DNA of 64,000 nt, taken from NCBI GenBank assembly GCA_017446095.1, contig JAFSRN010000016.1, positions 40,914-104,913 on the forward strand, given 5' to 3'. Below, piece by piece: positions 1 through 64,000 of the stretch. A program made the position numbers and the translations under genes. Position 1 is the stretch's first letter. Each line of letters begins with the position of its first letter. The notes beneath the pieces were generated by a model. The model was not told where the DNA came from. It did no database searches and worked only from the letters and a program-made list of their open reading frames with translations. The stretch comes from Eubacterium sp. GTDB lineage: Bacteria; Bacillota; Clostridia; Oscillospirales; Acutalibacteraceae.

Positions 1-1115
1 TGAATCCTGCCGAGCTTCACGCCCGTGTCCTGCACGTAAATCCAGCAGTCGGGCACGATGTTACCAAGCGTTTTAATATCGGTTTCGTTCTTTACCTTGA
101 GCCTGTCAACAAGCAGACCTACCGTCACAAAATCGCGGTAGGGAAGTCCGCCGGCAATGCGCTGAATATCATCAGGCACGTCAAAATCCATAGCCTCAAC
201 AAGGTCCTTAACCGGCATTGTGGACATAATTATGTCCGCTTCTTCGGTGATTTTTTCGCCGTCCTTTTCGTATGTAACAGCCGTCAGCGCGCCGTCGCCG
301 CCGCTGATACCAACGGCTTTCGCGTTCATAATAATTTCCGCGCCGCCGCTCTTAACGTCGTTCGCAACCTTTTCCCAAAGCTGACCGGGGCCGTATTTCG
401 GGTAGTTAAACTCTTCAATCAGCGAGGTTTCGTCGGACTTTTTGTCCTTGCCGAGCACCTTTGCCATCGCGTTTTTCACAACCTCGGTTACGGAAATGCC
501 CTTAACGCGCTGCCTGCCCCAGCTCGGGTCAATCTGGCTCGGGTGCCTGCCCCACAGTTTTTCGGTATAACCCTCAAAAAACAGCGAATACAGCTCTCTG
601 CCGAAGTGGTTGATGTACAAATCCTCAAGGCTTTTTTCCTCGCGCTTGTGAACAAGCGAGCCTGCGTAGGTGAAGCCCGATTTTACCGTGCGCACAAAGC
701 CCATATTGATGAAGGTCTGCGGCTTGAGCGAAATCGGGTAGTCAAAAAACTTGCCCAAAAAGTATATGCGCGAAAGGCGGTTTCTCACAAGAAAAACCTC
801 GTCCTCTTTTTCGGGGTCGGGGCCGCCGGGGGAAAGATTTTTCTCCCTGCCGAGCCTTTTGTCGTCAAACGACGGCTCGCCCTGCACGGGCAGCTTGTCG
901 CGCCACCACTGCATAACGCGCTCATCTTTGGAGAAAAAGCGGTGGCCGCCAATGTCCATGCGGTGACCGTTGTACTTAACGGTTTTTGAAATGCCGCCTA
1001 TGTCGCCGTTCTCCTCAAGAATCGTAATGTCGTATTCGTTTTTGCCGCTTTTAAGCAGGGTATCCGCCGCGGTAAGTCCCGCAGGTCCTGCACCGATAAT
1101 AATTACTTTTTTCAT
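1..1115 (-). CDS. NAD(P)/FAD-dependent oxidoreductase (UDP-galactopyranose mutase / protoporphyrinogen oxidase-like), 3' end off the window
   Basis: About 371 residues are readable without a stop before the gene leaves the window; the N-terminus is complete. It opens with a Rossmann dinucleotide-binding motif, [17 protein letters not shown] at residues 4-20, followed by the second FAD contact (an acidic LEE after a strand and then GGISKT) and the segment GGHRFFSK. This arrangement is typical of flavin amine-oxidase/UDP-galactopyranose-mutase-like proteins found near polysaccharide genes in clostridia. The start ATG is fixed by the Rossmann motif, although no clear Shine-Dalgarno sequence precedes it. 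The substrate cannot be deduced. The missing C-terminus and lost neighbours prevent assigning it to a pathway; a flavin-dependent redox or isomerase step on a sugar nucleotide is plausible but is inference. Confidence 0.75.
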
Positions 1116-1182
1116 AACATTATAATAATAACACAACAAGTTGCGTATTTCAATATTAAAGTAGGGTGCTGACTGTATAAAT

Positions 1183-1381
1183 ATGAATGATGAGTTATGA
1201 ATGATGAGTAGTTTTAAGTGTTAAGTGTTAAGTGTTAAGCCTTATGGTGGGCTTTGCCCACACCCATTTTATTGCAGGTCGTCGGGGACGCCGACCCCTA
1301 CAATTGTAGGGAGCGGCCACTGGACGCTCCGCATTATTGTTGCCCGAGCGCAGATAGTAACCACAATTCATCATTTATAAT
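1183..1381. repeat. Intergenic repeat island: tandem 7-8-mers plus palindromes
   Basis: Holds a degenerate tandem run (units like AATGATGAGTT, then TTAAGTG repeated), a palindrome GGTGGGCTTTGCCCACACC, a GTCGGGGACGCCGACCCC palindrome ending in CCCCTACA, and directly after it a TGTAGGGAGCGG...CGCTCC palindrome. The same modules recur in many other gaps of this window. No coding frame is evident. Confidence 0.7.
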
Positions 1382-1383
1382 TC

Positions 1384-1412
1384 AACTAAAAAACCGCCTC
1401 GGTTGAGGCGGT
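1384..1412 (-). terminator. Intrinsic terminator of the CdaR-like gene
   Basis: On the minus strand, just after the stop codon, ACCGCCTC and GAGGCGGT form a perfect 8-bp stem with a short loop, followed by a run of six T. It fits a Rho-independent terminator for the gene upstream of it on the minus strand. Confidence 0.85.
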
Positions 1413-1417
1413 CAATT

Positions 1418-2503
1418 TTAATATTTAACAGGTGTAGAGTTCAGGTACTTGTTAACCATCAGCGCTACTTTAAATACGATAGCGTCGTCAAATTCGCGCA
1501 GGTCAAGACCGGTGAGCTTCTTAATCTTCTCAAGTCTGTAAACAAGCGTGTTACGGTGAACAAACAGCTTGCGCGAGGTTTCGCTGACGTTGAGGTTGTT
1601 TTCAAAGAACTTCTGGATGGTGAACAGTGTTTCCTGGTCGAGAGAATCAATCGAGCCTTTCTTGAAAACTTCCTTTAGGAACATATCGCACAGCGTGGTC
1701 GGCAGCTGATAAATCAGCCTTGCAATACCAAGGTTTTCGTAGCTGATGATTGTGCGCTCTGTGTCAAACACCTTGCCAACCTCAAGCGCAACCTGTGCTT
1801 CCTTAAACGAAGCGGCGAGTTCCTTGATACCCGTCACGCAAGAGCCGATACCCACAACCGCGCTGCAGTAAAATTCTGTTGAAAGTGTGTCGCAAATCGA
1901 CTGCGCAAGCTTTTCAAGGTCCTTGCTCTCAACATTCGGGCGGACTTCCTTAATCAGCGCAATGTCGTGCTCGTTGATGTTAATAATGTAGTCCTTCGAC
2001 TTGTCGGGGAAGAAGTTCTGCAGCACGTCGAATACGGAAATATCCGTGTTGTTTGTAACCCTGATGAGGAAAACAACCCTCGACGCGTCGTTGTTAAAGT
2101 GCAGCTCCCTCGACTTAATGTAAATATCGCCGGGAAGAATGTTATCAAGAATTACGTTCTTAACAAAGTTGGAACGGTCAAACTTTTCGTCATTATTATT
2201 CTTAATCTGCTCAAGTGCGATAGCAATAATGCCCGCGTAATTTCTGCTGAGCTCGTCCGTGCCGTCAACAAAAACCGCGTATTCGGGATGAACGCTGTCG
2301 CCAAACGCCTTGTAGGTGCAGGAATCAACGCAAATCGGCTGGCCGCCAAACACGCCTGCGGCAATAACGCCCTTGCGAACCTCGCCTATAAGCGGCAGCT
2401 CGCTGCAGGAAATAATCGTTCCGCTTTCGTCAACAACGCCGATTACCCGTTCCGTTGTTTCGCGCATCTGATTAATAACGCCCTGGAATAATCTGTTAGG
2501 CAT
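1418..2503 (-). CDS. CdaR/PucR-type transcriptional regulator
   Basis: A 361-residue protein with the layout of the CdaR (sugar diacid regulator) family: an N-terminal ligand-sensing region, a middle GGDEF-like region that lacks a GGDEF signature, and a C-terminal PucR-type helix-turn-helix around residues 300-355 (NVSETSRKLFVHRNTLVYRL, then a conserved LTGLDLREFDD tail). The start is the ATG preceded by GGAGG at an 8-nt distance; an earlier in-frame start lies upstream of that ribosome site and is rejected. It is a single-gene unit with its own promoter and terminator. Relatives in enterobacteria respond to glycerate and activate sugar-diacid catabolism, but no such genes are adjacent here, so its target and ligand are unknown. 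Confidence 0.85.
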   Translation of the reverse strand: MPNRLFQGVINQMRETTERVIGVVDESGTIISCSELPLIGEVRKGVIAAGVFGGQPICVDSCTYKAFGDSVHPEYAVFVDGTDELSRNYAGIIAIALEQIKNNNDEKFDRSNFVKNVILDNILPGDIYIKSRELHFNNDASRVVFLIRVTNNTDISVFDVLQNFFPDKSKDYIININEHDIALIKEVRPNVESKDLEKLAQSICDTLSTEFYCSAVVGIGSCVTGIKELAASFKEAQVALEVGKVFDTERTIISYENLGIARLIYQLPTTLCDMFLKEVFKKGSIDSLDQETLFTIQKFFENNLNVSETSRKLFVHRNTLVYRLEKIKKLTGLDLREFDDAIVFKVALMVNKYLNSTPVKY

Positions 2504-2568
2504 AACATACCTCCAATAGTAACATTTGCAATAAACTTGCACAAAAAAATATCAAACCAATTGTTAAT

Positions 2569-2597
2569 ATTATACAATCGATTTGATGTTTTTGCAA
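2569..2597 (-). promoter_or_regulatory. Sigma-A-type promoter of the CdaR-like gene
   Basis: Reading the minus strand, TTGCAA (-35) and TATAAT (-10) are separated by exactly 17 bp and lie about 65 bp upstream of the start codon. A loose palindrome (CAATTGTTAATATTATACAATCG on the plus strand, 2559-2580 region) overlaps the -10 and could be an operator; this last point is inference. Confidence 0.7.
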
Positions 2598-2703
2598 CCT
2601 TTTTCACAAAAAAACTTTAAAAAAGTTGTAATATTTGCATAAAGTGTCTAATGAACACAATATGTTGTGTGGATTTATGCCCCGTAAAGATTATATAGTT
2701 TGA

Positions 2704-3402
2704 CTATTTTTGACAGATTCGGTTTATTTCCGCACTGTCAAGGTATCTGCACTCGCCCTCGCCAAGATTTTCGTCAAGTTCAAGCGCGCCCATTTTTACC
2801 CTTTTAAGTTCCAGAACTTCGATTTTGTGCTTTTTGAACATCCGCTTAATCTGGTGGTAAATGCCCTGCGCAATCTCCACCTGCACCGTGCAGCCGTCAA
2901 GCGGAGTGAGCTTTGCAGGCAGCAGCTTTTCCTCACCAAGAGTCATACCTGCTTCAAAATCGCTTATTACTTCGTCTGTCACAGGCTTGTCCAAAACTGC
3001 AATGTACGTTTTTACAATGTGCTTTGTCGGCGCAAGTATGCGGTGCGCAAAGTCGCCGTCGTCGGTTATCAGCACAAAGCCCGTTGTGTCCTTGTCCAGC
3101 CGCCCTGCAGGGAACAATCCCTTGCGGCGCATATCCTCGGGCAGCAGGTCAAGCACCGTTTTGTCGCCCTTGCCGTCAGTCGCGCAGATAACGCCCTTTG
3201 GCTTGTTCATCATAATGTAAACGAACTTACGCGCGTCAAGCGTTCTGCCCTCTGCCGTAATGCTGTCGCCGTCGCCGCACTTGAAATCGGGTGATTTCTG
3301 CACCTCGCCGTTTACGCATACCGCGCCGCTTTTAATCATTGACTTTGCCTGCGAGCGCGTGATATTCAGTTTGTCGGATACAAATTTATCAAGTCGTGTC
3401 AT
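2704..3402 (-). CDS. rsuA: 16S rRNA pseudouridine synthase, RsuA/RluB family
   Basis: A 232-residue protein with an N-terminal S4 RNA-binding domain (about residues 1-48: LDKFVSDKLNITRSQAK... VCVNGE) and a catalytic domain carrying the family signature GRLDKDTTG, in which Asp103 is the expected catalytic nucleophile. Length matches small-subunit RsuA (about 230 residues). The enzyme isomerises a specific uridine in rRNA during ribosome assembly; the exact target position cannot be read from sequence. Its start overlaps the end of the DUF4830-like gene by 14 bp in another frame, which indicates translational coupling and a shared transcript. Confidence 0.88.
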   Translation of the reverse strand: MTRLDKFVSDKLNITRSQAKSMIKSGAVCVNGEVQKSPDFKCGDGDSITAEGRTLDARKFVYIMMNKPKGVICATDGKGDKTVLDLLPEDMRRKGLFPAGRLDKDTTGFVLITDDGDFAHRILAPTKHIVKTYIAVLDKPVTDEVISDFEAGMTLGEEKLLPAKLTPLDGCTVQVEIAQGIYHQIKRMFKKHKIEVLELKRVKMGALELDENLGEGECRYLDSAEINRICQK

Positions 3403-3859
3403 TGGCAGTAAGTCCCGTTAAAAAGCCGTCCTTTGCCGACGGGTCGCACAAGTCGGCGGCAATCAGCTTGCCGTCGCAAACAATAAGGTTTGCAATAACC
3501 TTTTCGTTACCCTTGTAGTTGGTAATATTATATGTATATATAGTGGCGGCTTTGCCCTTGTAGGGCGTAAGGTCAAACCCGTTTTCCTTTTGCAGGGCGT
3601 TATAGTTTTCGTACACCTGATTAAAGGAGGAGGGGATGGTAATGTCCTTTTCCGCTGAAGAATTGAACTCCCAGCCGAGCGAGGCAAGGTACGCGCTGCG
3701 TTCCTTTTCCGTCGCGCAGCTCACCGCGTCTGCCGAAGTCTGCTGCGCCTTGCCGCCGTGCCCCGATACAAAGGTCAACAGTATAACCGCAACCCCAACC
3801 AGAGCCAGAAGTACACCAATAATAGTCCGCGGTCTTGCTTTGAACGTTATAACCTGCAT
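3389..3859 (-). CDS. Membrane-anchored DUF4830-like protein
   Basis: A 156-residue protein with a basic N-terminus, a single transmembrane segment at about residues 11-32 (TIIGVLLALVGVAVILLTFV) and an extracytoplasmic region. The segment ERSAYLASLGWEF followed by IPSSFNQVYENYN resembles the DUF4830 domain of clostridial proteins, which has no established function. The start is preceded by AGGTGA. It precedes the pseudouridine synthase gene with an overlap, an arrangement that suggests co-transcription rather than shared biochemistry. A hairpin stands only about 28 bp upstream of the start, so expression probably depends on read-through from further upstream. Confidence 0.7.
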   Translation of the reverse strand: MQVITFKARPRTIIGVLLALVGVAVILLTFVSGHGGKAQQTSADAVSCATEKERSAYLASLGWEFNSSAEKDITIPSSFNQVYENYNALQKENGFDLTPYKGKAATIYTYNITNYKGNEKVIANLIVCDGKLIAADLCDPSAKDGFLTGLTANDTT

Positions 3860-3886
3860 AATATCACCTGAGTAATAGTATGCAAA

Positions 3887-3910
3887 AAGCAGGCAGTATA
3901 TGCCTGCTTT
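3887..3910 (-). terminator. Intrinsic terminator after the FHA-FtsW-PBP cluster
   Basis: AAAGCAGGCA and TGCCTGCTTT form a 10-bp perfect stem with a 4-5 nt loop, followed on the minus strand by TTTTTG. It lies between the PBP stop codon and the DUF4830-like start, leaving no space for a promoter downstream of it. Confidence 0.8.
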
Positions 3911-3949
3911 ATGTTAGCAGTTTATAGTTTCCGGACTCCTCCAGCCTGT

Positions 3950-4006
3950 CGGGTGCTGCGCACAGCATTATAATTGGGTGTGGGCGAAGCCCGCCCATTG
4001 CTGAAA
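3950..4006. repeat. Palindromic intergenic repeat (GTGGGCGAAGCCCGCC type)
   Basis: Contains GGGTGCTGCGCACAGC and GGTGTGGGCGAAGCCCGCCC, modules that recur at 1.25, 12.6, 33.0, 33.5, 58.7 and 61.9 kb. It fills the gap between the PBP gene and the downstream terminator. Confidence 0.6.
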
Positions 4007-4014
4007 ACCGGATA

Positions 4015-5394
4015 CTAAATCAACTGCTGAAGCAGTTGATTCGCAATCGGTCCTGCCGTCTGGCTGCCCGAGCCGCCGTTTTCCACTACCACCACAAAGG
4101 CGTACGGGTGGCTGTCGTCTGCCATAAAGCCCGTAAACCACGCAATGTTGTGGCTGTCGTTTGAGTCAATCTGCGCCGTGCCGCTCTTTGCGCACAGGTT
4201 AAGGTTCGGGTAGTTGCCGTCGCCGTACCAGCTTTCCACGTTGTAGCGCATCATGTTTTTCATCTTCGTGGCGGTGTCCGCGCTCATCAGTTCAACCTTG
4301 TTTGTGGGCAGAGTAATGTCAAGCGCCTTGCCCGCCTGGTTTGCAAAGTCGTCAATTATGTTAAACGATACAGCCTTGCCGCCGTTTGCGATAGCGCTGC
4401 TGATTCGCAGCATTGTAATCGGTGCAATTCGCGTGTCGCCCTGACCGATGCCTGTCCAGCCGAGCAGGTCGTCTGCCGCGCCGTCAACGTTAAAGTCGCC
4501 GCCAAAGCCCTCAATTTCACCACTGATTGTAATCTTTGAGCCAATGCCAAGTTCTTTAGCCGTAGCAGTCAGCTTTTCGCTGCCAAGCTCAATTGCAAGC
4601 TGTGCAAAAACAGAGTTGCAGCTCTTCGCCAGCGCGTCGTTAAAGTTAATGCTGTCGCCGTGGTTTGCGTTACACTCAATCGTAACACCCTTTTTAGGCG
4701 TGTAGCCGCCGTTGCACACCCACGTTCTGCTGTAGATGTCGGGGATATTCTCAATCGCGCAAATCGCCGTTACAAGCTTGAAGGTCGAGCCCGGCACATA
4801 GTGAGCGGAAAGCAGGCGGTTGATGTAAACGCCTTCGTAGTAATCGCTCGTTTCAAGATTGTCGGGCGCGTTTTCAACGTCGTAGGACGGCGCGCTTACC
4901 GCGCAAATAACCTCGCCGGTCTTGTAGTTAACAATGCCGATTGTGCCTTTTCTGCCGTTTAGCGCCCTGTATGCGCTGTTGCACAAATCGCTGTTTATAG
5001 TCAGCTTCAGGTCGTTACCCTTGCCGTAGCGCTCAATGTTGTAAACGCCGAGCATAAGGTTGTAGCCCGTGAGCTTGGAATCAAATGTGTTCTGCACGCC
5101 TGTGGAAATAAAGTTCTTCGGGTCGCCGACTGTGTGCAGAGTCGATTTTCTCGTAGTTTCGTCCTCTGCGTACACGCGCTTGCCTTCAACGGTCTGCGCA
5201 AGGATTTTGTCGTTGCAGTCGTAAATAGTACCTGCGCCTATAAGCTCGCCGTTGCGGTAAAGGTGCGGATTGTAGTTCTTCATCGCCCACTCGGAACCGT
5301 GCATGGTAAACGAAACAACAAGGAATATAATACCTGCAACGAATAAGATAGCAAGAATCCAAAGGAAAATTCCGCGTTTAGCAATCATTCTCAT
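4015..5394 (-). CDS. Class B penicillin-binding protein (transpeptidase)
   Basis: A 459-residue peptidoglycan transpeptidase with an N-terminal transmembrane anchor (about residues 8-28) and a short pedestal. All three catalytic motifs are present: S203-T-F-K with the nucleophilic serine, S258-C-N260, and K403-S-G-T-A. At under 460 residues it is shorter than typical PBP2/FtsI proteins, as is usual for the PbpA-like clostridial/actinobacterial type paired with an FtsW/RodA protein. The start chosen is the ATG 11 nt after GGAGG; a GTG four codons earlier overlaps the ribosome site. It begins one base after the stop of the FtsW/RodA gene, so the two are translated in tandem. It crosslinks the glycan strands made by its partner; whether for elongation, division or sporulation cannot be decided. 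Confidence 0.9.
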   Translation of the reverse strand: MRMIAKRGIFLWILAILFVAGIIFLVVSFTMHGSEWAMKNYNPHLYRNGELIGAGTIYDCNDKILAQTVEGKRVYAEDETTRKSTLHTVGDPKNFISTGVQNTFDSKLTGYNLMLGVYNIERYGKGNDLKLTINSDLCNSAYRALNGRKGTIGIVNYKTGEVICAVSAPSYDVENAPDNLETSDYYEGVYINRLLSAHYVPGSTFKLVTAICAIENIPDIYSRTWVCNGGYTPKKGVTIECNANHGDSINFNDALAKSCNSVFAQLAIELGSEKLTATAKELGIGSKITISGEIEGFGGDFNVDGAADDLLGWTGIGQGDTRIAPITMLRISSAIANGGKAVSFNIIDDFANQAGKALDITLPTNKVELMSADTATKMKNMMRYNVESWYGDGNYPNLNLCAKSGTAQIDSNDSHNIAWFTGFMADDSHPYAFVVVVENGGSGSQTAGPIANQLLQQLI

Positions 5395-5395
5395 A

Positions 5396-6661
5396 CTACT
5401 TTGCACCTCCCTTACGTCTGCCTGTAAGATAGTTGTAAGTGCGTACGTCCGAAGCCTTGATGAACGCCAGAATCGCCCAGCAGCTCATCATCGAGGAACC
5501 GCCGAGGCTTACAAACGGAATCGTAACGCCCGTAAGCGGAAGAATATCTGTTATGCCGAAAACGTTCAGCGCGCATTGGAACAGCAGCATACCTGCGCTT
5601 GCCACAGCGGCAATTGCATATGCGCTTGAGCGCGCCGCGATGGAATTCATCAGCGCGGAAATTGCTATTGCAACAAAGGACATCACAAGCATTACGCCGA
5701 AGATGAAGCCCCATTCTTCACATATTACGCCGAAAATACTGTCCGACACAGGCGCAAACACGTTGCGCACGTATCCGCGGCCTATACCAACGCCGAACAG
5801 ACCGCCGCTTGCAATACCCACAAGCACGCGCGTCTGCTGCATACCCTGGTCGTAAGGGTATTCCCAAACGTGGCGGTAAACCGCAAATCGGCGCGTAACG
5901 TACGATTTATACTTAAGCACGATTGTGCCGCCCATCACTGCGGAGGCGATTGCAAGACCGATAGTCTTGATGTCGCCCGAATTCATAAACGCAATAATCA
6001 GAAACGTCATAAAGAATATCAGCGCAGTACCGAGGTCTTTAATAATAACAAGCGAGCCTACGCAGATAAGCGAATATACAATGTAGGCAATTATGTTTTT
6101 AGAAGTCTGTATTTTTTCCAGCGTTGCCGCGCCTACAAATATAAACGCGATTTTTACAAATTCCGACGGCTGGAAAGTTACACCTGCAATGGTTATCCAG
6201 TTGCGCGCGCCGTTGGTCACCTTCGCAATTGCAATGTTAACAAGCAGCAGCAGTATTGACGCGCCTGCCACGTACCAGCGTATTTTCATACAGAAGTCCA
6301 CGTGCCCCATCAGGAACACGATGAATATGAACGCCGCGATACCTGCAAGCACCATAAAGTACTGCTTGAACGCCGAGTCGGGGTACACGCTGCCGATTGT
6401 TACAAGCCCCACGCCGGACAGGAAAAACGCAATGAGCTCAAGCTCAAAATTCCTGCGGTGGAACACAACGAAAAAGAATATAAGGTAAACCCATTCCGTT
6501 GCAACAAGGCAGAGCAGCGCAAGCATTGCCTTCATTTCAAACTGTTCGCCGCACGCCGCAGCGATGTAGCCTGTAATCATCTGGAAAAGCGATAATATAA
6601 ATAGCACAAGGAAGTTGTTTACAGGCTTGATTTTAGGTGATTTTTTGTATTTTGAAGCCAT
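5396..6661 (-). CDS. FtsW/RodA/SpoVE-family peptidoglycan glycosyltransferase (SEDS)
   Basis: A 421-residue multi-pass membrane protein (about ten transmembrane segments) of the SEDS family, which polymerises lipid II. Family landmarks include NGARNWITIAG, FQPSEFVKIAFI, KDLGTALIFF, QQTRVLVGIASGGLFGVGIG and the C-terminal PLTGVTIPFVSLGGSSM. The chosen ATG follows AGGGGG by 7 nt; a GTG two codons upstream is less likely. It lies between the FHA gene (12 bp gap) and the class B PBP gene (1 bp gap): a polymerase-transpeptidase pair that acts as one complex. The FHA partner suggests control by Ser/Thr phosphorylation, although no kinase gene is in the window. Confidence 0.92.
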   Translation of the reverse strand: MASKYKKSPKIKPVNNFLVLFILSLFQMITGYIAAACGEQFEMKAMLALLCLVATEWVYLIFFFVVFHRRNFELELIAFFLSGVGLVTIGSVYPDSAFKQYFMVLAGIAAFIFIVFLMGHVDFCMKIRWYVAGASILLLLVNIAIAKVTNGARNWITIAGVTFQPSEFVKIAFIFVGAATLEKIQTSKNIIAYIVYSLICVGSLVIIKDLGTALIFFMTFLIIAFMNSGDIKTIGLAIASAVMGGTIVLKYKSYVTRRFAVYRHVWEYPYDQGMQQTRVLVGIASGGLFGVGIGRGYVRNVFAPVSDSIFGVICEEWGFIFGVMLVMSFVAIAISALMNSIAARSSAYAIAAVASAGMLLFQCALNVFGITDILPLTGVTIPFVSLGGSSMMSCWAILAFIKASDVRTYNYLTGRRKGGAK

Positions 6662-6673
6662 ACTCACACCCCC

Positions 6674-7414
6674 TTATCTTTCGTAGAATATGAACACCTT
6701 GTCGCCGAAGGTGAGCATATCTTCGTCAAAAATGAGTTGCGGCTGATTTATGTATCTGCCGTTGAGCTTTGTGCCGTTGTGGCTGTCAAGGTCGCTCATT
6801 GCCCAGCCGCGCGATGTGCGGTGTATGCGCGCGTGGTGCTGGCTTACGGTCTGCGACATAATCTGAATATCACAGTCGTTGCCTCTGCCCACAAGCACGT
6901 CCTCACTCTTGAGGTATATCGGGCGCTTTGTGTGAATATCCACAAGCACGCCGTATGCCACGGTAGCAGGCTGTTTTGCAACTGCGGTGCGCATCTGCTG
7001 CCTGCTCTCTGCCGAAAGGGCTTCATCGCACTCAAAGCGCAGCTGAATAGAGCCTATTGTAATAATATCGCCGTTTTCAATTACGGTGCTGCCCTCAATC
7101 GCTTCGCCGTTAACAAGCACGCTGCCTGCGCGCTCTGAAGTGTCGGTAATCATCCAGTCGCGGCGCTTTTTTGCAATAACTGCGTGAAAACGCGCAACCG
7201 CAGGGAACGGCAGCACAATGTCGTTTGATCGGCTTTTGCCTATAGATGTTTCCCAATGCGTGATTTCCGTAATAGCGGAATCGTTAAGGTCAACAAGCCG
7301 TGCCAGGCAGTGCAGGCGCGGTCTGTTGCGAAACAGCGACGCAATGCATGTTACAAGTATAAACACTGCAACAATCGGCGCAACATATCGCATTATAGAA
7401 ATGATGTATTCCAT
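6674..7414 (-). CDS. FHA-domain protein with N-terminal membrane anchor
   Basis: A 246-residue protein with one transmembrane segment near residues 8-25 and two FHA-like regions: one around residues 50-130 (SIGKSRSNDIVLPFPAVAR, F-H-A-V-I) and a clear C-terminal one around 165-240 (LVGRGNDCDIQIMSQTVSQH, then DLDSHNGTKLNGRYI). FHA domains bind phosphothreonine peptides. The start follows GGAGATGAGG; a longer open frame upstream crosses the promoter and is rejected. First gene of the FHA-FtsW-PBP cluster, so it probably scaffolds or regulates cell-wall synthesis at the membrane. The same gene order is common in Gram-positive bacteria. Confidence 0.87.
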   Translation of the reverse strand: MEYIISIMRYVAPIVAVFILVTCIASLFRNRPRLHCLARLVDLNDSAITEITHWETSIGKSRSNDIVLPFPAVARFHAVIAKKRRDWMITDTSERAGSVLVNGEAIEGSTVIENGDIITIGSIQLRFECDEALSAESRQQMRTAVAKQPATVAYGVLVDIHTKRPIYLKSEDVLVGRGNDCDIQIMSQTVSQHHARIHRTSRGWAMSDLDSHNGTKLNGRYINQPQLIFDEDMLTFGDKVFIFYER

Positions 7415-7441
7415 AGCCTCATCTCCGTAAACTTTTTTAAT

Positions 7442-7470
7442 ATAGTAATATTTACAATAAAAAAAGTCAA
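7442..7470 (-). promoter_or_regulatory. Promoter of the FHA-FtsW-PBP operon
   Basis: On the minus strand TTGACT (-35) and TACTAT (-10) are 17 bp apart, ending about 28 bp before the FHA start codon. It is divergent from the galM promoter. Confidence 0.65.
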
Positions 7471-7475
7471 GAGTA

Positions 7476-7504
7476 TTGAAATTATTTAAGATTTTATATA
7501 TAAT
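7476..7504 (+). promoter_or_regulatory. Promoter of galM
   Basis: TTGAAA (-35), 17-bp spacer, TATAAT (-10). It lies back-to-back with the FHA operon promoter (the two -35 boxes are 6 bp apart), so both could respond to one bound regulator. Confidence 0.75.
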
Positions 7505-7509
7505 TGTTA

Positions 7510-7566
7510 AGTGAACAGTGGACGGTGGACAGTGGTCAGTTTCGGTCACTCGCTGCGCTCAAACAA
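7510..7566. repeat. Repeat in the galM leader (GTGGACAGT tandem and CTCGCTGCGCTC)
   Basis: The 5' untranslated region of galM contains GTGGACGGTGGACAGTGG and TCACTCGCTGCGCTCAAAC. The same two modules recur at 44.6 kb (GTGGACAGG tandem) and at 12.58 and 61.84 kb (GGTTACTCGCTGCGCTC). Confidence 0.6.
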
Positions 7567-7589
7567 TAATTATAACAAGAGGAACAGTT

Positions 7590-8639
7590 ATGGCAGTAAC
7601 AAAAAGAGTTTTCGGTAAACTCAATAACGAGGATGTTTACCTTTACACCATCACAAACAGCAGCGGCGCTCACGTAACGCTGCAAACGCTCGGTGCAGGT
7701 ATTCACGCAATCTGCGTGCCTGATAAAAACGGCAATCTTGCCGATGTTGCGCTTGGTTTTGACAACCCTGCGGATTACATCAATCCCGATTACGGCTATC
7801 AGGGACTCGCTGTCGGCAGGTGGGCAAACCGTATCCGCGACGGCAAATTCACCTTTGAGGGCGTGGAATACACCACGCCGCAAAATCAGGGAACATGGAC
7901 TCTGCACGGCGGCGGACGCTTCAGCTTTTCCAACTGGGACGTTGACGAAACGGGCGACGATTTCGTCACCTTTTCGCGCTTTTCACCGGACGGCGAGGAC
8001 GGCTTCCCCGGCAATTTTACAATGAAGATAAAATATACTTTTACCGAAAACAACACGCTGCGCATCGAATACACCGTGCTGTCGGACAAAAACACCGTTG
8101 CAAACCCGACTAACCACACCTACTTCAACCTGTCGGGCGTTGACGGCGAAACGGTTGAGGAACACAAGCTGCAGATTCTTGCCGACTATTTTACGGAAAC
8201 CGATGAATCCCAGCTTGCAACAGGCGAACTCGGCGAGGTTAAGGGCACTATGATGGACTTCACCACCCTGCACAAAATCGGCGACCGCATCAACGAGCCG
8301 TTCAGGGCGTGCCTCGGCGACGTTGGCTACGATAACAACTACTGCCTGCGCAACAAGGACGGCAGGTTTGAACTTGCGGCAGTTCTTGAACACGAGGGCA
8401 GCGGCAGACGAATGGAAGTTTACACCGACCTTCCGGGTATTCAGCTTTACTGCGGCGGCTGGCTCAGCCGCGATTACACAGCAGGCAAGGGCACAAGCCT
8501 TGTAACGTACCGCCGCGGCGTCGCGCTTGAAACACAGTTTTATCCCGACGCGCTGAATATCGACTCCTTCCCTCTGTGGACTGTAAAAGCAGGCGAGGAG
8601 TTTAAAACCGTAACAGAATTCAGATTTTTAAACATATAA
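7590..8639 (+). CDS. galM: Aldose 1-epimerase (mutarotase)
   Basis: A 349-residue cytoplasmic enzyme of the GalM family that interconverts alpha and beta anomers of glucose or galactose. The fold-specific segments are present: GFDNPADY, GRWANRIRDGKF and LHGGG near the N-terminus, the active-site histidine region NPTNHTYFNLSG, and the catalytic glutamate in GVALETQFYPDALN near the C-terminus. Length is normal for the family. The start is the ATG after AAGAGGAACAG, which agrees with the family's N-terminus; an upstream in-frame ATG lies within the repeat-containing leader. It is a single gene with its own promoter; no other Leloir genes adjoin. Confidence 0.93.
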   Translation: MAVTKRVFGKLNNEDVYLYTITNSSGAHVTLQTLGAGIHAICVPDKNGNLADVALGFDNPADYINPDYGYQGLAVGRWANRIRDGKFTFEGVEYTTPQNQGTWTLHGGGRFSFSNWDVDETGDDFVTFSRFSPDGEDGFPGNFTMKIKYTFTENNTLRIEYTVLSDKNTVANPTNHTYFNLSGVDGETVEEHKLQILADYFTETDESQLATGELGEVKGTMMDFTTLHKIGDRINEPFRACLGDVGYDNNYCLRNKDGRFELAAVLEHEGSGRRMEVYTDLPGIQLYCGGWLSRDYTAGKGTSLVTYRRGVALETQFYPDALNIDSFPLWTVKAGEEFKTVTEFRFLNI

Positions 8640-8640
8640 G

Positions 8641-8757
8641 CCTTCCCCCTCGGGTACTCCCCGATTAACGGGGAGATGTCACGAAGTGACAGAGGGGAGC
8701 GTCTACGCTAGTAAAAGGTGGCTGCGCGCAGCGCAGACGGATGAGGGGCAAACAATC
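8641..8757. repeat. Mosaic of palindromes (CCCCGTTAATCGGGG type)
   Basis: Contains CTCCCCGATTAACGGGGAG, GTCACGAAGTGAC, GAGCGTCTACGCTAG and GGCTGCGCGCAGC in series, framed by CCTTCCCCCTCGGG and GATGAGGGGC. It looks like a multi-hairpin repeat element between galM and the acyltransferase gene; it may also end galM transcription. No coding frame is present. Confidence 0.6.
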
Positions 8758-8794
8758 AATCACACCGCAACAAATAAACAATGGGGTATAAATT

Positions 8795-9877
8795 ATGAAA
8801 AGTAAAAGAATCGGCGAAATGGAATTAATGCGCTTTGTATTTTGCGTTTATGTAATCCTGTTTCATTGCTGCCAAAAAATCTTCAATCTTACAACTGTCG
8901 ACAAACTAATATTCACCTGGGCGCCGCGCGGCTACATCGGCGTTGAGTTCTTTTTCATCCTGTCGGGTATGTTCTTTGCCGTCAGCCTCGCAAAAATAAA
9001 AAGCGAACCTGGCGACAGCAAACTTGCGGGCAGCTACCTGCGCCTGCTTTTGCAAAAGTACATTTCCGTTTTCCCGTACCACGTTGTGGCGTTTGTGATA
9101 CTGTTTGCGTTTGACGCATACCGCCACCACGGCGTATCGGTAAGCGATATTCTCAACGTGATTCCCGGCTTCTTCCTCATTCAGCGCACGGGTATCAGCT
9201 TTAATAACATCAACGGCGTTGAGTGGTATATTTCCGCAATGCTGGTGGCAATGGCAATTATTATGCCGCTTGCCGTTAAGTACAGGGATCTGTACACCAA
9301 GTACATTGCGCCGGTAAGCGCAATACTGATTTACGGCTGGCTTATTCACGAATTTCAAACTGTGTCAGGCTCGTCGGAGTGGACTATTATCGGCTACAGA
9401 AGCGTGTGGCGCGCAATCGCCGGCATCAACCTCGGTATGTTCGCAAACGAGTGCGTAATTGCGCTCAAAAAACGCGAATTCAGCAAAAAAACAGAGGTTA
9501 TGGCTGTGCTTGCAAGGTACGCAATGTGGGGGCTTACAACCGTGTTTGTGTTCTGCACGTGCAACAAAAAGTACGAGGTTTACCCCATATTTATGATGTT
9601 TGCAGCAATCGTGCTTACAATGCGCTTCCCGATTCAAAACGCGCTGTTCCAGAACAGGTTTGTAATCTTCCTGGGCAAAATGAGCCTGCCGCTGTATCTT
9701 AACCAGATACTTGCGATAATGCTCGTAAAGGCGTATATGCCAAACCACTCGCATCTTGAAATCTGCCTTGCCGTGTGCGCGGTAGACTTCATCCTGTCCG
9801 TGCCGTGCCTCTACATCGGCAACGCCCTCAAAAAGCAGATTGTCAAAAAATGTAATCTTGAATATCGAAAAAAATGA
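8795..9877 (+). CDS. Acyltransferase family 3 (OafA/YrhL-like) membrane protein
   Basis: A 360-residue protein of about ten transmembrane segments. The N-terminal signature of acyltransferase 3 proteins is seen in MELMRFVFCVYVILFHCC (Arg and the His proposed to act in acyl transfer) and GYIGVEFFFILSGMFFA. Such enzymes move acetyl or other acyl groups across the membrane onto sugars, peptidoglycan or lipids. The ribosome site is weak (GGGG 9 nt before ATG). It stands alone between a repeat element and a convergent terminator, so its acceptor cannot be inferred. Confidence 0.82.
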   Translation: MKSKRIGEMELMRFVFCVYVILFHCCQKIFNLTTVDKLIFTWAPRGYIGVEFFFILSGMFFAVSLAKIKSEPGDSKLAGSYLRLLLQKYISVFPYHVVAFVILFAFDAYRHHGVSVSDILNVIPGFFLIQRTGISFNNINGVEWYISAMLVAMAIIMPLAVKYRDLYTKYIAPVSAILIYGWLIHEFQTVSGSSEWTIIGYRSVWRAIAGINLGMFANECVIALKKREFSKKTEVMAVLARYAMWGLTTVFVFCTCNKKYEVYPIFMMFAAIVLTMRFPIQNALFQNRFVIFLGKMSLPLYLNQILAIMLVKAYMPNHSHLEICLAVCAVDFILSVPCLYIGNALKKQIVKKCNLEYRKK

Positions 9878-9901
9878 CCGCACATCGTGCGGTCGTTTTC
9901 T
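9876..9901. terminator. Bidirectional terminator between acyltransferase and acyl-CoA ligase
   Basis: GACCGCAC and GTGCGGTC form an 8-bp stem; it is followed by TTTTCTTTTA on the plus strand and, on the minus strand, by a T-rich run. It serves two convergent genes. Confidence 0.85.
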
Positions 9902-9908
9902 TTTACTA

Positions 9909-11666
9909 TTATTCTGCCTCTGCGGCAGCTTTTGCTTTTGCTTCTTCTTCCTCTTCAAGCACACGGTAAGCAACCTTGCCAACCAGCGTCTTGGGAAGCT
10001 CTGTGCGAAATTCAATCTCACGCGGCATTGCGTAGCGCGAAATATTTTTTCTGCAGTGCGCAAGGATTTCTTCCTTGATTTTATCGCTCGGCTCAACGCC
10101 CGGGCGAAGCACTACAAACGCCTTAACCTTGTGCATCTTGTACGGGTCGGGAATACCGATTGCGCAGGAGAGCAGCACGTCCGGGTGCGCGTCGATTGTG
10201 TTTTCAACCTGCGACGGGTAAACGTTAACGCCCGATACAATAATGAGCCTCTTAAGCCTCTGCTTGTAGTAGATAAAGCCGTCCTCGTCCATCGTGCCGA
10301 GGTCGCCCGTGTGCAGCCATACGTTGCCGTCGTCGTGCGTGCGCAGGGTTGCAGCGGTTTCAGCCTTGTTGTCAAGGTAGCCCTTCATAACAGTCGGGCT
10401 CATAATGCAGATTTCGCCCTCTGTGCCGTAAGGCAGTTCCTTGTCGGTGTTCGGGTCAACAATCTGGTAGTAGTTGTCGGGGAACGGGATGCCGATACTT
10501 CCCTCGCGGAAGAAGTCGTGCGGCGTAAGGCAGGACGCCGTTACGCACTCTGTTGTGCCGTAGCCCTCGCGAATCTGCACGCTTGCGTTATGCTCTTTAA
10601 GAAAGGCATCAACCTTCTTTTTAAGCTCGATTGAAAGTGAGTCGCCGCCGCAGAACACGCCCTTGAGGAACGAGAGGTCTGCGCCGTCAAAGCCGTCGCT
10701 GCGAAGCAGAGCCTCAAACAGCGTGGGCACGCCAACAATAACGTTTGGCTTGTATTTCAAAACGTCCTTTGCGTAAGTTTTGATTGTGAACTGCGGAATC
10801 AGCACGCAGGTTGCGCCGTTAACAAGCGCGGTGTGTATGCCAACGCCAAGACCGAAGCCGTGGAACAGCGGCATTACCGAGAACATACGCAGCTCCTTCA
10901 TCGGGAAGCCTGCGCCTGCCGCAACCTCGTAGCCGAGCGCGTTCATATTCAGGTTTGTAAGCTCAATACCCTTTGAAGTACCTGTTGTACCGCCGGAGAA
11001 AAGAATAACTGCCGTGTCGTTCTTCTTGGGGTATGTATTCGGGAGCTCTTTAACCGCCTTGCCGCCTGCAATAAAATCTTTCCAGTCAATTACGGTTTTG
11101 CTGTCCTTCGGAATCGGGGCAGGCTTATCCTTAACCGTAAGCGGATAAAGCATATTGAGCGGGAAGGGAAGCTCATCCTTGATGTGCGCAACGATGATTT
11201 TTATCTCGCAGTCAACATCCTCAAGCGCTTCAAGCACCTTTTCGTAAAACATATCGAGCACAAGCACAGCCTTGCTCTTTGAATGTGTAACGTAAAACTT
11301 GATTTCACCGGGTGCGGAAAGCGGGTGAATCATAGCAGGTACGGCGCTGATTCTGTTAAGCGCGTAAAAGCTGTCAATGCCCTGCGGTGCGTTGGGCATA
11401 CAGATTGTTACCTTGTCGCCCTCGTCAATGCCGATAGCCTTAAACGCTTTTGCCACAGCGTCAATCTTCTTAAAGAATTCGGGGTAAAACGTCTTTTTAC
11501 CCTGGAACATATAGGCGCAGTTTGTGTAGCAGTTGCCGTTGTAGTGTGTGTCGTACGCGAACTTAATTGCCTCGTACATCGAGCCTTCGGGGTAGTCAAG
11601 CGTTTTCGGCATATCGCCAAAATATTTGAACCACGGTGCTTTAGGTGTATTCTTCGGGGTCTCCAT
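9909..11666 (-). CDS. AMP-binding acyl-CoA ligase (long-chain fatty acid-CoA ligase-like)
   Basis: A 585-residue adenylate-forming enzyme that activates a carboxylic acid with ATP and CoA. Motifs in order: the phosphate loop ILFSGGTTGTSKGIELT, the A5 motif EGYGTTECV, the A7 motif WLHTGDLGTMDEDGFIYY, A8 KRLIIVSGVNVYPSQVE, and near the C-terminus LPKTLVGKVAYR with the expected catalytic lysine. The extreme C-terminus is a Glu/Ala/Lys-rich tail with no family counterpart. A strong GGAGGAAA precedes the start. It is a single-gene unit with its own palindromic operator, which suggests control by a fatty-acid-responsive repressor. Similarity is best to medium/long-chain ligases, but the acid is not proven. 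Confidence 0.87.
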   Translation of the reverse strand: METPKNTPKAPWFKYFGDMPKTLDYPEGSMYEAIKFAYDTHYNGNCYTNCAYMFQGKKTFYPEFFKKIDAVAKAFKAIGIDEGDKVTICMPNAPQGIDSFYALNRISAVPAMIHPLSAPGEIKFYVTHSKSKAVLVLDMFYEKVLEALEDVDCEIKIIVAHIKDELPFPLNMLYPLTVKDKPAPIPKDSKTVIDWKDFIAGGKAVKELPNTYPKKNDTAVILFSGGTTGTSKGIELTNLNMNALGYEVAAGAGFPMKELRMFSVMPLFHGFGLGVGIHTALVNGATCVLIPQFTIKTYAKDVLKYKPNVIVGVPTLFEALLRSDGFDGADLSFLKGVFCGGDSLSIELKKKVDAFLKEHNASVQIREGYGTTECVTASCLTPHDFFREGSIGIPFPDNYYQIVDPNTDKELPYGTEGEICIMSPTVMKGYLDNKAETAATLRTHDDGNVWLHTGDLGTMDEDGFIYYKQRLKRLIIVSGVNVYPSQVENTIDAHPDVLLSCAIGIPDPYKMHKVKAFVVLRPGVEPSDKIKEEILAHCRKNISRYAMPREIEFRTELPKTLVGKVAYRVLEEEEEAKAKAAAEAE

Positions 11667-11695
11667 ATTCTTTCCTCCAAGTATTATTCCAGTAT

Positions 11696-11766
11696 ATTAT
11701 AGCGAATAATTTCAAAAAGACAAACCTTTGTCTAATTTGTTTAGAAATAGTTTAGAATTAGACAAA
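11696..11766 (-). promoter_or_regulatory. Promoter with palindromic operators for the acyl-CoA ligase gene
   Basis: Minus-strand promoter TTGTCT-16 bp-TATAAT. The -35 box lies inside GACAAACCTTTGTC (11719-11732), and a second, perfect 11-bp inverted repeat TTTGTCTAATT / AATTAGACAAA spans 11727-11766. Both share the TTTGTC half-site, as expected for a dimeric repressor. The regulator is not encoded next to it. Confidence 0.7.
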
Positions 11767-11808
11767 TTTAAAAAAACTGTTTAAAACGCGCCCGTTTTAT
11801 GTTATGAT

Positions 11809-11835
11809 TGTAGGGAGCGGCGATCTCGACGCTCC
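11809..11835. repeat. Short palindromic repeat (TGTAGGGAGCG type)
   Basis: TGTAGGGAGCGGCGATCTCG followed by ACGCTCC, matching the TGTAGGGAGCG...CGCTCC modules at 1.3 and 22.8 kb. It sits in the leader of the following membrane-protein gene. Confidence 0.65.
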
Positions 11836-11859
11836 ATTTCAACAAAAACGGAGTATATT

Positions 11860-12540
11860 ATGACGTACAAAATCAAGAGAGACCCCATTGAAAAAATACC
11901 AAAGTGGCAGCTCGTTTTCTGGATAATCGTGCGCATTTCAATGCTCGTTTGCGCGGGATATTCCTTCATCCACGGCAACAAGGTTATGGGGTTTGAAAGT
12001 GTGTTTTGCTGGATTTTCACACACCTGTGGGATTTGTTCCAGATACTCGGCAACGGCTCGTTTATCGAGGATGTTCCGCCGCTTAACCAAACAATGCTCA
12101 ACCTGATTATTTTTATCGGCATAGTAATCGGCTCGTACCTCGGCGTGTTTGACAGGTACAAGTGGTTTGATGAATTTATGCACATTATGGCAGGTATGTG
12201 CTGCGCTGTGTTCGGCTACGATTTTGCAGGCATTATTCAGCGCAAAAAGGGCGAGTGCGCTGCCACGCTTGCGGCGATTTTCAGTTTGATGTTCGCGCTG
12301 TCAATCGCTGTCGGCTGGGAGTTTTACGAGTTCCTTATGGACACCCTGCACGGCACAAATCTGCAGCTTGCAAAAGCAGGCGAGGAAACCGTGATTTTCG
12401 ATATCTCAAAGTTCCGCGGCGAGTACGGTTACCTCGGACTTTTCGACACCGTAACCGATATGATGATGAACACCATCGGCGGCATAATCGGTATGATATT
12501 TATGATAATAATCCGCAACAGGAAAAAGGACAAGCAGTAA
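11860..12540 (+). CDS. Multi-pass membrane protein, YjdF/DUF2238-like
   Basis: A 226-residue protein with about six hydrophobic segments. Charged residues inside or near helices are arranged as in YjdF/DUF2238 proteins: FDRYKWFDEFMHIMAGM, AVGWEFYEFLMDT, and GLFDTVTDMMMNTIGGIIGM with conserved Asp, His, Glu and Asn. The function of this family is not established; intramembrane His/Asp/Glu residues suggest transport or metal binding, which is inference. The ribosome site is weak (ACGGAG 10 nt before the ATG). It is a lone gene between repeat islands. Confidence 0.65.
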   Translation: MTYKIKRDPIEKIPKWQLVFWIIVRISMLVCAGYSFIHGNKVMGFESVFCWIFTHLWDLFQILGNGSFIEDVPPLNQTMLNLIIFIGIVIGSYLGVFDRYKWFDEFMHIMAGMCCAVFGYDFAGIIQRKKGECAATLAAIFSLMFALSIAVGWEFYEFLMDTLHGTNLQLAKAGEETVIFDISKFRGEYGYLGLFDTVTDMMMNTIGGIIGMIFMIIIRNRKKDKQ

Positions 12541-12555
12541 TGTTTGTCCTTTTTG

Positions 12556-12684
12556 GTATTAAGTTTTAAGCTTATGGTTACTCACTTTGTTCAAACAATA
12601 AAAGGGTGTGGGCAGAGCCCACCCAAAGGCTCAAAACTCAAAGCTTAAAACCTAAAACCCAAAACCCAAAACCTAAAACCAAAC
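12556..12684. repeat. Repeat island: GTGGGCAGAGCCCAC palindrome and AAAACCC-type tandem heptamers
   Basis: Starts with TTAAGTTTTAAGC and GGTTACTCACTTTGTTC, then the palindrome GGTGTGGGCAGAGCCCACCC, then about seven degenerate 7-bp units (AAAACCT / AAAACCC). It separates the membrane-protein gene from the GH30 promoter. Confidence 0.7.
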
Positions 12685-12686
12685 AA

Positions 12687-12715
12687 TTGACTTATTTTGT
12701 AAAAAATCTTATAAT
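12687..12715 (+). promoter_or_regulatory. Promoter of the GH30 gene
   Basis: TTGACT (-35), 17-bp spacer, TATAAT (-10), 32 bp upstream of the start codon; begins immediately at the end of the tandem heptamers. Confidence 0.82.
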
Positions 12716-12747
12716 AATACTATCAAATTGAAAAGGCGGAAACGGCT

Positions 12748-14118
12748 ATGAAAATTAATCTGTTAAACGGCAAGGCAATGCAGACCACCAAGGGCTGGGG
12801 AACCTCGGCGTGCTGGTGGAGTCAGGCGTGTAAGGACAGCGACACGCAGGACAAAATTATCGATCTGCTTTACGGCAAGGACGGGCTCGGGCTGAACATC
12901 TACCGCTATAACATCGGCGGCGGCACCGACCCCGAAAATTTCCGCGTGCCCGACCCGTGGCGCAGAACGGAATCCATGATGCTTTTCGACAAGGAAAAAG
13001 AGGAGGAATCGTGGGACTTCACGCGCGACAGAACTGCCGTTGAGGTGATGAAAAAGGCGCTTGCCACCGGCAATGTCGACACGCTGATTCTCTTTGCAAA
13101 CTCGCCGCACTATTCGCAGACCTCAACAGGTCAGGCGTCGGGCGGCTTCCTCAAGCACACCTGCAACATCCCCAAGTCAAAGTACAAGGCGTTTGCCGAT
13201 TACTTCCTCACGGTTACCGAGCATTTTATCAGGGAGGGGCTGCCCGTTACATACATCAGCCCGATTAACGAGCCGCAGTGGAAATGGGGCGGCAACATCG
13301 TATGGCAGGAGGGCTGCCACTATGAGCCCGAAGAGGTTGCCGAGGTGCTGCATATCTTTGCAACGGAAATCAGGCGCAGGAACATCCCCGTACGCCTTTG
13401 CATACCCGAAAGCGGCGAGCTTCTGCAGACCACGCCCAAGTACCTTTACACCCTGCTTGCGGACGACGACATTATGTCGCTTACCGACATAATCGCCTAC
13501 CATTCCTACCATGTTGACGACAGCCCTGAATCGCGCTACGAATTCCGCGATCAGATTGTAAGGGCGCATCCGCAGTACCGCTTTGATATGACAGAGTGGT
13601 GCGAGCTGCCCTGCAAACACCACACGCGCGACTTCAAGGGCGCGCTGATTACCGCGCGTATCATCGGTCAGGATATGTCGATTTGCCGCGCTGTCAGCTG
13701 GACTTCGTGGGTTGCGGTCAACGGCATTGCAACAAAAGAGGACGGTTACGACTATGCCGACAGCCTTATCTCTGCTTCCGCCGATTTCAGCAGGTGGAGT
13801 ATAGCGGAAAGGTACTACGGCTTTGCGCATTTTTCAAAGTATATCCCCGTCGGCTCAACGGCGCTTGATATCGGGCTTCGCCCCACTGCTGACAACAACG
13901 ATTTCAACGCCTTTGCGTTCAAAAGACCTGACGGCAAAACCGTGCTTGTAGCGGTTAACGAGGGCGGCGAAATGCCGCTTGAAATAGTCGGCGAGTACGC
14001 TCATATGCAGGTGATTAAGTCCGATAAGTCCGAAAAACTTGCCACCGTTTACGACGGCGAATTTAAACCGCAAATCACCGTGGACAGGGACACGATTATC
14101 ACCGCATTATTTGATTAA
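12748..14118 (+). CDS. Glycoside hydrolase family 30 enzyme, intracellular
   Basis: A 456-residue retaining glycosidase with a (beta/alpha)8 barrel and a C-terminal beta-domain (from about residue 385). The acid/base is Glu175 in YISPINEPQWKWGG and the nucleophile is Glu283 in DMTEWCEL. The N-terminus, NGKAMQTTKGWGTSACWWSQ, is the GH30 G-x-G-x-S/T region. The NEPQW motif resembles endo-beta-1,6-galactanase-type GH30 members, but the substrate is not proven. There is no signal peptide, so it should act on imported oligosaccharides in the cytoplasm. The GGCGG ribosome site is moderate. It is transcribed alone from a strong promoter. Confidence 0.82.
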   Translation: MKINLLNGKAMQTTKGWGTSACWWSQACKDSDTQDKIIDLLYGKDGLGLNIYRYNIGGGTDPENFRVPDPWRRTESMMLFDKEKEEESWDFTRDRTAVEVMKKALATGNVDTLILFANSPHYSQTSTGQASGGFLKHTCNIPKSKYKAFADYFLTVTEHFIREGLPVTYISPINEPQWKWGGNIVWQEGCHYEPEEVAEVLHIFATEIRRRNIPVRLCIPESGELLQTTPKYLYTLLADDDIMSLTDIIAYHSYHVDDSPESRYEFRDQIVRAHPQYRFDMTEWCELPCKHHTRDFKGALITARIIGQDMSICRAVSWTSWVAVNGIATKEDGYDYADSLISASADFSRWSIAERYYGFAHFSKYIPVGSTALDIGLRPTADNNDFNAFAFKRPDGKTVLVAVNEGGEMPLEIVGEYAHMQVIKSDKSEKLATVYDGEFKPQITVDRDTIITALFD

Positions 14119-14138
14119 CGCGTTCACGCTAATACCTA

Positions 14139-14166
14139 TTGACAAAGTAGGAATAAGTGCTATAAT
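14139..14166 (+). promoter_or_regulatory. Promoter of the metF-metH operon
   Basis: Consensus TTGACA (-35), 16-bp spacer, TATAAT (-10), about 33 bp before metF. The leader is too short for a SAM or cobalamin riboswitch and none is seen. Confidence 0.85.
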
Positions 14167-14199
14167 CTATTTTATAAATTTATAAATCAGGACAGAAAT

Positions 14200-15066
14200 A
14201 TGAAAATCAGTGAAATTTTACAGAGCAACAGAGTAACCGTTTCGTTTGAGGTTTTTCCGCCCAAGCAGTGGGATAAAATTGAAAATACCAAGGCGCTTGT
14301 GCGTGAGATGAGCACCGCAGAGCCGTCGTTTATGAGCGTTACCTACGGCGCGGCAGGCACGCAGTCGGGCTTCACTACCGAGATTGCAAACGAGGTAAAA
14401 AACAGCGGTATAACGCCGCTTTCGCACCTCACCTGCCTCACCTCCACGCGCGACAAAATTCACCGCGTTGTGGATGAGCTTGCGCAAAACGGTATAGAAA
14501 ATATACTCGCCCTGCGCGGCGATATCCCCGAAGGCTTTGTGTTCCCCGACAAGCAGTATTTTGAGTACGCCTACCAGCTTGTTAATGAGATTAAGTCGAT
14601 GGGCGACTTCTGCATCGGCGGCGCGTGCTACCCCGAAATCCACCCCGAAAGCAAAAACAGGGTGGAGGACATTGAGCACCTTAAGTACAAGGTGGACTGC
14701 GGCGTGGAATTCCTTACCTCGCAGATGTTTTTTGATAACGATAAGTTCCTTAATTTCTACGAAATGTGCCGCATCAAGGGCATCGAGGTGCCGATTATCG
14801 CAGGCATTATGCCTATTACAAACGCCAAGCAGATTATGCGCAGCATTGAGCTGTCAAACTGCTCTGTGCCAAAGAAGTTTTACCGTATTATGGAACGCTT
14901 TGGCGACGACCCGAAGTCGATGAAGCAGGCAGGCATAATCTATGCTACAGAGCAGATTATCGACCTTATGGCAAACGGCGTAAACAACATCCACATTTAC
15001 ACTATGAACAAGCCCGACGTGGCGGCTGCCATTATGAACGGGCTGTCGGATATCATCAATGGATAA
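14200..15066 (+). CDS. metF: 5,10-methylenetetrahydrofolate reductase
   Basis: A 288-residue flavoprotein that reduces methylene-THF to methyl-THF, the methyl donor for MetH. The N-terminal signature VTVSFEVFPPK carries the catalytic glutamate, followed by SVTYGAAGT, HLTCL and LALRGDIP, all usual for MetF, and the C-terminal ANGVNNIHIYTMN that closes the barrel. Length is normal. The electron donor (NADH, or ferredoxin through a partner) cannot be told; no MetV-like gene is adjacent. The ribosome site is CAGGACAG. It is first in a methionine operon and its end overlaps the next gene by 8 bp (AATGGATAA). Confidence 0.93.
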   Translation: MKISEILQSNRVTVSFEVFPPKQWDKIENTKALVREMSTAEPSFMSVTYGAAGTQSGFTTEIANEVKNSGITPLSHLTCLTSTRDKIHRVVDELAQNGIENILALRGDIPEGFVFPDKQYFEYAYQLVNEIKSMGDFCIGGACYPEIHPESKNRVEDIEHLKYKVDCGVEFLTSQMFFDNDKFLNFYEMCRIKGIEVPIIAGIMPITNAKQIMRSIELSNCSVPKKFYRIMERFGDDPKSMKQAGIIYATEQIIDLMANGVNNIHIYTMNKPDVAAAIMNGLSDIING

Positions 15067-15613
15067 GGCGGAGATTCTGCGCTATATGCGCACAAACAGC
15101 CGCATAACCGATGAGCGCGTGCTCGCGCTTGCAGACAGAGCGGCAGACGCTGTGGAAAAAGAGGCTGTGCCAAAAACACTTTACCGCATTTTTGACTGCA
15201 CGGTAAGCGGCGACGCGGTTACAATCGGCGGCGAAACTTTTGTAAGTTCCCACCTTGCGGACAACCTGCGCGGCTGCGGCAGGGCAGTCCTGTTCGGCGC
15301 GACTCTCGGCACGCAGTGCGACAGGCTGATTACCGCGGCGGCGACTACCGACGTTGCGCTTGCAATGGCAATTCAGGCGGCTGCGGCGTGCAAAATCGAG
15401 GAGGTCTGCGACGAACTTGAACAGCAGATTATCGCAGCACACGGCGTTAAACTGCGCCCGCGCTATTCACCTGGTTATTTTGACCTTGATATATCTGAAC
15501 AGCAAAAGATTTTTGCAATGATTGAACTCACAAAACGCATCGGCGTTACGCTTACGGAAACATACGAAATGCTGCCGACTAAAAGCGTAACGGCAATAAT
15601 AGGAATAGATTAA
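15059..15613 (+). CDS. Stand-alone methionine synthase activation domain protein
   Basis: A 184-residue protein resembling the C-terminal AdoMet-binding activation domain of cobalamin-dependent MetH, which reductively methylates oxidised cob(II)alamin. The hallmark R-x-S-P-G-Y motif is seen in RPRYSPGYFDLDI, and the C-terminal MLPTKSVTAIIGI corresponds to the domain's end. In most bacteria this is part of MetH; here the adjacent MetH lacks it, so the protein should act in trans. Position between metF and metH, with an 8-bp overlap upstream and a 2-bp gap downstream, supports a stoichiometric partner of MetH. Confidence 0.88.
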   Translation: MDKAEILRYMRTNSRITDERVLALADRAADAVEKEAVPKTLYRIFDCTVSGDAVTIGGETFVSSHLADNLRGCGRAVLFGATLGTQCDRLITAAATTDVALAMAIQAAAACKIEEVCDELEQQIIAAHGVKLRPRYSPGYFDLDISEQQKIFAMIELTKRIGVTLTETYEMLPTKSVTAIIGID

Positions 15614-15615
15614 TT

Positions 15616-17919
15616 ATGATTAAGTATTTCGACGGCGGAATGGGCACCATGCTTAACCTTAAAGCAGGCGAACTTCCCGAACAACTGAATATCACCGACC
15701 CCGAGCGCGTGTTCGCCGTGCACAAGGCGTATGCAGAAGCAGGCGCAGACATCATCACAGCAAACACCTTCGGCGCAAATCCACTTAAGTACAATAATTG
15801 CGCGGAGGTTGTCGGCGCAGGCGTTGCGCTTGCAAAGCGTACGGGCAAAAAGGTTGCGCTCGACCTCGGTCCCACGGGCAAACTGCTAAAACCCATGGGC
15901 GACCTTGATTTTGAGGACTGCGTTGCGCTTTACGCAGAGGTTGTAAAAGCAGGGCGCAACGGCGCGGACATCGTTCTTATTGAAACCATGGGCGACACTT
16001 ACGAAATCAAGGCGGCTGTCCTTGCCGCAAAGGAAAACTGCGACCTGCCTGTTTTTGTGTCCATGATTTTTGACGAAAAGGGCAGGCTGCTCACTGGCGC
16101 GGACGTCAAAACGGCTGTCGCTATGTGCGAGGGGCTTGGCGTTGATGTTATCGGCTTTAACTGCGGGCTCGGTCCTGCGCAGATGATTCCGCTTGTTGAA
16201 GCGCTTGCGGCTTGTTCGTCCACGCCGATTATGGTTATGCCCAACGCAGGGTTGCCCGAATCGGTCAACGGCAACACCGTTTACAACGTTACACCCGATG
16301 AATTTGCAGGCTATATGCAGCAGATTGCGAATATCGGCGTGTCCTACCTCGGCGGTTGCTGCGGCACCACGCCCGACCATATCAAAGCGCTTATTGAGCG
16401 CACAAAGGATATTCCCGACCGCGTGCCGGATTACAAAAATACCACGCTCGTTTCAAGCTACAGCGAGTGCGTTGAGCTTGGCAAAAAAAGCGCGGTAATC
16501 GGCGAGCGCATTAACCCCACGGGCAAAAAGCTGCTTAAAGAGGCACTTCGCGCAGGCGATATGGACTACATTCTTAAAGAGGGTATCACGCAGCGCGAAT
16601 GCGGCGCGCACATCCTTGATGTAAACGTCGGTCTGCCCGAAATTGATGAGGTGCAGATGCTCACCGACGCTGTGTATCAGCTGCAGGCGGTACTTCCAAC
16701 GCCGCTTCAGCTCGACTCGTCCGACCCCGTGGCTATGGAAAAGGCGCTTCGCATTTACAACGGCAAGCCCATGATTAACTCGGCAAACGGCAAGGCAAAA
16801 TCTATGGCGGAAATCTTTCCGCTTGCAAAAAAATACGGCGGCGTTGTAGTCTGCCTCTGCCTTGACGAAACGGGTATCCCCGAGAGCGCCGAGGGCAGAA
16901 TCGCAATTGCCGAAAAAATGATTAATACTGCCGCGGAATACGGCATTGATAAGAAAAATCTTGTGGTCGACGCGCTGACCATGACCGTCAGCACAAACCA
17001 GCAGAACGCGGTTGAAACGCTTAAGGTCGTTGATTACTGCAAAAACACGCTCGGCGTTAACACTGTGCTCGGCGTGTCTAACATCAGCTTCGGTCTGCCG
17101 AACCGCGAGGTTGTTAACACCGCGTTTTACACGCAGGCGCTCGGCGCAGGACTGTCGGGCGGCATAATCAATCCCAAGTCGCAGAGTATGATGAACGCCT
17201 ACTACGCGTTCAACGCGCTTGCAGGGCTTGACGACAACTGCACGGAGTACATCAACTCCGCCGTTGCGGTTGAAACGGTTGCCGCTTCAACTGCCGAAAC
17301 CACGCTCAAGGACGCGATTATCAAGGGCATGAAGGACGAAAGCGCCGCCTGCGCAAAGGAACTTCTTAAAACTGCCGAACCGCTTGAGGTTATCAACGCG
17401 CACATCATCCCTGCGCTTGATACCGTGGGCGATGGCTTTGAGAAAAACAAGTTATTCCTGCCGCAGCTTCTTATGGCGGCGGACGCGGCAAAGGCAGCGT
17501 TTGACGAAATTAAGGCAAACCTTGTCAACAAGGGCACGCCGCAGGTTAAGGGCGACAAAATTATTGTTGCCACCGTTGAGGGCGACATCCACGATATCGG
17601 CAAAAACATCGTCAAGGTGCTTTTGCAGAACTACGGCTTTGACGTTATCGACCTCGGCAAGGACGTCAAGTGCGAAACCGTGCTTGAAAAAACTATCGAA
17701 CACGGCGTAAAATTTGTCGGACTCTCCGCGCTTATGACAACGACCGTGCCGAATATGGAAAAAACCATCAGGCTGCTGCACGCCAACACGGACGCAAAGG
17801 TGTTCGTCGGCGGCGCAGTGCTTACTAAAGACTACGCAAAAATGATCAACGCCGATTACTACGCAAAGGACGCTATGGAAAGCGTGCGCATTGCACAGCA
17901 ATTTTTCGGTAAGGGGTAA
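15616..17919 (+). CDS. metH: Cobalamin-dependent methionine synthase lacking the activation domain
   Basis: A 767-residue enzyme, against about 1,200 for full-length MetH. It has an N-terminal homocysteine-binding barrel (about 1-280) whose zinc ligands are Cys183 (FNCGLGP) and Cys248-Cys249 (GGCCGTTPDHI); a pterin-binding barrel (about 290-540: VIGERINPTGKK, LDVNVGLPEIDE, NSANGKAKSM); a helical cap (about 545-640); and a B12-binding Rossmann domain with D657-x-H659-x-x-G662 (EGDIHDIGKNIV). The reactivation domain is supplied by the preceding small gene. It transfers methyl from methyl-THF to homocysteine. This makes the organism dependent on corrinoid for this route, consistent with the cobalamin riboswitch at 33.6 kb. 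Confidence 0.93.
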   Translation: MIKYFDGGMGTMLNLKAGELPEQLNITDPERVFAVHKAYAEAGADIITANTFGANPLKYNNCAEVVGAGVALAKRTGKKVALDLGPTGKLLKPMGDLDFEDCVALYAEVVKAGRNGADIVLIETMGDTYEIKAAVLAAKENCDLPVFVSMIFDEKGRLLTGADVKTAVAMCEGLGVDVIGFNCGLGPAQMIPLVEALAACSSTPIMVMPNAGLPESVNGNTVYNVTPDEFAGYMQQIANIGVSYLGGCCGTTPDHIKALIERTKDIPDRVPDYKNTTLVSSYSECVELGKKSAVIGERINPTGKKLLKEALRAGDMDYILKEGITQRECGAHILDVNVGLPEIDEVQMLTDAVYQLQAVLPTPLQLDSSDPVAMEKALRIYNGKPMINSANGKAKSMAEIFPLAKKYGGVVVCLCLDETGIPESAEGRIAIAEKMINTAAEYGIDKKNLVVDALTMTVSTNQQNAVETLKVVDYCKNTLGVNTVLGVSNISFGLPNREVVNTAFYTQALGAGLSGGIINPKSQSMMNAYYAFNALAGLDDNCTEYINSAVAVETVAASTAETTLKDAIIKGMKDESAACAKELLKTAEPLEVINAHIIPALDTVGDGFEKNKLFLPQLLMAADAAKAAFDEIKANLVNKGTPQVKGDKIIVATVEGDIHDIGKNIVKVLLQNYGFDVIDLGKDVKCETVLEKTIEHGVKFVGLSALMTTTVPNMEKTIRLLHANTDAKVFVGGAVLTKDYAKMINADYYAKDAMESVRIAQQFFGKG

Positions 17920-17925
17920 ACTACT

Positions 17926-18324
17926 ATGATGATATCAACCAAAGGCAGGTATGCGCTTAGCATAATGCTTGACCTCGTGCAGAACGGCGGCGAGGAAAAC
18001 TATATTTCGCTCAAGGATATTGCAGAGCGCCAGCAAATCAGCATGAAGTATCTTGAAGCGATTATCGCCAAGCTCTCAAAGGGCGGATTGGTGGACAGCG
18101 CGCGCGGCAAAAGCGGCGGCTACCGCCTCAACCGCAAGCCCGAGGAATACAAGGTTGGCGAAATCCTGATTTTAACCGAAAAATCGCTTGCACCCGTTGC
18201 GTGCATTGATTGCGAAAAAGAGTGCACAAAAGAGGGTTCGTGCCTTACGCGCCCTATGTGGAACGAACTCAACGAGGTGATTATGGAATTCCTTAATTCC
18301 AAAACCCTGGCAGACTTATTATAG
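17926..18324 (+). CDS. Rrf2-family transcriptional regulator with cysteine cluster
   Basis: A 132-residue winged-helix protein: MISTKGRYALSIMLDL and the recognition helix QQISMKYLEAIIAKL, then the wing SARGKSGGYRL typical of Rrf2/IscR/CymR. Four cysteines (93, 96, 100, 106; VACIDCEKECTKEGSC) lie where IscR-type members hold an Fe-S cluster; CymR-type cysteine regulators lack them. It is last in the methionine operon, 6 bp after metH, and ends at a strong terminator. It could sense Fe-S or sulfur status and regulate sulfur amino-acid genes; this is inference. ATGATG offers two adjacent starts; the first has AAGGGG at 9 nt. Confidence 0.87.
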   Translation: MMISTKGRYALSIMLDLVQNGGEENYISLKDIAERQQISMKYLEAIIAKLSKGGLVDSARGKSGGYRLNRKPEEYKVGEILILTEKSLAPVACIDCEKECTKEGSCLTRPMWNELNEVIMEFLNSKTLADLL

Positions 18325-18335
18325 TATTATTGTGT

Positions 18336-18366
18336 GGGCGGGTTTCCTAACCTGCCCGCTTTTTTT
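18336..18366 (+). terminator. Terminator of the methionine operon (repeat-like palindrome)
   Basis: GGGCGGGTT / AACCTGCCC stem followed by CGC and seven T. The stem nearly equals the GGGCGGGTTTCCAACCCGCCC repeat modules at 31.0 and 33.5 kb, linking that repeat family to transcription termination. Confidence 0.88.
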
Positions 18367-18420
18367 GTGTATTCTGCTGTAAAAATGTATAAAATCTGTA
18401 TAAAATATGTAAATTTTAAC

Positions 18421-18449
18421 TTGTATTATATTTTTTAATTTGATATAAT
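18421..18449 (+). promoter_or_regulatory. Promoter of the GPH transporter operon
   Basis: TTGTAT (-35), 17-bp spacer, TATAAT (-10), 33 bp before the start codon. Confidence 0.72.
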
Positions 18450-18482
18450 AGAGTGAATATATTTAGAAAAGGGGTTTTCTTT

Positions 18483-20075
18483 ATGGCTAAAAAGAAAGCC
18501 GCCGTTGCAACTTCGGGAGCACCGGCGGAAAAGAAGTACATGAAGCCATCAGAGATTGTCACCTTCGGTGTGGGACTTTTCGGCGTTGCACTGCTTTCGG
18601 GCTGGATGCCGGACTACACTATGACATTCTTTGCTGACTTCGCGTTTAAGGGCAAGGGCTTTGACTCGGCACAGCTTGCAACAGTTGTATCCACCGTGTT
18701 CGGTGTTGCAGGTATTGTCGGTGCGATTATGGAGTTGATTATCGGCATCCTTGTTGACCGCACAAGAACAAGCCTCGGCAAGGTTAAGCCTTGGGTTGGC
18801 TTCGGCGCAATCCCGTTTGCCGTTATTGCAATGCTCGTGTTCGTTGCACCGGATACAAATTCATTCACCGTTGCAACAATCTGGATGTTTGTAATCTATT
18901 CGCTTTACATTGCAATTTCGTGCGCGGTTGAATCGCCTGCAAACTGCTTCGGCGCGCTTTGCTCACCTAATCCGAAGGAGAGGTCAAGCGCTATTTCAAT
19001 CGCGTCGTTCTTAAAGAGCGTTGGTCAGTCGGGCGGTCAGGTAGTAATCATTGTTGTGCCTGCAATTATGAAGGCTATCATGGGCAAGCAGCAGTACAAA
19101 AATGCAGAGGGTCAGGGTCTTGACCTTATCATTTCCACCGCTGTGTGCGCACTCGGTATGATCCTGTTTGTAATGATTTTCTTCGCAAACAACGAGGAAC
19201 GCGTTCCCTATAGTACCGACAAGGTTTCGCTTATCGAATCAATCAAGCTCGTATTCACAAACAAGAACCTGCTTATGGTTTCGCTCACCAAACTTTTCGG
19301 CTTCGGTCGCGGCGTGTACGGCACGGTTTCGCTTTACATAGCAGTTTATCTTCTCGGCTCAAAGGGCTTAAAGCTCGCACTTATGCTTCCTATGGGTATA
19401 GGTACTGCTGTAGGTACTCTGCTTGTAAACTTTGTACTTAAAAAATTCTCAACCAAAAAGACGTTCATCCTGTTCTGCTGCTACGGCGCTTCGTCGCTTG
19501 CAATCCTGTACTTCGTTTCAAGAGGTATCGGCTTCAACAGCACACTTATTGTTCCGTTCCTTGTCCTCAACTTCTTCTGCGGTATTCAGCACGGTAACAC
19601 AAACGTTACGCCGAATATCATGATTGCGGACTGCGTTGACGAAATGGAATACAAAACAGGCAAACGTCAGGAAGGTCTTGCTTACGCAGGCTACGGTCTG
19701 TTTTCAAAGATTGCGTCCGCGCTCACAAAATGGCTTGCACCCGTACTCGTTTACACATGGTCGGGCTACCAGTTCTCAAAGAGCGCAAACGTTGCATATG
19801 CAACGCAGACAGACGCAACGCTCAACAGATTCCTTGCAATATACACAATCATACCCGCAGTTTTCGTAGTGCTTCAGTTCCTGCCGATTCTCTTCTACGA
19901 TATGGTAGGCGAGAAGAAGGAAAGAATCACTGCTGCCCTTGCTGAAAAGAGAGCTGCCGAAGCAGGCGAAGCTGCTGACGAAGAGGCAACTGTTTTCGGC
20001 GAAGTAGCCGAGGCTATGGAAGCTCAGGCTGTTGAGGCAACCGAAGACGGCGAGCAAGTGGAAAAGGAGGGGTAA
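18483..20075 (+). CDS. GPH-family (MelB-like) sugar:cation symporter
   Basis: A 530-residue protein with about twelve transmembrane helices in the glycoside-pentoside-hexuronide symporter arrangement of the major facilitator superfamily. The MelB-like landmark D-R-T-R-T-x-x-G-K-x-K-P-W is visible as LVDRTRTSLGKVKPW, and the second half has MIADCVDEMEYKTGKRQEGLAYA, highly typical of GPH carriers. The C-terminal 40 residues are a Glu/Ala-rich cytoplasmic tail. The start follows AAGGGG; an earlier ATG in the same frame is before the ribosome site. Substrate unknown. The next gene begins 2 bp after the stop, and its GGAGGGG ribosome site lies inside this reading frame, so the two are coupled. A paralogue lies at 40.9-42.3 kb. 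Confidence 0.85.
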   Translation: MAKKKAAVATSGAPAEKKYMKPSEIVTFGVGLFGVALLSGWMPDYTMTFFADFAFKGKGFDSAQLATVVSTVFGVAGIVGAIMELIIGILVDRTRTSLGKVKPWVGFGAIPFAVIAMLVFVAPDTNSFTVATIWMFVIYSLYIAISCAVESPANCFGALCSPNPKERSSAISIASFLKSVGQSGGQVVIIVVPAIMKAIMGKQQYKNAEGQGLDLIISTAVCALGMILFVMIFFANNEERVPYSTDKVSLIESIKLVFTNKNLLMVSLTKLFGFGRGVYGTVSLYIAVYLLGSKGLKLALMLPMGIGTAVGTLLVNFVLKKFSTKKTFILFCCYGASSLAILYFVSRGIGFNSTLIVPFLVLNFFCGIQHGNTNVTPNIMIADCVDEMEYKTGKRQEGLAYAGYGLFSKIASALTKWLAPVLVYTWSGYQFSKSANVAYATQTDATLNRFLAIYTIIPAVFVVLQFLPILFYDMVGEKKERITAALAEKRAAEAGEAADEEATVFGEVAEAMEAQAVEATEDGEQVEKEG

Positions 20076-20077
20076 CA

Positions 20078-21064
20078 ATGGCTGATAAGAAAGAAAAGAA
20101 AAGCACTAGAACAGGTGCATATGCGGTTATCACATCTGTAGTTATGGCAGTTGTTCTTGTTGTTATTACCATCTTTGCTTACACCACAAGGTACACGGCG
20201 TTCTCCCCTGAAAAAACTGTGCAGTCATACGTAGACGGCATTGTTCAGACAGGCGACGGCTACAATGCATACAAAACTACTCTTGTAAGCAAGAGCATGA
20301 AGTACGGCGACTTTATCATCAAGGGATATATGAACGCTTACGTTAACGACGGCGACGACGTTAAGCAGGCTGATTTCGTAGGCAGCGGTAACGATGCAGA
20401 GCAGAAGGCTATCGACAGCGTTTACTCGCAGATGTACGATTACTACATCGAGCTGCTTAACACCTACACCTGGGATGATTATGATTCCTTCTTCACCAAG
20501 TATTTTGAAAAGCTTGCTCAGGTAAGGCACGAGGTTTATAAGGACGAATATATGGACACCGAGTTTATGTTCGGCGCGCTTGAAGCAAACGTTCAGTCCT
20601 ATGCAGATTCGCTCACAGGTACGGATGAAGTACTTGCAGCGGATAACAAAACCGTGCTTTCCGAGGCGACTAAAGGTAAGTATCAGGAAAAATTCGGCGA
20701 CGATTACAAGCTCACAACCACTGTTAAAGAGGTTAAAGAGCTGTCAGCTGACGAAACAAAGGCTTACATCGAAGCGTACAAAACAAGCATTAAAGCCATT
20801 GCCGACAGCGGCGCTGCCAAAGCAGACGCACTCGGCGTAAAGGATGAGGACGACAACACTGCAAAAACCGATATGGTTGATACCTTCTCCTCCCTCGACC
20901 ACAGCGAGGAAATCACTGCTGTTGCAGAGGTAACCTGCCAGGTTAAGGACGAAAAGGGCAAGGTTGATGTGGAAATTACCGTTCCTGCTGTTAAAATCGG
21001 CAAGAGCTGGTATATCGATAACACAAACCTCAGCACAAATCCGCTTTATATCGGACTCAAATAA
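20078..21064 (+). CDS. Membrane-anchored extracytoplasmic protein coupled to the GPH transporter
   Basis: A 328-residue protein not recognised as a named family. A lysine-rich N-terminus precedes one transmembrane helix at about residues 15-37 (AVITSVVMAVVLVVITIFAY); the rest is predicted outside the membrane, acidic, with Tyr/Asp-rich helical stretches (residues 75-175) and a C-terminal part with VTCQVKDEKGKVDVEITVPA and KIGKSWYIDNTN that resembles the end of a lipoprotein-like NTF2/DUF4878-type fold. The strong ribosome site AAGGAGGGG sits inside the transporter gene. Tight coupling suggests a stoichiometric partner or surface cofactor of the transporter, or just co-regulation. It ends 15 bp before a terminator. 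Confidence 0.6.
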   Translation: MADKKEKKSTRTGAYAVITSVVMAVVLVVITIFAYTTRYTAFSPEKTVQSYVDGIVQTGDGYNAYKTTLVSKSMKYGDFIIKGYMNAYVNDGDDVKQADFVGSGNDAEQKAIDSVYSQMYDYYIELLNTYTWDDYDSFFTKYFEKLAQVRHEVYKDEYMDTEFMFGALEANVQSYADSLTGTDEVLAADNKTVLSEATKGKYQEKFGDDYKLTTTVKEVKELSADETKAYIEAYKTSIKAIADSGAAKADALGVKDEDDNTAKTDMVDTFSSLDHSEEITAVAEVTCQVKDEKGKVDVEITVPAVKIGKSWYIDNTNLSTNPLYIGLK

Positions 21065-21079
21065 ATGTAAGTATTGTAG

Positions 21080-21109
21080 GGGAGGGTCTCCTGACCCTCC
21101 CGTTTTATT
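21080..21109 (+). terminator. Terminator after the GPH operon (GGGAGGGTC palindrome)
   Basis: GGGAGGGTC / GACCCTCCC, 9-bp stem with loop TCCT, then GTTTTATTT. It is preceded by TGTAGG, so it is a member of the dispersed palindrome family in terminator position. The next gene starts 19 bp downstream. Confidence 0.82.
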
Positions 21110-21127
21110 TGGTTATATAGTTTTGTT

Positions 21128-22606
21128 ATGAAAAAGATTACTAAAATTATTTGTATAATGCTTGCCGCGCTTATGGCGTTTTCCGGCACAAGCGTTGCGT
21201 TTGCAAAGCAAAAGGTCACGCCCGTTATCGTTATGCACGGGCTCGGCGGCGCCGATTTGTACAACAACTACGGCACCAAAGAGCAGTCTATGATTCCGCA
21301 GTACGGTCTTGATACCGACGCTATGCTCAAAAACGAAGTCCTTATGCAGGAAGCAGTTAAGCTGCTTGATAACGACAGAAAGGTCAACTATAACAAGCTG
21401 TTTAAGGAACTCGGCAAAATTGTGGGCAGCACGGGCTTTAACTGCACCAAAAACGGCAACCCGCAAAAGGGGCAGGGCATTGCAGACGAGTGGTACGATT
21501 CCGTTGCAAACCACAAGGACTACCTCGACAGGCGCAATTTTTCCATTAACTCAATCGCCAAGCAGGTAGTGCGCGAGGTCGGCGCAAAGAACGTTTACGC
21601 CTTCAATTACGACTGGCGCCTTGATATGTACGAAACTGCGAAGAAGCTGCGCAAGCTCGTTGTTGCGGTTAAGAAAAAGACCGGCGCAAAAAAGGTTACG
21701 ATTGTCGGTATGTCGCTCGGCGGCGCGGTTATCAGCGCGTATATGGACGCGTACAAAACCAAAAACGATGTTGAAAAATATGTTTTTGTAAACGGCGCGC
21801 AGCAGGGCACGGACGCAACAAGGCTGTTCCTGCTCGACTTCAAGATGGATAAAAAAGGCGTGCTGTCCTACCTCAAGCACCTTGAAACTGCGTTTGAGGG
21901 CGGCGCACAGCTTGAAACGTTCAGGGCGGTCAACGCACTCGGCGACGTGAGAATCGGCATCGCGGTAAACAAGCTCAACAAGCAGATTTGCCAGAATCCC
22001 AAGCGGCGCAGGCAGTTTTACGTTACGGTTATGAAGCCGTGGCTTGCAAACTGTCCGTCCCCGTGGGAGTGTATTCCGTACAAGGATTTCAGCACCGCTG
22101 TTGAAAGGATGAGCAAGTACGGCATCCTCGATAAAAAGAGCGGGCTTTACAAAAAAATCGTGCGCTATCACAAGATTCAGGGCAGGTTCACAAAGAATGT
22201 TAAGTGGGCTAAAAAGCACGGCGCAGAGGTTATTGTTATTGCTAACTACGGCACAAAGGGGCTGCCGATTACGTCCAAAAAGAACAATAACACCGATATG
22301 GTTATCGACACAAAGTATGCCTCAATCGGCGCAACCGTTGCGCAGTACGGCAAAAAGGTAAAGGGCAGCGGCAAGTATGTATCGCCCGACAGAGCGATAG
22401 ACGCGTCCACCTGCGCAGTACCAAACAGCACATGGTTCTTCAAAAACGTAACGCACGGTATGTGGCGTTACAACACGCAGGGCACAAAGATGCTCGCGCG
22501 GATTATAACGTTCAAGGGCAAATGCACCGTGAGCACATACAAAAAGAAATACGGCAAAAAACAGTTTGTTGCTGCAGATAAAGAACAAAACATAAAAAAT
22601 GTGTGA
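21128..22606 (+). CDS. Secreted LCAT-like alpha/beta hydrolase (lipase/acyltransferase)
   Basis: A 492-residue protein with a signal peptide (KKITKIICIMLAALMAFSGT, cleavage likely after AFA near residue 26). The mature part starts with the oxyanion-region VIVMHGLGGADLY, has the YDWRLD segment diagnostic of lecithin:cholesterol acyltransferase-like lipases, and the nucleophile elbow GMSLGG with Ser196. The C-terminal part is very rich in lysine (KKYGKKQF...), suggesting wall or polyanion binding. It probably hydrolyses phospholipids or other esters outside the cell. No Shine-Dalgarno sequence is apparent, and the hairpin just upstream leaves little room for a promoter; TTATATAG is the only -10-like sequence. 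Confidence 0.8.
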   Translation: MKKITKIICIMLAALMAFSGTSVAFAKQKVTPVIVMHGLGGADLYNNYGTKEQSMIPQYGLDTDAMLKNEVLMQEAVKLLDNDRKVNYNKLFKELGKIVGSTGFNCTKNGNPQKGQGIADEWYDSVANHKDYLDRRNFSINSIAKQVVREVGAKNVYAFNYDWRLDMYETAKKLRKLVVAVKKKTGAKKVTIVGMSLGGAVISAYMDAYKTKNDVEKYVFVNGAQQGTDATRLFLLDFKMDKKGVLSYLKHLETAFEGGAQLETFRAVNALGDVRIGIAVNKLNKQICQNPKRRRQFYVTVMKPWLANCPSPWECIPYKDFSTAVERMSKYGILDKKSGLYKKIVRYHKIQGRFTKNVKWAKKHGAEVIVIANYGTKGLPITSKKNNNTDMVIDTKYASIGATVAQYGKKVKGSGKYVSPDRAIDASTCAVPNSTWFFKNVTHGMWRYNTQGTKMLARIITFKGKCTVSTYKKKYGKKQFVAADKEQNIKNV

Positions 22607-22650
22607 GGCATTTGCCCACCTGTACTAAAGGAGAACAAGGCATAAATAAT

Positions 22651-22680
22651 AACCAAGGCTGTCGCCTTGGTTATTTATTT
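22651..22680 (+). terminator. Terminator of the LCAT-like gene
   Basis: AACCAAGG / CCTTGGTT, 8-bp perfect stem, followed by ATTTATTTT. Confidence 0.8.
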
Positions 22681-22758
22681 TAACGATGTTATTGTGCAAA
22701 AGAATAAGGATGAGGCTTATTATCCTTTAGCACAGGTGGGCTTTACCTCACACTTTTT

Positions 22759-22817
22759 TGTAGGGGGCGACGTCCTCGGCGCCCCGCATAATGTAGGGAG
22801 CGCCGACACAGCGCTCC
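22759..22817. repeat. Two TGTAGGG palindromic modules
   Basis: TGTAGGGGGCGACGTCCTCG followed by GCGCCCC, then TGTAGGGAGCGCCGACACAG with CGCTCC. The pair sits between two convergent genes. Confidence 0.65.
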
Positions 22818-22822
22818 TTTTT

Positions 22823-23488
22823 CTAATCATAAGTCTTTATAAGTTCAAACTCCTGCGACTTCAGCAGCTCAACCAAGTCCTTGTTGTCCTTGATTTTACG
22901 CTCGGTGATTATTCCGCCGCGAGCAAGATTTTTCGCCTCGTGGAAGTCAGAGCCGGACACAACCAGCTTGCCCGTTTTCTCCGCCCATTTTGCCGCCTTG
23001 TCGTTCGTCTTTTTATCGCATTTGCCGTTGTAAATCTCAATGCCGTCAATGTATTTGGGATTGCAACGCAGGATGTACGGCCTGAACGGATGCGCCTGAA
23101 ATACAAGGTATCCCTCCTTGTGCATCAGCTCGTAAACAGGCTTTTCCCACTTCACAAGCAGGTTGCTCTGCTGCCGCAGCCAGTCGGGGTCAACGCCGTA
23201 AATCAGGTAGTCCGCGCCCGTTGCAAAGTGGCGCAACTCCATACCGAAGAATACGGAAAAATCGTCCGTTTCGTGCTTTTTAAATTCGTAGTAGGACGAC
23301 AGGTAAAAGTCAATCATCCTGTCCGCCTTGTAGCTGTTCACACCAAAGGTCAGCGGCGAGTAATGTTCGGTTACCACAAGCCCCGAATACCCCTTGCCGC
23401 GGTACATATCCACTATGTCCTTCGGCGCTGTTCTGCCGCACTGGCTCACCATGCTTGTGTGGCAGTGCATTTCGTATTTATAGCTCAT
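22823..23488 (-). CDS. PHP-domain metal-dependent phosphoesterase/hydrolase
   Basis: A 221-residue protein with PHP motifs: H8-C-H10 in MHCHTSM near the N-terminus, VVTEHYS, FGMELRHFA, FQAHPFRP, and the C-terminal SGSDFHEAKN, all likely metal ligands of a TIM-like barrel that binds two or three metals. PHP proteins include histidinol phosphatase, nucleotide and polymerase-associated phosphoesterases. The start codon shares one base with the stop of the iolB-like gene (TAATG), so it is translated with it. This suggests a role on an inositol or uronate-derived compound, which is inference. Confidence 0.8.
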   Translation of the reverse strand: MSYKYEMHCHTSMVSQCGRTAPKDIVDMYRGKGYSGLVVTEHYSPLTFGVNSYKADRMIDFYLSSYYEFKKHETDDFSVFFGMELRHFATGADYLIYGVDPDWLRQQSNLLVKWEKPVYELMHKEGYLVFQAHPFRPYILRCNPKYIDGIEIYNGKCDKKTNDKAAKWAEKTGKLVVSGSDFHEAKNLARGGIITERKIKDNKDLVELLKSQEFELIKTYD

Positions 23489-24261
23489 TAATCAGCCTCT
23501 AAGATCCACTCGTGGTCGGGATCGTTAATGCGTGTTTTCTCCCACGGGTCGCCGTCAAGGTGGCGGATAAGCCAAACGTAGTACATTTCGTACATCGGCG
23601 CGGTTACCTGCTGGTGCGCGTTGCCGCCGCGGATGCAAAGGCAGGTGCCGTTTTCCGTCTTATACGGCGTGTCGCCCTCAAAACCTGCGCCAAAGCCCTG
23701 CGACGGGTTAAACTGGTAGTAGTACAGCTCGGGCTGCGGATGATGGTGCGGCGGGTATGACGACCAGCGTCCCTGCTGGTTAAACACCTCGCCCATTACC
23801 ATATTGGAGTACGGCGCGTTTTCAAGGTCGAACATTGTGGACACAATGCGGTAGCCCGTGCCGTCCCACTGACCTTTGCCAAAGTGTTGGTAAAGGCAGT
23901 TTTCGGGATTATAAAACTGCGCGTCCCACGTCCTGTCGTTATCGGTCATCTGCACAAGAACTTCGCTGTCCTCAAGCGCAGTAACAACGCCCTTTGTACC
24001 GTGCGAAAAATGCACAGCGTACGGCGTTTTCTGGAACGGATTTTCACGCTCGCAGGTTTCGTCAATCGTATCGCCGATTGCAAAATTCACCTTGCCCGAC
24101 AGCAGCAGAATTGCCGTTTCGTTTTCTGTTTCATTAATCTCAAGCACTTCGCCCTTGGTCATTTTCTTAACGTAAATGTCCATAAGCATATCGGCGTTAA
24201 CGCCGTTCATTTCGCAAAGCACTTTCTTGCCGTTTTCGTCGTATTCAGGTCTGTAAAGCAT
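23488..24261 (-). CDS. iolB: 5-deoxy-glucuronate isomerase-like protein (IolB/KduI cupin)
   Basis: A 257-residue bicupin of the IolB family. The metal site is visible in YPPHHHPQPELYYYQFNPSQG, where the histidines and glutamate are ligands, and in the later GNAHQQVTAPMYEMYYVWLI. In Bacillus, IolB converts 5-deoxy-glucuronate to 5-dehydro-2-deoxygluconate in myo-inositol breakdown. Here none of iolA, C, D, E or G is adjacent; only a PHP gene follows by a TAATG overlap. The ribosome site GGAGGGAA is strong. No promoter is evident in the 68 bp upstream, which is mostly tandem repeats, so it may be read from the nadB promoter. Confidence 0.82.
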   Translation of the reverse strand: MLYRPEYDENGKKVLCEMNGVNADMLMDIYVKKMTKGEVLEINETENETAILLLSGKVNFAIGDTIDETCERENPFQKTPYAVHFSHGTKGVVTALEDSEVLVQMTDNDRTWDAQFYNPENCLYQHFGKGQWDGTGYRIVSTMFDLENAPYSNMVMGEVFNQQGRWSSYPPHHHPQPELYYYQFNPSQGFGAGFEGDTPYKTENGTCLCIRGGNAHQQVTAPMYEMYYVWLIRHLDGDPWEKTRINDPDHEWILEAD

Positions 24262-24277
24262 AGTTCCCTCCGGTCAC

Positions 24278-24311
24278 AGTTTTGAGTTTTAAGATTTGAG
24301 TTTTGAGTTGC
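24278..24311. repeat. Degenerate tandem 7-mers (TTTTGAG units)
   Basis: TTTTGAGTTTTAAGATTTGAG and TTTTGAGTTG: four imperfect 7-bp units between nadC and iolB. Confidence 0.6.
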
Positions 24312-24329
24312 GTATTTTCAACGTCCTGC

Positions 24330-25184
24330 TTATAATGCACAAAGATTCTTAAGGCTCACATCCATTATCGGTGCTGAATGTGTTAGCGCGCCGCAGGACA
24401 CAAAGTCAACGCCTACTTCCGCGATTTCTTTAAGTCGCTCTTTCGTCACGTTTCCGCTGCACTCGGTCTGCGCTCTGCCGCCGATGAGTTCAACGGCTTT
24501 TTTCATCGTTTCGTTGTCCATATTGTCAAGCATGATGATATCCGCGCCTGCGTCAACCGCTTCATGCACCTGCTCAAGCGTTTCGGTTTCAATCTCGATT
24601 TTTCTTACAAACGGCGCGTATGCCTTTGCCATCTGAATCGCCTTTGTAACCGAGCCTGCCGCGCCGATGTGGTTGTCCTTAAGAAGCACGCCGTCGGACA
24701 GATTGTACCTGTGGTTCGTGCCGCCGCCCACTTTTACCGCGTGCTTTTCAAACGGGCGCATATTCGGCGTGGTCTTGCGCGTGTCAAGCAGCACCGTTTT
24801 GTAACCCTCAAGCTCGTCCATATACTCGCGCGTCATCGTTGCAATGCCGCTCATACGCTGCAGGTAGTTCAGCGCGGTGCGCTCGCCGGAAAGCAGCGCC
24901 TTTATATCGCCGTAAATAACGCCGATAACCTCGCCCTTTTTAACTCTGTCGCCATCCTTGAAATCGGTTTCAAAGTGTGCGTTTTCGTCAAGGATTTTAA
25001 ATGTCCTTTCAAACACGTCAAGACCGCAGATAATACCGTCGCCCTTGCAGATGAGGTCAGCCCTGCCGTCCTTGTTTTCAGGCATAACGGCGTTGGTGGA
25101 CACGTCCTCGGACGTGATGTCCTCTTTGAGCGTGTTGATGATGTAATCGTCAACGTTAATCTTCATTGTCACACCATTTATCAT
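24330..25184 (-). CDS. nadC: Nicotinate-nucleotide diphosphorylase (quinolinate phosphoribosyltransferase)
   Basis: A 284-residue NadC that converts quinolinate and PRPP to nicotinate mononucleotide. Signatures: LKEDITSEDVST, GDGIICGLDVFERTF, ALNYLQRMSGIATMT, DTRKTTPNMRPFEKHAVKVG with the substrate-binding Arg/Lys/His, and the C-terminal ADIIMLDNM and SGNVTKERL. The start is set at the ATG 6 nt after GAGG, giving a 29-bp overlap with nadB; an ATG six codons later (25166) matches the family N-terminus equally well. It follows nadB in the same direction with overlap, so the pair is one transcript. Confidence 0.92.
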   Translation of the reverse strand: MINGVTMKINVDDYIINTLKEDITSEDVSTNAVMPENKDGRADLICKGDGIICGLDVFERTFKILDENAHFETDFKDGDRVKKGEVIGVIYGDIKALLSGERTALNYLQRMSGIATMTREYMDELEGYKTVLLDTRKTTPNMRPFEKHAVKVGGGTNHRYNLSDGVLLKDNHIGAAGSVTKAIQMAKAYAPFVRKIEIETETLEQVHEAVDAGADIIMLDNMDNETMKKAVELIGGRAQTECSGNVTKERLKEIAEVGVDFVSCGALTHSAPIMDVSLKNLCAL

Positions 25185-26481
25185 AAAATTCCTCATCCTT
25201 TCGTCTGATTTCATCCATTATGAGCTTGCGGAATTCCTTTTGAATTTCCGCCTTGTTCGGGTAAGCCTTCAGGTCAACGTCGGGGAAGTTGTCGTCCTTT
25301 TCGCTTGTATCCGCAGCAATCAGATCCGCCGCGCGCTTTGCAAACACAAGGCTTTCAAGCAGGCTGTTGGAGGCAAGTCTGTTCTTGCCGTGTACGCCGT
25401 TGCAAGCCGTTTCGCCAACCGCCCACAGGTGCTTCATCGAGGTAGCGCCGTTGATATCCGTCTTAACGCCGCCCATCATATAGTGCTGCGCAGGCGTTAC
25501 GGGAACCCTGTCCTTTGTGATGTCGTAGCCCTCTTCCTTGCACGCCTCAAATATGTTCGGAAAACGCTGTGCCGCTTCCTCACTCGTCATCGTCGGCAGC
25601 GTAAGGTAAACGTGGTCTGTGCCGAATTTGCGCATCTCGTCCACAATCGCGTTAGTCACAACGTCGCGCGGCTGCAGCTCGTCCGTAAACCTCTCGCCGT
25701 TTTCGTTCAGCAGTATTGCGCCCTCGCCGCGAACACTCTCGCTTACAAGGAAGCGCCTGCCTTTTTTCTTGGAATAAAGCGTTGTCGGGTGTATCTGAAT
25801 GTAGTTCATATCCTGCAGCTCAACGCCGTGCTTCAGGCTCAGCGCAAACGAATCGCCTGTGATGTGCCGAAAGTTCGTTGAGTTAAGGAACAGTCCGCCG
25901 ATACCGCCCGTCGCAAGGATTACGTCGTCCGCAATAATTGCGCCCATCTCGCCGTATTCGTCCTCACACACAATGCCGTAGCACTCGTTGTCGCGTTCAA
26001 TCAGGTCAATCATCGTGGTCTGCGTAACAAACGTAACGTTCGGCCGCCTCATTGCAATTGCAAGCAGCGTGTCTGTAATCTGTTTGCCTGTTTCGTCCTT
26101 AAAGTGCAAAATGCGGTTCTGGCGGTGCGCACCCTCGCGCGTGTAGTCAAATTCGCCGCCGTCGTTTGTGTCAAACTGCACGCCCAAGTCAACAAGCGTG
26201 CCTATGATTTCAGGCGAGGATTCAATCATCACGCGTACTGCGTCGGGATTGTTTTCGTAATGTCCCGCCTTCATCGTGTCCTCAAAAAAGCCCTTGTAGT
26301 CGTTCACGTTTTTCAGCACGCAAACGCCGCCCTGCGCAAGGTAGGAATCCGCGTCTTTAAGGTTTTCCTTCGTGATAATCAGTATTTCCTCATCGTCAGG
26401 CAGGCACAGCGCCGTAAACAGCCCTGCCACGCCCGAGCCGACTATCACCGTTTGGGTTGTAATGTAGTTCTCTCTTTTCAT
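25156..26481 (-). CDS. nadB: L-aspartate oxidase
   Basis: A 441-residue FAD enzyme, somewhat shorter than Escherichia coli NadB (540), because the C-terminal helical domain is shortened. It oxidises aspartate to iminoaspartate for de novo NAD. Visible are the Rossmann motif VIVGSGVAGLFTALCLP, SYLAQGGVCV, the substrate-site segment HIQIHPTTLYS, the catalytic region VSESVRGEGAILLNENGERFTDE, and AQHYMMGGVKTDINGATS with GLY/HGKNRLASNSLLE near the end. In anaerobes fumarate serves as the electron acceptor. The start is the ATG giving the usual N-terminus; its ribosome site is weak. Quinolinate synthase nadA, normally clustered with these genes, is not present in the window. Confidence 0.92.
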   Translation of the reverse strand: MKRENYITTQTVIVGSGVAGLFTALCLPDDEEILIITKENLKDADSYLAQGGVCVLKNVNDYKGFFEDTMKAGHYENNPDAVRVMIESSPEIIGTLVDLGVQFDTNDGGEFDYTREGAHRQNRILHFKDETGKQITDTLLAIAMRRPNVTFVTQTTMIDLIERDNECYGIVCEDEYGEMGAIIADDVILATGGIGGLFLNSTNFRHITGDSFALSLKHGVELQDMNYIQIHPTTLYSKKKGRRFLVSESVRGEGAILLNENGERFTDELQPRDVVTNAIVDEMRKFGTDHVYLTLPTMTSEEAAQRFPNIFEACKEEGYDITKDRVPVTPAQHYMMGGVKTDINGATSMKHLWAVGETACNGVHGKNRLASNSLLESLVFAKRAADLIAADTSEKDDNFPDVDLKAYPNKAEIQKEFRKLIMDEIRRKDEEFYDKWCDNED

Positions 26482-26518
26482 CTTTGGTACCACTATAATG
26501 TATAAATATATTTATTTT

Positions 26519-26547
26519 AATATATATAAAAATTAACGCAAAGTCAA
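26519..26547 (-). promoter_or_regulatory. Promoter of nadB-nadC
   Basis: Minus-strand TTGACT (-35), 17-bp spacer, TATATT (-10), about 38 bp before the nadB start. Confidence 0.72.
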
Positions 26548-26770
26548 TACTTATAGCGCTTTAAGCCAATTTATTTGACAAAACTGCGGCAAAAGTATTG
26601 ACTTTTTTGTAATAATATGTTACCTTTTTGTTACCATTGTGAACACCAATATTTTGTCAAAAATGGCGATTTCAGCCAAAAAGCGCAATATATTGTGCCG
26701 ATTTGGAAATTGAGCCAAATATTTTGATGTTTTGGTTATTTACATTTTGGATAAAATAGATAGTGAGCGG

Positions 26771-26799
26771 TTTAAATCGCATTAAAAATCTGGTATAAT
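26771..26799 (+). promoter_or_regulatory. Extended -10 promoter of murA, in a 386-bp AT-rich gap
   Basis: TGGTATAAT gives an extended -10 (TGn) with a weak -35 (TTTAAA) 17 bp upstream; the start codon is 69 bp further on. The rest of the gap between nadB and murA (26482-26867) is AT-rich. It has a second TTGACT at 26598 without a good -10, and repeated GAGCCAAATATTTTG / GCCAATTTATTTGACAAA motifs, but no gene or RNA that I recognise. Confidence 0.6.
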
Positions 26800-26867
26800 A
26801 CCATAAGTACATAATATCAGATTATAACAATATTCATATATTAACCCGAAATTCAGGGGGAACAAAA

Positions 26868-28154
26868 ATGGAAAACTTTGTAGTCAAAGGCGGTCACGAA
26901 CTGTTTGGCGAAGTTAATATAAGCGGCGCAAAAAATGCCGCGGTTGCAATTATCCCTGCGGCAATCCTCGCAGGCGATGTTGTTAGAATTGAAAATATAC
27001 CGCAAATCAGTGACGTTCAGCTTATTATAGAAATTCTCGACTCTTTGGGTGCCGAGATTAAGCTTATTAACAGAAACACAATTGAAATTGACAGCACAAA
27101 CCTCAAGTATCAGGATGTGCCGTACGAGCTTGCATCGCATTTCAGGGCAAGCTATTACCTTATCGGCGCAATGCTCGGCAGGTTTAAAAAGGCAAAGGTT
27201 GCAATGCCAGGCGGCTGCAACTTCGGCGTTCGCCCGATTGACCTGCATATTAAAGGCTTTGAGATGCTTGGCTCAAAGGTTGATATTATCGACGGTATGG
27301 TCTGCGCAAAGGCGGACAAACTTGTCGGCGCGTCCGTATATATGGACACCGTTTCCGTCGGCGCAACTATCAACGTAATGCTTGCAGCAGTTCTTGCGCG
27401 CGGTCTTACCGTAATCGAAAATGCTGCTAAGGAACCGCATATAGTTGACCTTGCAAACTTCCTCAACTCAATGGGCGCGGATGTAAGGGGCGCAGGTACG
27501 GACGTTATCAAAATTCGCGGCGTGGAAAAAATGCACGGCTGCACTTACTCTATTATTCCCGACCAGATTGAGGCAGGCACATATATGGTTGCTGCTGCGG
27601 CTTGCGGCGGCGACGTGCTTATAAAAAACGTTATTCCCAAGCACCTTGAATCCATCAGCGCAAAGCTTGAAGAGGCAGGTGCGGAGATTATTGAATACGA
27701 CGACGCTGTGCGTGTAACTCGCTTTAAGCCGCTTACAAAGTGCAACGTAAAAACGATGCCGCACCCCGGCTTCCCGACTGATATGCAGCCGCAGATGGCA
27801 GTGCTGCTGTCGGTGGCAAACGGCACAAGTATTTTGTCCGAAAGTGTGTGGGATAACCGCTTCCAGTACGTGGGTCAGCTCCTGCGTATGGGCGCAAATA
27901 TTCAGGTGGACGGTAAAATCGCCGTAATTGAAGGTGTGGACAGGCTCACAGGCGTAAGCGTTAAGGCTACCGACCTTCGCGCAGGCGCGGCAATGATTAT
28001 TGCAGGTCTGGTTGCAGACGGCGCCACCACGGTGGAAAGTATTAATTATATCGACAGAGGATATGAGGATGTAGTTGCAAAATTCTCCTCACTCGGCGCG
28101 GACATCAAGCGCGTTAAGGTTAAAGATAATAAAACTGCTAAATCGGCAGGTTAA
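26868..28154 (+). CDS. murA: UDP-N-acetylglucosamine 1-carboxyvinyltransferase
   Basis: A 428-residue MurA, the enzyme that transfers enolpyruvate to UDP-GlcNAc as the first committed step of peptidoglycan synthesis in the cytoplasm. The N-terminal ISGAKNAA carries the substrate-binding Lys22, and the PEP-reactive cysteine is Cys117 in MPGGCNFGVRPIDLH, so the fosfomycin target residue is retained. Later HPGFPTDMQPQM and YIDRGYEDVV are family hallmarks. Length is normal. A strong GGGGGAA ribosome site precedes the start. It has its own promoter and terminator; no division-gene neighbours are present. Confidence 0.95.
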   Translation: MENFVVKGGHELFGEVNISGAKNAAVAIIPAAILAGDVVRIENIPQISDVQLIIEILDSLGAEIKLINRNTIEIDSTNLKYQDVPYELASHFRASYYLIGAMLGRFKKAKVAMPGGCNFGVRPIDLHIKGFEMLGSKVDIIDGMVCAKADKLVGASVYMDTVSVGATINVMLAAVLARGLTVIENAAKEPHIVDLANFLNSMGADVRGAGTDVIKIRGVEKMHGCTYSIIPDQIEAGTYMVAAAACGGDVLIKNVIPKHLESISAKLEEAGAEIIEYDDAVRVTRFKPLTKCNVKTMPHPGFPTDMQPQMAVLLSVANGTSILSESVWDNRFQYVGQLLRMGANIQVDGKIAVIEGVDRLTGVSVKATDLRAGAAMIIAGLVADGATTVESINYIDRGYEDVVAKFSSLGADIKRVKVKDNKTAKSAG

Positions 28155-28156
28155 GT

Positions 28157-28182
28157 AAAAGCACGGTGTATCCGTGCTTTTA
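28157..28182 (+). terminator. Terminator of murA
   Basis: AAAAGCACGG / CCGTGCTTTT, a 10-bp perfect stem with a 5-nt loop, right after the stop codon. Confidence 0.85.
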
Positions 28183-28188
28183 CAGTAT

Positions 28189-28244
28189 TGTAGGGGAGGG
28201 TCTCCTGACCCACCCTCGGGCGGATTGGTAAATCCGCCCCTACA
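28189..28244. repeat. TIR-bounded palindromic repeat (56 bp)
   Basis: Begins TGTAGGGG and ends CCCCTACA as perfect 8-bp inverted ends. Inside are a GGGTCTCCTGACCC palindrome and a GGGCGGATTGGTAAATCCGCC palindrome core. It is one of the cleanest copies of the family. Confidence 0.75.
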
Positions 28245-28280
28245 GTATTCTTTTTTCAACTATCAGAAAGGAAACAAGCT

Positions 28281-29069
28281 ATGCCCAAGGTATGTCAGCT
28301 CTTTTCGGGCAGCACAGGTAACTCAATATTTATGTCCGACGGGCAGACAAAGCTGCTTGTAGACGCAGGCGTAAGCGCCAAGCGTATAGAGCAGGCGCTT
28401 TCGGCAATCGGTGAGGACGCGGGCGAGCTGTCCGCGATTTTTGTCACGCACGAACACAGCGACCACATCAAGGGCGTGCGCGTGCTCGCGGCGCGCTACG
28501 GCTTGCCTGTTTATGCCGACAGGAACGTGCTTGGCAGCATGATGGAAAGCGGCGCGGTTACGGACAAAATCCACGCTGCCCCCGTGTACGATAATATGCA
28601 AATCGGCGGCATAGAGATTGTCCCGTTTGAAAACAGCCACGACAGCGTTGCCTGCCTTGGCTACCGCGTAAATATGTGCGGCGACCGCAGCATTGCCGTG
28701 TGCACCGACACCGGCTACATAACCGACGAGGCACGCCGCGCCATCACAGGCAGCGACCTTGTGTTCCTCGAATCAAACCACGAGGTAACTATGGTGCAAA
28801 CGGGGCCGTACCCGTTTTACCTCAAACGGCGCATACTGTCGCGCCGCGGACACCTGTCAAACGAGGCGTGCAGCGAGTTTGCAACAGAACTGCTTGCAAG
28901 CGGCACAACGCGGATTGTGCTTGCGCATCTATCTCGCGAGAATAACCATCCCGACATAGCGCGGCAGACCACACTGTCCGCGCTGACAGCGGCAGGCTTT
29001 ACCGAGGAGCGCGACTTCCGCCTGCGCGTTTCCGCACCCGAAAACGAAGAAAGACCGATTGTATTATGA
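28281..29069 (+). CDS. yycJ: MBL-fold metallohydrolase, YycJ/WalJ family
   Basis: A 262-residue beta-lactamase-fold protein. The metal-binding signature T-H-E-H-S-D-H is intact (FVTHEHSDHIKG), with further ligands at ENSHDS, CTDTGY and AHLSRENNH. YycJ proteins are nuclease-like hydrolases linked to DNA processing and, in low-GC Gram-positives, to the WalRK wall-stress locus; no walRK genes are here. The start follows AAAGGA. It overlaps rlmH by ATGA, a common clostridial gene pair that is probably only co-expressed. Confidence 0.88.
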   Translation: MPKVCQLFSGSTGNSIFMSDGQTKLLVDAGVSAKRIEQALSAIGEDAGELSAIFVTHEHSDHIKGVRVLAARYGLPVYADRNVLGSMMESGAVTDKIHAAPVYDNMQIGGIEIVPFENSHDSVACLGYRVNMCGDRSIAVCTDTGYITDEARRAITGSDLVFLESNHEVTMVQTGPYPFYLKRRILSRRGHLSNEACSEFATELLASGTTRIVLAHLSRENNHPDIARQTTLSALTAAGFTEERDFRLRVSAPENEERPIVL

Positions 29070-29545
29070 TTAAAATTAACGTCGTTGCCGTCGGCAAGCT
29101 TAAGGAAAAATACCTGCGCGACGCAGTCGCCGAGTACGAAAAACGCATTTCGGCATACGCAAAAATCAATATTATCGAGGTTTCCGAGCACCGCTGCGGC
29201 GACAATCCGTCGCCTGCGGAAATACAAAAGGTGCTGCAAAAAGAGGGCGAGCAGATAATCGCAAAAATCCCCAAAGGCTCGTTTGTAATCCCGATGTGCA
29301 TCGAGGGCACGCAGAAAACGAGCGAGGATTTTTCAAAGGAAATCGAGCGCATTTCGCTCACAAGCAGCGAAATCACATTCGTAATCGGCGGCTCATTCGG
29401 GCTGTCAGACGAGGTAAAAGCCCTCGGCAAAATGAAGCTGTCATTTTCCAAAATGACCTTCCCGCACCAGCTTATGCGCGTAATCCTCCTCGAGCAAATC
29501 TACCGCGCGCTCTCAATTTCAAACAATTCAAAATACCACAAGTAA
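29066..29545 (+). CDS. rlmH: 23S rRNA (pseudouridine1915-N3)-methyltransferase
   Basis: A 159-residue SPOUT-class methyltransferase. It starts with INVVAVGKLKEKYLRDAVAEY and has the SAM-binding knot segments ITFVIGGSFGLSDEV and LSFSKMTFPHQLMRVILLEQ, followed by the very conserved C-terminal IYRALSISNNSKYHK. It methylates a pseudouridine in helix 69 of 23S rRNA on assembled 70S ribosomes. Length is exactly that of the family. The start overlaps the stop of yycJ (ATGA), so it is translationally coupled. Confidence 0.96.
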   Translation: MIKINVVAVGKLKEKYLRDAVAEYEKRISAYAKINIIEVSEHRCGDNPSPAEIQKVLQKEGEQIIAKIPKGSFVIPMCIEGTQKTSEDFSKEIERISLTSSEITFVIGGSFGLSDEVKALGKMKLSFSKMTFPHQLMRVILLEQIYRALSISNNSKYHK

Positions 29546-29574
29546 AAGCACTGCATATCGCGGTGCTTTTTGTG
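29544..29574 (+). terminator. Terminator of yycJ-rlmH
   Basis: AAAAGCACTG / CGGTGCTTTT stem with one mismatch-tolerant position, followed by TGTG. It begins at the rlmH stop codon. Confidence 0.75.
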
Positions 29575-29690
29575 TAGGGGACGGCGTCCTTGACGTCCCG
29601 TGGCGCGCTGTGCCCTTGATGCTTTTGTCACCGCGCCCTACAAAATACGCCCGAACAACCGTAGGGGCGATTCACGAATCGCCCGCGTGC
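29573..29690. repeat. Palindromic repeat island between rlmH and the HAAS-A gene
   Basis: A TGTAGGGG-to-CCCTACA element (29573-29642) is followed by GTAGGGGCGATTCACGAATC plus GCCCGC, identical to the modules at 36.15 and 40.80 kb. Confidence 0.72.
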
Positions 29691-29702
29691 CGTCGAGGTT
29701 GC

Positions 29703-31013
29703 TTATATTTTTTTATATTTGTCGTAAAAGCTCGCGTCCGACGGTACAACTTCATAATTCTTAAACACAAAGCCCTTGTCGGTATATGTGTAAACGACGG
29801 CGTCGTACGGCACAACCGCATCCTCTCTTGTGTCGTAATACGTCAGCTCAAGCTCAACATTGCCGTTTTTGTATTTGCTCAAAAACAGATACGCCGCAAA
29901 GGGTGCGTCAGCCAGATTTTTGTCCTTGCTTTTTGCAAACTTCTCAATTTTATCGGCAGAATTTCGGTCAATCGTACCGAGAAAATACTCGTCGTCGTAA
30001 TATAGATATGTGTTTACAGACAGCGTGCCGTCCTCGTTTTCAACAAGGTCAATTGTGGCGAACGAGGTTTTTGAATAGTAGACAATGCTGTTATAATCAT
30101 CGTTATCGTATGCGGCTTCGCTGTACAGTAGGTCGCCGATATTTCGCTCTGCCCAGTCTTGCAAATCTTCAAGATTTGTGCATTTTGCAAATTCGCCTGC
30201 ATTATCGGTTATGCGTGCGTTGATTTCGTCAATTTCGCTGCATATTGCCTGCTCGCTCTTTGCCGAATTAATTAGCGTGGCAGGGGTAATCACAACGCTT
30301 GCAATAAGCAAAACGGCGGCAAAAGCTTTTATAACAGCCTTTATTTTCAGATGCATTCGCGTGTTTTGTAATTTGCGCGTTTTTATGATAATAATTTTTG
30401 CCTCAATTGCGGCGGCAAGGGCAGCGGCTGCTAACACCACAAAAAGCAAGTTGAAAACAAAAAGCAGATTTTGGTGCTTTGTGTGTTCAAAAGTTCCCCG
30501 TATATACGCCTGTACAGGTAAGCCATAAGATAAGTTAATAATAAATCCTTTTAGCCCGTAAAACGCAGGAAGCGTTAAAAATATTGCCGAAACTAAATTG
30601 AGCACCCTGTTGTACTTCACGCCGAAAAACAGCGACAATGCATTAAGCAAAACAAGTATCGACAGGATAATTACATCTGCGGCAAAAACCAGCCTGACAA
30701 GGTCAATGTATTCCGCAACTGCAAGTATCATTATAGCCAAAGGCGTTATCAGGCACATCGCAAACAGTATACCGCTTGCAACATTTACCGCGGTTTTGCT
30801 TTTTGACACAGCCTCAAGCTGCTCGCCGACTACATCGCCGTCGCCCATAGAATCGTCGGCCTTGTTGGCTGCTGCTTCTTTCTCAAAGCCGCACTGCTCA
30901 AACCACTTCTCCTTTTCGTCAAGGTGGTCGTACAGCTCGTATTCAATTTTATCCTTTTCCCGCCTGTTCGTAATGTGCGACAGAACGGCAGTTATATATT
31001 TATATTTTTTCAT
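29703..31013 (-). CDS. HAAS/DUF1700-type membrane protein A (PadR-associated)
   Basis: A 436-residue protein. Residues 1-70 form a helical HAAS-type domain (YITAVLSHITNRREKDKIEY, then ELYDHLDEKEKWFEQCGFEKEA, ending MGDGDVVGEQLEAV) as found in DUF1700/DUF1129 permease-prefix proteins next to PadR regulators. Then come several transmembrane helices (about residues 78-255) and a C-terminal extracytoplasmic domain rich in Tyr/Asp (about 260-436) of unknown fold. Last gene of the padR operon. Its first 70 codons are nearly identical to those of HAAS-B, whereas the rest is unrelated. Function unknown; the family is thought to act in membrane sensing or as a target controlled by PadR. Confidence 0.7.
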   Translation of the reverse strand: MKKYKYITAVLSHITNRREKDKIEYELYDHLDEKEKWFEQCGFEKEAAANKADDSMGDGDVVGEQLEAVSKSKTAVNVASGILFAMCLITPLAIMILAVAEYIDLVRLVFAADVIILSILVLLNALSLFFGVKYNRVLNLVSAIFLTLPAFYGLKGFIINLSYGLPVQAYIRGTFEHTKHQNLLFVFNLLFVVLAAAALAAAIEAKIIIIKTRKLQNTRMHLKIKAVIKAFAAVLLIASVVITPATLINSAKSEQAICSEIDEINARITDNAGEFAKCTNLEDLQDWAERNIGDLLYSEAAYDNDDYNSIVYYSKTSFATIDLVENEDGTLSVNTYLYYDDEYFLGTIDRNSADKIEKFAKSKDKNLADAPFAAYLFLSKYKNGNVELELTYYDTREDAVVPYDAVVYTYTDKGFVFKNYEVVPSDASFYDKYKKI

Positions 31014-31023
31014 AGTGTTTCTT

Positions 31024-31078
31024 TGTAGGGGCGGGTTTCCAACCCGCCCGCGGAGCGTCGGGGTCGCCGTTCCCTACG
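31024..31078. repeat. Palindromic repeat reaching into the end of the HAAS-B gene
   Basis: TGTAGGGGCGGGTTTCC with AACCCGCCCG, then a CGGAGCGTCGGGGTCGCCG part and a terminal CCCTAC. On the minus strand the terminal GTAGGG provides the TAG stop codon of HAAS-B. Confidence 0.7.
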
Positions 31079-32948
31079 CTTGCGGCGGAGAAATAATATA
31101 TAAACCGTCATTATCAGCTTCTTCGGTTTTATAATAGTCGCTCTCAATAATAATGTTCAAGTTCTCAATCAGCTTTTCGTTCCTGATTTTTTTGATTGAC
31201 TCCTTGCTGTAATAATCCTCAATATCGCTGATTAGTGCCTCCGTGCTGCTGTAATTATCACTTTCATCCTCATCATCGCCGATATAATATCCGTAGAGGA
31301 GGTTTACACTCCACACGACATTTGCCGTGTCGCCGTCAAACTTAACTGCTTCTCGGTCGCCAAGGCAGCCGTGTGTGTGGTTTGCCGTTGAGTATATGCC
31401 CGAGGTGGGTATAAAGGTATAATAGTGGTAGCTGAATTCAATCATATACGCGTCTGCAACCTTGTTGTAAAACGCGGTGTGTATCTGCAGCCACAGCAAC
31501 TCGTCCTTGCTCTCGGGTGCGTCGTAATTTCTAATTTCCGCTTTGAGTGCTTCAATCTGCTTTTTCGTCAAATCAACAGTTTCGTATTTTGCTTCGCTGT
31601 TGTAAACAAGCTCAAACCTTTTTGTCTTTTTGTTGTACTCAAATTCAAGCTCTTTGTCATCGTCGTAATCAACGCTAACAATAGCACCGTCGCCCGTGGT
31701 AAATTCTATATCTGCAGGCAGCGGAAGGTCGCTTAAATCTTTTACGCAGCTCAAATCCTCGCTTGTTTTAAACGACTCATAACGGTCGTTATACAGCGAA
31801 AACGGGTCGCCGTAAAAAGAGTTAAAATGCAAATAATAGTGTTCGCTTTTTTCCAGATTGTTATAGTACGAATCGTATAAATCCTCATCGACACGACCGT
31901 CACCGGTGGGGAAATAGTATTCGTATATTTCTAAATAATTGTTTTTGGCAGTTCTTTCCTCTAATGAATCATCGGTCTTTGTTTCGGTTACCGCGCTTTC
32001 AACGGACTTCAGGTACTCGTCAAACGCCTTGCGGTGCGCTTTTTTATCAGCTGTGTTCAGCTTGTCAATCTGCTTTATCAGCTGTGATTGGGTAAACTCA
32101 AGCTGCTCGGTTGCTTCGGCTTTTCTGTATTCTCTCTCGTTTGCAATTTGCGTTGTCAGCGCCGTAAAGCAGCACGCGCACAGCAGGGAAGCGGCAGCCA
32201 AGATATAAACAACTACCTTCTTTACACTCAAATCGCGCCTTGTGTTTTCAAGACGTTTTGTTCTGCCGAATATCCTCAAACCGCAGATAAACGCCGCCAA
32301 TAATAAGCCGCCGAAAACGACAATAAGCACCGTGTTAAACGTGCCGGACACGCTGAAAAACGCATTGCTGAAATAGTCCTGTTTGAAAAAGAAATCAAGA
32401 TAATCCTCACCGCGGATTAATTTGTTTATAACATCAGAGTAGTGGTACGGACCGAGCACGACTACCATCTCCGCCACTGCAAAGCCTGCAAAAAATGCGT
32501 ATTTGTTTAGCCTTTTCAGCCCCACAGTCATTGTGATTAAGCCGAACACAAAAACAAAAGTGAACCTTGCAAACGATTCAAAGTGCGGCATAGTGAACAA
32601 AAAGCGCATATCCTCGTAGAATGGTCCGTCATACTTTGAACCCGCACCGGTCATTATTAACTCAACATATGTGTAAAATGCGCTGAACAAGCAAAGGTTT
32701 GCAAGCATGGTCGGAAATCCCTTTGCAAAAAACGATTTCTTTATTGCTTCAAGCTGCTCGCCTACTACGTCGCCGTCGCCCATAGACTCGTCGGCTTTGT
32801 TGGCTGCCGCTTCTTTCTCAAAGCCGCACTGCTCAAACCACTTTTCCTTTTCGTCAAGGTGGTCGTACAGCTCGTATTCAATTTTATCCTTTTCCCGCTT
32901 GTTCGTAATGTGCGACAAAACGGTTGTGATGTATTTGTAGTTCTTCAT
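31074..32948 (-). CDS. HAAS/DUF1700-type membrane protein B with large extracytoplasmic domain
   Basis: A 624-residue protein starting with the same HAAS domain as its neighbour (residues 1-70, differing at only a handful of positions). It is followed by transmembrane segments (about 80-260), a coiled-coil-prone stretch (about 265-330, RKAEATEQLEFTQSQLIKQI) and a long acidic, Tyr-rich outer domain with no recognised family. The start follows AAGGAAA; the longer open frame upstream runs through a repeat and is rejected. The stop codon is supplied by the edge of a palindromic repeat, so the C-terminus may have been altered by repeat insertion. Middle gene of padR-HAAS-B-HAAS-A. Confidence 0.7.
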   Translation of the reverse strand: MKNYKYITTVLSHITNKREKDKIEYELYDHLDEKEKWFEQCGFEKEAAANKADESMGDGDVVGEQLEAIKKSFFAKGFPTMLANLCLFSAFYTYVELIMTGAGSKYDGPFYEDMRFLFTMPHFESFARFTFVFVFGLITMTVGLKRLNKYAFFAGFAVAEMVVVLGPYHYSDVINKLIRGEDYLDFFFKQDYFSNAFFSVSGTFNTVLIVVFGGLLLAAFICGLRIFGRTKRLENTRRDLSVKKVVVYILAAASLLCACCFTALTTQIANEREYRKAEATEQLEFTQSQLIKQIDKLNTADKKAHRKAFDEYLKSVESAVTETKTDDSLEERTAKNNYLEIYEYYFPTGDGRVDEDLYDSYYNNLEKSEHYYLHFNSFYGDPFSLYNDRYESFKTSEDLSCVKDLSDLPLPADIEFTTGDGAIVSVDYDDDKELEFEYNKKTKRFELVYNSEAKYETVDLTKKQIEALKAEIRNYDAPESKDELLWLQIHTAFYNKVADAYMIEFSYHYYTFIPTSGIYSTANHTHGCLGDREAVKFDGDTANVVWSVNLLYGYYIGDDEDESDNYSSTEALISDIEDYYSKESIKKIRNEKLIENLNIIIESDYYKTEEADNDGLYIISPPQA

Positions 32949-32958
32949 AGTGTTTCCT

Positions 32959-33041
32959 TGTAGGGGCGATTCATGAATCGCCCGCAATAGTTTTGCCGTG
33001 CGCAGCACCCTAAATTCATAATTTATAATTCATAACTCATA
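32959..33041. repeat. Palindromic repeat and tandem AATTCATAA units downstream of padR
   Basis: TGTAGGGGCGATTCATGAATC plus GCCCGC, then a 30-bp block (32981-33010) that is identical to 33477-33506 on the other side of padR, then degenerate 8-9 bp units such as AATTCATAATTTATAATTC. Confidence 0.75.
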
Positions 33042-33047
33042 ATGAAT

Positions 33048-33374
33048 TTACGCCAGTCCAAGCACCTTGTTTACTGCGCCTGAATAAACCTGAAATTCCT
33101 CTTTTTTCTCCTTGAGCATCGATTTGCCCTTGCGCGTGATGTGGTAGTATTTGCGCTTTTTAGTTTCCATATCCACCCAGTAGCTCTCAAGGTAGCCAGC
33201 GTCCTCAAGCGAGTGAAGAATGGGGTAGAGTGTGCCTTCCTTAAGGCAGAACACCTTTTCGCTGCGCGCTTCAAGCTCTCTTATAATTTTGTAGCCATAC
33301 ATATCCTCCTCTGCCAGCACGGACAGCACGAGCGCCGCTGTTGAGCCTTTTAACAATTCCTTACTGATTTGCAT
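33048..33374 (-). CDS. PadR-family transcriptional regulator
   Basis: A 108-residue winged-helix protein: LLKGSTAALVLSVLAEEDMY, GYKIIRELEA, then the recognition-helix and wing region LKEGTLYPILHSLEDAGYLE and KRKYYHITRKGKSML, all standard for short PadR proteins of subfamily 2. The start is the second ATG in ATGATTATG, 7 nt after GGAGG; the first ATG is too close to the ribosome site. It heads an operon with two HAAS-domain membrane proteins, the usual genetic setting for this type. A near-perfect palindrome overlapping its own transcription start suggests autorepression. Confidence 0.9.
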   Translation of the reverse strand: MQISKELLKGSTAALVLSVLAEEDMYGYKIIRELEARSEKVFCLKEGTLYPILHSLEDAGYLESYWVDMETKKRKYYHITRKGKSMLKEKKEEFQVYSGAVNKVLGLA

Positions 33375-33393
33375 AATCATACCTCCTGTTGAT

Positions 33394-33447
33394 AAGTACA
33401 TAGTAATTCTATGCACTTATGATAACACAGTATGTTTGATTTGTCAA
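33394..33447 (-). promoter_or_regulatory. padR promoter with palindromic operator
   Basis: Minus-strand TTGACA (-35, 33442-33447), 17-bp spacer, TATCAT (-10, 33419-33424). Directly downstream, AAGTACATAG and CTATGCACTT (33394-33418) form a 10-bp inverted repeat with one mismatch and a 5-bp centre covering the expected start of transcription. Confidence 0.78.
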
Positions 33448-33452
33448 GGCTT

Positions 33453-33545
33453 CGTAGGGGCGGGTTTCCCAACCCGCCCGCAATAGTTTTGCCGTGCGCA
33501 GCACCCACTTCGCGCCGCGTGCCGTCGGGGGCGCCGACCCCTACA
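33453..33545. repeat. Composite TIR-bounded repeat upstream of padR and the riboswitch
   Basis: Begins CGTAGGGGCGGGTTTCCC, ends GCGCCGACCCCTACA; the 8-bp ends are inverted with one mismatch. It contains the second copy of the 30-bp block found at 32981-33010. Confidence 0.75.
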
Positions 33546-33559
33546 AAGGTTAAAATATC

Positions 33560-33588
33560 TTGAAACGCCACTATTAATATGTTATAAT
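33560..33588 (+). promoter_or_regulatory. Promoter of the cobalamin riboswitch transcript
   Basis: TTGAAA (-35), 17-bp spacer, perfect TATAAT (-10); transcription should start near 33595, just ahead of the aptamer. Confidence 0.82.
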
Positions 33589-33591
33589 ATA

Positions 33592-33885
33592 CAGGCAAAG
33601 TCCAAACTAACGGAAGCAGGTGCGAATCCTGCACAACCGCCATTACCGTATTTGACGTTAATGCAAGTCATTTTGCCATTGCGAGAGCGAGAAGGCGACT
33701 TGCATTGTCCTAAGTCGGGAGACGAGTTTAGGATTTTATTCACACTCTTGGGCAAGCGGAAGAGTTGGCAACGTAATTCAAATCTGCCATTTTAAACCGG
33801 TTTTGGATTCGTATTGCGTTGCCTGAATGTTGCGTTTTATTTGTTGCGCTCATTTCACTCTGCCCGGGGGCAGAGTTTTATTTTT
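33592..33885 (+). promoter_or_regulatory. Cobalamin riboswitch with terminator expression platform
   Basis: The aptamer core shows the conserved blocks of the AdoCbl/cobalamin class: GGAAGCAGGTGCGAATCC followed by TGCACAACCGCCATTACCGT (33611-33650), and later AAGTCGGGAGAC (33712-33723) flanked by CCTAA / TTAGG. A long-range stem GGCAACG (33767-33773) / CGTTGCC (33817-33823) follows, then an intrinsic terminator just before the ribosome site. The arrangement predicts that cobalamin binding favours termination, lowering expression of the secreted protein downstream. The class assignment rests on motif recognition, not on a covariance search. Confidence 0.87.
33858..33885 (+). terminator. Riboswitch-controlled intrinsic terminator
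   Basis: CTCTGCC / GGCAGAG stem, 4-nt loop, then TTTTATTTTT. It ends immediately before GGAGG, the ribosome site of the next gene, as expected for a transcription-attenuating riboswitch. Confidence 0.85.
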
Positions 33886-33896
33886 GGAGGTATAAA

Positions 33897-35513
33897 ATGA
33901 AAAAAGTATTATCACTCACGCTGGCACTTGTAATGCTCATTTCAAGCTTCAGCACACTTACTGTTTTTGCGGCGCCTAAAACGCAGGGCACGGCAGATTT
34001 AAACACGCAGATTTCAAAGGCTGCCGACTATGCCGCAAGTCAGATGATTCAAGGCGGCAGCATTGCAGGGCTCAGCTATCAGGACTGCTGGACGCTTGTT
34101 GAAGCCGGCTACGACCTGAACACTTACGAGGCACTTTATCTTGCAAGGCTCGATAACGACCTTAGCAAAAACAGCGGCAAAATCATCATTGAAGGTGAAG
34201 AATGGTATCAGGACGCTGAAGGCAATTGGCAGTCGTATTCCTACAGCTATGAGGATATCGCCGTTTACGCTGCAGCTATTCTTACGCTGAACAAAATGGG
34301 TATAGACGTAACAAACTACAACGGCTACAACCTCACCACCCCGTTTTTGAACTTCGATTTAAGCAAGATTTCAAACCCGTATTCCTACAGGCTCGCAACT
34401 TACGCGGCAATCAGCGTGTTAAAAAACAGCGAGTTTGCCCGCACGCTTGCAGAGGATATGATTTCCCGCTTCTACACGCTCGGCAAGGGTTTGGATTACT
34501 ACGGCTTTTCCTGCGATAACACAGGTCAGTTCCTTGCTGCGCTTTATCCGCTTGTTGTAAATAACGTTAATTTAAAGAAATACAACCTTGATAAATACGT
34601 TGACGACGCTTGCGGCGTTATTAAGACCTTTACCAAGGAAAACGGCGCGTATGCTGACGAAGTTTACGTTACAACCGTAAACGCAGACTCAACTGCGCTT
34701 GCTATGCTCGGCTTCTCTGCAGCGCTCGACGTAGAAAATGCGTACTGGTACTACCAGATGCTTATCGACGGCTTCTACAATGCTTCCACCGGAGCATTTA
34801 TGGCTGTAAACAGCAGCGGCGAGATTGCGGACAACCTTTACGCAACAAAGGACGCGCTTGTTTCGCTCACACGCTTTAAGGATGTTGTTGCGCTTGTTCA
34901 CTACTACGATGATGCAGACACGGTTTACAGCCCTGCAGGCTTTAACCACAACGGTTTCTACCTCGGCAAGTGCCCGATTTGCGGCGATTTGCACAATGTA
35001 ACAGTTCCTGCGCTTGACAGCATCACCCTTTCAAACACAAACTACGTTTACAACGGCAAGGCTAAAAGACCTGCGGTTACCGTTAAGGACGTCAAGGGCA
35101 CGCCTGTTGACAAAAAGTACTACACCGTAACTTACAAGTCAAACAAGAACGTCGGCAAAGGCACCGTTACAATTACCTTTAAAGGCATTTACACAGGCAC
35201 GGTTAATAAGAGCATCAAGATTGTTCCGCAGGGTACTTCTGTCTCCGCGTTCACCGTTGCAAGAAAAGGCTTTACCGTATCGTGGAAAAAGCAGGCAACG
35301 CAGACAACGGGCTATCAGGTTCAGTACAGCGCAACTTCAAAGTTCACAAAGTCCAAAACCCTCACGGTTAAAAAGAACAGCACCACCAAAAAGGCAGTAG
35401 GCAAGCTTGCTGCAAACAAAAAGTACTTTGTTCGCGTGCGCACATACAAAACCGTAAACGGCAAAAACTACTATTCAAAATGGTCTGCCGCAAAATCGGT
35501 TAAAACAAAATAA
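33897..35513 (+). CDS. Secreted alpha/alpha-toroid protein under cobalamin riboswitch control, putative corrinoid-binding protein
   Basis: A 538-residue secreted protein. A signal peptide (about residues 1-25, cleavage near TVFAA) precedes an alpha-helical repeat region (about 35-355) with pairs such as YEDIAVYAAAILTLNKMGID, YRLATYAAISVL and SFSCDNTGQFLAAL-like segments, which look like the prenyltransferase/terpenoid-cyclase alpha/alpha toroid also used by intrinsic factor and haptocorrin. A CPIC pair (Cys359, Cys362) ends it. Then comes an Ig-like repeat (about 368-447: YVYNGKAKRPAVTVKD ... VGKGTVTITFKG) and a fibronectin type III-like domain (about 448-538). The lysine-rich end has no sortase motif. 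The start follows a strong GGAGG. Since the gene is controlled by a cobalamin riboswitch, an extracellular corrinoid-capture role is likely, but binding itself is inference. Confidence 0.75.
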   Translation: MKKVLSLTLALVMLISSFSTLTVFAAPKTQGTADLNTQISKAADYAASQMIQGGSIAGLSYQDCWTLVEAGYDLNTYEALYLARLDNDLSKNSGKIIIEGEEWYQDAEGNWQSYSYSYEDIAVYAAAILTLNKMGIDVTNYNGYNLTTPFLNFDLSKISNPYSYRLATYAAISVLKNSEFARTLAEDMISRFYTLGKGLDYYGFSCDNTGQFLAALYPLVVNNVNLKKYNLDKYVDDACGVIKTFTKENGAYADEVYVTTVNADSTALAMLGFSAALDVENAYWYYQMLIDGFYNASTGAFMAVNSSGEIADNLYATKDALVSLTRFKDVVALVHYYDDADTVYSPAGFNHNGFYLGKCPICGDLHNVTVPALDSITLSNTNYVYNGKAKRPAVTVKDVKGTPVDKKYYTVTYKSNKNVGKGTVTITFKGIYTGTVNKSIKIVPQGTSVSAFTVARKGFTVSWKKQATQTTGYQVQYSATSKFTKSKTLTVKKNSTTKKAVGKLAANKKYFVRVRTYKTVNGKNYYSKWSAAKSVKTK

Positions 35514-35521
35514 TTATATAT

Positions 35522-35551
35522 GGGAGGGTATATTCACCCTCCCGTTTTTAT
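35522..35551 (+). terminator. Terminator of the toroid-protein gene
   Basis: GGGAGGGT / ACCCTCCC stem with a 6-nt loop, followed by GTTTTTAT. It is similar to the GGGAGGGTC repeat palindromes at 21.08, 28.2 and 40.86 kb. Confidence 0.85.
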
Positions 35552-35577
35552 ACAAAAAAGTTTTTGTGAAAAAATAC

Positions 35578-35606
35578 TTGACATACGGACATACTATTGA
35601 TATAAT
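35578..35606 (+). promoter_or_regulatory. Promoter of gpx
   Basis: Consensus TTGACA (-35), 17-bp spacer, TATAAT (-10), 55 bp before the start codon; the strongest consensus match in this part of the window. Confidence 0.88.
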
Positions 35607-35660
35607 AGCATTGTAATCAATTGCACACAATTTAATTTTACAAAACCGGAGGAAAGAAAA

Positions 35661-36125
35661 ATGAACGTTTTAGATTTCAAAGTATTGTCACAAAAAGGCG
35701 AAGAAGTTGCACTTGAGCAGTACAGGGGCAAGGTTCTTCTTATCGTAAACACAGCAACCCACTGCGGTTTCACACCTCAGTACAACGGACTTGAGGCTAT
35801 GTACAAAAAGTACAAGGATCAGGGCTTCGAGGTGCTTGACTTCCCGTGCAACCAGTTTGCATTCCAGGCAAGGGAGAGCGACGAGGGTATCAACAAGGTT
35901 TGCTCGCTTAAGTTTGGCACAACCTTCCCGCGCTTCAAAAAAATCAAGGTTAACGGCAAGGACGCAGATCCGCTTTACAAGTATCTTGTTGAGCAGACAG
36001 GCGGCGCAAAAATCGGCTGGAACTTCACAAAATTCCTCATCGACCGCGACGGCAATATCGTAGAGCGCTTCGGCTCAAAGGTAACACCTGAAGAAATCGA
36101 AGCAAAGGTAGAGGAAATCTTATAA
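35661..36125 (+). CDS. gpx: Glutathione peroxidase family thiol peroxidase
   Basis: A 154-residue cytoplasmic peroxidase of the Cys-type Gpx family. The peroxidatic residue is Cys35 (NTATHCGFTPQY; cysteine, not selenocysteine), with the FPCNQF motif (Cys63, Gln65) and WNFTKFLI supplying the other active-site residues; Cys81 (NKVCS) is a candidate resolving cysteine. Bacterial members of this kind usually take electrons from thioredoxin rather than glutathione, which fits the thioredoxin reductase-like and thioredoxin genes 0.1-1 kb downstream. It has a strong GGAGG ribosome site and its own promoter, pointing to high expression. Confidence 0.92.
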   Translation: MNVLDFKVLSQKGEEVALEQYRGKVLLIVNTATHCGFTPQYNGLEAMYKKYKDQGFEVLDFPCNQFAFQARESDEGINKVCSLKFGTTFPRFKKIKVNGKDADPLYKYLVEQTGGAKIGWNFTKFLIDRDGNIVERFGSKVTPEEIEAKVEEIL

Positions 36126-36129
36126 GTAA

Positions 36130-36213
36130 GTGGACAGGGAACAGTGTACCGTAGGGGCGATTCACGAATCGCCTGACACTAATTCCGAATTCCGCATTCC
36201 TAATTCCGAATTG
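36130..36213. repeat. Repeat island: GTGGACAGG, GTAGGGGCGATTC palindrome and ATTCCGAATT units
   Basis: GTGGACAGGGAACAGTG, then GTAGGGGCGATTCACGAATC with GCC, then degenerate tandem units AATTCCGAATTCCGCATTCC. It lies between gpx and the reductase gene. Confidence 0.72.
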
Positions 36214-36223
36214 AGGTAAAACT

Positions 36224-37081
36224 ATGTACGACGTTATAATTATCGGCGCGGGTCCCGCGGGCATATCTGCGGCGCTGTACGCAAAGCGCGCAAACAAAAG
36301 CGTGCTTGTGCTGTATCACGGCGAATCCCAGCTTGAAAAAGCGCATATGATTGACAATTACTACGGCTTTGCAGGCGGCATCACAGGCAAGCAGCTCTAT
36401 GCCGACGGCATTGCGCAGGCGCGCGAGCTCGGTGTTGATGTCAAAAACGAGGAGGTCACTCACATTCAGATGACCGCCTCTATGACATACGAAGTCACCG
36501 CTGCCGAAAAGTATGAGGGCAAAACGCTCATCCTCGCAACGGGCAACAAAAAAATACGCCCCAACATCAAGGGCGTTGCAGACTTCGAGGGCAAGGGCGT
36601 CAGCTACTGCGCTATCTGCGACGGATTTTTCTACCGCAAAAAAACCGTTGCCGTGCTCGGCGCAGGCGACTACGCTTTGAGCGAAGCCGGCGACCTTGAA
36701 AACATTGCGCAAAAGGTGTATATTATAACTGACGGCGAGCCTGCGCCCGATACCGATAAGTACGAGGTGATTACAAAGAAAATCGCCGAGGTTAAGGGCG
36801 AGGCAAAAATCAGCACCGTTGTTTTTGACGACGGCAGCGAGCTTGCGATTGACGGTCTGTTCATCGCGCTCGGCGTTGCAGGCGGCGCGGATTTTGCCAA
36901 AAAGCTCGGCATTGCGCTTGACGGCGACAGCATTAAGGTCAACGCCGATATGAGCACAAACATCCCGGGGGTTTACTCCTGCGGCAACGTCACGGGCGGA
37001 CTTTTGCAGGTGTGCAAGGCTGTCTATGAGGGCGCGGAGGCTGGACTTTCGGCAGTAAAATATCTTAAAAGTAAGGAGTAA
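36224..37081 (+). CDS. Thioredoxin reductase-like flavoprotein, likely ferredoxin-dependent type
   Basis: A 285-residue protein, shorter than the usual 310-320. It has the FAD motif [17 protein letters not shown], the redox pair Cys129-A-I-Cys132 (SYCAICDGF) and the C-terminal FAD segment PGVYSCGNVTGGLLQ. The region that binds NADPH in normal TrxB is altered: the GGGxxA motif reads VLGAGDYALSEA, and the HRRxxxR phosphate-binding motif is replaced by ITDGEP. Loss of these motifs is the feature of ferredoxin-dependent flavin thioredoxin reductases known from clostridia. It is followed 5 bp later by thioredoxin, its evident substrate. Electron donor assignment is inference. Confidence 0.82.
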   Translation: MYDVIIIGAGPAGISAALYAKRANKSVLVLYHGESQLEKAHMIDNYYGFAGGITGKQLYADGIAQARELGVDVKNEEVTHIQMTASMTYEVTAAEKYEGKTLILATGNKKIRPNIKGVADFEGKGVSYCAICDGFFYRKKTVAVLGAGDYALSEAGDLENIAQKVYIITDGEPAPDTDKYEVITKKIAEVKGEAKISTVVFDDGSELAIDGLFIALGVAGGADFAKKLGIALDGDSIKVNADMSTNIPGVYSCGNVTGGLLQVCKAVYEGAEAGLSAVKYLKSKE

Positions 37082-37086
37082 TAATT

Positions 37087-37392
37087 ATGGTTAAAGAGAT
37101 TACAGAGGCTAATTTTGAGCAGGAAGTTATGAATTCCGGCAAGACTGCGCTTATCGATTTTTACGCAGTATGGTGCGGTCCGTGCAAGATGATGTCACCC
37201 GTTGTTGACGAGATTGCAGAGGAGAATCCGGACATCGTTGTTGGCAAAATCGACGTTGACGAAAACGAAGAGCTTGCAGCAAAGTTCGAGGTTATGTCAA
37301 TCCCGACAATCCTTGTTATCAAGGACGGCGCTGTGGCGGAAACGTTTATCGGCGTTACACCTAAGGAAAACATTTTAGCTGCAATCGGCTAA
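37087..37392 (+). CDS. trxA: Thioredoxin
   Basis: A 101-residue thioredoxin with the classic active site WCGPCKMM (about residues 29-36), preceded by LIDFYAVW, and the cis-proline segment MSIPTILVIKDG. Length is near the family norm. It begins 5 bp after the reductase-like gene and ends before a terminator, so reductase and thioredoxin form a two-gene unit. Likely targets include the Gpx encoded just upstream and ribonucleotide reductase. Confidence 0.95.
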   Translation: MVKEITEANFEQEVMNSGKTALIDFYAVWCGPCKMMSPVVDEIAEENPDIVVGKIDVDENEELAAKFEVMSIPTILVIKDGAVAETFIGVTPKENILAAIG

Positions 37393-37406
37393 AACAATAA
37401 AGGATT

Positions 37407-37432
37407 CAGGCACCCTCACAGGTGCCTGTTTT
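37407..37432 (+). terminator. Terminator after trxA
   Basis: CAGGCACC / GGTGCCTG, 8-bp perfect stem, 6-nt loop, then TTTT. The next start codon is only 9 bp beyond the T-run. Confidence 0.82.
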
Positions 37433-37441
37433 GGTATAGGT

Positions 37442-38617
37442 ATGAAAAAGATTAAGTTATTATCGGTTATCCTTGCTGTGATTCTGCTGTTTTCGTCCTG
37501 CGCAAAGAGCGAGCCGACAGTTAAAGCAGATCCGGAAAACTTCAAAACCAACTACACATTTGTTTTTGTTCACGGTCTTTCGGGCTGGGGCAGTTACGAT
37601 TTTCAGAATCATTTTCTCAAATACTGGGGTATGCGCGGCGGCGATTTGATGAAGTACCTGAACAATCAGGGCTTTACCTGCGTAAGCGCGTCCGTCGCAC
37701 CGCACGGCAGCGCGTGGGACAGAGCGTGCGAGCTGTACGCGCAGCTTACGGGCAGCGTGGTTGATTACGGCGCGGAGCACAGCAAGCGCTGCAAGCACGA
37801 CCGTTTTGGCACGGATTATTCCAAAAAGCCGCTGATTGATAAGTGGGATGCGGAAAATAAAATCAACCTGCTCGGTCACTCGTTCGGCGGCGCAACTGTA
37901 AGGCTGCTCTCCGAGCTTATGGCAAACGGCAGCGAAGCAGAGCAAAAGGCAACCGCCAAGGACGACCTTTCGCCCCTCTTTACAGGCGGCAAGGCGGACT
38001 GGATTTACAGCATCACCGCGCTTGCTTCACCGCACAACGGCACCACCGCGTACGACGTGGGCGGCGTTGAGGACGATGTGACCAACACCTTCAAGTACAA
38101 AGTGCAGGATAAGCTCAACAGCGTTATGGCTTCCGCTAACAAGGAGGAGGACAACGGCAGGGCTGATTTTGACAATGCGAATTACGATATGCTGCTCGAT
38201 AATGCCAAGGCGCTCAACGACAGCATCAGCACGCTCGGGAATGTGTACTATTTCTCTATTCCGTGCTCGTCCACTATCAAGCAGGACGACGGTACATACA
38301 CCCCGGACGAGAGTAAGACGGAGACGCTTTTCGCCAAGACCTCGCGCCTTATGGGCAAGTTTACCGAAACGTCAGAGGGCGGTATTGTCGCCGACGAAAC
38401 GTGGTTTGAAAACGATGGGCTTGTAAACACGATTTCCGCGCGCGCCCCCTTCGACGCACCGCAGACCGAGTACAAGGAGGGCGAAGTCAACCCCGGCGAA
38501 TGGAACATTATGCCCACCTTCGACGGCGACCATATGTCCCTGCAGGGCGGATTGATGAAAACAAAAGATGTGCGTGATTTTTATACAAAACATCTGTCTA
38601 TGATAAATTCTCTGTAA
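37442..38617 (+). CDS. Lipoprotein lipase related to staphylococcal/Geobacillus lipases
   Basis: A 391-residue protein with a lipoprotein signal (LSVILAVILLFSSCAKSEP; lipobox LFSSC, modified Cys near residue 20). The mature part has the oxyanion region FVFVHGLSGWGSYDF, the segment VDYGAEHSKRCKHDRFGTDY that is very typical of family I.5/I.6 lipases, and the nucleophile elbow GHSFGG with Ser147. Calcium and zinc-site residues of that family appear partly kept. It should be an outer-face triacylglycerol lipase or esterase. There is no clear ribosome site or promoter between the trxA terminator and the start, so expression may depend on read-through. Confidence 0.82.
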   Translation: MKKIKLLSVILAVILLFSSCAKSEPTVKADPENFKTNYTFVFVHGLSGWGSYDFQNHFLKYWGMRGGDLMKYLNNQGFTCVSASVAPHGSAWDRACELYAQLTGSVVDYGAEHSKRCKHDRFGTDYSKKPLIDKWDAENKINLLGHSFGGATVRLLSELMANGSEAEQKATAKDDLSPLFTGGKADWIYSITALASPHNGTTAYDVGGVEDDVTNTFKYKVQDKLNSVMASANKEEDNGRADFDNANYDMLLDNAKALNDSISTLGNVYYFSIPCSSTIKQDDGTYTPDESKTETLFAKTSRLMGKFTETSEGGIVADETWFENDGLVNTISARAPFDAPQTEYKEGEVNPGEWNIMPTFDGDHMSLQGGLMKTKDVRDFYTKHLSMINSL

Positions 38618-38629
38618 AAAAGAACCAAC

Positions 38630-38663
38630 GACCGAAAGATATTTGCTCTTTCGGTCTTTTTTT
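38630..38663 (+). terminator. Terminator of the lipase gene
   Basis: GACCGAAAG / CTTTCGGTC, 9-bp perfect stem, followed by seven T. Confidence 0.88.
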
Positions 38664-38675
38664 GCATGAAATTCC

Positions 38676-38704
38676 TTGTATTAGTGGACAAAAAGTAGTA
38701 TAAT
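38676..38704 (+). promoter_or_regulatory. Promoter of the HAD phosphatase gene
   Basis: TTGTAT (-35), 17-bp spacer, TATAAT (-10), 26 bp before the start codon. Confidence 0.72.
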
Positions 38705-38730
38705 GTGTATTAACGAAAGGAAGCATACCC

Positions 38731-39357
38731 ATGAACGCATACGATTTTGATGAAACAATCTTTTACCCCGACAGCGCAATTTCTTTCGCTTTCTGGTGCG
38801 CAAAACGCAAACCGAAACTGTGGTTTAACTTTGTGCCCAAGGTTATGAAGTGCCTCGTGCAGTATAAAAAAGGCAAGTTGCCGCGTTACAAACTTGAACG
38901 CACTTTTTTCAGTTACTTAACGCAGATTGACGATTTTGACGAGCAGATAGAGGCGTTCTGGGATAAAAACGAGAGCAATATATCCAAATGGTATCTTGAG
39001 CAGAAAAAGCCTGACGATTTGATTATCAGCGCTTCTCCCGTCTGTATTATAGCGCCGATTGCAAAGCGTCTGGGCGTAAACTATGTTGCGACGGAATATG
39101 ACAAGGAGTACGATGTTTTTGTCGACAATCTGATGTATGCAAAGGAAAAGGCGAAGTATATTCTTGACCACGATTTTCCCGTGATAGAGAATTTTTATTC
39201 GGATTCTCTGTCGGACACGCCGCTTGCTCTGCTTGCGGAAAAAGCGCACCTTGTCACAAACAAAGCGCAAACGGTTACCGACTGGCCCAAACTTGATGTT
39301 GAAACGCTTAAAGAGGTCCGCAAAAAAATTGACACGGGCTGGAATATACATCTGTAA
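38731..39357 (+). CDS. HAD superfamily hydrolase, subfamily IB-like phosphatase
   Basis: A 208-residue HAD phosphatase. Motif I is at the very start, YDFDETIFYPDSA (nucleophilic Asp5 and acid/base Asp7), followed by a helical cap (about 20-95), motif II LIISASP and a C-terminal motif IV region FYSDSLSDTPLALLAEKAHLV with acidic metal ligands. The layout resembles phosphoserine phosphatase-like IB enzymes found with lipid or phosphoester metabolism. Substrate unknown. It is a single gene with AAAGGAAG ribosome site and a shared bidirectional terminator. Confidence 0.83.
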   Translation: MNAYDFDETIFYPDSAISFAFWCAKRKPKLWFNFVPKVMKCLVQYKKGKLPRYKLERTFFSYLTQIDDFDEQIEAFWDKNESNISKWYLEQKKPDDLIISASPVCIIAPIAKRLGVNYVATEYDKEYDVFVDNLMYAKEKAKYILDHDFPVIENFYSDSLSDTPLALLAEKAHLVTNKAQTVTDWPKLDVETLKEVRKKIDTGWNIHL

Positions 39358-39362
39358 AACAA

Positions 39363-39390
39363 AACGGTGAACGAATTTTCGTTCACCGTT
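39363..39390. terminator. Bidirectional terminator between the HAD gene and fumC
   Basis: AACGGTGAACG / CGTTCACCGTT, 11-bp perfect stem with loop AATTTT, followed by T-rich sequence in both directions. Confidence 0.87.
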
Positions 39391-39402
39391 TATTAATGTT
39401 TA

Positions 39403-40776
39403 TCACACCATTTCTTCGGGTTTGAAAACCTTGTCAAATTCCTCTGCAGAGAGAAAGCCGAGCGATACGCACGCTTCCTTTAGCGAGATGTCCTCGGCGT
39501 ACGCTTTCTTGGCGGTTTTCGCCGCGTTTTCGTAGCCGATGTAGGGGTTGAGCGCCGTTACCAGCATCAGCGAATCGTGCAGGTTGCGGTGCATTTTTTC
39601 CCTGTTTGCGGTTATTCCCACAGCGCAGTTGTCGTTAAACGATTTAATCGCGTCCGCAAGCAGCCTTGCCGATTGCAGGAAGTTGTAAATAGTCACGGGC
39701 ATAAACACGTTGAGTTCAAAGTTGCCCTGACTCGCCGCAAAGCCTACCGCCGCGTCGTTGCCCATAACCTGCACGGCAACCATCGTCAGCGCCTCGCACT
39801 GCGTGGGGTTGACCTTGCCCGGCATTATCGATGAGCCCGGCTCGTTTTCGGGTATTTTGATTTCGCCCAGACCGAGCCGCGGTCCGCTTGCGAGCCAGCG
39901 CACGTCGTTTGCAATCTTCATCAGGTCAGTTGCAAGCGCCTTGAGCGCGCCGTGCGCAAACACGATTTCGTCCTTCGATGTCAGCGCGTGGAACTTGTTT
40001 TCCGCTGTGCAGAAGGTCTGCTCTGTGATTTCGCTTATCTTTTCCGCCACCAATCGGTCAAAGCCCTCGGGCGCATTCAGCCCTGTGCCGACTGCCGTGC
40101 CGCCGAGCGCAAGCTCCTTGAGTTCGGCTTTTGCGCTAATCAGAAGGCTTGCGTCTTTATCAAGGCTTGCGCGCCAGCCGCTGATTTCCTGCGAAAAGGT
40201 AATCGGCGTAGCGTCCTGCAGGTGAGTTCTGCCGCTTTTAACAATGCCCTCGTTCTCTTCTTCAAGTCGCTCAAAGGTGCGTTGTAATTCAAACAGCGGC
40301 TTGAGCAGCTTGTCAATGCTCAGCACCGCCGCAATGTGCATAGCGGTGGGGAAGGTGTCGTTTGAGCTCTGGCTCATATTGATATCGTCGTTCGGGTGGC
40401 AGAGCTTTTTGCCCGCAAGCTCGTTCGCGCGGTTTGCAATAACCTCGTTCGCGTTCATATTCGACTGCGTACCCGAGCCCGTCTGCCACACAACAAGCGG
40501 AAAATGCTCGTCAAGCGCACCGCTTGCAACCTCGTCGCAGGCTTTGCAGATAACCTCAAGCTTCTCGTCAGTCATTTTTTCGGGGCGAAGCTCGTGGTTC
40601 GCAAGCGCGGCAGCCTTTTTCAGCAAACCGAACGCGTGCGTAATCTCACGCGGCATAACCTCTATGCCTTCGCCGATTTTAAAGTTATCCTTGCTGCGCT
40701 GCGTCTGTGCGCCCCAGTATTTATCGGCAGGTACTTTAACCTCACCCATAGAGTCGTGTTCAATGCGATAATCCAT
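39403..40776 (-). CDS. fumC: Class II fumarate hydratase
   Basis: A 457-residue enzyme of the fumarase/aspartase superfamily that hydrates fumarate to malate. The N-terminus [20 protein letters not shown] is typical, followed by [35 protein letters not shown] and the signature [16 protein letters not shown] containing the catalytic loop. Length is normal. The start is the second of two close ATGs, 7 nt after GGAG. A much longer upstream open frame crosses a repeat and is not part of the gene. It is a single gene; class II is iron-independent and oxygen-stable, in contrast to the class I enzyme common in anaerobes. Confidence 0.95.
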
Positions 40777-40795
40777 AGTCATTCTCCTGTTATTA

Positions 40796-40882
40796 TGTAG
40801 GGGCGATTCACGAATCGCCCGCGGGTCGTCGGGGACGCCGACCCCTACAATTAATGGGAGGGCACGGAGACCCTCCCCTACA
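40796..40882. repeat. Two TIR-bounded palindromic repeats, fumC-transporter gap
   Basis: First element 40796-40849 begins TGTAGGGG and ends CCCCTACA (perfect 8-bp inverted ends) and contains GGCGATTCACGAATCGCC and a GTCGGGGACGCCGAC palindrome. A second half-element with GGGAGGG...CCCTCCCCTACA ends at 40882. Confidence 0.78.
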
Positions 40883-40891
40883 AATATTGTA

Positions 40892-42340
40892 TTATTCTTC
40901 TGTTGAGCTTCTGCGCTGTGCAAGTGCCGCAGTAATCTTTGCCTTCTTGTCGCCAACGATATCGTACTTGAGAATCGGGAAGATTGAAAGCAGTGCAAGA
41001 ATACCCGGCATTGCGGTGTATGCAAAGAAGATTAAGTCTTTGTTACAGCCGCTGAAATCTTTTGCTGCAAGTGCGTCGTAGTAGCCCGATGCACCAACAA
41101 AGATAAGGCCGACTGCCATGCCGAGTGCAAGGCAAACCTTGATTGTAAGGGTAAGGATTGAGTAGCAAGCGCCCTCGTTCCTCTTACCTGTTTCATACTC
41201 ATATGCATCCACGCAGTCTGCGGTCATAATCATAGGCATAAGCGTAACCGCACCAAACTGTAAACCGATAAGGAACAGCGAAGCGTAGAACAGTACCGTA
41301 AGCACCATGTTCTTCGGATTCTGGAACCAGAAGTGACCAATTGCAAATGAGAAGATGGAAGCCGCAAAACCGTAAACGGAAAGCAGGATATACGTCTTTT
41401 TCTCATTGAGTTTCTTGATAAGGAACGGGCAGATTGCCATACTTATCATCGAGCCGATAGCCGTAACGATACCGAGCACAACTACAAGGTTCTGGCTGCC
41501 GAGGATAATCGAAGCCGCCTGAACCTGAATACCCATAGCCATCTGTCTGCCAAAGCCCAGGAAGTACGAAATAATTACAAGCATAAACGGCTTGTTTGCC
41601 TTAAGCGCAGCAAACATTTCCTTAAAACCGATAGTATCGCTTGAAGCGTTTGTAACTCTCTCCTTGTTAATCAGCGGAATAAGCGCAAACAGTACGCAGC
41701 CGAAAATAGCGGTGAGAATACCAACAAACAGGAACTCGGGCGCGTTCATCGGTGCGTCCTGCTGTCCCTTTGGCACAAATACCTTTGAGCCGTTCGGTAC
41801 AATAAGGCACACGATCGGCACGATTACCGCACACGCGGAAAAGCCAATCTGCTTTGCCGTGTTTGAGATTGAAACAACGTTTGTTCTTTCAGTCGGGTTA
41901 GGTGTAAGCGCAGCCGCAATACCCTGCGACGGCACGTCGCCCATCGTCATTGCGATTGACCAGATAAGGCTTACAATGAAAATCCACACATAAAGCACTG
42001 CGTTTTTAAAAGGAACGTTTACAAAAAGCAGCGCGGTGGAGATAAGCAGCGGCACAATCGCATAAACAATCATCGATTTGAATTTGCCGAGCTTGCTCTT
42101 TGAGCGGTCAACAAGGTTGCCCACAATCGGGTCAGCCGCGGCGGATACGATTTTTGCCACAAGAATAAGAATTGCCACAACAATTACGTTTGCGCCGAGA
42201 ATCGAGCCGGAAAACTCTGCCTGATATGTAAACTGCAGTCCCACGATTGCCTGAAAACCGAACAAGCCGAGCGAATAGGCGATGATTTCCTTGATGCTTA
42301 GATATTTTTGCTGGGTGATGTCGTTAACTTCGTTTGCCAT
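40892..42340 (-). CDS. GPH-family (MelB-like) sugar:cation symporter, paralogue
   Basis: A 482-residue major-facilitator protein with about twelve transmembrane helices. GPH landmarks: [16 protein letters not shown] in the loop after helix 2, [18 protein letters not shown], and [23 protein letters not shown] in the second half, parallel to the transporter at 18.5 kb but without its acidic tail. The ribosome site AAGGAG is good. It lies 5 bp after the methyltransferase gene in the SDR-methyltransferase-transporter operon facing a TetR regulator. The transported substrate is unknown. Confidence 0.83.
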
Positions 42341-42345
42341 AAATT

Positions 42346-43020
42346 TTACTCCTTTTCAGTTTTTTGCGGAATATATGTCCACTTGGAAAAACCTTGCGGA
42401 ACCGTAACAAGCGGCAAGCACTTGTTATAGTAAATTTTAATGCGTTTTTCCCTCGTCCAGCCTGCGCGGTCCTTAAGGTACGATCCGCTTTGCTGGTCAA
42501 CCCAGTAGTAAAGGGTTACGGGGTGGTTCATTTCACTTTCAAACTTATCAATAAACTTTTTAAAAAACTCGGTTTCAAACGGTCTGCCAAGGTACATTAC
42601 CGTGATGTCGGACAAGTCCTGTTTAAACGCGTCGCCTGCGATAATCTCCACATTGTCAAACTGCTTTGCCCAGTCTGCCGCAACAGCTGCGACCTCCTCG
42701 TTAAGCTCAACGCCGCGGATTTTGCCCTTAAAGCCGTATTCGGTAGCCATATACGCCAGAACTCTGCCCTTGCCGCAGCCGATATCCGCAAACACGTCGT
42801 TTTCGGTAAAGGTGTCCGCGCCGATCATTTTGCGCAGCGCGTAGTACGGCGTGGATTCGCTGCCCGTCGCGCCCATATCCTTGCGGTGCTCGGACGGAAC
42901 GTAGCGGCCAAGCGGCGCGCCCACAAGCTTTTTGTCGTGCTGAATGTCAATCAGCCCCAATATTCGCTTTGCGCGGGCGTTGAAGGCTCTGCCGAGTTTG
43001 TGTTTATATAACTTATTCAT
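42346..43020 (-). CDS. Class I SAM-dependent methyltransferase
   Basis: A 224-residue protein with the SAM-binding motif I FADIGCGKGRVLAYMA, motif II GVELNEEVA and a motif near IIAGDAF. The preceding segment SESTPYYALRKMI is common in small uncharacterised methyltransferases with a DOT1-like Rossmann core. The acceptor is unknown. The start overlaps the stop of the SDR gene by one base (TGATG), and the transporter follows 5 bp downstream, so the three are translated as a unit. Confidence 0.75.
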   Translation of the reverse strand: MNKLYKHKLGRAFNARAKRILGLIDIQHDKKLVGAPLGRYVPSEHRKDMGATGSESTPYYALRKMIGADTFTENDVFADIGCGKGRVLAYMATEYGFKGKIRGVELNEEVAAVAADWAKQFDNVEIIAGDAFKQDLSDITVMYLGRPFETEFFKKFIDKFESEMNHPVTLYYWVDQQSGSYLKDRAGWTREKRIKIYYNKCLPLVTVPQGFSKWTYIPQKTEKE

Positions 43021-43859
43021 CAGTCGTCAAATACTTCCTTGAAAATGTCTGCGTTAGCCATCTTCATAACTGCGCTGAACAGCATTGAGCCGTGCACAGG
43101 CATAAGACGGTTGAAGGTGGACATAAAGAATGAGTCCATACCGTGTACCTGCAGGTGGTGCTTGTGCTCTATGCCGTGCATAATCAGCCTTACCATCTTG
43201 TCGCAATCGGTGGAAACCATGTCGATCATCTTCTGACCTTTGTCGTTACCCTCTTCAGCCTGGTTGCGGAAAATGTCGGTTTTAGTAAAGCCGGGGCAAA
43301 CAAGACCAACAAATATTTTTCCGCTGAACTCGCTGCGCAGTGCTTCCGTAAGGCTGCGAAGCGCAGTTTTGGACGCCGAGTAAACCGATGTGCCTGCAAG
43401 CGTCATAAGCGCTGCGGCAGAGTCGATGTTGATGATTGCAGGTGTGTCCGATTCAAGCAGCATCGGCAGCAGCGTCTTGATTGAATACACAGCCGAATAG
43501 AAGTTGATGTTCATTGCCTGCTCAATTTCCTCATAGGAATATCTGTCAAATCTCTTGAACTTCGGCAGTATACCTGCGTTGTTAATCAGAATATCAACCT
43601 TTGTGCCGTTTGCGTTAAGCTCTTCGGCAAATTCCTCCCAGTTTTCACGTTTTGAAACGTCAAACAGCTTGTACGAAAACTGCTTTGCATACTCTTCGCC
43701 AAGCTCGTCTATAAACTTAAGCATCTTCGGTTCGCTGCGAGCTATACCTATAACCGTGCAGCCGTGCTTTTTGATTAAGGTTGCGGCAATTCCTGCGCCC
43801 ATACCGCCCGAAGCGCCTGTAACAATGGCAGTTTTGCCCTCAAGCCAACAATTGCTCAT
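43020..43859 (-). CDS. Short-chain dehydrogenase/reductase
   Basis: A 279-residue classical SDR. It has the NAD(P)-binding TGASGGMGAGIAATL motif at residues 14-28, the NNAG motif (ILINNAGILPKF), and the catalytic Ser-Tyr-Lys in IDSAAALMTLAGTSVYSASK. An Arg after the second strand (IGIARSEP) suggests NADP preference. The length beyond 250 and the C-terminal hydrophobic stretch resemble 3-ketosteroid/3-dehydrosphinganine-type reductases, but the substrate cannot be settled. First gene of its operon, divergent from a TetR-family gene that is its likely regulator. Confidence 0.85.
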   Translation of the reverse strand: MSNCWLEGKTAIVTGASGGMGAGIAATLIKKHGCTVIGIARSEPKMLKFIDELGEEYAKQFSYKLFDVSKRENWEEFAEELNANGTKVDILINNAGILPKFKRFDRYSYEEIEQAMNINFYSAVYSIKTLLPMLLESDTPAIINIDSAAALMTLAGTSVYSASKTALRSLTEALRSEFSGKIFVGLVCPGFTKTDIFRNQAEEGNDKGQKMIDMVSTDCDKMVRLIMHGIEHKHHLQVHGMDSFFMSTFNRLMPVHGSMLFSAVMKMANADIFKEVFDD

Positions 43860-43897
43860 AATGTTTTACCCCCTTGGTTAGATAATAATTCTATATA

Positions 43898-43926
43898 ATT
43901 ATACAATAAAACTGTAATTAATACAA
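43898..43926 (-). promoter_or_regulatory. Promoter of the SDR operon
   Basis: Minus-strand TTGTAT (-35), 17-bp spacer, TATAAT (-10), about 39 bp before the SDR start. Confidence 0.75.
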
Positions 43927-43995
43927 CATTTTATTATTATAATTTGGAATAGTCTACAAAAGTTCATAAAAAACGCATAAATATTTATAATTTCC

Positions 43996-44024
43996 TTGCT
44001 ATGTGTATGAATATGTGTTATGAT
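43996..44024 (+). promoter_or_regulatory. Promoter of the tetR-like gene
   Basis: TTGCTA (-35), 17-bp spacer, TATGAT (-10). The spacer carries repeated ATGTGTATGAATATGTGTT half-sites that might bind the encoded regulator (inference). Confidence 0.68.
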
Positions 44025-44047
44025 AAGCGCCGTGGGGTGAAATTATT

Positions 44048-44578
44048 ATGGATAAAAGAATTATCAAGACCAGGCTCGCGGTCTATAACGCCGTTTTTGA
44101 CCTGGCAACGGAAAAGGATTTAGACAAAATTACTGTTGTCGAACTGTGCGACAGAGCAGGCATTAACAAAAGCACCTTCTATCTTCACTACAGAAGTATT
44201 GAGGACTGCTTTACCCAGTGCTTTGACTACTTCGCAGGTAGAATCCTTGAGCTTAGTAAGAATATCGACTACATAGATATGTCCTACGCGCCGGAAAAAA
44301 CGGTTGCCGCTATTCTCGACGTGGTTGAGCAGAACATCAAGTATTTTGAACGCTTTAAAAACAGCGTGATTTACGACTCTGCAATCAGGTCGCTTAAGGA
44401 AAACTTTATCAACTCAATCTGTAAGCTCAATAATATTACCGCAGAGGAGAATTATCACGAGGTTGCAAAGGTGCATTTCCTTGTGGGCGGCTGCGCGGAC
44501 GTTATTATCAATATGATGCCCGACTTCAGGCGCGACGAAATTGAAAAGATAATGGTAAACGTAATTAAACGTAAATAA
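44048..44578 (+). CDS. TetR/AcrR-family transcriptional regulator
   Basis: A 176-residue regulator with an N-terminal TetR helix-turn-helix (residues 5-55; DLDKITVVELCDRAGINKST then FYLHYRSIEDCF) and a C-terminal helical domain similar to that of TetR_C_33-like proteins of Firmicutes (KNSVIYDSAIRSLKENFINS, LVGGCADVIINMMP). It is transcribed away from the SDR-methyltransferase-transporter operon, the classic layout for a local repressor. Ligand unknown. The ribosome site is GGGGTG. A strong terminator follows directly. Confidence 0.87.
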   Translation: MDKRIIKTRLAVYNAVFDLATEKDLDKITVVELCDRAGINKSTFYLHYRSIEDCFTQCFDYFAGRILELSKNIDYIDMSYAPEKTVAAILDVVEQNIKYFERFKNSVIYDSAIRSLKENFINSICKLNNITAEENYHEVAKVHFLVGGCADVIINMMPDFRRDEIEKIMVNVIKRK

Positions 44579-44583
44579 AAAAT

Positions 44584-44608
44584 GGCTACATTGATGTAGC
44601 CTTTTTTT
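44584..44608 (+). terminator. Terminator of the tetR-like gene
   Basis: GGCTACA / TGTAGCC, loop TTGA, followed by seven T. Confidence 0.88.
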
Positions 44609-44609
44609 A

Positions 44610-44645
44610 GTGGACAGGGGACAGTGGACAGGGGACAGCCCCTGT
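44610..44645. repeat. Tandem GTGGACAGGGGACA units
   Basis: GTGGACAGGGGACAGTGGAC followed by AGGGGACAG, then CCCCTGT: about four 7-8 bp units ending in a short inverted repeat, at the convergent end of the capsule operon. Confidence 0.65.
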
Positions 44646-44653
44646 TTTTTTAT

Positions 44654-45463
44654 TTAACCCTCAATTCGCACAACCTGCAGGTCGTGGTTTGCGCGTTCAT
44701 TTTCCGGCGGCGGCGTCATATAGTCGCCGTACATTTTAGTAAGGTATTCGTCATAACCCACGGGCGCCTTAAGCGTCGCGCCCTCAAATTCAAGCTCACA
44801 GGTTGTGAGCATTTTTTCTTTTGCAATGCCTGCCTGCACGCCGCCCCACACGGTAAGCGCCGCGATTTGCGCGGTTTCAAGCGGGCAGGAACGCACCTCT
44901 TCGTCAATTTTTCCGCCGTAGTAGTATGCGCCCCTTATGCGCGAATAAGCAATCACGGGCACCTTCACAATTTTGCGCAGGGTGCTTTTGCCGCTGCCGT
45001 ATTCGCAGCACGCGTTTTCAAGCAAAAACGCGTATTTTTTAAGCCGCTTCGTTTTCTTTGCCAGCGCACTCTCGCTCATTTCTTCAAGCCCGTCAACGGG
45101 GAAGATGTCAATCCACAGCTCTGTGTGCAGGGATGTGCGCGAGTTCACAATTTTTGTGTTCATATCAAGCACTTTTGCAAAGGGGTAGGGCGAGTTGCCC
45201 GCCTTTATGCTCACAAGCTTGTACTTATCGGACAGCGGCTCTGTTTTCACCAGCTCGTGAAAGCGGTTGTATTCCTCACGCGGCATGGCAATATCAATGT
45301 CGTCGTCCCACGGTATAAAGCCCTTGTGCCGCACTGCGCCGAGCAGCGTTCCGCCTATAATAAAGTATTCAAGGCCGTGGTCGTCAAAGTATTTAACAAC
45401 GTCAATCGTTATGTCAAAAAGCGCCTTTTTAAGTTCCTGCGGGGTCAGAAGTCGGTTATCCAT
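44654..45463 (-). CDS. licD: LicD-family phosphotransferase
   Basis: A 269-residue LicD protein. The N-terminal signature YFIIGGTLLGAVRHKGFIPW followed by DDDIDIAM is the nucleotidyltransferase-like active site with metal-binding aspartates. LicD enzymes transfer phosphocholine, or other phospho-alcohols or sugars, onto cell-surface glycans. Located at the end of the capsule operon, with an 8-bp overlap with the flippase gene, so it probably decorates the polymer made by the cluster. No choline uptake or activation gene (licA-C) is present, so phosphocholine as substrate is uncertain. Confidence 0.88.
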   Translation of the reverse strand: MDNRLLTPQELKKALFDITIDVVKYFDDHGLEYFIIGGTLLGAVRHKGFIPWDDDIDIAMPREEYNRFHELVKTEPLSDKYKLVSIKAGNSPYPFAKVLDMNTKIVNSRTSLHTELWIDIFPVDGLEEMSESALAKKTKRLKKYAFLLENACCEYGSGKSTLRKIVKVPVIAYSRIRGAYYYGGKIDEEVRSCPLETAQIAALTVWGGVQAGIAKEKMLTTCELEFEGATLKAPVGYDEYLTKMYGDYMTPPPENERANHDLQVVRIEG

Positions 45464-46925
45464 TTTTCACTCCGAGTTTATTCCTGATAAAATTAACAGC
45501 GTACTTAATGCCGTAAGTTACAAAGTATTCCTTTTCTATAATAAGGATTATATAGTACAACGCCGCGCCGCCTGCAATAAGCACTGCAAGCGACCACACT
45601 TTAAGCGGCAGCCGCGATTCTGCAAATATCAGCGCACCAAGCATAATTCCGCCTGCAACAAGGTATTTGCCGCTTACAGCAAAAATTTTACCCACGCTGT
45701 AATGCCTGTGCTTTGCAACGTAAGCGAGCATACAAATCATAATAATTATCTCGCCTGCAACAGACGCAATACCTGCGCCGTTTGCCTTAAAGCGCGGTAT
45801 AAGCAGGGCGTTTAGCACAACGTTAAACGCACCGCCTGCAAGCACGCAGTAGGTGTAAATATTCTGCCGCCCCGTCGATATAAAGAACTGCGCCGACGAT
45901 GTGGAATTAAGCGCAATCGGCACAAACAGCAGCGCCATAATCATAAGCACCTGTATAACTGGCTCGTACCCGTCGCCGAAGAACACCGGCACCAGCACCT
46001 TCGCCGTGCCGATAACGCCGCACATCAGCGGCACGCCCATAAACCATACAAAGCGGTACGATTTATAAAGGTATTCGTGCATATCGTCAATGCGGTTTTC
46101 CGCATACGCTTTTGAGCTTTTTGGCAGCAGCACCGTGTTGATTGCCGTCACAAGAATCAGCGCCATTTTAACAATCTTGTTGCTCTGCTCGTAGTATCCG
46201 TTTTGCGCCGCGCTCTGCGTAATCACGCCAATCATCGTCTTGTCAAGCATCTCGTACATCTGCAGCGCCATCGCAGGTATAAACAGCTGTATGATTACCC
46301 TGAAGTCCGTAAACGGCTTGGGTTTGTAGCCCTTGGTGCTTACAAGGTATTTTTTAAGGTAGGGGATAATCGACAGATTGCCGACGAACGTCAGCCCTGC
46401 GAGCATCAGCACGTACTTCCACAAATCCTCGGGGTTGTGGATGAATATAAAAATTATTGCAACGTTAAGCAGCTTTATCGCATAGTTGCGTATGGCAACG
46501 CGGCGAAAATCCTCCATCCCCTGGAAGAACCACGCCGTGTCAACAATAGTTGCAAGCAGGTAAAACGCCTGTATCAGCGCAATTTCCTTGTTTTTTGCAA
46601 ACAGCAAAACGTACGCAATGTAAAGCACAAGCGCGCTGCCTGCTGTGATTATTCTGAACGTAAGTATATCGCGGAATTTCCTGCTGCGCCCAATCGGGTC
46701 GTCCTGCAGAATACCAATCTGCTTGTTGCCGTAGGTCGCCGTGCCGAGTATGGAAAAAATAACAAAGTAACTCACAATCGAATAGGTGTAGCTGTTAATA
46801 CCTATTCCCTCGGCGCCCAGCGCACGCGAAATATAAGGCGTGGTCACAAGCGGAACGATGATTGCAAGCAGCTGATAGCTTGTGTTAAATATGTAATTTT
46901 TCGCTATCTTTTTGTTGCCTGCCAT
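45456..46925 (-). CDS. wzx: Oligosaccharide flippase (Wzx-like, MOP superfamily)
   Basis: A 489-residue membrane protein with about 12-14 transmembrane helices. The N-terminus NYIFNTSYQLLAIIVPLVTT then PYISRALGAEGIGINSYTYS is typical of polysaccharide exporters of the Wzx type, which flip lipid-linked repeat units across the membrane. Sits between the polymerase-like and LicD genes in the capsule operon. Length is as usual for Wzx proteins. Confidence 0.9.
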   Translation of the reverse strand: MAGNKKIAKNYIFNTSYQLLAIIVPLVTTPYISRALGAEGIGINSYTYSIVSYFVIFSILGTATYGNKQIGILQDDPIGRSRKFRDILTFRIITAGSALVLYIAYVLLFAKNKEIALIQAFYLLATIVDTAWFFQGMEDFRRVAIRNYAIKLLNVAIIFIFIHNPEDLWKYVLMLAGLTFVGNLSIIPYLKKYLVSTKGYKPKPFTDFRVIIQLFIPAMALQMYEMLDKTMIGVITQSAAQNGYYEQSNKIVKMALILVTAINTVLLPKSSKAYAENRIDDMHEYLYKSYRFVWFMGVPLMCGVIGTAKVLVPVFFGDGYEPVIQVLMIMALLFVPIALNSTSSAQFFISTGRQNIYTYCVLAGGAFNVVLNALLIPRFKANGAGIASVAGEIIIMICMLAYVAKHRHYSVGKIFAVSGKYLVAGGIMLGALIFAESRLPLKVWSLAVLIAGGAALYYIILIIEKEYFVTYGIKYAVNFIRNKLGVKNG

Positions 46926-46935
46926 AAAAACACCG

Positions 46936-48336
46936 TTAAACCTTGATTTTGATTTTTAACCCTTTTCGTTTTGATTTATCGTTATCCGCCAACTCACCGG
47001 GCGCGCCTGCCGCTATACCGTAAACTATAAACATAATAGCAACAGCAGGGTGGAAAAAGCCCGTTTCCGACGTTGACGAGCAAAATGCGTACGTCATTAC
47101 GGACAGCATACACCAGCCGGCGTACTTGTTTACTTTGATTTTTCTCACGCCAAGCGCGGTCATCATAACAGTTGTAAGCGCAAAGAACACTGTGCCAATC
47201 CAGCCCGATTCCGCAAATATGCCCGGCCAGAACACGTCGCCCACAGGCTGGTCCTTGTAGTAGCCGCCCATATATCCCAGATTGTAGTAGAACGACGAGC
47301 CGTAGTCGTAAGCAACCGTGGTGCCGTAGGTGCCAAAGCCCGAACCAAGCGGAAAATGGTTGTTTGCAATACTAATGCCGTCGCGCATCATTTTAAGTCT
47401 GATAGGCGCATAGCTGCCCGCACTTTCCGTAAAATACAAATCAATCTGGTCAAGGCTGAAGTACAGCGCAGCGCACGCAGCGCCCACAAAAATCAAGCCC
47501 TTAAACGGCAGATTGTACTTAACAAATGCAAAGTAAATCAGGAATATTATCAGCATTGCCGCAATCGCCTTTGCGCGGAAGGTCAGCAGCGTAACGCACG
47601 CCATAATTATGATAAAATACATATTTGATTTGTCGTACTGCAAATTGAGTATCAGCACCGATATAATCAGTATGCTGAACGCCGCAAGGTGCGTCGGGTG
47701 GTAGAAAAACAGCTGCAGCGAATCCGTAAAGTAGCGAAAGTCGTACTTTTTGAAAAACGGCGTAAAGAACAAGTCGTGCAGCGCGTATAAAAACAGCACC
47801 ACCGTTATAATCTTGCACGCAAGATTTGTATGCTCGTAAAACGTTTTTGAATCCGCAACCCCCTGGCGCGACAGTTCAAGTCCGCCCCTGTAAAACAGGA
47901 AGAATTTTACGCACACAAATGCGTCAAGCACAATAACCGTAACCGTAGCATAGTCGTTGAAAACGGAGGACAAAAAGCATAACAGCAGGTAAAGTCCGTA
48001 GCAGACAATAAGTATCCTTTCAAGATACGTAAGGTTGATGCGCTTTTTGACCATAACGTATAGCAGGTAGAATATAATCACTACCTGGAACAGCTCGTCG
48101 TAGTACGTCACCGCCTGCAGCATCGCACGCGGCACCAGCATCTGCAGAGCGTTTTGCATCGCCATCAGGAAAAATATTACGCCCACATATGCCTTTTTAA
48201 TCAGTATCATACAAAGCACGCACAGCGCTAACGTTGCAACAAGGAAGATGTAGCTTGCCGTGCCCTTGAGTAACGGGGCAATCAAAAATGTGATTGTGGT
48301 AACAAAAACCAATATATCTTTAAATTTAATTTTCAT
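46936..48336 (-). CDS. wzy: O-antigen ligase/polymerase-like protein (Wzy-type)
   Basis: A 466-residue membrane protein with about eleven transmembrane helices and a large outer loop near residues 300-350 (LPLGSGFGTYG motif and nearby YDYGSSFYYNLGYMGGYY), the region that corresponds to the active loop of Wzy/WaaL proteins. It probably joins repeat units outside the membrane. Placed just upstream of the flippase (10-bp gap). Sequence identity within this family is low, so the call rests on topology, the loop and position. Confidence 0.78.
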   Translation of the reverse strand: MKIKFKDILVFVTTITFLIAPLLKGTASYIFLVATLALCVLCMILIKKAYVGVIFFLMAMQNALQMLVPRAMLQAVTYYDELFQVVIIFYLLYVMVKKRINLTYLERILIVCYGLYLLLCFLSSVFNDYATVTVIVLDAFVCVKFFLFYRGGLELSRQGVADSKTFYEHTNLACKIITVVLFLYALHDLFFTPFFKKYDFRYFTDSLQLFFYHPTHLAAFSILIISVLILNLQYDKSNMYFIIIMACVTLLTFRAKAIAAMLIIFLIYFAFVKYNLPFKGLIFVGAACAALYFSLDQIDLYFTESAGSYAPIRLKMMRDGISIANNHFPLGSGFGTYGTTVAYDYGSSFYYNLGYMGGYYKDQPVGDVFWPGIFAESGWIGTVFFALTTVMMTALGVRKIKVNKYAGWCMLSVMTYAFCSSTSETGFFHPAVAIMFIVYGIAAGAPGELADNDKSKRKGLKIKIKV

Positions 48337-48359
48337 TAAAGACCGCCCCTTTCTTTAGT

Positions 48360-48917
48360 TTATTTTTTAGCCGCCCTGTACATATTTTCAACCGTTGGCG
48401 GATTTAAATGCAAATCGTTATACGGCTTGCTGAATTCAAGCGATTTCTTTTTAACCTCGTCGTAACTGCCGATTATCTTTGCAGGCACGCCGCCTACCAC
48501 GCTGCCGTCCGGCACGTCCTTTGTAACCACAGCGCCTGCCGCCACAATGCAGTTGTTGCCAATTGTAACGCCAAAGTTTATAATCGCGTCGGCGCCTATG
48601 TAAACATTGTTGCCGATTTTCACTTCTGCAAAGCGGCAGCGGTGCGCGTTTGTTTTATCCTCGTAGTTAAACACCGTGTTTGCAATGCTGTGCGTTATTA
48701 TCCTTACCCCCGCCGCTACGGAAACATTGTCGCCAAACGACACTAAAAACGGCTCGGCAGGCAGTATTGTGGATTGGAAAAAGCAGTGCTCGCCCACAGC
48801 GGCAAAGACTTTTTTCTTTTTTAGATATTCCATTTTTTTCCAGCCGTTGCGCTCGGTAATCATTTTAAGCTGCAAATAATACCGCCTTATCGCGTCAAGT
48901 CTTACAGATAGCTTCAT
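48360..48917 (-). CDS. Hexapeptide-repeat acyltransferase
   Basis: A 185-residue left-handed beta-helix protein. Repeats of the [LIV]-G-x(4) type are seen in [20 protein letters not shown] then [20 protein letters not shown] and [11 protein letters not shown], the common end of maltose O-acetyltransferase-like enzymes. It likely acetylates a sugar of the repeat unit using acetyl-CoA. In the capsule operon between a DUF6625-like gene and the polymerase gene. The ribosome site is GAGG. Confidence 0.88.
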
Positions 48918-48927
48918 TTATTAATCC

Positions 48928-49926
48928 TCAGGATTTATCAGGGTTGTAAACATAGTCGGTTGATTTGTATTTGGTCATACCCTTAACATTAAAAATTATG
49001 CGCTCAAGGGTAATTTTTTTGCGGTTTGCCCACAGCGTTTTTGCGTAGTAAACCGCCTTGCTCTGCGCGCTCTTTTTCATCACAAAGTCCGCCGTGATTT
49101 CGTACGGCTTGTCGGTTGTAACGTCGGGGTAAATCGTAAGCATACGGTTTTTGTCGTAGTGCTTAACCTTGATTGTTGTGGGTCTGCACCAGTAGTGCAG
49201 GTACATCATTTCCTCGCTGCACAGCTTGCCCTCGTGCACATATCTGCGCAGCAGCACGCCGTTTTGCCAGGTAAAAATCTGGTGCTTGTTTTTGTACTGC
49301 TCTTCCTCCGTCTGCCAGGAAAGGTTAAATGCGTAGTCGTACTTTGCAAGGTTTGCAAAGTCAATGCCCATATAAACGGGAACGCCCAGTTCCTTGTAAA
49401 TCGACTGCATATACGGCTCGTCAAACGCGTAGCCCCTGTCGGTGGAAAAAACCTCAATATAATTCTCAAACTTCCCCGAAATATGGCGGTACCTCGCATT
49501 GACCTCTGGCGTGTTGCGGTATAGGTTAGAGTGACCGTTAAAGCCAACGCGGTCGTATTCTGCCAGCACCTCGTCGGTGTAGAATTTGCGTATGTTGCCC
49601 CATATTAAGTCAACGTCGCAGTGTCCCCAGAAGTCGTAGCCCTTCAGCTCGTCGGCAAAAATCTCGCCGTATGCAGGCTTGAAGTCGCACAGCTTGTACG
49701 GCTTTTCAAGATATATGTCAAAGTCGTAAATCGTCTGCGCCTTCTTTTTCATCTCGTCAAAGGTCATATATGTTACCTTGACGTTTTCGGGGTAGTCGTA
49801 TTCGGTTTTGTCGTCGGTAAATATCAAAAAGTCAACTGTGGGATTGCAGCCTGCGCTCATCAGCCACAGCTTCATATACTTCGGGAACTTGCCGAAGTAC
49901 GGTATGATATACGCAATAGAATACAT
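48928..49926 (-). CDS. DUF6625-like protein, probable glycosyltransferase
   Basis: A 332-residue protein starting SIAYIIPYFGKFPKYMKLWL, with KPYKLCDFKPAYGEIFADEL and GYDFWGHCDVDLIWGNIRKF. This matches the DUF6625 group, found in capsule clusters and resembling GT-A glycosyltransferases; H-C-D-V-D may be the metal-binding acidic motif. No catalytic activity is established for the family, to my knowledge. The start shares one base with the stop of the upstream glycosyltransferase gene (TGATG), GGAG serving as ribosome site. Confidence 0.72.
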   Translation of the reverse strand: MYSIAYIIPYFGKFPKYMKLWLMSAGCNPTVDFLIFTDDKTEYDYPENVKVTYMTFDEMKKKAQTIYDFDIYLEKPYKLCDFKPAYGEIFADELKGYDFWGHCDVDLIWGNIRKFYTDEVLAEYDRVGFNGHSNLYRNTPEVNARYRHISGKFENYIEVFSTDRGYAFDEPYMQSIYKELGVPVYMGIDFANLAKYDYAFNLSWQTEEEQYKNKHQIFTWQNGVLLRRYVHEGKLCSEEMMYLHYWCRPTTIKVKHYDKNRMLTIYPDVTTDKPYEITADFVMKKSAQSKAVYYAKTLWANRKKITLERIIFNVKGMTKYKSTDYVYNPDKS

Positions 49927-51002
49927 CAGATTAACTCCAAAAATTGCTCAACGCGCCTGCCGTCGGACAGCTCGTCCCTGTAATTCAGGCAGTTGTTAAC
50001 GTAGTACGCGTTGTTATTAACTATTTCCTCAAGGTCGGCGGCGCCCCAGCTGTCATTAACAATGCCGAGCTTTGTGCTGTCAATGTATGCCGAATTGTAC
50101 GGCACGCTTGTTGTAACAATCGGTGTGCCGCAGGCGATTGCCTCGATTACGGAAACCATGTTGTTATCCTGCCGCGTGTAAATCAGCATAGCCTGCGCCT
50201 TTGCCATATATTCCTTAAGCGTTTCGTGCGGTGCCTTGCCGAAAAATCTAATCTTGTCCGCTACGCCCAGGGAGGACGCATATTTTTTCAGGTTCGCTTC
50301 CTCGTCACCCTCGCCGAAGATGTAAAGGTAAAAATCCTTACCCTCTGCAAACTCGGCAAACGCCTCGATTGACCTGTCAATCTGCTTGCGCGCAATGAGC
50401 TGCGACGGAATGATGAAGTAGTTTTCCTTCTCCTTGCAGGGCGTGAACTTGTCAAGGTTTACGCCGTGGTCAATGATTTTGTCAGATACATTCGCGCAGT
50501 ATTTTGATATAAACTCGCGCGCCTCCTCGCTTCTCGCAACAACGGTAACGTTCCTGTAAAACAGCCTTGCCACGATGTTGTACCAGAACTTTGACGGCAG
50601 CTTGTGCATAAGGTTGTTATGCTTTGCAAGCTCCTGCCATATAATCACCTTGTCCTTTGCACCGCCGCTCACAAGCATAAACGAGTTGAGCGAAAATACT
50701 TCGCTTGAGATTATCAGGTCAAAATTATTCTCCCTCACAATCCGCTTTACCGCTGTGCAGCAGGGCAAAATGTTTGCAGGGAACAGCTTCTTAAACTTCG
50801 CCTTTGCCCACACGATTTCAAACGGGTATTCCTCGTCTGCCGTCGGCTTGTAGTCCTCTGCCGCGAGCAGCGTTACCTCGTGCCCTGCCTTGTTAAACGC
50901 GATACAGAGGTCATAAATCATCGTGTCCTTAATCGACTCGACCTTTTTGACCTCGTGTGTTTCGTTAGTATATAAAATTGCGTTAACAATCAGAATTTTC
51001 AT
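49926..51002 (-). CDS. Family 4-type glycosyltransferase (GT-B fold)
   Basis: A 358-residue GT-B enzyme. The N-terminal half begins MKILIVNAILYTNETHE, and the C-terminal half has the donor-binding region FIIPSQLIARKQIDRSIEAF, YIFGEGDEE, and the E-x7-E-like motif SVIEAIACGTPIVTT. It probably adds one sugar to the lipid-linked repeat unit. Lies between the radical SAM gene and the DUF6625-like gene. Donor and linkage cannot be told. Confidence 0.87.
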   Translation of the reverse strand: MKILIVNAILYTNETHEVKKVESIKDTMIYDLCIAFNKAGHEVTLLAAEDYKPTADEEYPFEIVWAKAKFKKLFPANILPCCTAVKRIVRENNFDLIISSEVFSLNSFMLVSGGAKDKVIIWQELAKHNNLMHKLPSKFWYNIVARLFYRNVTVVARSEEAREFISKYCANVSDKIIDHGVNLDKFTPCKEKENYFIIPSQLIARKQIDRSIEAFAEFAEGKDFYLYIFGEGDEEANLKKYASSLGVADKIRFFGKAPHETLKEYMAKAQAMLIYTRQDNNMVSVIEAIACGTPIVTTSVPYNSAYIDSTKLGIVNDSWGAADLEEIVNNNAYYVNNCLNYRDELSDGRRVEQFLELI

Positions 51003-51016
51003 TATCGCATTCCCGT

Positions 51017-52138
51017 TTATGCGCCGAGCGCAGACTTTGATGTTTCGGACAGACCGTCGCTCGCCACTGCGCTCAAATCGCAGGTGGAAAGCTTGTCAAG
51101 CTCGTCCTTTGTAACCTTGCCGTCGCGCAGGTCGCGGCATATTTTATTCTCGTACATCGAGTATTTTTTGTCCTTAAAGCAGCGCAGGAACTTGTGCTTG
51201 ATTACCCATGCGGCAGGCACCCAAATGTACTTGTGCATAGCGGGGGATACGGAGCCAATCATCCAGCACTGACGGTCGCAATGGCGAACCTTGTCGCGAA
51301 CCTTGTCAGCCTGCTCGCTGTTCCAAAGCTCGTCCCAGCTCTGCTCGTTGAGGTTGCCCATAACCTCTTTTTCCTTTGTGCCGTTGCAGGGCATAACGTC
51401 GCCGTACGGGTCGATAAAGAAGGTGTCAAACGCCATGTCGCACGGCAGCAGGCGCTTTTGCCCGTAGATGTAGTTAATCAGCCCGTGGTTGAAGTACGCG
51501 CGGAACCACTTTTTCGGCTCGTTCGATTTCAGCAGCTCGTTAATCAGCTCTTCAAAATTTTCGGCAACCATCTGCCTGTCGTGAATAATATTTTTCGCCT
51601 CTACAAAATAAAACGAATTGTGCAGCGAAGCCGTGGCAAATTCCATATTCATCTCGTCGGACAGCTTGTAAAGCGGCACAAGGTCCTTTGCGTTTGCGTC
51701 CTGCACCGTCATGCCAAAGCCGACGTCGGGGTGCTTCATCTCCACAAGCTTTTTAAGCGTAGTGTAGCCCCTGTTAAAGCCGTCCTCAAGCCCGCGGATT
51801 GCATTGTTTGTGTCCTCAAGCCCTTCAATGGAAATGCGTATGCCCACATTCGGGAACTCCTTGCACAGGTCAATAATCCTGTCGGTAAAAAAGCCGTTTG
51901 TCGAGATGACAATGCGCTCGCTCTTTTTGTACAGCTCGCGCACGATTTCCTTCAAGTCCTCGCGTATAAACGGCTCACCGCCCGTGATGTTTGTAAAGTA
52001 CATTGCGGGCAGTTTTTTAATCGTTTCAATTGTAATTTCCTCTTCTGCAACGGACGGCGCCTTGTAGCGGTTGCACATTGTGCAGCGCGCGTTGCAGCGG
52101 TAGGTGACAATCACCGTACCGTTCAGTTTTTTCGCCAT
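51017..52138 (-). CDS. Radical SAM/SPASM-like protein in the capsule operon
   Basis: A 373-residue protein with the radical SAM cysteines C15-x3-C19-x2-C22 (TYRCNARCTMCNRY), the GGE motif NITGGEPFIRED, VISTNGFF, and a C-terminal SPASM-like region with FIDPYGDVMPCNGT and further cysteines (HCDRQCWM) for an auxiliary cluster. The last 30 residues are polar. It may modify a sugar, lipid carrier or peptide linked to polysaccharide synthesis; close relatives in surface polysaccharide loci are often uncharacterised. Its start overlaps the end of the acyltransferase gene by 16 bp in another frame. Confidence 0.83.
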   Translation of the reverse strand: MAKKLNGTVIVTYRCNARCTMCNRYKAPSVAEEEITIETIKKLPAMYFTNITGGEPFIREDLKEIVRELYKKSERIVISTNGFFTDRIIDLCKEFPNVGIRISIEGLEDTNNAIRGLEDGFNRGYTTLKKLVEMKHPDVGFGMTVQDANAKDLVPLYKLSDEMNMEFATASLHNSFYFVEAKNIIHDRQMVAENFEELINELLKSNEPKKWFRAYFNHGLINYIYGQKRLLPCDMAFDTFFIDPYGDVMPCNGTKEKEVMGNLNEQSWDELWNSEQADKVRDKVRHCDRQCWMIGSVSPAMHKYIWVPAAWVIKHKFLRCFKDKKYSMYENKICRDLRDGKVTKDELDKLSTCDLSAVASDGLSETSKSALGA

Positions 52139-53136
52139 AATTTTTTACTCTCAACAACTTTAAGAATTTTATTAAACGCAAACGAAAATGCTATTGCAAG
52201 CGTCAGCGTAGCCGCCGCCGACACTATGTAAGACAGCAGGTCGTTTGCAAAAATCTTTGTAAGCCCCACCTTTTCCAGCAGCCTGAAAAACATCATGTGG
52301 CACAGATATATTTCCATGCTTATGCCGCTTAAAAACGACGTTAACTTGTTTTCAAGCAGGGGCGATTTTTCGCGCAGCGCGTAAATTGTAAAAAGCGCAA
52401 ACATCGGCAGCGCAGTCCATAAGCGCGAGCCCTGCCATATAAAAATCGCCGCCGCGCCAATGCACAGCAAAAGCACCAAATACTTAAATTTAACAAGCAG
52501 CTTGCTAATGCTGTCCTTGTAAAGAAATATCAGCCCGCCTGCAAAAAAGTACGGCGCGGTGTAAACTATGTTGCCCCTGTAGTCAAAGTTGAGCATATGC
52601 GCCGAATCAAAAAAGTAGTACCTGCACATCATGCTGAACGCAATGCTTGCCGCAAATGCAAGCCACGCGCGGCGCTTGCTTGCAATAAGCGTGCAGAAAA
52701 ACGGGAACGTTATGTAAAACACAAACACAAGCCCCACAAACCAGCCAATGCCTATAACGGAAATTGCAGGATTTGGCAGCAGACCAAAGCACAGCGTTAA
52801 GTCCGCAAACAGTTCCATTGCGCTTTTTACACTTGGCGCCACGGCAAAATCCATAATGCACAGCAGCGCGAAAAACGGCAGAATCCTCTTTACCCGCTTT
52901 GCGTAAAATTTTGCAGGCGTAATCTGTGCGCTTGCGATTTTTTCATAGTAACCGCAGCACAGCGAAAACGCGCTTACTATCATAAACAGGTAAACAAATT
53001 CGCCGAACTGAGCAATTATTCTGTTTGCAACAAAGCCTTTCAGCTCAAACCCGTTGAGCATAACGTGCATCAGCACAATGCCGATTGCGGCATAGCCGCG
53101 CAAGCCGTCAAGACCGTTGTACCGTCTGTTTTCCAT
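52123..53136 (-). CDS. Acyltransferase family 3 (OafA-like), polysaccharide modification
   Basis: A 337-residue membrane protein with about ten transmembrane helices and the family N-terminus RRYNGLDGLRGYAAIGIVLM followed by HV (the conserved Arg and His), then FAKRVKRILPFF-type positively charged loops. It likely O-acetylates the capsular polymer. Located in the operon between a glycosyltransferase and the radical SAM gene, with tight spacing on both sides. Confidence 0.86.
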   Translation of the reverse strand: MENRRYNGLDGLRGYAAIGIVLMHVMLNGFELKGFVANRIIAQFGEFVYLFMIVSAFSLCCGYYEKIASAQITPAKFYAKRVKRILPFFALLCIMDFAVAPSVKSAMELFADLTLCFGLLPNPAISVIGIGWFVGLVFVFYITFPFFCTLIASKRRAWLAFAASIAFSMMCRYYFFDSAHMLNFDYRGNIVYTAPYFFAGGLIFLYKDSISKLLVKFKYLVLLLCIGAAAIFIWQGSRLWTALPMFALFTIYALREKSPLLENKLTSFLSGISMEIYLCHMMFFRLLEKVGLTKIFANDLLSYIVSAAATLTLAIAFSFAFNKILKVVESKKLWRKN

Positions 53137-53139
53137 AAC

Positions 53140-54318
53140 TCACTCTGTGTAAATTTTCATCAGTTTTTCGCAGTATGTTTCAAGCGTGTCAAAGCCTGCG
53201 TCACGGCAGTTTTTGCTCATCTCGTCAGACTTTTCAAGCACCTCGTTTATAGCGCGCTCAAAGTCGGCGCTGTCGCCGCGTTTAAACAGCACGCCTGTTT
53301 TGCCGTTTTCAATAAGCTCGGGTATACCGCCGATATTTGAGCCCACAACGGGCGTGCCAAGCGCAATACTTTCCATAACGGAAAACGGGCAGTTTTCCGT
53401 GCAGATGCTCGGGCATACGGTGCAGGCTGCGCCGGCAATAATCTCTGCAAGCTCATCGCCGCTTTTAAAGCCGATGTTTTCAATATGCTCTGCGGCGTTG
53501 ATTTGCTCTTCAAACTCGCCGCTGCCTGCCGCAACAAAGTTCACGCCCTTTGTTTCAAGCAGCGTTTCAACACCCTTTTCCTTGCCGTATCTGCCAAAGT
53601 ACAAAACGTAGCCCTTTTTCTCGGCGTTATCCACCTTCGGCACGTCCACAAAGTTGTGCAGCACGGTGGTTTTGTCTTTTAGCAGGCTGTAGGTGTCAAG
53701 CTTATTTTTCATAAACTCGCTGCAGCAGATAATCGCGTCAATGTATTTGTAAGTGCCAAGTCGCCTGTACAGCATTGCCTCCGCAGTGCCTATAACACTT
53801 TTCGCCTTGGAACCGTGTATGCAGTTGTGCTTTGCACAGTTTGTAAATTTGCCGCCAAGGCATCTGTCGCAAAGCTGCTCGTCGGAATCAAACATCAGGT
53901 GATTCGGGCAAACAAGCTGTCCGTCGTGCGCGGTGTAAACGATTTTTACCTTTTTGCCCGCGCTCTTTTTGTAATCGTCAGCCGCGTAAAGGATACTCGG
54001 CGTAAGCTGGTAGTTAAAGTTGTTAATATGTATAATGTCGGGCTTAAAGTCGTCAAGCACAAGCTTCATCTTGCGCTTTGCCTCGGCGGAATAAATCGTC
54101 TTAACAGGATAGGTCAGCTTTTTCAGCACGCTGCCGCCGTGGAAGTCCATATTCACGGTGTACTGCTCTGCGCTGTTTCCAACGCATCTGTCCTCGTGCT
54201 CCATGCCGAAGTACTGCACCTCGTGGCCGAGCGCCTGCAGCTGCTCACCGAGCTTAAAAATATATGTTTCCGAACCGCCGTTTGGGTGCAGAAATTTGTT
54301 TACTATCAAAATTTTCAT
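53140..54318 (-). CDS. Family 4-type glycosyltransferase (GT-B fold) with cysteine-rich insert
   Basis: A 392-residue enzyme. MKILIVNKFLHPNGGSETYI at the N-terminus is the acceptor-side loop; VLYFGRYGKEKGVETLLE and NCPFSVMESIALGTPVVGSN are donor-side motifs. An insert near residues 140-165 (CPNHLMFDSDEQLCDRCLGG then CAKHNCIHG) is rich in cysteine, a pattern seen in a subgroup of capsule glycosyltransferases and possibly metal-binding. Its start overlaps the stop of the upstream glycosyltransferase by ATGA; the ribosome site is GAGGAA. Confidence 0.88.
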   Translation of the reverse strand: MKILIVNKFLHPNGGSETYIFKLGEQLQALGHEVQYFGMEHEDRCVGNSAEQYTVNMDFHGGSVLKKLTYPVKTIYSAEAKRKMKLVLDDFKPDIIHINNFNYQLTPSILYAADDYKKSAGKKVKIVYTAHDGQLVCPNHLMFDSDEQLCDRCLGGKFTNCAKHNCIHGSKAKSVIGTAEAMLYRRLGTYKYIDAIICCSEFMKNKLDTYSLLKDKTTVLHNFVDVPKVDNAEKKGYVLYFGRYGKEKGVETLLETKGVNFVAAGSGEFEEQINAAEHIENIGFKSGDELAEIIAGAACTVCPSICTENCPFSVMESIALGTPVVGSNIGGIPELIENGKTGVLFKRGDSADFERAINEVLEKSDEMSKNCRDAGFDTLETYCEKLMKIYTE

Positions 54319-55436
54319 TTCAACAGTTCCTCGTATAATCCAAGAGTTTTAAGCGTAACGTCCTGCCAGTTGTATTTGCTGCAGATGTAATCTGCGCTTG
54401 CGCTTTTGAGCGCGGCTAATTTTTCGCCATCTTTAAGCAGGGCGGCAAGTGTTTTTGCAAGGTCGTTTACATCGCTTTTCTTAAAGTAAACTGCGTTTTC
54501 GCAGCAGACCTCCGTACATTCCGGAATATCGGATGTAAGGCAGGCGTTGCCGTAGCTCATAGCCTCAAGCAGGCTTATCGGCATACCCTCAAGGTCGCTC
54601 GGCAGGCAGTAGATAAGCGCGTTGGAATAAAGCTCGTCCAGCTCGTTGCCCTGAACAAAGCCTGTAAAAATTATGCGCTCGTCGCTACTTGCCTGTTCTT
54701 TTATTTCACGCTCGTAGTCGCTCGTGTGGCTTGCGCCGCCTGCGATAACAAGCTTAACGTCTGTGTCAATGTTCTTGTACGCCTCAATCAGGTAGTGCAA
54801 ACCTTTTTCGGGCACAAGCCTGCCGAGGAAAAGAACGTATCCGTCCTTGCCAATACCGTACTTCTCTTTAATAATATTCGCTTCAAGCGTCTTTGGTCTT
54901 GATATGCCGTTTGGTATAAACACGGTTTCCCTGCCGTAGGTGTCAAGAAAATACTGCCGCACATTTTCGGAAAGAACTATAACCCTGTCTGCGTGCTTTG
55001 CAGCAGTTTTTTCGCCGAACTTAAGGAACTTCGTGGCAAATCCGCCCCACTTGGAACGCTGCCAGTCAAGCCCGTGTATAGTCGCCACGCACTTTTTGCC
55101 GCACAGTTTTGCAAGCAGCATCATCGAGCACGGTCCCTCTGCGTGGAAATGTATAACGTCGTACCTGCCGAACACTGCGCGCATAGTTGCAAACGCGCTG
55201 TAGATAATCGCGTTAAACTTGGCGTTGTCCGGCGTGGGAATCCACTTGATTTTTACGCCCTGCCACTCTTTTAATTTGTCGTCAAACGCTTCGCCTGCAA
55301 TGTGCCGGCTTTTGCGGTTATATGCGGTCACGCTGTTGCCGAGCGCCGCCATACGGCTTGAAAGCTCGCCCACAACAATCTCAACCCCGCCTTCGCGAGA
55401 TGGTATTCTTTTGTGACCTATCATAGCAATTTTCAT
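54315..55436 (-). CDS. Family 4-type glycosyltransferase, DUF1972-like N-terminus
   Basis: A 373-residue GT-B enzyme. The N-terminal segment AMIGHKRIPSREGGVEIVV is typical of DUF1972-like, often rhamnosyl- or glucosyl-transferring, enzymes that act early in capsule repeat-unit assembly. The donor half shows VLFLGRLVPEKGLHYLIEAY and SDLEGMPISLLEAMSYGNAC. It follows the initiating transferase gene by 4 bp, which fits a role as second transferase on the undecaprenyl-linked sugar. Donor sugar unproven. Confidence 0.88.
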   Translation of the reverse strand: MKIAMIGHKRIPSREGGVEIVVGELSSRMAALGNSVTAYNRKSRHIAGEAFDDKLKEWQGVKIKWIPTPDNAKFNAIIYSAFATMRAVFGRYDVIHFHAEGPCSMMLLAKLCGKKCVATIHGLDWQRSKWGGFATKFLKFGEKTAAKHADRVIVLSENVRQYFLDTYGRETVFIPNGISRPKTLEANIIKEKYGIGKDGYVLFLGRLVPEKGLHYLIEAYKNIDTDVKLVIAGGASHTSDYEREIKEQASSDERIIFTGFVQGNELDELYSNALIYCLPSDLEGMPISLLEAMSYGNACLTSDIPECTEVCCENAVYFKKSDVNDLAKTLAALLKDGEKLAALKSASADYICSKYNWQDVTLKTLGLYEELLK

Positions 55437-55440
55437 TTGC

Positions 55441-56934
55441 TTATCTTGCCCCTCTGTGTGTTAAAACTACTATTACTGTTTTAAGCAGAATCTGTATATC
55501 CAAACGGATTGACCACTCGTCTATGTAGCGGAAGTCGAGCTTAACAACCTCCTCAAAATCAGTGATTTCGCTTCTGCCGTTTACCTGCCACATACCCGTA
55601 ATGCCGGGGCGCATGGATAACCTGCGCTTGTGGCGGCTTTCATATTTTCTAAACTCGTCAACCGTCGGCGGACGAGTGCCAACAAGGCTCATATCGCCTT
55701 TAAGCACGTTAAAAAACTGCGGCAGCTCGTCAATGCTGTACTTCCTGATGACCTTGCCCACGTTTGTAATACGCGGGTCGTTTTCCATCTTGAACATAAA
55801 GCCGTCCATCTCGTTTTGCTTAAGGTATTCCGCCTTGCGCTCTTCCGCGTCAACGTACATCGAGCGGATTTTGTAGATGTTAAACGGTCTGCCGTTCCTG
55901 CCTATACGCGTCTGCTTAAAGATTATCGGCCCCGGCGATTCCTTTTTCAGCGGAATCGCAACTATCGCAATTATCGGCAGCGATAAAATACTGCCTATAA
56001 GCCCCAGCACAATATCCGCAATGCGCTTTATTGCAAGCTGCGCGGTGCTGTGCTGCGTTGCAGCAAAGGTCGCCATCGGATAGCCTGCGTACACGCGGCA
56101 GTTGATGTTGTTGAACTTGCTCTCGTCAAGCATTTTTGAAAGTCGCGGAATATTGAGGTGTACGGTTATTCCCATATCCTCAAGTTCCTCAACGATTTCC
56201 TGTATAAATTCGGTGTCCTGCTCGTTGATGTTGATAAACACCTCGTCAAGCGGTGCGGAACGTATCCATTCCATATAATCCGCGCCGGAAGATATTACGG
56301 GAATGTCGCAAAAGCTTTTTGGATATTCCTTCTTCTGCGTGAGCACGGCAGCGCTTCCGTTAATCTCATCTTCCATTTCACTGCGGCGGTGACCTATAAC
56401 CTCGTCAACAAGCACCACGCCCGTAACCTTGAGCGTCCAGTCGTTCAGGATACCGCTTATAAACTCCTCCGCAATGTCGCTTGTGGTAATAACGCCTGCA
56501 ATGGACGCCGTCTTGCTGTGGGTGAAAAAGCCCGTTATCCACCGTTTGAGGAAATACCTTTCGGGGAACAGCAGCACAATGTAAATCAGGTATCCCGCAA
56601 GCAGCATATATCGCGATTCAAGCACGCGGCTCTTAAGTAATACAAGCACCGTCAGCAGCATAAAATATGTCAGCGTTGCGTTGCGTATAAGCGATACTGT
56701 TTCGTGCGAGCGGTTGCGCTGCGTTATGTCAATTCTTGAATAAAATCCCGTAAACACAACGGTGTAGGTTACAACAAGCACAAATATGTACTGGTACCAC
56801 ACGTTGGCAGGGTAGTCGGCAATTTTTACATAAACATAGTGAAACGCAACATAAGATATTATGTTTGCAATTATAAGGCAGGCAAGGTCGGCAAGATATT
56901 CAAGCCTGAACTGAACCTTTCCCTTTTTTTCCAT
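55441..56934 (-). CDS. Undecaprenyl-phosphate glycosyl-1-phosphate transferase (initiating transferase)
   Basis: A 497-residue polyisoprenyl-phosphate sugar-1-phosphate transferase of the CpsE/WbaP type. Four or five transmembrane segments come first (about 10-125), then a cytoplasmic Rossmann-like region (about 150-290), a further membrane segment (about 305-330, RIADIVLGLIGSILSLPI) and the catalytic C-terminal domain with PGPIIFKQTRIGRNGRPFNI, KIRSM, DELPQFFNVLKGDMSLVGTR and RPGITGMWQVNGRS. It starts the repeat unit on the lipid carrier. It is separated from the kinase gene by 89 bp with three small hairpins, the largest gap in the operon. Confidence 0.93.
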   Translation of the reverse strand: MEKKGKVQFRLEYLADLACLIIANIISYVAFHYVYVKIADYPANVWYQYIFVLVVTYTVVFTGFYSRIDITQRNRSHETVSLIRNATLTYFMLLTVLVLLKSRVLESRYMLLAGYLIYIVLLFPERYFLKRWITGFFTHSKTASIAGVITTSDIAEEFISGILNDWTLKVTGVVLVDEVIGHRRSEMEDEINGSAAVLTQKKEYPKSFCDIPVISSGADYMEWIRSAPLDEVFININEQDTEFIQEIVEELEDMGITVHLNIPRLSKMLDESKFNNINCRVYAGYPMATFAATQHSTAQLAIKRIADIVLGLIGSILSLPIIAIVAIPLKKESPGPIIFKQTRIGRNGRPFNIYKIRSMYVDAEERKAEYLKQNEMDGFMFKMENDPRITNVGKVIRKYSIDELPQFFNVLKGDMSLVGTRPPTVDEFRKYESRHKRRLSMRPGITGMWQVNGRSEITDFEEVVKLDFRYIDEWSIRLDIQILLKTVIVVLTHRGAR

Positions 56935-56960
56935 TGTTTATCACCTGAATAATAATAGTT

Positions 56961-57013
56961 TGAGGTAATGCCTCAATCTGCCTTACGGCAGCAGCCCCCT
57001 TGTAAAAAGGGGG
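56961..57013. repeat. Three short palindromes between cpsD-like and initiating transferase genes
   Basis: TGAGGTAATGCCTCA, CTGCCTTACGGCAG and CCCCCTTGTAAAAAGGGGG in a row. They may form a partial terminator or RNA processing site inside the operon, separating the regulatory genes from the assembly genes. Confidence 0.6.
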
Positions 57014-57023
57014 ACAATGCTAA

Positions 57024-57782
57024 TCAGTATTTGTAATTATAATTATAGTCGTAGTTGTAATTATAATTGTACCTGCGGTAGTAGGAATAGTACTTCTTCT
57101 TATCGCTGCTAACGTCGTTGATAATAAAGCCAAGCACGTTTGCGTCAATCTGGTCAAGCGTTGCAACGGTTGTCTTAACGTCGTTGATGTTGGTTGTGTC
57201 GGTCTTAATAATCAGCACGTAGCCCGTTACCTTCTGCGCAAACAGCGTGGAGTCGGTAACAATGTTAATCGGCGGCGTGTCAATAAACACGCAGTCGTAG
57301 TGGTCCTTAACAAAGCTCAGCAGCTTGTCCATACGGCTTGAGGAAAGTAGCTCCGCAGGGTTCGGCGGAATTTTGCCTGCCGTGAGTACGGACAGATTTT
57401 CAATCGGTGTCTTGGATACGGAAATGCTGTCCGTCAGCCCTGCCAGAATTTCCGACAGTCCGTTTTTAACGGGGATGGAAAACATTCTGTGCATCGTGGG
57501 GTTACGCATATCGGAGTCGATAACAAGCGTCTTTTTGCCCATCTGCGCAAAGCTGATTGCAAGGTTGATTGTGTTAATCGTCTTGCCGTTGTTAGCCGTG
57601 GGGCTTGTTATAACGAACACGGGGCATTTTTCGCCCTGCTGTATAAACATAAGGTTTGTGCGGATTGAGTTGTACGCCTCTTTTACCTGGAACGAGGAAT
57701 CTGCGCTCAGGATTTTGCTTGGGTCTGCGCGGTTAAAGCCGTTGTTTTCAGCCAGTTTTCTGCGCTTATTTCGCTTTGTCAT
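57024..57782 (-). CDS. CpsD/CapB-type tyrosine autokinase
   Basis: A 252-residue BY-kinase. The Walker A motif is ITSPTANNGKT (about residues 58-68), Walker A' is LVIDSDMRNP and Walker B is CVFIDTPP. The C-terminus is an extreme tyrosine cluster: twelve Tyr in the last 25 residues, mainly alternating Asn-Tyr, encoded by near-tandem 6-bp units. Such clusters are autophosphorylated and control chain length and export with the Wzz-like partner. The start follows AAGGAG by 9 nt and overlaps the Wzz-like gene by 17 bp, as typical of Firmicutes capsule loci, where the activator and kinase are separate proteins. Confidence 0.92.
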   Translation of the reverse strand: MTKRNKRRKLAENNGFNRADPSKILSADSSFQVKEAYNSIRTNLMFIQQGEKCPVFVITSPTANNGKTINTINLAISFAQMGKKTLVIDSDMRNPTMHRMFSIPVKNGLSEILAGLTDSISVSKTPIENLSVLTAGKIPPNPAELLSSSRMDKLLSFVKDHYDCVFIDTPPINIVTDSTLFAQKVTGYVLIIKTDTTNINDVKTTVATLDQIDANVLGFIINDVSSDKKKYYSYYRRYNYNYNYDYNYNYKY

Positions 57783-58587
57783 TAGATACATCTCCTTTCG
57801 CACTCTGAATATTCTTTAACAGGGATTCGCTCGGCTGCGGCATAACCTCCGCAATTTCGGGCTCGCCCTTCTTTGCACCGTATTTGCCCGACTCGTTTGC
57901 GCTGTTAAGGCGCGGAATAGTACCGAGTACGGGTATATCAAACTCGCGCTCAAGGTCTTTTGACTCGGTGATTGACGTGTCAAATATCTCGTAGATAAAG
58001 AAGCATGCGAACGACAGCACAAGACCTGCGAGCAGTCCGAGCATTATGTTGCGCTTAAGGTTCGGCGACGATGGCTTTTGCGGCACCTTTGCGTAGTCGA
58101 TTACCTTGATACCGCCGCCCTCAACTATTTTTACAATCTCGTCGGGGGCGATGCGCGCAACCGCGTTTGCAATTTTTTCCGCCGTGTTGGCGTCGGGATG
58201 CCGCACTGTAACGGTAAACGCCTGTATACCCTCAACCGCGCCTGCGGAAATGGAATCCTTAATCTCGTTGGTCGAGTTAATCTGCAGTTCCTTTGCAACC
58301 TTATCAACAACCGTGTCGCTCTTGATAATGTAAACGTAAAGCTCTGCAAGCTTTTCCGCGGCGTTCATCTCGTCGCCCGTCACGCTCGACGAAGTGTTAA
58401 TCGTGTTCGTCGTGCTTTTTGCGTAAAATTTAACGGTGGCTGTATAAGTAGGCGTAATAAAGAGCTGCGTAAACGCGCCCGACAGCACACCGCCTAAAAT
58501 AGTGATGAGAACAATGTATATAACCTTGTTCCTCATCATATACATAATTTTCCTCAAATCAATTTCGATTTCTCTGTTTTCGTTCAT
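57766..58587 (-). CDS. Wzz/CapA-type chain-length determinant, kinase activator
   Basis: A 273-residue membrane protein. The Wzz domain has two transmembrane helices (about residues 20-42 and 175-197); the proline-rich stretch VPQKPSSPNLKRNIMLGLLA before the second helix is a family hallmark. The cytoplasmic C-terminal tail (about 200-273) should touch and activate the tyrosine kinase encoded next. First gene of the capsule operon with a strong GGAGG ribosome site; a longer open frame upstream crosses the leader and is rejected. Confidence 0.9.
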   Translation of the reverse strand: MNENREIEIDLRKIMYMMRNKVIYIVLITILGGVLSGAFTQLFITPTYTATVKFYAKSTTNTINTSSSVTGDEMNAAEKLAELYVYIIKSDTVVDKVAKELQINSTNEIKDSISAGAVEGIQAFTVTVRHPDANTAEKIANAVARIAPDEIVKIVEGGGIKVIDYAKVPQKPSSPNLKRNIMLGLLAGLVLSFACFFIYEIFDTSITESKDLEREFDIPVLGTIPRLNSANESGKYGAKKGEPEIAEVMPQPSESLLKNIQSAKGDVSNDKAK

Positions 58588-58631
58588 CGTAATCCTCCTC
58601 GTATAAAAGTAGGCGTAAAGATACATAATGT

Positions 58632-58660
58632 ATTATAACAACTCTAATCTTTAAAGTCAA
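58632..58660 (-). promoter_or_regulatory. Promoter of the 13-gene capsule operon
   Basis: Minus-strand TTGACT (-35), 17-bp spacer, perfect TATAAT (-10), 44 bp before the Wzz-like start. No other comparable promoter is seen before the end of the operon at 44.65 kb. Confidence 0.83.
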
Positions 58661-58684
58661 TTATAATTTGTATATTATAATAAA

Positions 58685-58710
58685 ATACCAATTCTTGCGG
58701 GAATTGGTAT
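58685..58710 (-). terminator. Second terminator-like hairpin after rny
   Basis: ATACCAATTC / GAATTGGTAT, 10-bp perfect stem with loop TTGCGG; followed on the minus strand by TTTATTAT. It insulates the capsule promoter from rny transcription. Confidence 0.72.
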
Positions 58711-58736
58711 TTCAGTTAGCAGTCTTGCTATATAAA

Positions 58737-58808
58737 TGGGCGTGGGCGGAGCCCACCCTACAACCGAAAACTGAAAACCGAAAACTGAAAACTGAAATCT
58801 GAAAACTA
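58737..58808. repeat. Repeat island: GTGGGCGGAGCCCAC palindrome and GAAAACT heptamers
   Basis: GGGCGTGGGCGGAGCCCACCC followed by CTACAACC and about seven degenerate 7-bp units (GAAAACT, GAAAACC). Same order of modules as at 12.6 and 61.9 kb. Confidence 0.72.
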
Positions 58809-58810
58809 AA

Positions 58811-58832
58811 AAGGCAACCCTCAGGTTGCCTT
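58811..58832 (-). terminator. Intrinsic terminator of rny
   Basis: AAGGCAACC / GGTTGCCTT, 9-bp perfect stem, followed on the minus strand by TTTTTAG-like T-run. Confidence 0.87.
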
Positions 58833-58837
58833 TTACT

Positions 58838-60394
58838 CTACTTAGCTATATCAGATGTTCTGCTTTCGCGGATGATGTTAACCTTAATCTGTCCGGGATA
58901 ATCCATCTCGTCCTCAATGCGCTTAACAATCTCTCGTGCTACAAGCGGCATCTTCTTGTCGTCAATAATTTCAGGCTTAACCATAACGCGAACCTCTCTG
59001 CCTGCCTGGATAGCGTATGCCTTTTCAACGCCGTTAAAGCTGGTAGAAATCTCCTCAAGCTGCTGAAGGCGCTTGATGTAGTTCTCGATATTCTCACGTC
59101 TTGCGCCCGGTCTTGCAGCGGAAACTGCGTCAGCCGCCTGCACAAGCGCTGCAACAACAGTCTTGCACTCAACGTCGCCGTGGTGCGCCTGGATTGCGTG
59201 AACAATAGCCTCATTTTCCTTGTACTTGCGCGCATATTCCACGCCAAGTGCAATGTGTCCGCCTTCCATCTCGTGGTCAACAGCCTTACCAATATCGTGC
59301 AGCAAGCCTGCGCGGCGTGCCTGCTTCTCGTCAACGCCGAGCTCGGCAGCCATAAGACCTGCGATATACGATACCTCAAGCGAGTGCTTGAGCACGCTCT
59401 GACCGTAGGATGTGCGGTATTTGAGTTTGCCGAGCAGCTTGACAAGCTCGGGGTGAATGGAGCCGCAGTTTGCGCTGATAACAGCCTTTTCGCCCTCTGC
59501 CTTAACGGTCTGCTCAACCTCTTTTTTAGCCTTTTCGTACATTTCCTCAATTCTGGTCGGGTGGATTCTGCCGTCCTGAATGAGTTTTTCAAGCGTCAGC
59601 CTTGCGATTTCACGCCTTACGGGGTCAAACGCGCTGACAGTAATTGCTTCGGGCGTGTCGTCAATAATAAGCTCTGCGCCCGTAATCTGTTCGATAGAGC
59701 GGATGTTGCGTCCCTCTCTGCCGATGATGCGTCCCTTCATATCGTCTGAAGGAAGCGATACAACATAAACTGTGGTTTCTGCTGTGTGGTCAGCCGCACA
59801 GCGCTGAATAGCGGTGCCTATGATTTCCCTTGCCAGAACGTCGCTCTGGTCACGAATCATCTGCTCGTATTCAAGAATACGCTTGCTCTTTTCAACGTCA
59901 AGCTCTGCCTCAAGGGACTGCATAAGCTGCTTTTTAGCCTCCTCTTGCGACAGACCTGATATTCTTTCAAGCATATCAAACTGGCTTTTCTTGATGCCAT
60001 CGATTTCAAGTAGTTTGTCATCAACTTGCTTAAGCTTTTCGCTTAAATGTTCACTTTTTGATTCAAGATTATCAGCGCGTTTATCAAGATATTCTTCACG
60101 CTGATTAAGTCTTTTTTCCTGGCGCTGAACTTCATTACGTCTTTCGCGTATTTCCTTATCAGCGTCGGAACGAAGCTTGTGGATTTCGTCACGTGCTTCA
60201 AGCAAACGCGACTTCTTTGTTTTTTCCGCCTCGGATAAAGCGTCGTTAATAATTTGTGTGGCTTTGTTTTTTGCATTTTCGGTATCTTTTTCAATCTTCT
60301 TTGTCTGCAGAATCATACCTGCAAGCACACCGAGCATACAAAATACAACGGCACATACAACTGCAATAATAATTGCAACAGTAATACTCAACAT
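58838..60394 (-). CDS. rny: Ribonuclease Y
   Basis: A 518-residue endoribonuclease that starts mRNA decay at the membrane in Gram-positive bacteria. In order: an N-terminal transmembrane helix (about residues 2-25), a long coiled coil (about 30-190), a KH RNA-binding domain ([20 protein letters not shown], about 220-245), and an HD domain with the metal-binding [10 protein letters not shown] (about 360-370) and later HHGDVE. Length is exactly that of the family. The start is the ATG 8 nt after AAGGAGG; a GTG three codons upstream overlaps the ribosome site. Single-gene unit with its own promoter. Confidence 0.96.
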
Positions 60395-60538
60395 CAATAG
60401 CACCTCCTTCTGTTTAGATTTTTACACATTGTTTCGATAAAATTTCATCAGAAAAGGTACAGTTTTATGCAATTTCAAAGTCCTGTACGCCGCGTTTTTG
60501 CAAACAAAAAACACTTCGGCATATAGAATTTCCTAATT

Positions 60539-60567
60539 ATATTACAACAATATCTTGTACTTGTCAA
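60539..60567 (-). promoter_or_regulatory. Promoter of rny
   Basis: Minus-strand TTGACA (-35), 17-bp spacer, TAATAT (-10). It lies about 145 bp upstream of the start codon, so rny has a long leader; no known riboswitch is recognised in that leader. Confidence 0.7.
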
Positions 60568-60651
60568 GGAAATACCACCACAGATTGCAGCATATTTACA
60601 AATTAGTAACAATTTTATTACGCCCTGCACAGCCGCAGGGCAAAAAAACTA

Positions 60652-60680
60652 TTGACTTTAACACTTTTATGTGCTAAACT
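60652..60680 (+). promoter_or_regulatory. Promoter of the ABC substrate-binding protein gene
   Basis: TTGACT (-35), 17-bp spacer, TAAACT (-10), 43 bp before the start codon. A GCCCTGC / GCAGGGC hairpin (60623-60640) stands just upstream. Together with the rny promoter this accounts for the 329-bp gap; no gene is seen in it. Confidence 0.72.
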
Positions 60681-60723
60681 GTGTCTTGCAATCAAAAAGA
60701 AATTTTTAAAGGAGATTTTACTA

Positions 60724-61749
60724 ATGAATAAGATTGTCAAAAAAGTACTCGGTATCGGCTTATCCGTAGCACTTGTAGGCGGCATGTTTGCAGCTTGCTC
60801 AGGCGGCAACGGTGGCGAAACCAACACAGACGCAAAAACCTGGAAAGTAGGTATCTGCCAGCTCGTACAGCACGAAGCTCTTGACGCGGCTACAAAAGGC
60901 TTTAAGGACGAGCTCACAAAGCGTGCAGAGGCAGACGGCAACAAGATTGAATTCAACGAGCAGAACGCTGCAGGCGACTCTGCTACCTGCGCAACAATCA
61001 CAAACGGTTTTGTAGCAGACGGCGTTGACCTCATCATGGCAAATGCAACACCTGCACTTCAGGCAGCATCACAGTCAACAACAGAAATTCCGATCGTTGC
61101 CACATCAGTAACAGACTTCGCTTCAGCTCTTGAGATTGATTCAAAAGACTGGACAGGCAAGTCAGGCATCAACGTAACAGGTACTTCCGACCTTGCACCT
61201 CTTTCAGAGCAGGCTGCAATGTTCAAGGACCTCGCACCGGAAGCAAAGACAATCGGTATCGTTTACTGCTCAGCAGAGGCTAACTCTGTTTACCAGGCAA
61301 AGGAAGTTGCTAAAGAACTCAAAGCACTCGGTCTTGAGTCACAGGAATTCTCCGCAGCTGACACAAACGAAATTGCTTCTGTAGTACAGAACGCTTGTGA
61401 TAAGTGCGACGCACTCTACATTCCTACAGATAACACAATGGCATCTGCAACAGGTACAATCGAGCCTATCGTTGCAAAGGCTAAGAAGGTTGTAATCGCA
61501 GGTGAAGAGGGTATCTGCAAGGGTTGCGGTCTTGCAACACTTTCAATCAGCTACGAGGCTATCGGCCGCAATGCAGGTAAGATGGCTTACGAAATCCTTA
61601 AGGACGGCAAGAACCCTGCAGAAATGGATATCGCAGTTCCTACTAAGGACGACGTTATCTACAAGATTGTTCCTTCAAGAGCAAAGGATCTCGGCATCAC
61701 AGCACCTGAAGGCTACGAAGAGCTTTCAACAGAAGAAGCTGCTGAATAA
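60724..61749 (+). CDS. ABC transporter substrate-binding lipoprotein (TrpX-like)
   Basis: A 341-residue lipoprotein: signal peptide with lipobox around MFAACSGG (modified Cys near residue 22), a short Gly/Asn linker, then a type I periplasmic-binding fold of the ABC_sub_bind group (WKVGICQLVQHEALDAATKG, NATPALQAASQSTTEIPIVA, VYCSAEANSVYQAKEVAKEL, DALYIPTDNTMAS). Members with this permease/ATPase pairing include the TrpXYZ tryptophan system of streptococci and clostridia, so an aromatic amino acid or related compound is a candidate substrate; this is inference. Codon use is biased to the common codons, and the GGAGA site plus promoter suggest high expression. It is followed by a terminator. 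Confidence 0.85.
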   Translation: MNKIVKKVLGIGLSVALVGGMFAACSGGNGGETNTDAKTWKVGICQLVQHEALDAATKGFKDELTKRAEADGNKIEFNEQNAAGDSATCATITNGFVADGVDLIMANATPALQAASQSTTEIPIVATSVTDFASALEIDSKDWTGKSGINVTGTSDLAPLSEQAAMFKDLAPEAKTIGIVYCSAEANSVYQAKEVAKELKALGLESQEFSAADTNEIASVVQNACDKCDALYIPTDNTMASATGTIEPIVAKAKKVVIAGEEGICKGCGLATLSISYEAIGRNAGKMAYEILKDGKNPAEMDIAVPTKDDVIYKIVPSRAKDLGITAPEGYEELSTEEAAE

Positions 61750-61764
61750 TTAATTCACACACCG

Positions 61765-61790
61765 AAAGCCGTCCGATGGGCGGCTTTTTT
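61765..61790 (+). terminator. Terminator after the substrate-binding protein gene
   Basis: AAAGCCGTCC / GGGCGGCTTT stem with a short loop, followed by TTT and GTG. It limits read-through into permease genes, which have their own promoter. Confidence 0.8.
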
Positions 61791-61799
61791 GTGTGGTAT

Positions 61800-62000
61800 T
61801 ATAGTTTTAAGTGTTGAGTGTTAAGCTTTAGGTTACTCGCTGCGCTCGTACAATTAACGGTTCGTTGCGGACGCCAACCACTGCGAACTTGTACGAATGA
61901 GCAACTGTAGGGGCTGGCATCCCTGACAGCCCGCATTATAATCAGGTGTGGACAAAGTCCACCCGACAACTGAAAACTGAAAACGGAATACTGAAAACTG
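61800..62000. repeat. Large repeat island inside the transporter locus
   Basis: In order: TTTTAAGTGTTGAGTGTTAAG units; GGTTACTCGCTGCGCTCG; an imperfect CGTTGCGGACGCCAACCACTG part; a GTAGGGGCTGGCATCCCTGA palindrome ending CAGCCCGC; GGTGTGGACAAAGTCCACCC; and tandem ACTGAAA units. It fills most of the 345-bp gap and includes nearly every module of the family. Confidence 0.75.
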
Positions 62001-62013
62001 TAACAAATTTTTC

Positions 62014-62042
62014 TTGACCTTTTAGTATTTTTTTGATATTCT
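62014..62042 (+). promoter_or_regulatory. Promoter of the permease-ATPase genes
   Basis: TTGACC (-35), 17-bp spacer, TATTCT (-10), 53 bp before the permease start; begins directly after the repeat island. Confidence 0.65.
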
Positions 62043-62094
62043 ATATATTACTGATTTTTTAAATATATTTATAAACATATTTAAGGAGAATATT

Positions 62095-62997
62095 ATGAGC
62101 GGATTTTTGGCAGCACTGCCGGGTGCCGCTGCCCAGGGTATTATCTGGGGTATTATGGCAATCGGCGTGTATATCACATTCAGGGTGCTCGACGTAGCCG
62201 ACCTTACGGTTGACGGCACTATGGGCACCGGCGGCGCAGTAGTTGTGCTGTGTATGGTAAACGGAATGCCTGTTTACCTTGCAATGCTTATCGCTTTTGT
62301 TGCGGGCTGTATTGCAGGCTTTGTAACGGGCGTGTTCCACACAAAGTTCGGCATACCCGCCATCCTTGCAGGTATCCTTACGCAGCTTTCGCTGTACTCG
62401 GTTAACCTGCGCATACTCGGCGGCAAGGCAAACCAGCCGCTTAGCTCGCGTAACTATAAACTGCTTTTCTCACTTGGCGAAATTCCTAAGTCGCTTATCA
62501 TCGGCGCAATCTTTGTTGCCGTAGTAATTGCAGCGCTTTACTGGTTCTTCGGCACAGAGCTCGGCCACGGCATCCGTGCAACGGGTAATAACGAGGCTAT
62601 GGCTCGCGCCAACGGTATTAATACCGACAGGAACAAGGTGCTCGGTCTTATCCTTTCAAACGGTATCGTTGCACTTTCGGGCGCAATGCTCACACAGTTC
62701 CAGGGCTACGCAGACGTAAATATGGGACGTGGCGCAATCGTTATCGGTCTTGCAGCGGTTATTATCGGCGAGGTTATCTTCGGCAAAATCTTCAAGAACT
62801 TCGCGCTCAAGCTGCTTGCAGTTACAGTCGGCGGTGTTGTTTACTATGCGGTTATCACGCTCGTACTTCGTCTTGGTCTTAACGCAAACGACCTCAAGCT
62901 GTTCACAGCGCTCGTCGTTGCACTCTTCCTCGGCGTTCCTTATTGGAAAAACAAGGTTGCCGCAAAGAATGTCAAGGTAAAGGAGGTTAAGGAATAA
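62095..62997 (+). CDS. ABC transporter permease (TrpY-like, BPD_transp_2 family)
   Basis: A 300-residue permease with about eight to nine transmembrane helices. GAAAQGIIWGIMAIGVYITF and the following FRVLDVADLTVDGTMGTGGA are characteristic of the branched-chain/sugar-type permease subgroup that pairs with ABC_sub_bind proteins; the cytoplasmic coupling loop is likely GTELGHGIRATGNNEAMARA. The ribosome site is AAGGAG. The stop codon shares a base with the start of the ATPase gene (TAATG), so the two proteins are made together. Confidence 0.88.
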   Translation: MSGFLAALPGAAAQGIIWGIMAIGVYITFRVLDVADLTVDGTMGTGGAVVVLCMVNGMPVYLAMLIAFVAGCIAGFVTGVFHTKFGIPAILAGILTQLSLYSVNLRILGGKANQPLSSRNYKLLFSLGEIPKSLIIGAIFVAVVIAALYWFFGTELGHGIRATGNNEAMARANGINTDRNKVLGLILSNGIVALSGAMLTQFQGYADVNMGRGAIVIGLAAVIIGEVIFGKIFKNFALKLLAVTVGGVVYYAVITLVLRLGLNANDLKLFTALVVALFLGVPYWKNKVAAKNVKVKEVKE

Positions 62998-63794
62998 TGC
63001 TTGAAATTAAGAATGTTCACAAAACCTTCAACCCCGGTACTATTAACGAAAAAAAGGCGCTCAGCGGTATTGACCTCACTCTTAACGAGGGCGATTTCGT
63101 AACCGTTATAGGCGGTAACGGCGCAGGTAAATCCACAATGCTCAATATGGTTGCAGGCGTTTATCCCGTTGACTGCGGCAGCATTATTATCGACGGCGTT
63201 GACGTTACAAAGCTTCCCGAGCACAAAAGGGCAAAATACATCGGCAGAGTTTTCCAGGACCCGATGACGGGCACCGCTGCCGATATGCAGATAATTGAAA
63301 ATCTTGCGCTTGCTTCGCGCAGAGGTCAGCACAGGGGACTTGCACCGGGCGTGCGCAGTAAAGAGAGAGCGCAGCTAAAAGAGATGCTTGCTCACCTCGA
63401 TCTCGGTCTTGAGGACAGACTCACATCAAAGGTAGGTCTGCTTTCGGGCGGTCAGCGCCAGGCAATCACGCTACTTATGGCAACGCTCAAAAAGCCGAAG
63501 CTGCTTCTGCTCGACGAGCACACAGCGGCTCTCGACCCCAAAACCGCAAAAAAGGTGCTTGACCTTACGGAAAAAATCGTAAGCGAAAATAACCTTACAA
63601 CCATTATGATTACCCACAATATGCGCGACGCGATTAACATCGGTAACCGTCTGATTATGATGAACGACGGTAAGATTATCTACGATGTTTCGGGCGAAGA
63701 GAAGAAAAGTCTTCACAAGTCCGACCTGCTTGAAAAGTTCAAGACAGGCGCCGGCGCAGACCTTGAAAACGACAGAATGCTTTTAGCAGAATAA
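62997..63794 (+). CDS. ABC transporter ATP-binding protein (TrpZ-like)
   Basis: A 265-residue ATPase with Walker A GGNGAGKSTM (about residues 38-47), a Q-loop at VFQDPMTGTA, signature LLSGGQRQAITLLMA, Walker B LLLLDEHTAAL and switch-His MITHNMRDA. In most ABC ATPases the residue after LLLDE belongs to P or H; H as here is typical of the sugar/branched-chain-like subgroup. It overlaps the permease gene by one base and gets its substrate from the lipoprotein encoded 1.2 kb upstream. Confidence 0.93.
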   Translation: MLEIKNVHKTFNPGTINEKKALSGIDLTLNEGDFVTVIGGNGAGKSTMLNMVAGVYPVDCGSIIIDGVDVTKLPEHKRAKYIGRVFQDPMTGTAADMQIIENLALASRRGQHRGLAPGVRSKERAQLKEMLAHLDLGLEDRLTSKVGLLSGGQRQAITLLMATLKKPKLLLLDEHTAALDPKTAKKVLDLTEKIVSENNLTTIMITHNMRDAINIGNRLIMMNDGKIIYDVSGEEKKSLHKSDLLEKFKTGAGADLENDRMLLAE

Positions 63795-63866
63795 AAAAAC
63801 CCGCTTGGGGCACCCTGCATAAATAGGGTTAGGTTTTGGCTTTGTCATTTTGCCCCTATAGACATT

Positions 63867-63907
63867 AAAAACCGCCTGAATACGCGAGTATGCAGGCGGT
63901 TTTGTAA
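63867..63907 (+). terminator. Terminator of the permease-ATPase operon
   Basis: AAAACCGCCTG / CAGGCGGTTTT, 11-bp perfect stem with an imperfectly paired loop (AATACGCGAGTATG), then TGTAATCC. The remaining bases to 64000 hold no recognisable gene. Confidence 0.8.
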
Positions 63908-64000
63908 TCCCTTTATGACCTAAAATTACTTTGCCAAAACTGCTTCGCACCCAAAAATGAGCATATTTTTTGTTAGAACAAAGCACAAAATCACCGTAAG

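Follow-up and report, generated by a model that had tools for sequence, protein, structure and literature searches.

A riboswitch-controlled secreted toroid protein as candidate alpha half of a two-piece corrinoid catcher in Eubacterium sp.

A cobalamin riboswitch followed by the gene of a secreted alpha/alpha-toroid protein (P0001) was found in the 64,000-nucleotide stretch of Eubacterium sp. DNA analysed here (the window). We consider it likely, from sequence and profile comparisons, that P0001 forms the alpha half of a corrinoid catcher made of two pieces and displayed on the envelope, of the transcobalamin/intrinsic factor kind and under control of the riboswitch. This reading is based on the conserved pairing of riboswitch and toroid, the homology of the fold, and the linkage or fusion of toroids with DUF4430. 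An earlier note on this DNA had proposed a corrinoid-capture protein working without BtuCD. The pairing, the fold and DUF4430 favour that proposal; it needs changing in that P0001 probably makes up just one half of the unit that binds, with the beta domain on a separate gene, and in that its tail is generic.

The riboswitch leader

The following features were located upstream of the gene:

33560..33588, + strand: sigma-70-type promoter TTGAAA-17-TATAAT, 11/12 positions (consensus match only)
33612..33723, + strand: cobalamin riboswitch aptamer, RF00174, 48.9 bits (gathering score 31.5)
33744..33765, + strand: P13-like hairpin ACTCTT-GGGCAAGCGG-AAGAGT, 3' of the aptamer (computed energies)
33857..33876, + strand: intrinsic terminator of the expression platform, 8 pairs, then TTTATTTTTG
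33886..33890, + strand: ribosome-binding site GGAGG (sequence)

The names P13, for the hairpin after the aptamer, and L5 are used as we take them to apply in cobalamin riboswitches. Promoter, aptamer and a terminator abutting the ribosome site had all been read by eye in the earlier note, and all three were recovered, the terminator stem lying 9 bases from GGAGG. Membership in RF00174 was assigned by covariance-model score, which is over the curated cut-off (E 3.5e-9 in a 64-kb scan, 2.1e-11 in a short stretch). Model positions 47-167 of 189 were matched and the outer part was unmatched; 56 of the 58 matches in congeners span positions 1-189. A chance riboswitch was rejected on the conserved position in the genus. 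The window copy was the sole RF00174 match found in the window genome, in a scan with stricter filters. The assembly of this genome is estimated to be 97% complete, and absence results given for it hold for that assembly. Promoter-like sites numbered 5 against 3.8 in shuffles, so the promoter site alone is weak evidence; terminator-like sites numbered 5 against 3.7.

According to folding energies, the strands of the post-aptamer hairpin have the 5' arm of the terminator as an alternative partner, and we propose that this pairing is an antiterminator. The antiterminator form was computed at -46.3 kcal/mol versus -46.8 kcal/mol for terminator plus hairpin. The unconstrained fold of the expression platform kept the terminator (-48.2 kcal/mol); the computed minimum is thus a form other than the antiterminator, a point against the two-piece catcher. 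The antiterminator lies within 2 kcal/mol of that minimum, and by computation the platform is able to switch. Leaders of 59 riboswitches (the 58 and the window) were compared; the aptamer core string was present in 33, and the 26 lacking it were left unscored. The loop TTGGGCA was found in 26 of the 33 scored leaders and a terminator-like hairpin in 30.

The toroid protein and its fold

The gene and its product are laid out as follows:

33897..35513, + strand: gene for the 538-aa secreted toroid protein P0001 (ORF)
33897..33974, + strand: Sec-type signal peptide, residues 1-26 (MKKVLSLTLALVMLISSFSTLTVFA-AP; by eye)
34002..34895, + strand: alpha/alpha-toroid domain, about residues 36-333 (profile comparison)
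34971..34982, + strand: CPIC motif, residues 359-362, in a generic surface tail (sequence)
35016..35216, + strand: Ig-like domain, about residues 374-440 (by eye; no Pfam call)
35241..35477, + strand: fibronectin type III domain, residues 449-527 (PF00041, 30.3 bits, cut-off 25)
35520..35545, + strand: terminator-like site 3' of the toroid gene (consensus match only)

Because a terminator-like site follows the gene, the transcript is probably monocistronic. The signal peptide, CPIC motif and toroid claimed earlier agree with this layout; of the Ig-like and FN3-like pair, the FN3 domain was called by Pfam and the Ig-like domain rests on the eye. Fifteen matches to P0001 were counted in the window genome. 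Nine stand among the matches listed, P0001 included, and the other eight cover only P0001 residues from 341 on. Ligand binding by the Ig/FN3/CPIC tail was rejected on this ground: judged by these tail-alone matches, it is a generic surface module, uninformative about corrinoids.

Searches of the full protein against Pfam, NCBIfam and PDB sequences returned FN3 and similar tail matches or none, leaving the toroid unmatched. The toroid-family profile found nothing below E 0.5 in the PDB, and no curated toroid family was among the 25 families listed for 37 members of the family alignment (A3) at E up to 1. No toroid-family match to PF01122 or to transcobalamin or intrinsic factor chains was obtained in the Pfam and PDB searches, which counts against a two-piece catcher. 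The fold was assigned by profile comparison of A3 (36 of 39 loci plus the window; L183 was left out as it had no toroid ORF call, L200 as too short and L199 as truncated) with class-level clostridial toroids (A6), which gave 98.7%, E 2.3e-16 over 257 columns. A6 itself matched squalene-hopene cyclase (1gsz) at E 3.1e-14, and three of its members (L263, L265, L266) are over the PF00432 cut-off. Negative controls gave 0.1% (A3 versus DUF4430) and 0.2% (A3 versus fumarase). Against fused proteins of the same order alone, A3 scored 60% (E 8.5e-5, 103 columns); this was judged too weak by itself and is a further point against the two-piece reading. The whole-domain profile homology clearly predicts a toroid of the terpene-cyclase/prenyltransferase type, one whose sequence is diverged beyond Pfam detection. 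We propose that this domain is the alpha half of a transcobalamin-like corrinoid clamp.

Conservation in the genus and the class

The pairing of riboswitch and toroid recurs in relatives, where the earlier note had suggested looking for it. Of the 58 cobalamin riboswitches counted in 55 congeneric genomes, the window's own being excluded, 48 are followed by a toroid gene; toroid and DUF4430 calls are matches to HMMs built from genus sequences, within 1.5 kb downstream or, for a divergent gene, 600 bases. In 15 of the 48, a DUF4430 gene stands divergently beside the riboswitch, and in 11 it is located between the riboswitch and the toroid gene (by its coordinates G029 makes a twelfth). Among the other 10 riboswitches, eight have DUF4430 in a downstream giant gene or a divergent gene, and two have neither. 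DUF4430 was detected in 59 of 60 genomes of the genus. In hhalign, the N-terminal domain (NB) of the long congeners gave 7.3% against DUF4430. Counting against the two-piece catcher, a cobalamin riboswitch was not found in 4 of the 60 genomes, and one congener (G033) has riboswitch and DUF4430 with no toroid call.

A profile of toroid and DUF4430 was matched in 105 of 291 class genomes (E 1e-15). We chose 40 high-scoring loci from 39 genomes (G176 twice), passing over G354, G167, G172 and additional places in genomes that were already represented. Fusion of toroid and DUF4430 was seen in 15 of the 40 and adjacency in 22 (37/40 together), a sample that favours fused or full-length cases since it was picked by a two-domain profile. 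RF00174 was found in 15 of the 40, each time upstream of the toroid ORF on the same strand. The stretches fetched for the remaining 25 (about 4 kb upstream, some ending at contig ends) yielded no riboswitch, which also weighs against the two-piece reading. Relatives of the same order have toroid and DUF4430 fused in one chain; in one of them (L111) toroid-DUF4430 stands ahead of CbiQ, two ABC ATPase domains and an ECF S component. The riboswitch adjoining this operon scored 28.5 bits, below the cut-off, again a point against. ECF-type operons were seen in L111, L112 and G008.

The proposed DUF4430 partner

DUF4430 has been described as the transcobalamin beta domain (PMC4350170). Pfam gave no DUF4430 match in P0001 itself; the window genome encodes its own DUF4430 protein elsewhere (PF14478, 54.6 bits, cut-off 23.8):

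G000:C1:91024-91731, - strand: DUF4430 lipoprotein gene, unlinked (PF14478; lipobox by eye)

This partner had been missed in the earlier note. The gene is on contig G000:C1 and the toroid gene on G000:C10, so the two are unlinked in this genome, and no riboswitch was present in the 2.5 kb searched near it (L076:7800-10300). In 21 congeners the DUF4430 gene is likewise on another contig. These observations speak against a two-piece catcher, as does the comparison of the DUF4430 profile with the beta domain of human transcobalamin-2 (5no0), which was not significant (E 1.5, last of 20 rows; the 19 better rows were 18 XIAP/IAP and one muramidase at E 0.4-0.9). The family link between DUF4430 and transcobalamin is taken from PF14478 and the papers, the PDB search being left aside.

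The separation of the two genes in the window genome and 21 congeners would suit a toroid that catches corrinoids alone, like haptocorrin (diffusible or at the surface), with DUF4430 serving a separate, later uptake step and no joint site; the alpha and the beta domain, once isolated, are each able to bind cobalamin (PMC11107200). A joint site is favoured instead by divergent or operonic pairing, seen in 26 genomes, together with one-chain fusion in same-order relatives and 15 of the 40 class-level loci, and we regard the toroid acting alone as unlikely.

Corrinoid need and import

Corrinoid-related genes in the window genome include the following:

15616..17919, + strand: short metH-type gene, 767 aa, the genome's only PF02310 match (Pfam, NCBIfam)

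Its Pfam domains are homocysteine S-methyltransferase, pterin-binding and two B12-binding domains. The best NCBIfam match was metH at 450.8 bits; this is below the full-length cut-off of 1010.85, so we read the product as a short MetH, presumably a consumer of corrinoid. The B12-dependent metH of the earlier note is thus borne out. No CobS match was obtained genome-wide (the sole B12-synthesis gene searched), and FecCD (BtuC-type) permease had 0 matches in the whole genome, 13 of 14 control genomes being positive; a btuFCD system elsewhere in the genome was accordingly rejected. The host, a gut-type bacterium, seems unable to make vitamin B12. One CbiQ and eight ECF S-component matches (four over the cut-off) were detected. 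The S component of the L111 operon had no convincing homologue in the window genome (E 0.007), and this lack of a convincing cobalamin-type S component counts against the two-piece catcher.

Corrinoid scavenging fits best with the DUF4430 association, the ECF-type operons, and the presence of one riboswitch and one PF02310 protein in the genome. The same three observations argue against a B12-regulated surface protein that binds no corrinoid, such as an adhesin or an enzyme for times of B12 scarcity, for which the riboswitch would be the sensor of another programme. Points in favour of that reading are that alpha/alpha toroids have many functions, that profile comparison places terpene cyclases nearest among solved structures, that the tail is of a generic surface type, and that in one congener (G028) a second riboswitch precedes an FN3/Ig surface protein with no toroid or DUF4430 call; a non-binding toroid still seems very improbable to us.

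The corrinoids of the gut are diverse, and the toroid/DUF4430 pair might take another soluble ligand in place of cobalamin: cobinamide, a cobamide with another lower ligand, or another tetrapyrrole. Ligand diversity in this clade was raised by a reviewer of PMC1796856, and its authors agreed. The cobalamin-family aptamer points to corrinoids as a class, leaving unfixed which one, and we think a different ligand quite unlikely.

Proposed mechanism

For the two-piece catcher we envisage the following course. When cobalamin is scarce in the cell, the 5' arm of the terminator would be taken up by strands of the post-aptamer hairpin, allowing transcription of the gene; with cobalamin bound, the aptamer would hold the hairpin, the terminator would form and the gene would be off. 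The exported toroid would be displayed via its Ig/FN3 tail; relatives carry LPXTG-like or SLH anchors. Toroid and DUF4430 lipoprotein would then close over a corrinoid, a ligand-dependent closing that we liken to that of transcobalamin split into its halves: TC-alpha and TC-beta, when isolated, assemble in a cobalamin-dependent manner (PMC5599065), and the cleaved fragments IF30 and IF20 of intrinsic factor retain tight binding (PMC6257451). The corrinoid may be passed to a non-BtuCD importer, most likely of the ECF type, and could be used by MetH.

A more specific version, with separately anchored alpha and beta chains glued by the corrinoid on the envelope, handover to an ECF importer, and the riboswitch setting the supply of the alpha chain, is tentative, its chances a little short of even. 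If true, this split transcobalamin would stand as a living intermediate in, or a secondary splitting of, the bacterial system that has been proposed as the source of animal intrinsic factor.

Comparison with known systems

Animal transcobalamin, intrinsic factor and haptocorrin likewise combine an alpha/alpha toroid with a beta-grasp DUF4430 partner (PMC4350170, PMC1796856, PMC6257451, PMC11107200). They are extracellular and clamp the corrinoid between two domains, as proposed for the bacterial pair. The animal carriers, however, are one chain, whereas the window genome encodes toroid and beta domain as two, and the bacterial pair differs in lacking a PF01122 or TC/IF match and in having a surface tail and riboswitch control.

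BtuG and DUF4465 proteins of Bacteroides also capture B12 at the surface of gut commensals before import (PMC6143338, PMC13398666). They belong to other protein families of Gram-negative bacteria, and BtuG interacts with the outer-membrane transporter BtuB (PMC6143338). The cobalamin transporter ECF-CbrT represents the importer type expected without BtuCDF (PMC5997447), and L111 is similar in having CbiQ, ABC and S components beside its toroid-DUF4430; the available account of ECF-CbrT describes no extracellular binding protein (PMC5997447). In a survey of gut genomes, known B12 transporters were present in only nearly half of B12-auxotrophic variants (PMC6593275). The toroid/DUF4430 family may help to explain the B12 supply of bacteria with no known importer. 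It offers a testable candidate: the riboswitch marks the gene, the partner is the beta domain of animal transcobalamin, and the profile reaches 105/291 class genomes.

The closest precedent is that of Burroughs et al. (2007), who predicted that Gram-positive toroid and transcobalamin-like surface proteins in CbiO/CbiQ operons are B12 scavengers (PMC1796856). The earlier note had known of no characterised protein with the domain order of P0001; its kind was foreseen in that study. Shared with our system are the toroid with SLBB/DUF4430, signal peptides, Ig-type or anchor modules and CbiO/CbiQ operons; the hosts usually lack key B12 synthesis enzymes, and the study also reports SLBB domains that stand alone and, within the operon, a second SLBB protein that is extracellular (PMC1796856). 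In the available text of that study toroids are described only as SLBB fusions, whereas the window toroid stands alone, is diverged beyond Pfam and goes together with a cobalamin riboswitch across the genus; the phrase 'cobalamin riboswitch' has 0 occurrences in PMC1796856. Fused bacterial versions were thus foreseen in 2007 (PMC1796856), and what is new, relative to the text available, is the split, riboswitch-controlled and highly diverged form. It was also proposed then that the B12 carriers of animals were acquired from Gram-positive bacteria (PMC1796856), an origin on which the toroid/DUF4430 family bears.

Leader and expression platform

The toroid gene is preceded by a leader with the following elements:

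33560–33588 (+): promoter, 11 of 12 consensus positions
33612–33723 (+): cobalamin riboswitch aptamer (Rfam model RF00174, 48.9 bits against a cut-off of 31.5)
33744–33765 (+): post-aptamer hairpin, loop GGGCAAGCGG
33857–33876 (+): terminator of the expression platform, 8-pair stem
33886–33890 (+): ribosome site GGAGG, with the start codon then at 33897

It is as good as shown that a cobalamin riboswitch stands before this gene: the covariance-model scan suggested in an earlier note, which had read the riboswitch from sequence, bore it out. The promoter and the terminator abutting the ribosome site, also read in that note, are present too. The aptamer was the only RF00174 match found in the window genome (2.09 Mb, estimated 97% complete). 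It covers model positions 47–167 of 189, the outer part of the model being unmatched; end-to-end coverage was observed in 56 of 58 congener matches.

Fifty-nine leaders were examined, and the loop string TTGGGCA was present in 26 of the 33 with a findable aptamer core string, while the hairpin stems differ among relatives (e.g., ACTCTT/AAGAGT, ATTCTT/AAGAAT, and ATCCTT/GAGGAT). In the window leader, the terminator 5′ arm ACTCTGCCC is an alternative pairing partner for the hairpin GGGC plus AGAGT. Fold energies of 33724–33885 were −46.3 kcal/mol with the antiterminator forced and −46.8 kcal/mol with hairpin and terminator forced; the unconstrained minimum (−48.2 kcal/mol) retained the terminator. 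Such near-equal energies suit a switch tipped by ligand binding. This would be an OFF switch, in which bound cobalamin would let the aptamer hold the hairpin and the terminator form. We take the contact between aptamer and hairpin to be the L5–L13 loop-loop contact.

A family of short palindromic intergenic repeats with the core GTAGGGGCG is represented by seven exact copies (0.27 expected) within 28190–40881, and GTAGGGG occurs 18 times (2.2 expected) over 1295–61913. One element of this family (33454–33544) immediately precedes the riboswitch promoter; by eye, the leader of one congener (G050) contains an insert of similar appearance. Two adjacent paralogous membrane proteins (29703–31013 and 31074–33008, both −) share an N-terminal stretch of about 60 residues around IEYELYDHLDEKEKWFEQCGFEKEAAANKAD; beside them is a small regulator-like gene (33048–33416, −), PadR-type by eye.

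The toroid domain and its surface tail

The toroid gene (33897–35513, +) is probably transcribed alone, as it has its own terminator-like site:

35520–35545 (+): 3′ terminator-like site (consensus match), after the gene stop at 35513

The 538-aa product consists of a signal peptide, some 300 residues unmatched by Pfam, a CPIC motif (residues 359–362), an Ig-like stretch and an FN3 domain (PF00041, 30.3 bits). The CPIC and FN3 assignments of the earlier note thus held; its signal peptide and Ig-like domain are both recognizable by eye, the latter not being called by Pfam. Searching 98 related genomes with the whole protein gave 15 matches in the window genome; among the nine listed, the gene itself spans residues 1–538 and the other eight begin at residue 341 or beyond. 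These tail-only matches show that the CPIC/Ig/FN3 part is a surface module common to other proteins and, being generic, uninformative on the ligand. Some congeners carry an LPXTG-like tail instead, e.g., SPQTG or SPATG and then a run of hydrophobic residues (by eye); in the one such protein scanned, the Pfam anchor scored 15.6 bits, below the cut-off of 20. S-layer homology domains (PF00395) were found in six of eight class-level toroid proteins scanned. The same toroid domain seems to be displayed on the envelope via lineage-specific anchors.

That the gene encodes an alpha/alpha toroid is well supported by sequence homology. The family matches listed for a toroid alignment of 37 members (36 loci plus the window protein) included no toroid family, and no related solved structure was found with its profile. 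A query built from four same-order relatives matched 105 of 291 genomes of the class; seventeen toroids from these matches and two from same-order genomes formed a class-level alignment. The two profiles aligned with 98.7% probability (E 2.3e-16, 257 columns), against 0.1% for a DUF4430 alignment and 0.2% for fumarase (a helical enzyme, three sequences) as negative controls of the 37-member profile. The class-level alignment matched squalene-hopene cyclase (1gsz) in its toroid part (E 3.1e-14), and three single members exceeded the PF00432 cut-off of 26.5 bits (L263, 33.4; L265, 32.0; L266, 32.6). A separate profile of 16 proteins of the genus matched 32 of 184 ORFs of class-level loci; a profile of fused-protein toroids matched 45, including all 32. 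The toroid reading of the earlier note stands on this homology. Tests for membership among the animal carriers (PF01122, TC or IF chains) were negative.

Pairing with DUF4430 across the genus and class

The riboswitch-toroid pairing recurs in relatives. The survey took in every one of the 58 RF00174 matches from the 55 other congeneric genomes with a match (four of 60 genomes had none), and 48 of them have a toroid gene downstream. Eight of the other ten have DUF4430 (PF14478), the beta domain of transcobalamin, in a downstream giant gene or a divergent gene. The last two have neither: one precedes an FN3/Ig surface protein (G028) and the other sits on a short contig (G057). DUF4430 was found in 59 of 60 genomes, usually once. 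It is divergent beside the toroid-gene riboswitch in 15 genomes and between riboswitch and toroid in 11, with G029 a twelfth by coordinates; the other 21 toroid cases have it on a different contig, as does the window genome:

G000:C1:91024–91731 (−): window genome DUF4430 protein, 235 aa (PF14478, 54.6 bits)

A lipobox was recognized by eye in this protein, which also has a Thr-rich spacer; no riboswitch was found in the 2.5 kb searched near its gene.

In seven congeners (G008, G011, G021, G025, G038, G048, and G055; loci L090–L093, L122, L141, and L148), giant surface proteins (1225–2613 aa), each with a single DUF4430, follow a cobalamin riboswitch. Genus-built HMMs gave no toroid call in them; a Pfam check covered L092. 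In many congeners the toroid is preceded by an additional N-terminal domain (L078–L080, L085, L088, L089, and L094), some 200 residues long and marked by the motif FSVYDG..EPT..VTADLSDKYG. G092 and G096 encode this domain separately, in a gene immediately 5′ of the toroid-DUF4430 gene or the one corresponding to it (L111:3636–4421; L113:7561–8373). The domain could be another beta-grasp unit, but hhalign was negative for this (7.3%).

Of 40 places selected at class level, 15 have a fusion of toroid and DUF4430, 22 have the two as neighbors, and three did not show them together. The first 20 of these places yielded 11 with an RF00174 match and the second 20 yielded four, each time upstream of a toroid ORF on the same strand. 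In the same-order genome G092 (L111), one chain carries both domains, and CbiQ/EcfT, a double ABC ATPase and an ECF S component come after it; the riboswitch at this operon scores 28.5 bits, below the RF00174 cut-off. Congener G008 has CbiQ and an ABC-ABC-S fusion downstream of a DUF4430 gene that diverges from the riboswitch.

Two further loci were observed. In L112:235–9519, the operon after two cobalamin riboswitches encodes a 1150-aa dockerin-domain protein, another protein with a cohesin domain, one with DUF4430 and an ABC-ABC-ECF S fusion, placing cellulosome-type joining parts inside a presumed B12 uptake operon. In L240:621–6641, a 109-bit riboswitch is followed by a beta-propeller protein of 715 aa (PQQ_2), a DUF4430-like protein and a fusion of toroid with DUF4430; directly upstream of the riboswitch is one more DUF4430-like ORF. 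DUF4430 was called by a purpose-built HMM throughout this locus. The propeller presumably resembles BtuG-type B12 binders.

Probable corrinoid need and import

As the earlier note had claimed, the genome has a B12-dependent metH, which lies in the window:

15616–17919 (+): MetH-type gene, 767 aa; homocysteine, pterin and B12-binding domains (Pfam)

It is short, with no match to the C-terminal activation domain among its Pfam hits, and is the one PF02310 protein of the window genome. Neither CobS, the synthesis gene looked for, nor a BtuC-type permease had a match in that genome, so the lack of an adjacent btuFCD system extends to the whole assembly. One CbiQ/EcfT and several ECF S components were found, and a cobalamin S component was not identified among the latter. 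From its gene content, the organism looks like a corrinoid auxotroph with an ECF importer.

Comparison with known corrinoid carriers

The neighborhood of riboswitch, DUF4430 and ECF genes points to B12 capture, and on the best reading the toroid probably takes part in it together with DUF4430. Vertebrate transcobalamins end in a C-terminal DUF4430 domain (PMC4350170), and B12 sits between this beta domain and an alpha6/alpha6 barrel (PMC6257451, PMC11107200). Separately made domains of human transcobalamin are described as assembling in a cobalamin-dependent manner (PMC5599065), and intrinsic factor cleaved into two fragments as retaining tight binding (PMC6257451). A two-gene version is thus mechanistically sound, and it is possible that the two halves clamp a corrinoid in trans in the window organism. 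No experiments on bacterial toroid/DUF4430 proteins were found among the titles and abstract openings listed in searches of mainly open-access journal literature.

Bacterial surface proteins combining a transcobalamin-like SLBB domain with an alpha/alpha toroid have been described (Burroughs, Balaji, Iyer and Aravind, 2007; PMC1796856). In the sections of that paper drawn on here, their genes generally lie in CbiO/CbiQ operons of hosts usually without key B12 synthesis enzymes, their predicted role is B12 scavenging, and the animal carrier is proposed to have been acquired from low-GC Gram-positives. The genus-wide riboswitch link sets the present system apart, the phrase "cobalamin riboswitch" occurring zero times in that paper. 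Compared with the proteins in those sections, the window toroid is of the same predicted kind; however, it is so diverged that no Pfam model detects it, and it has no beta domain on its own chain, the partner being encoded by another gene.
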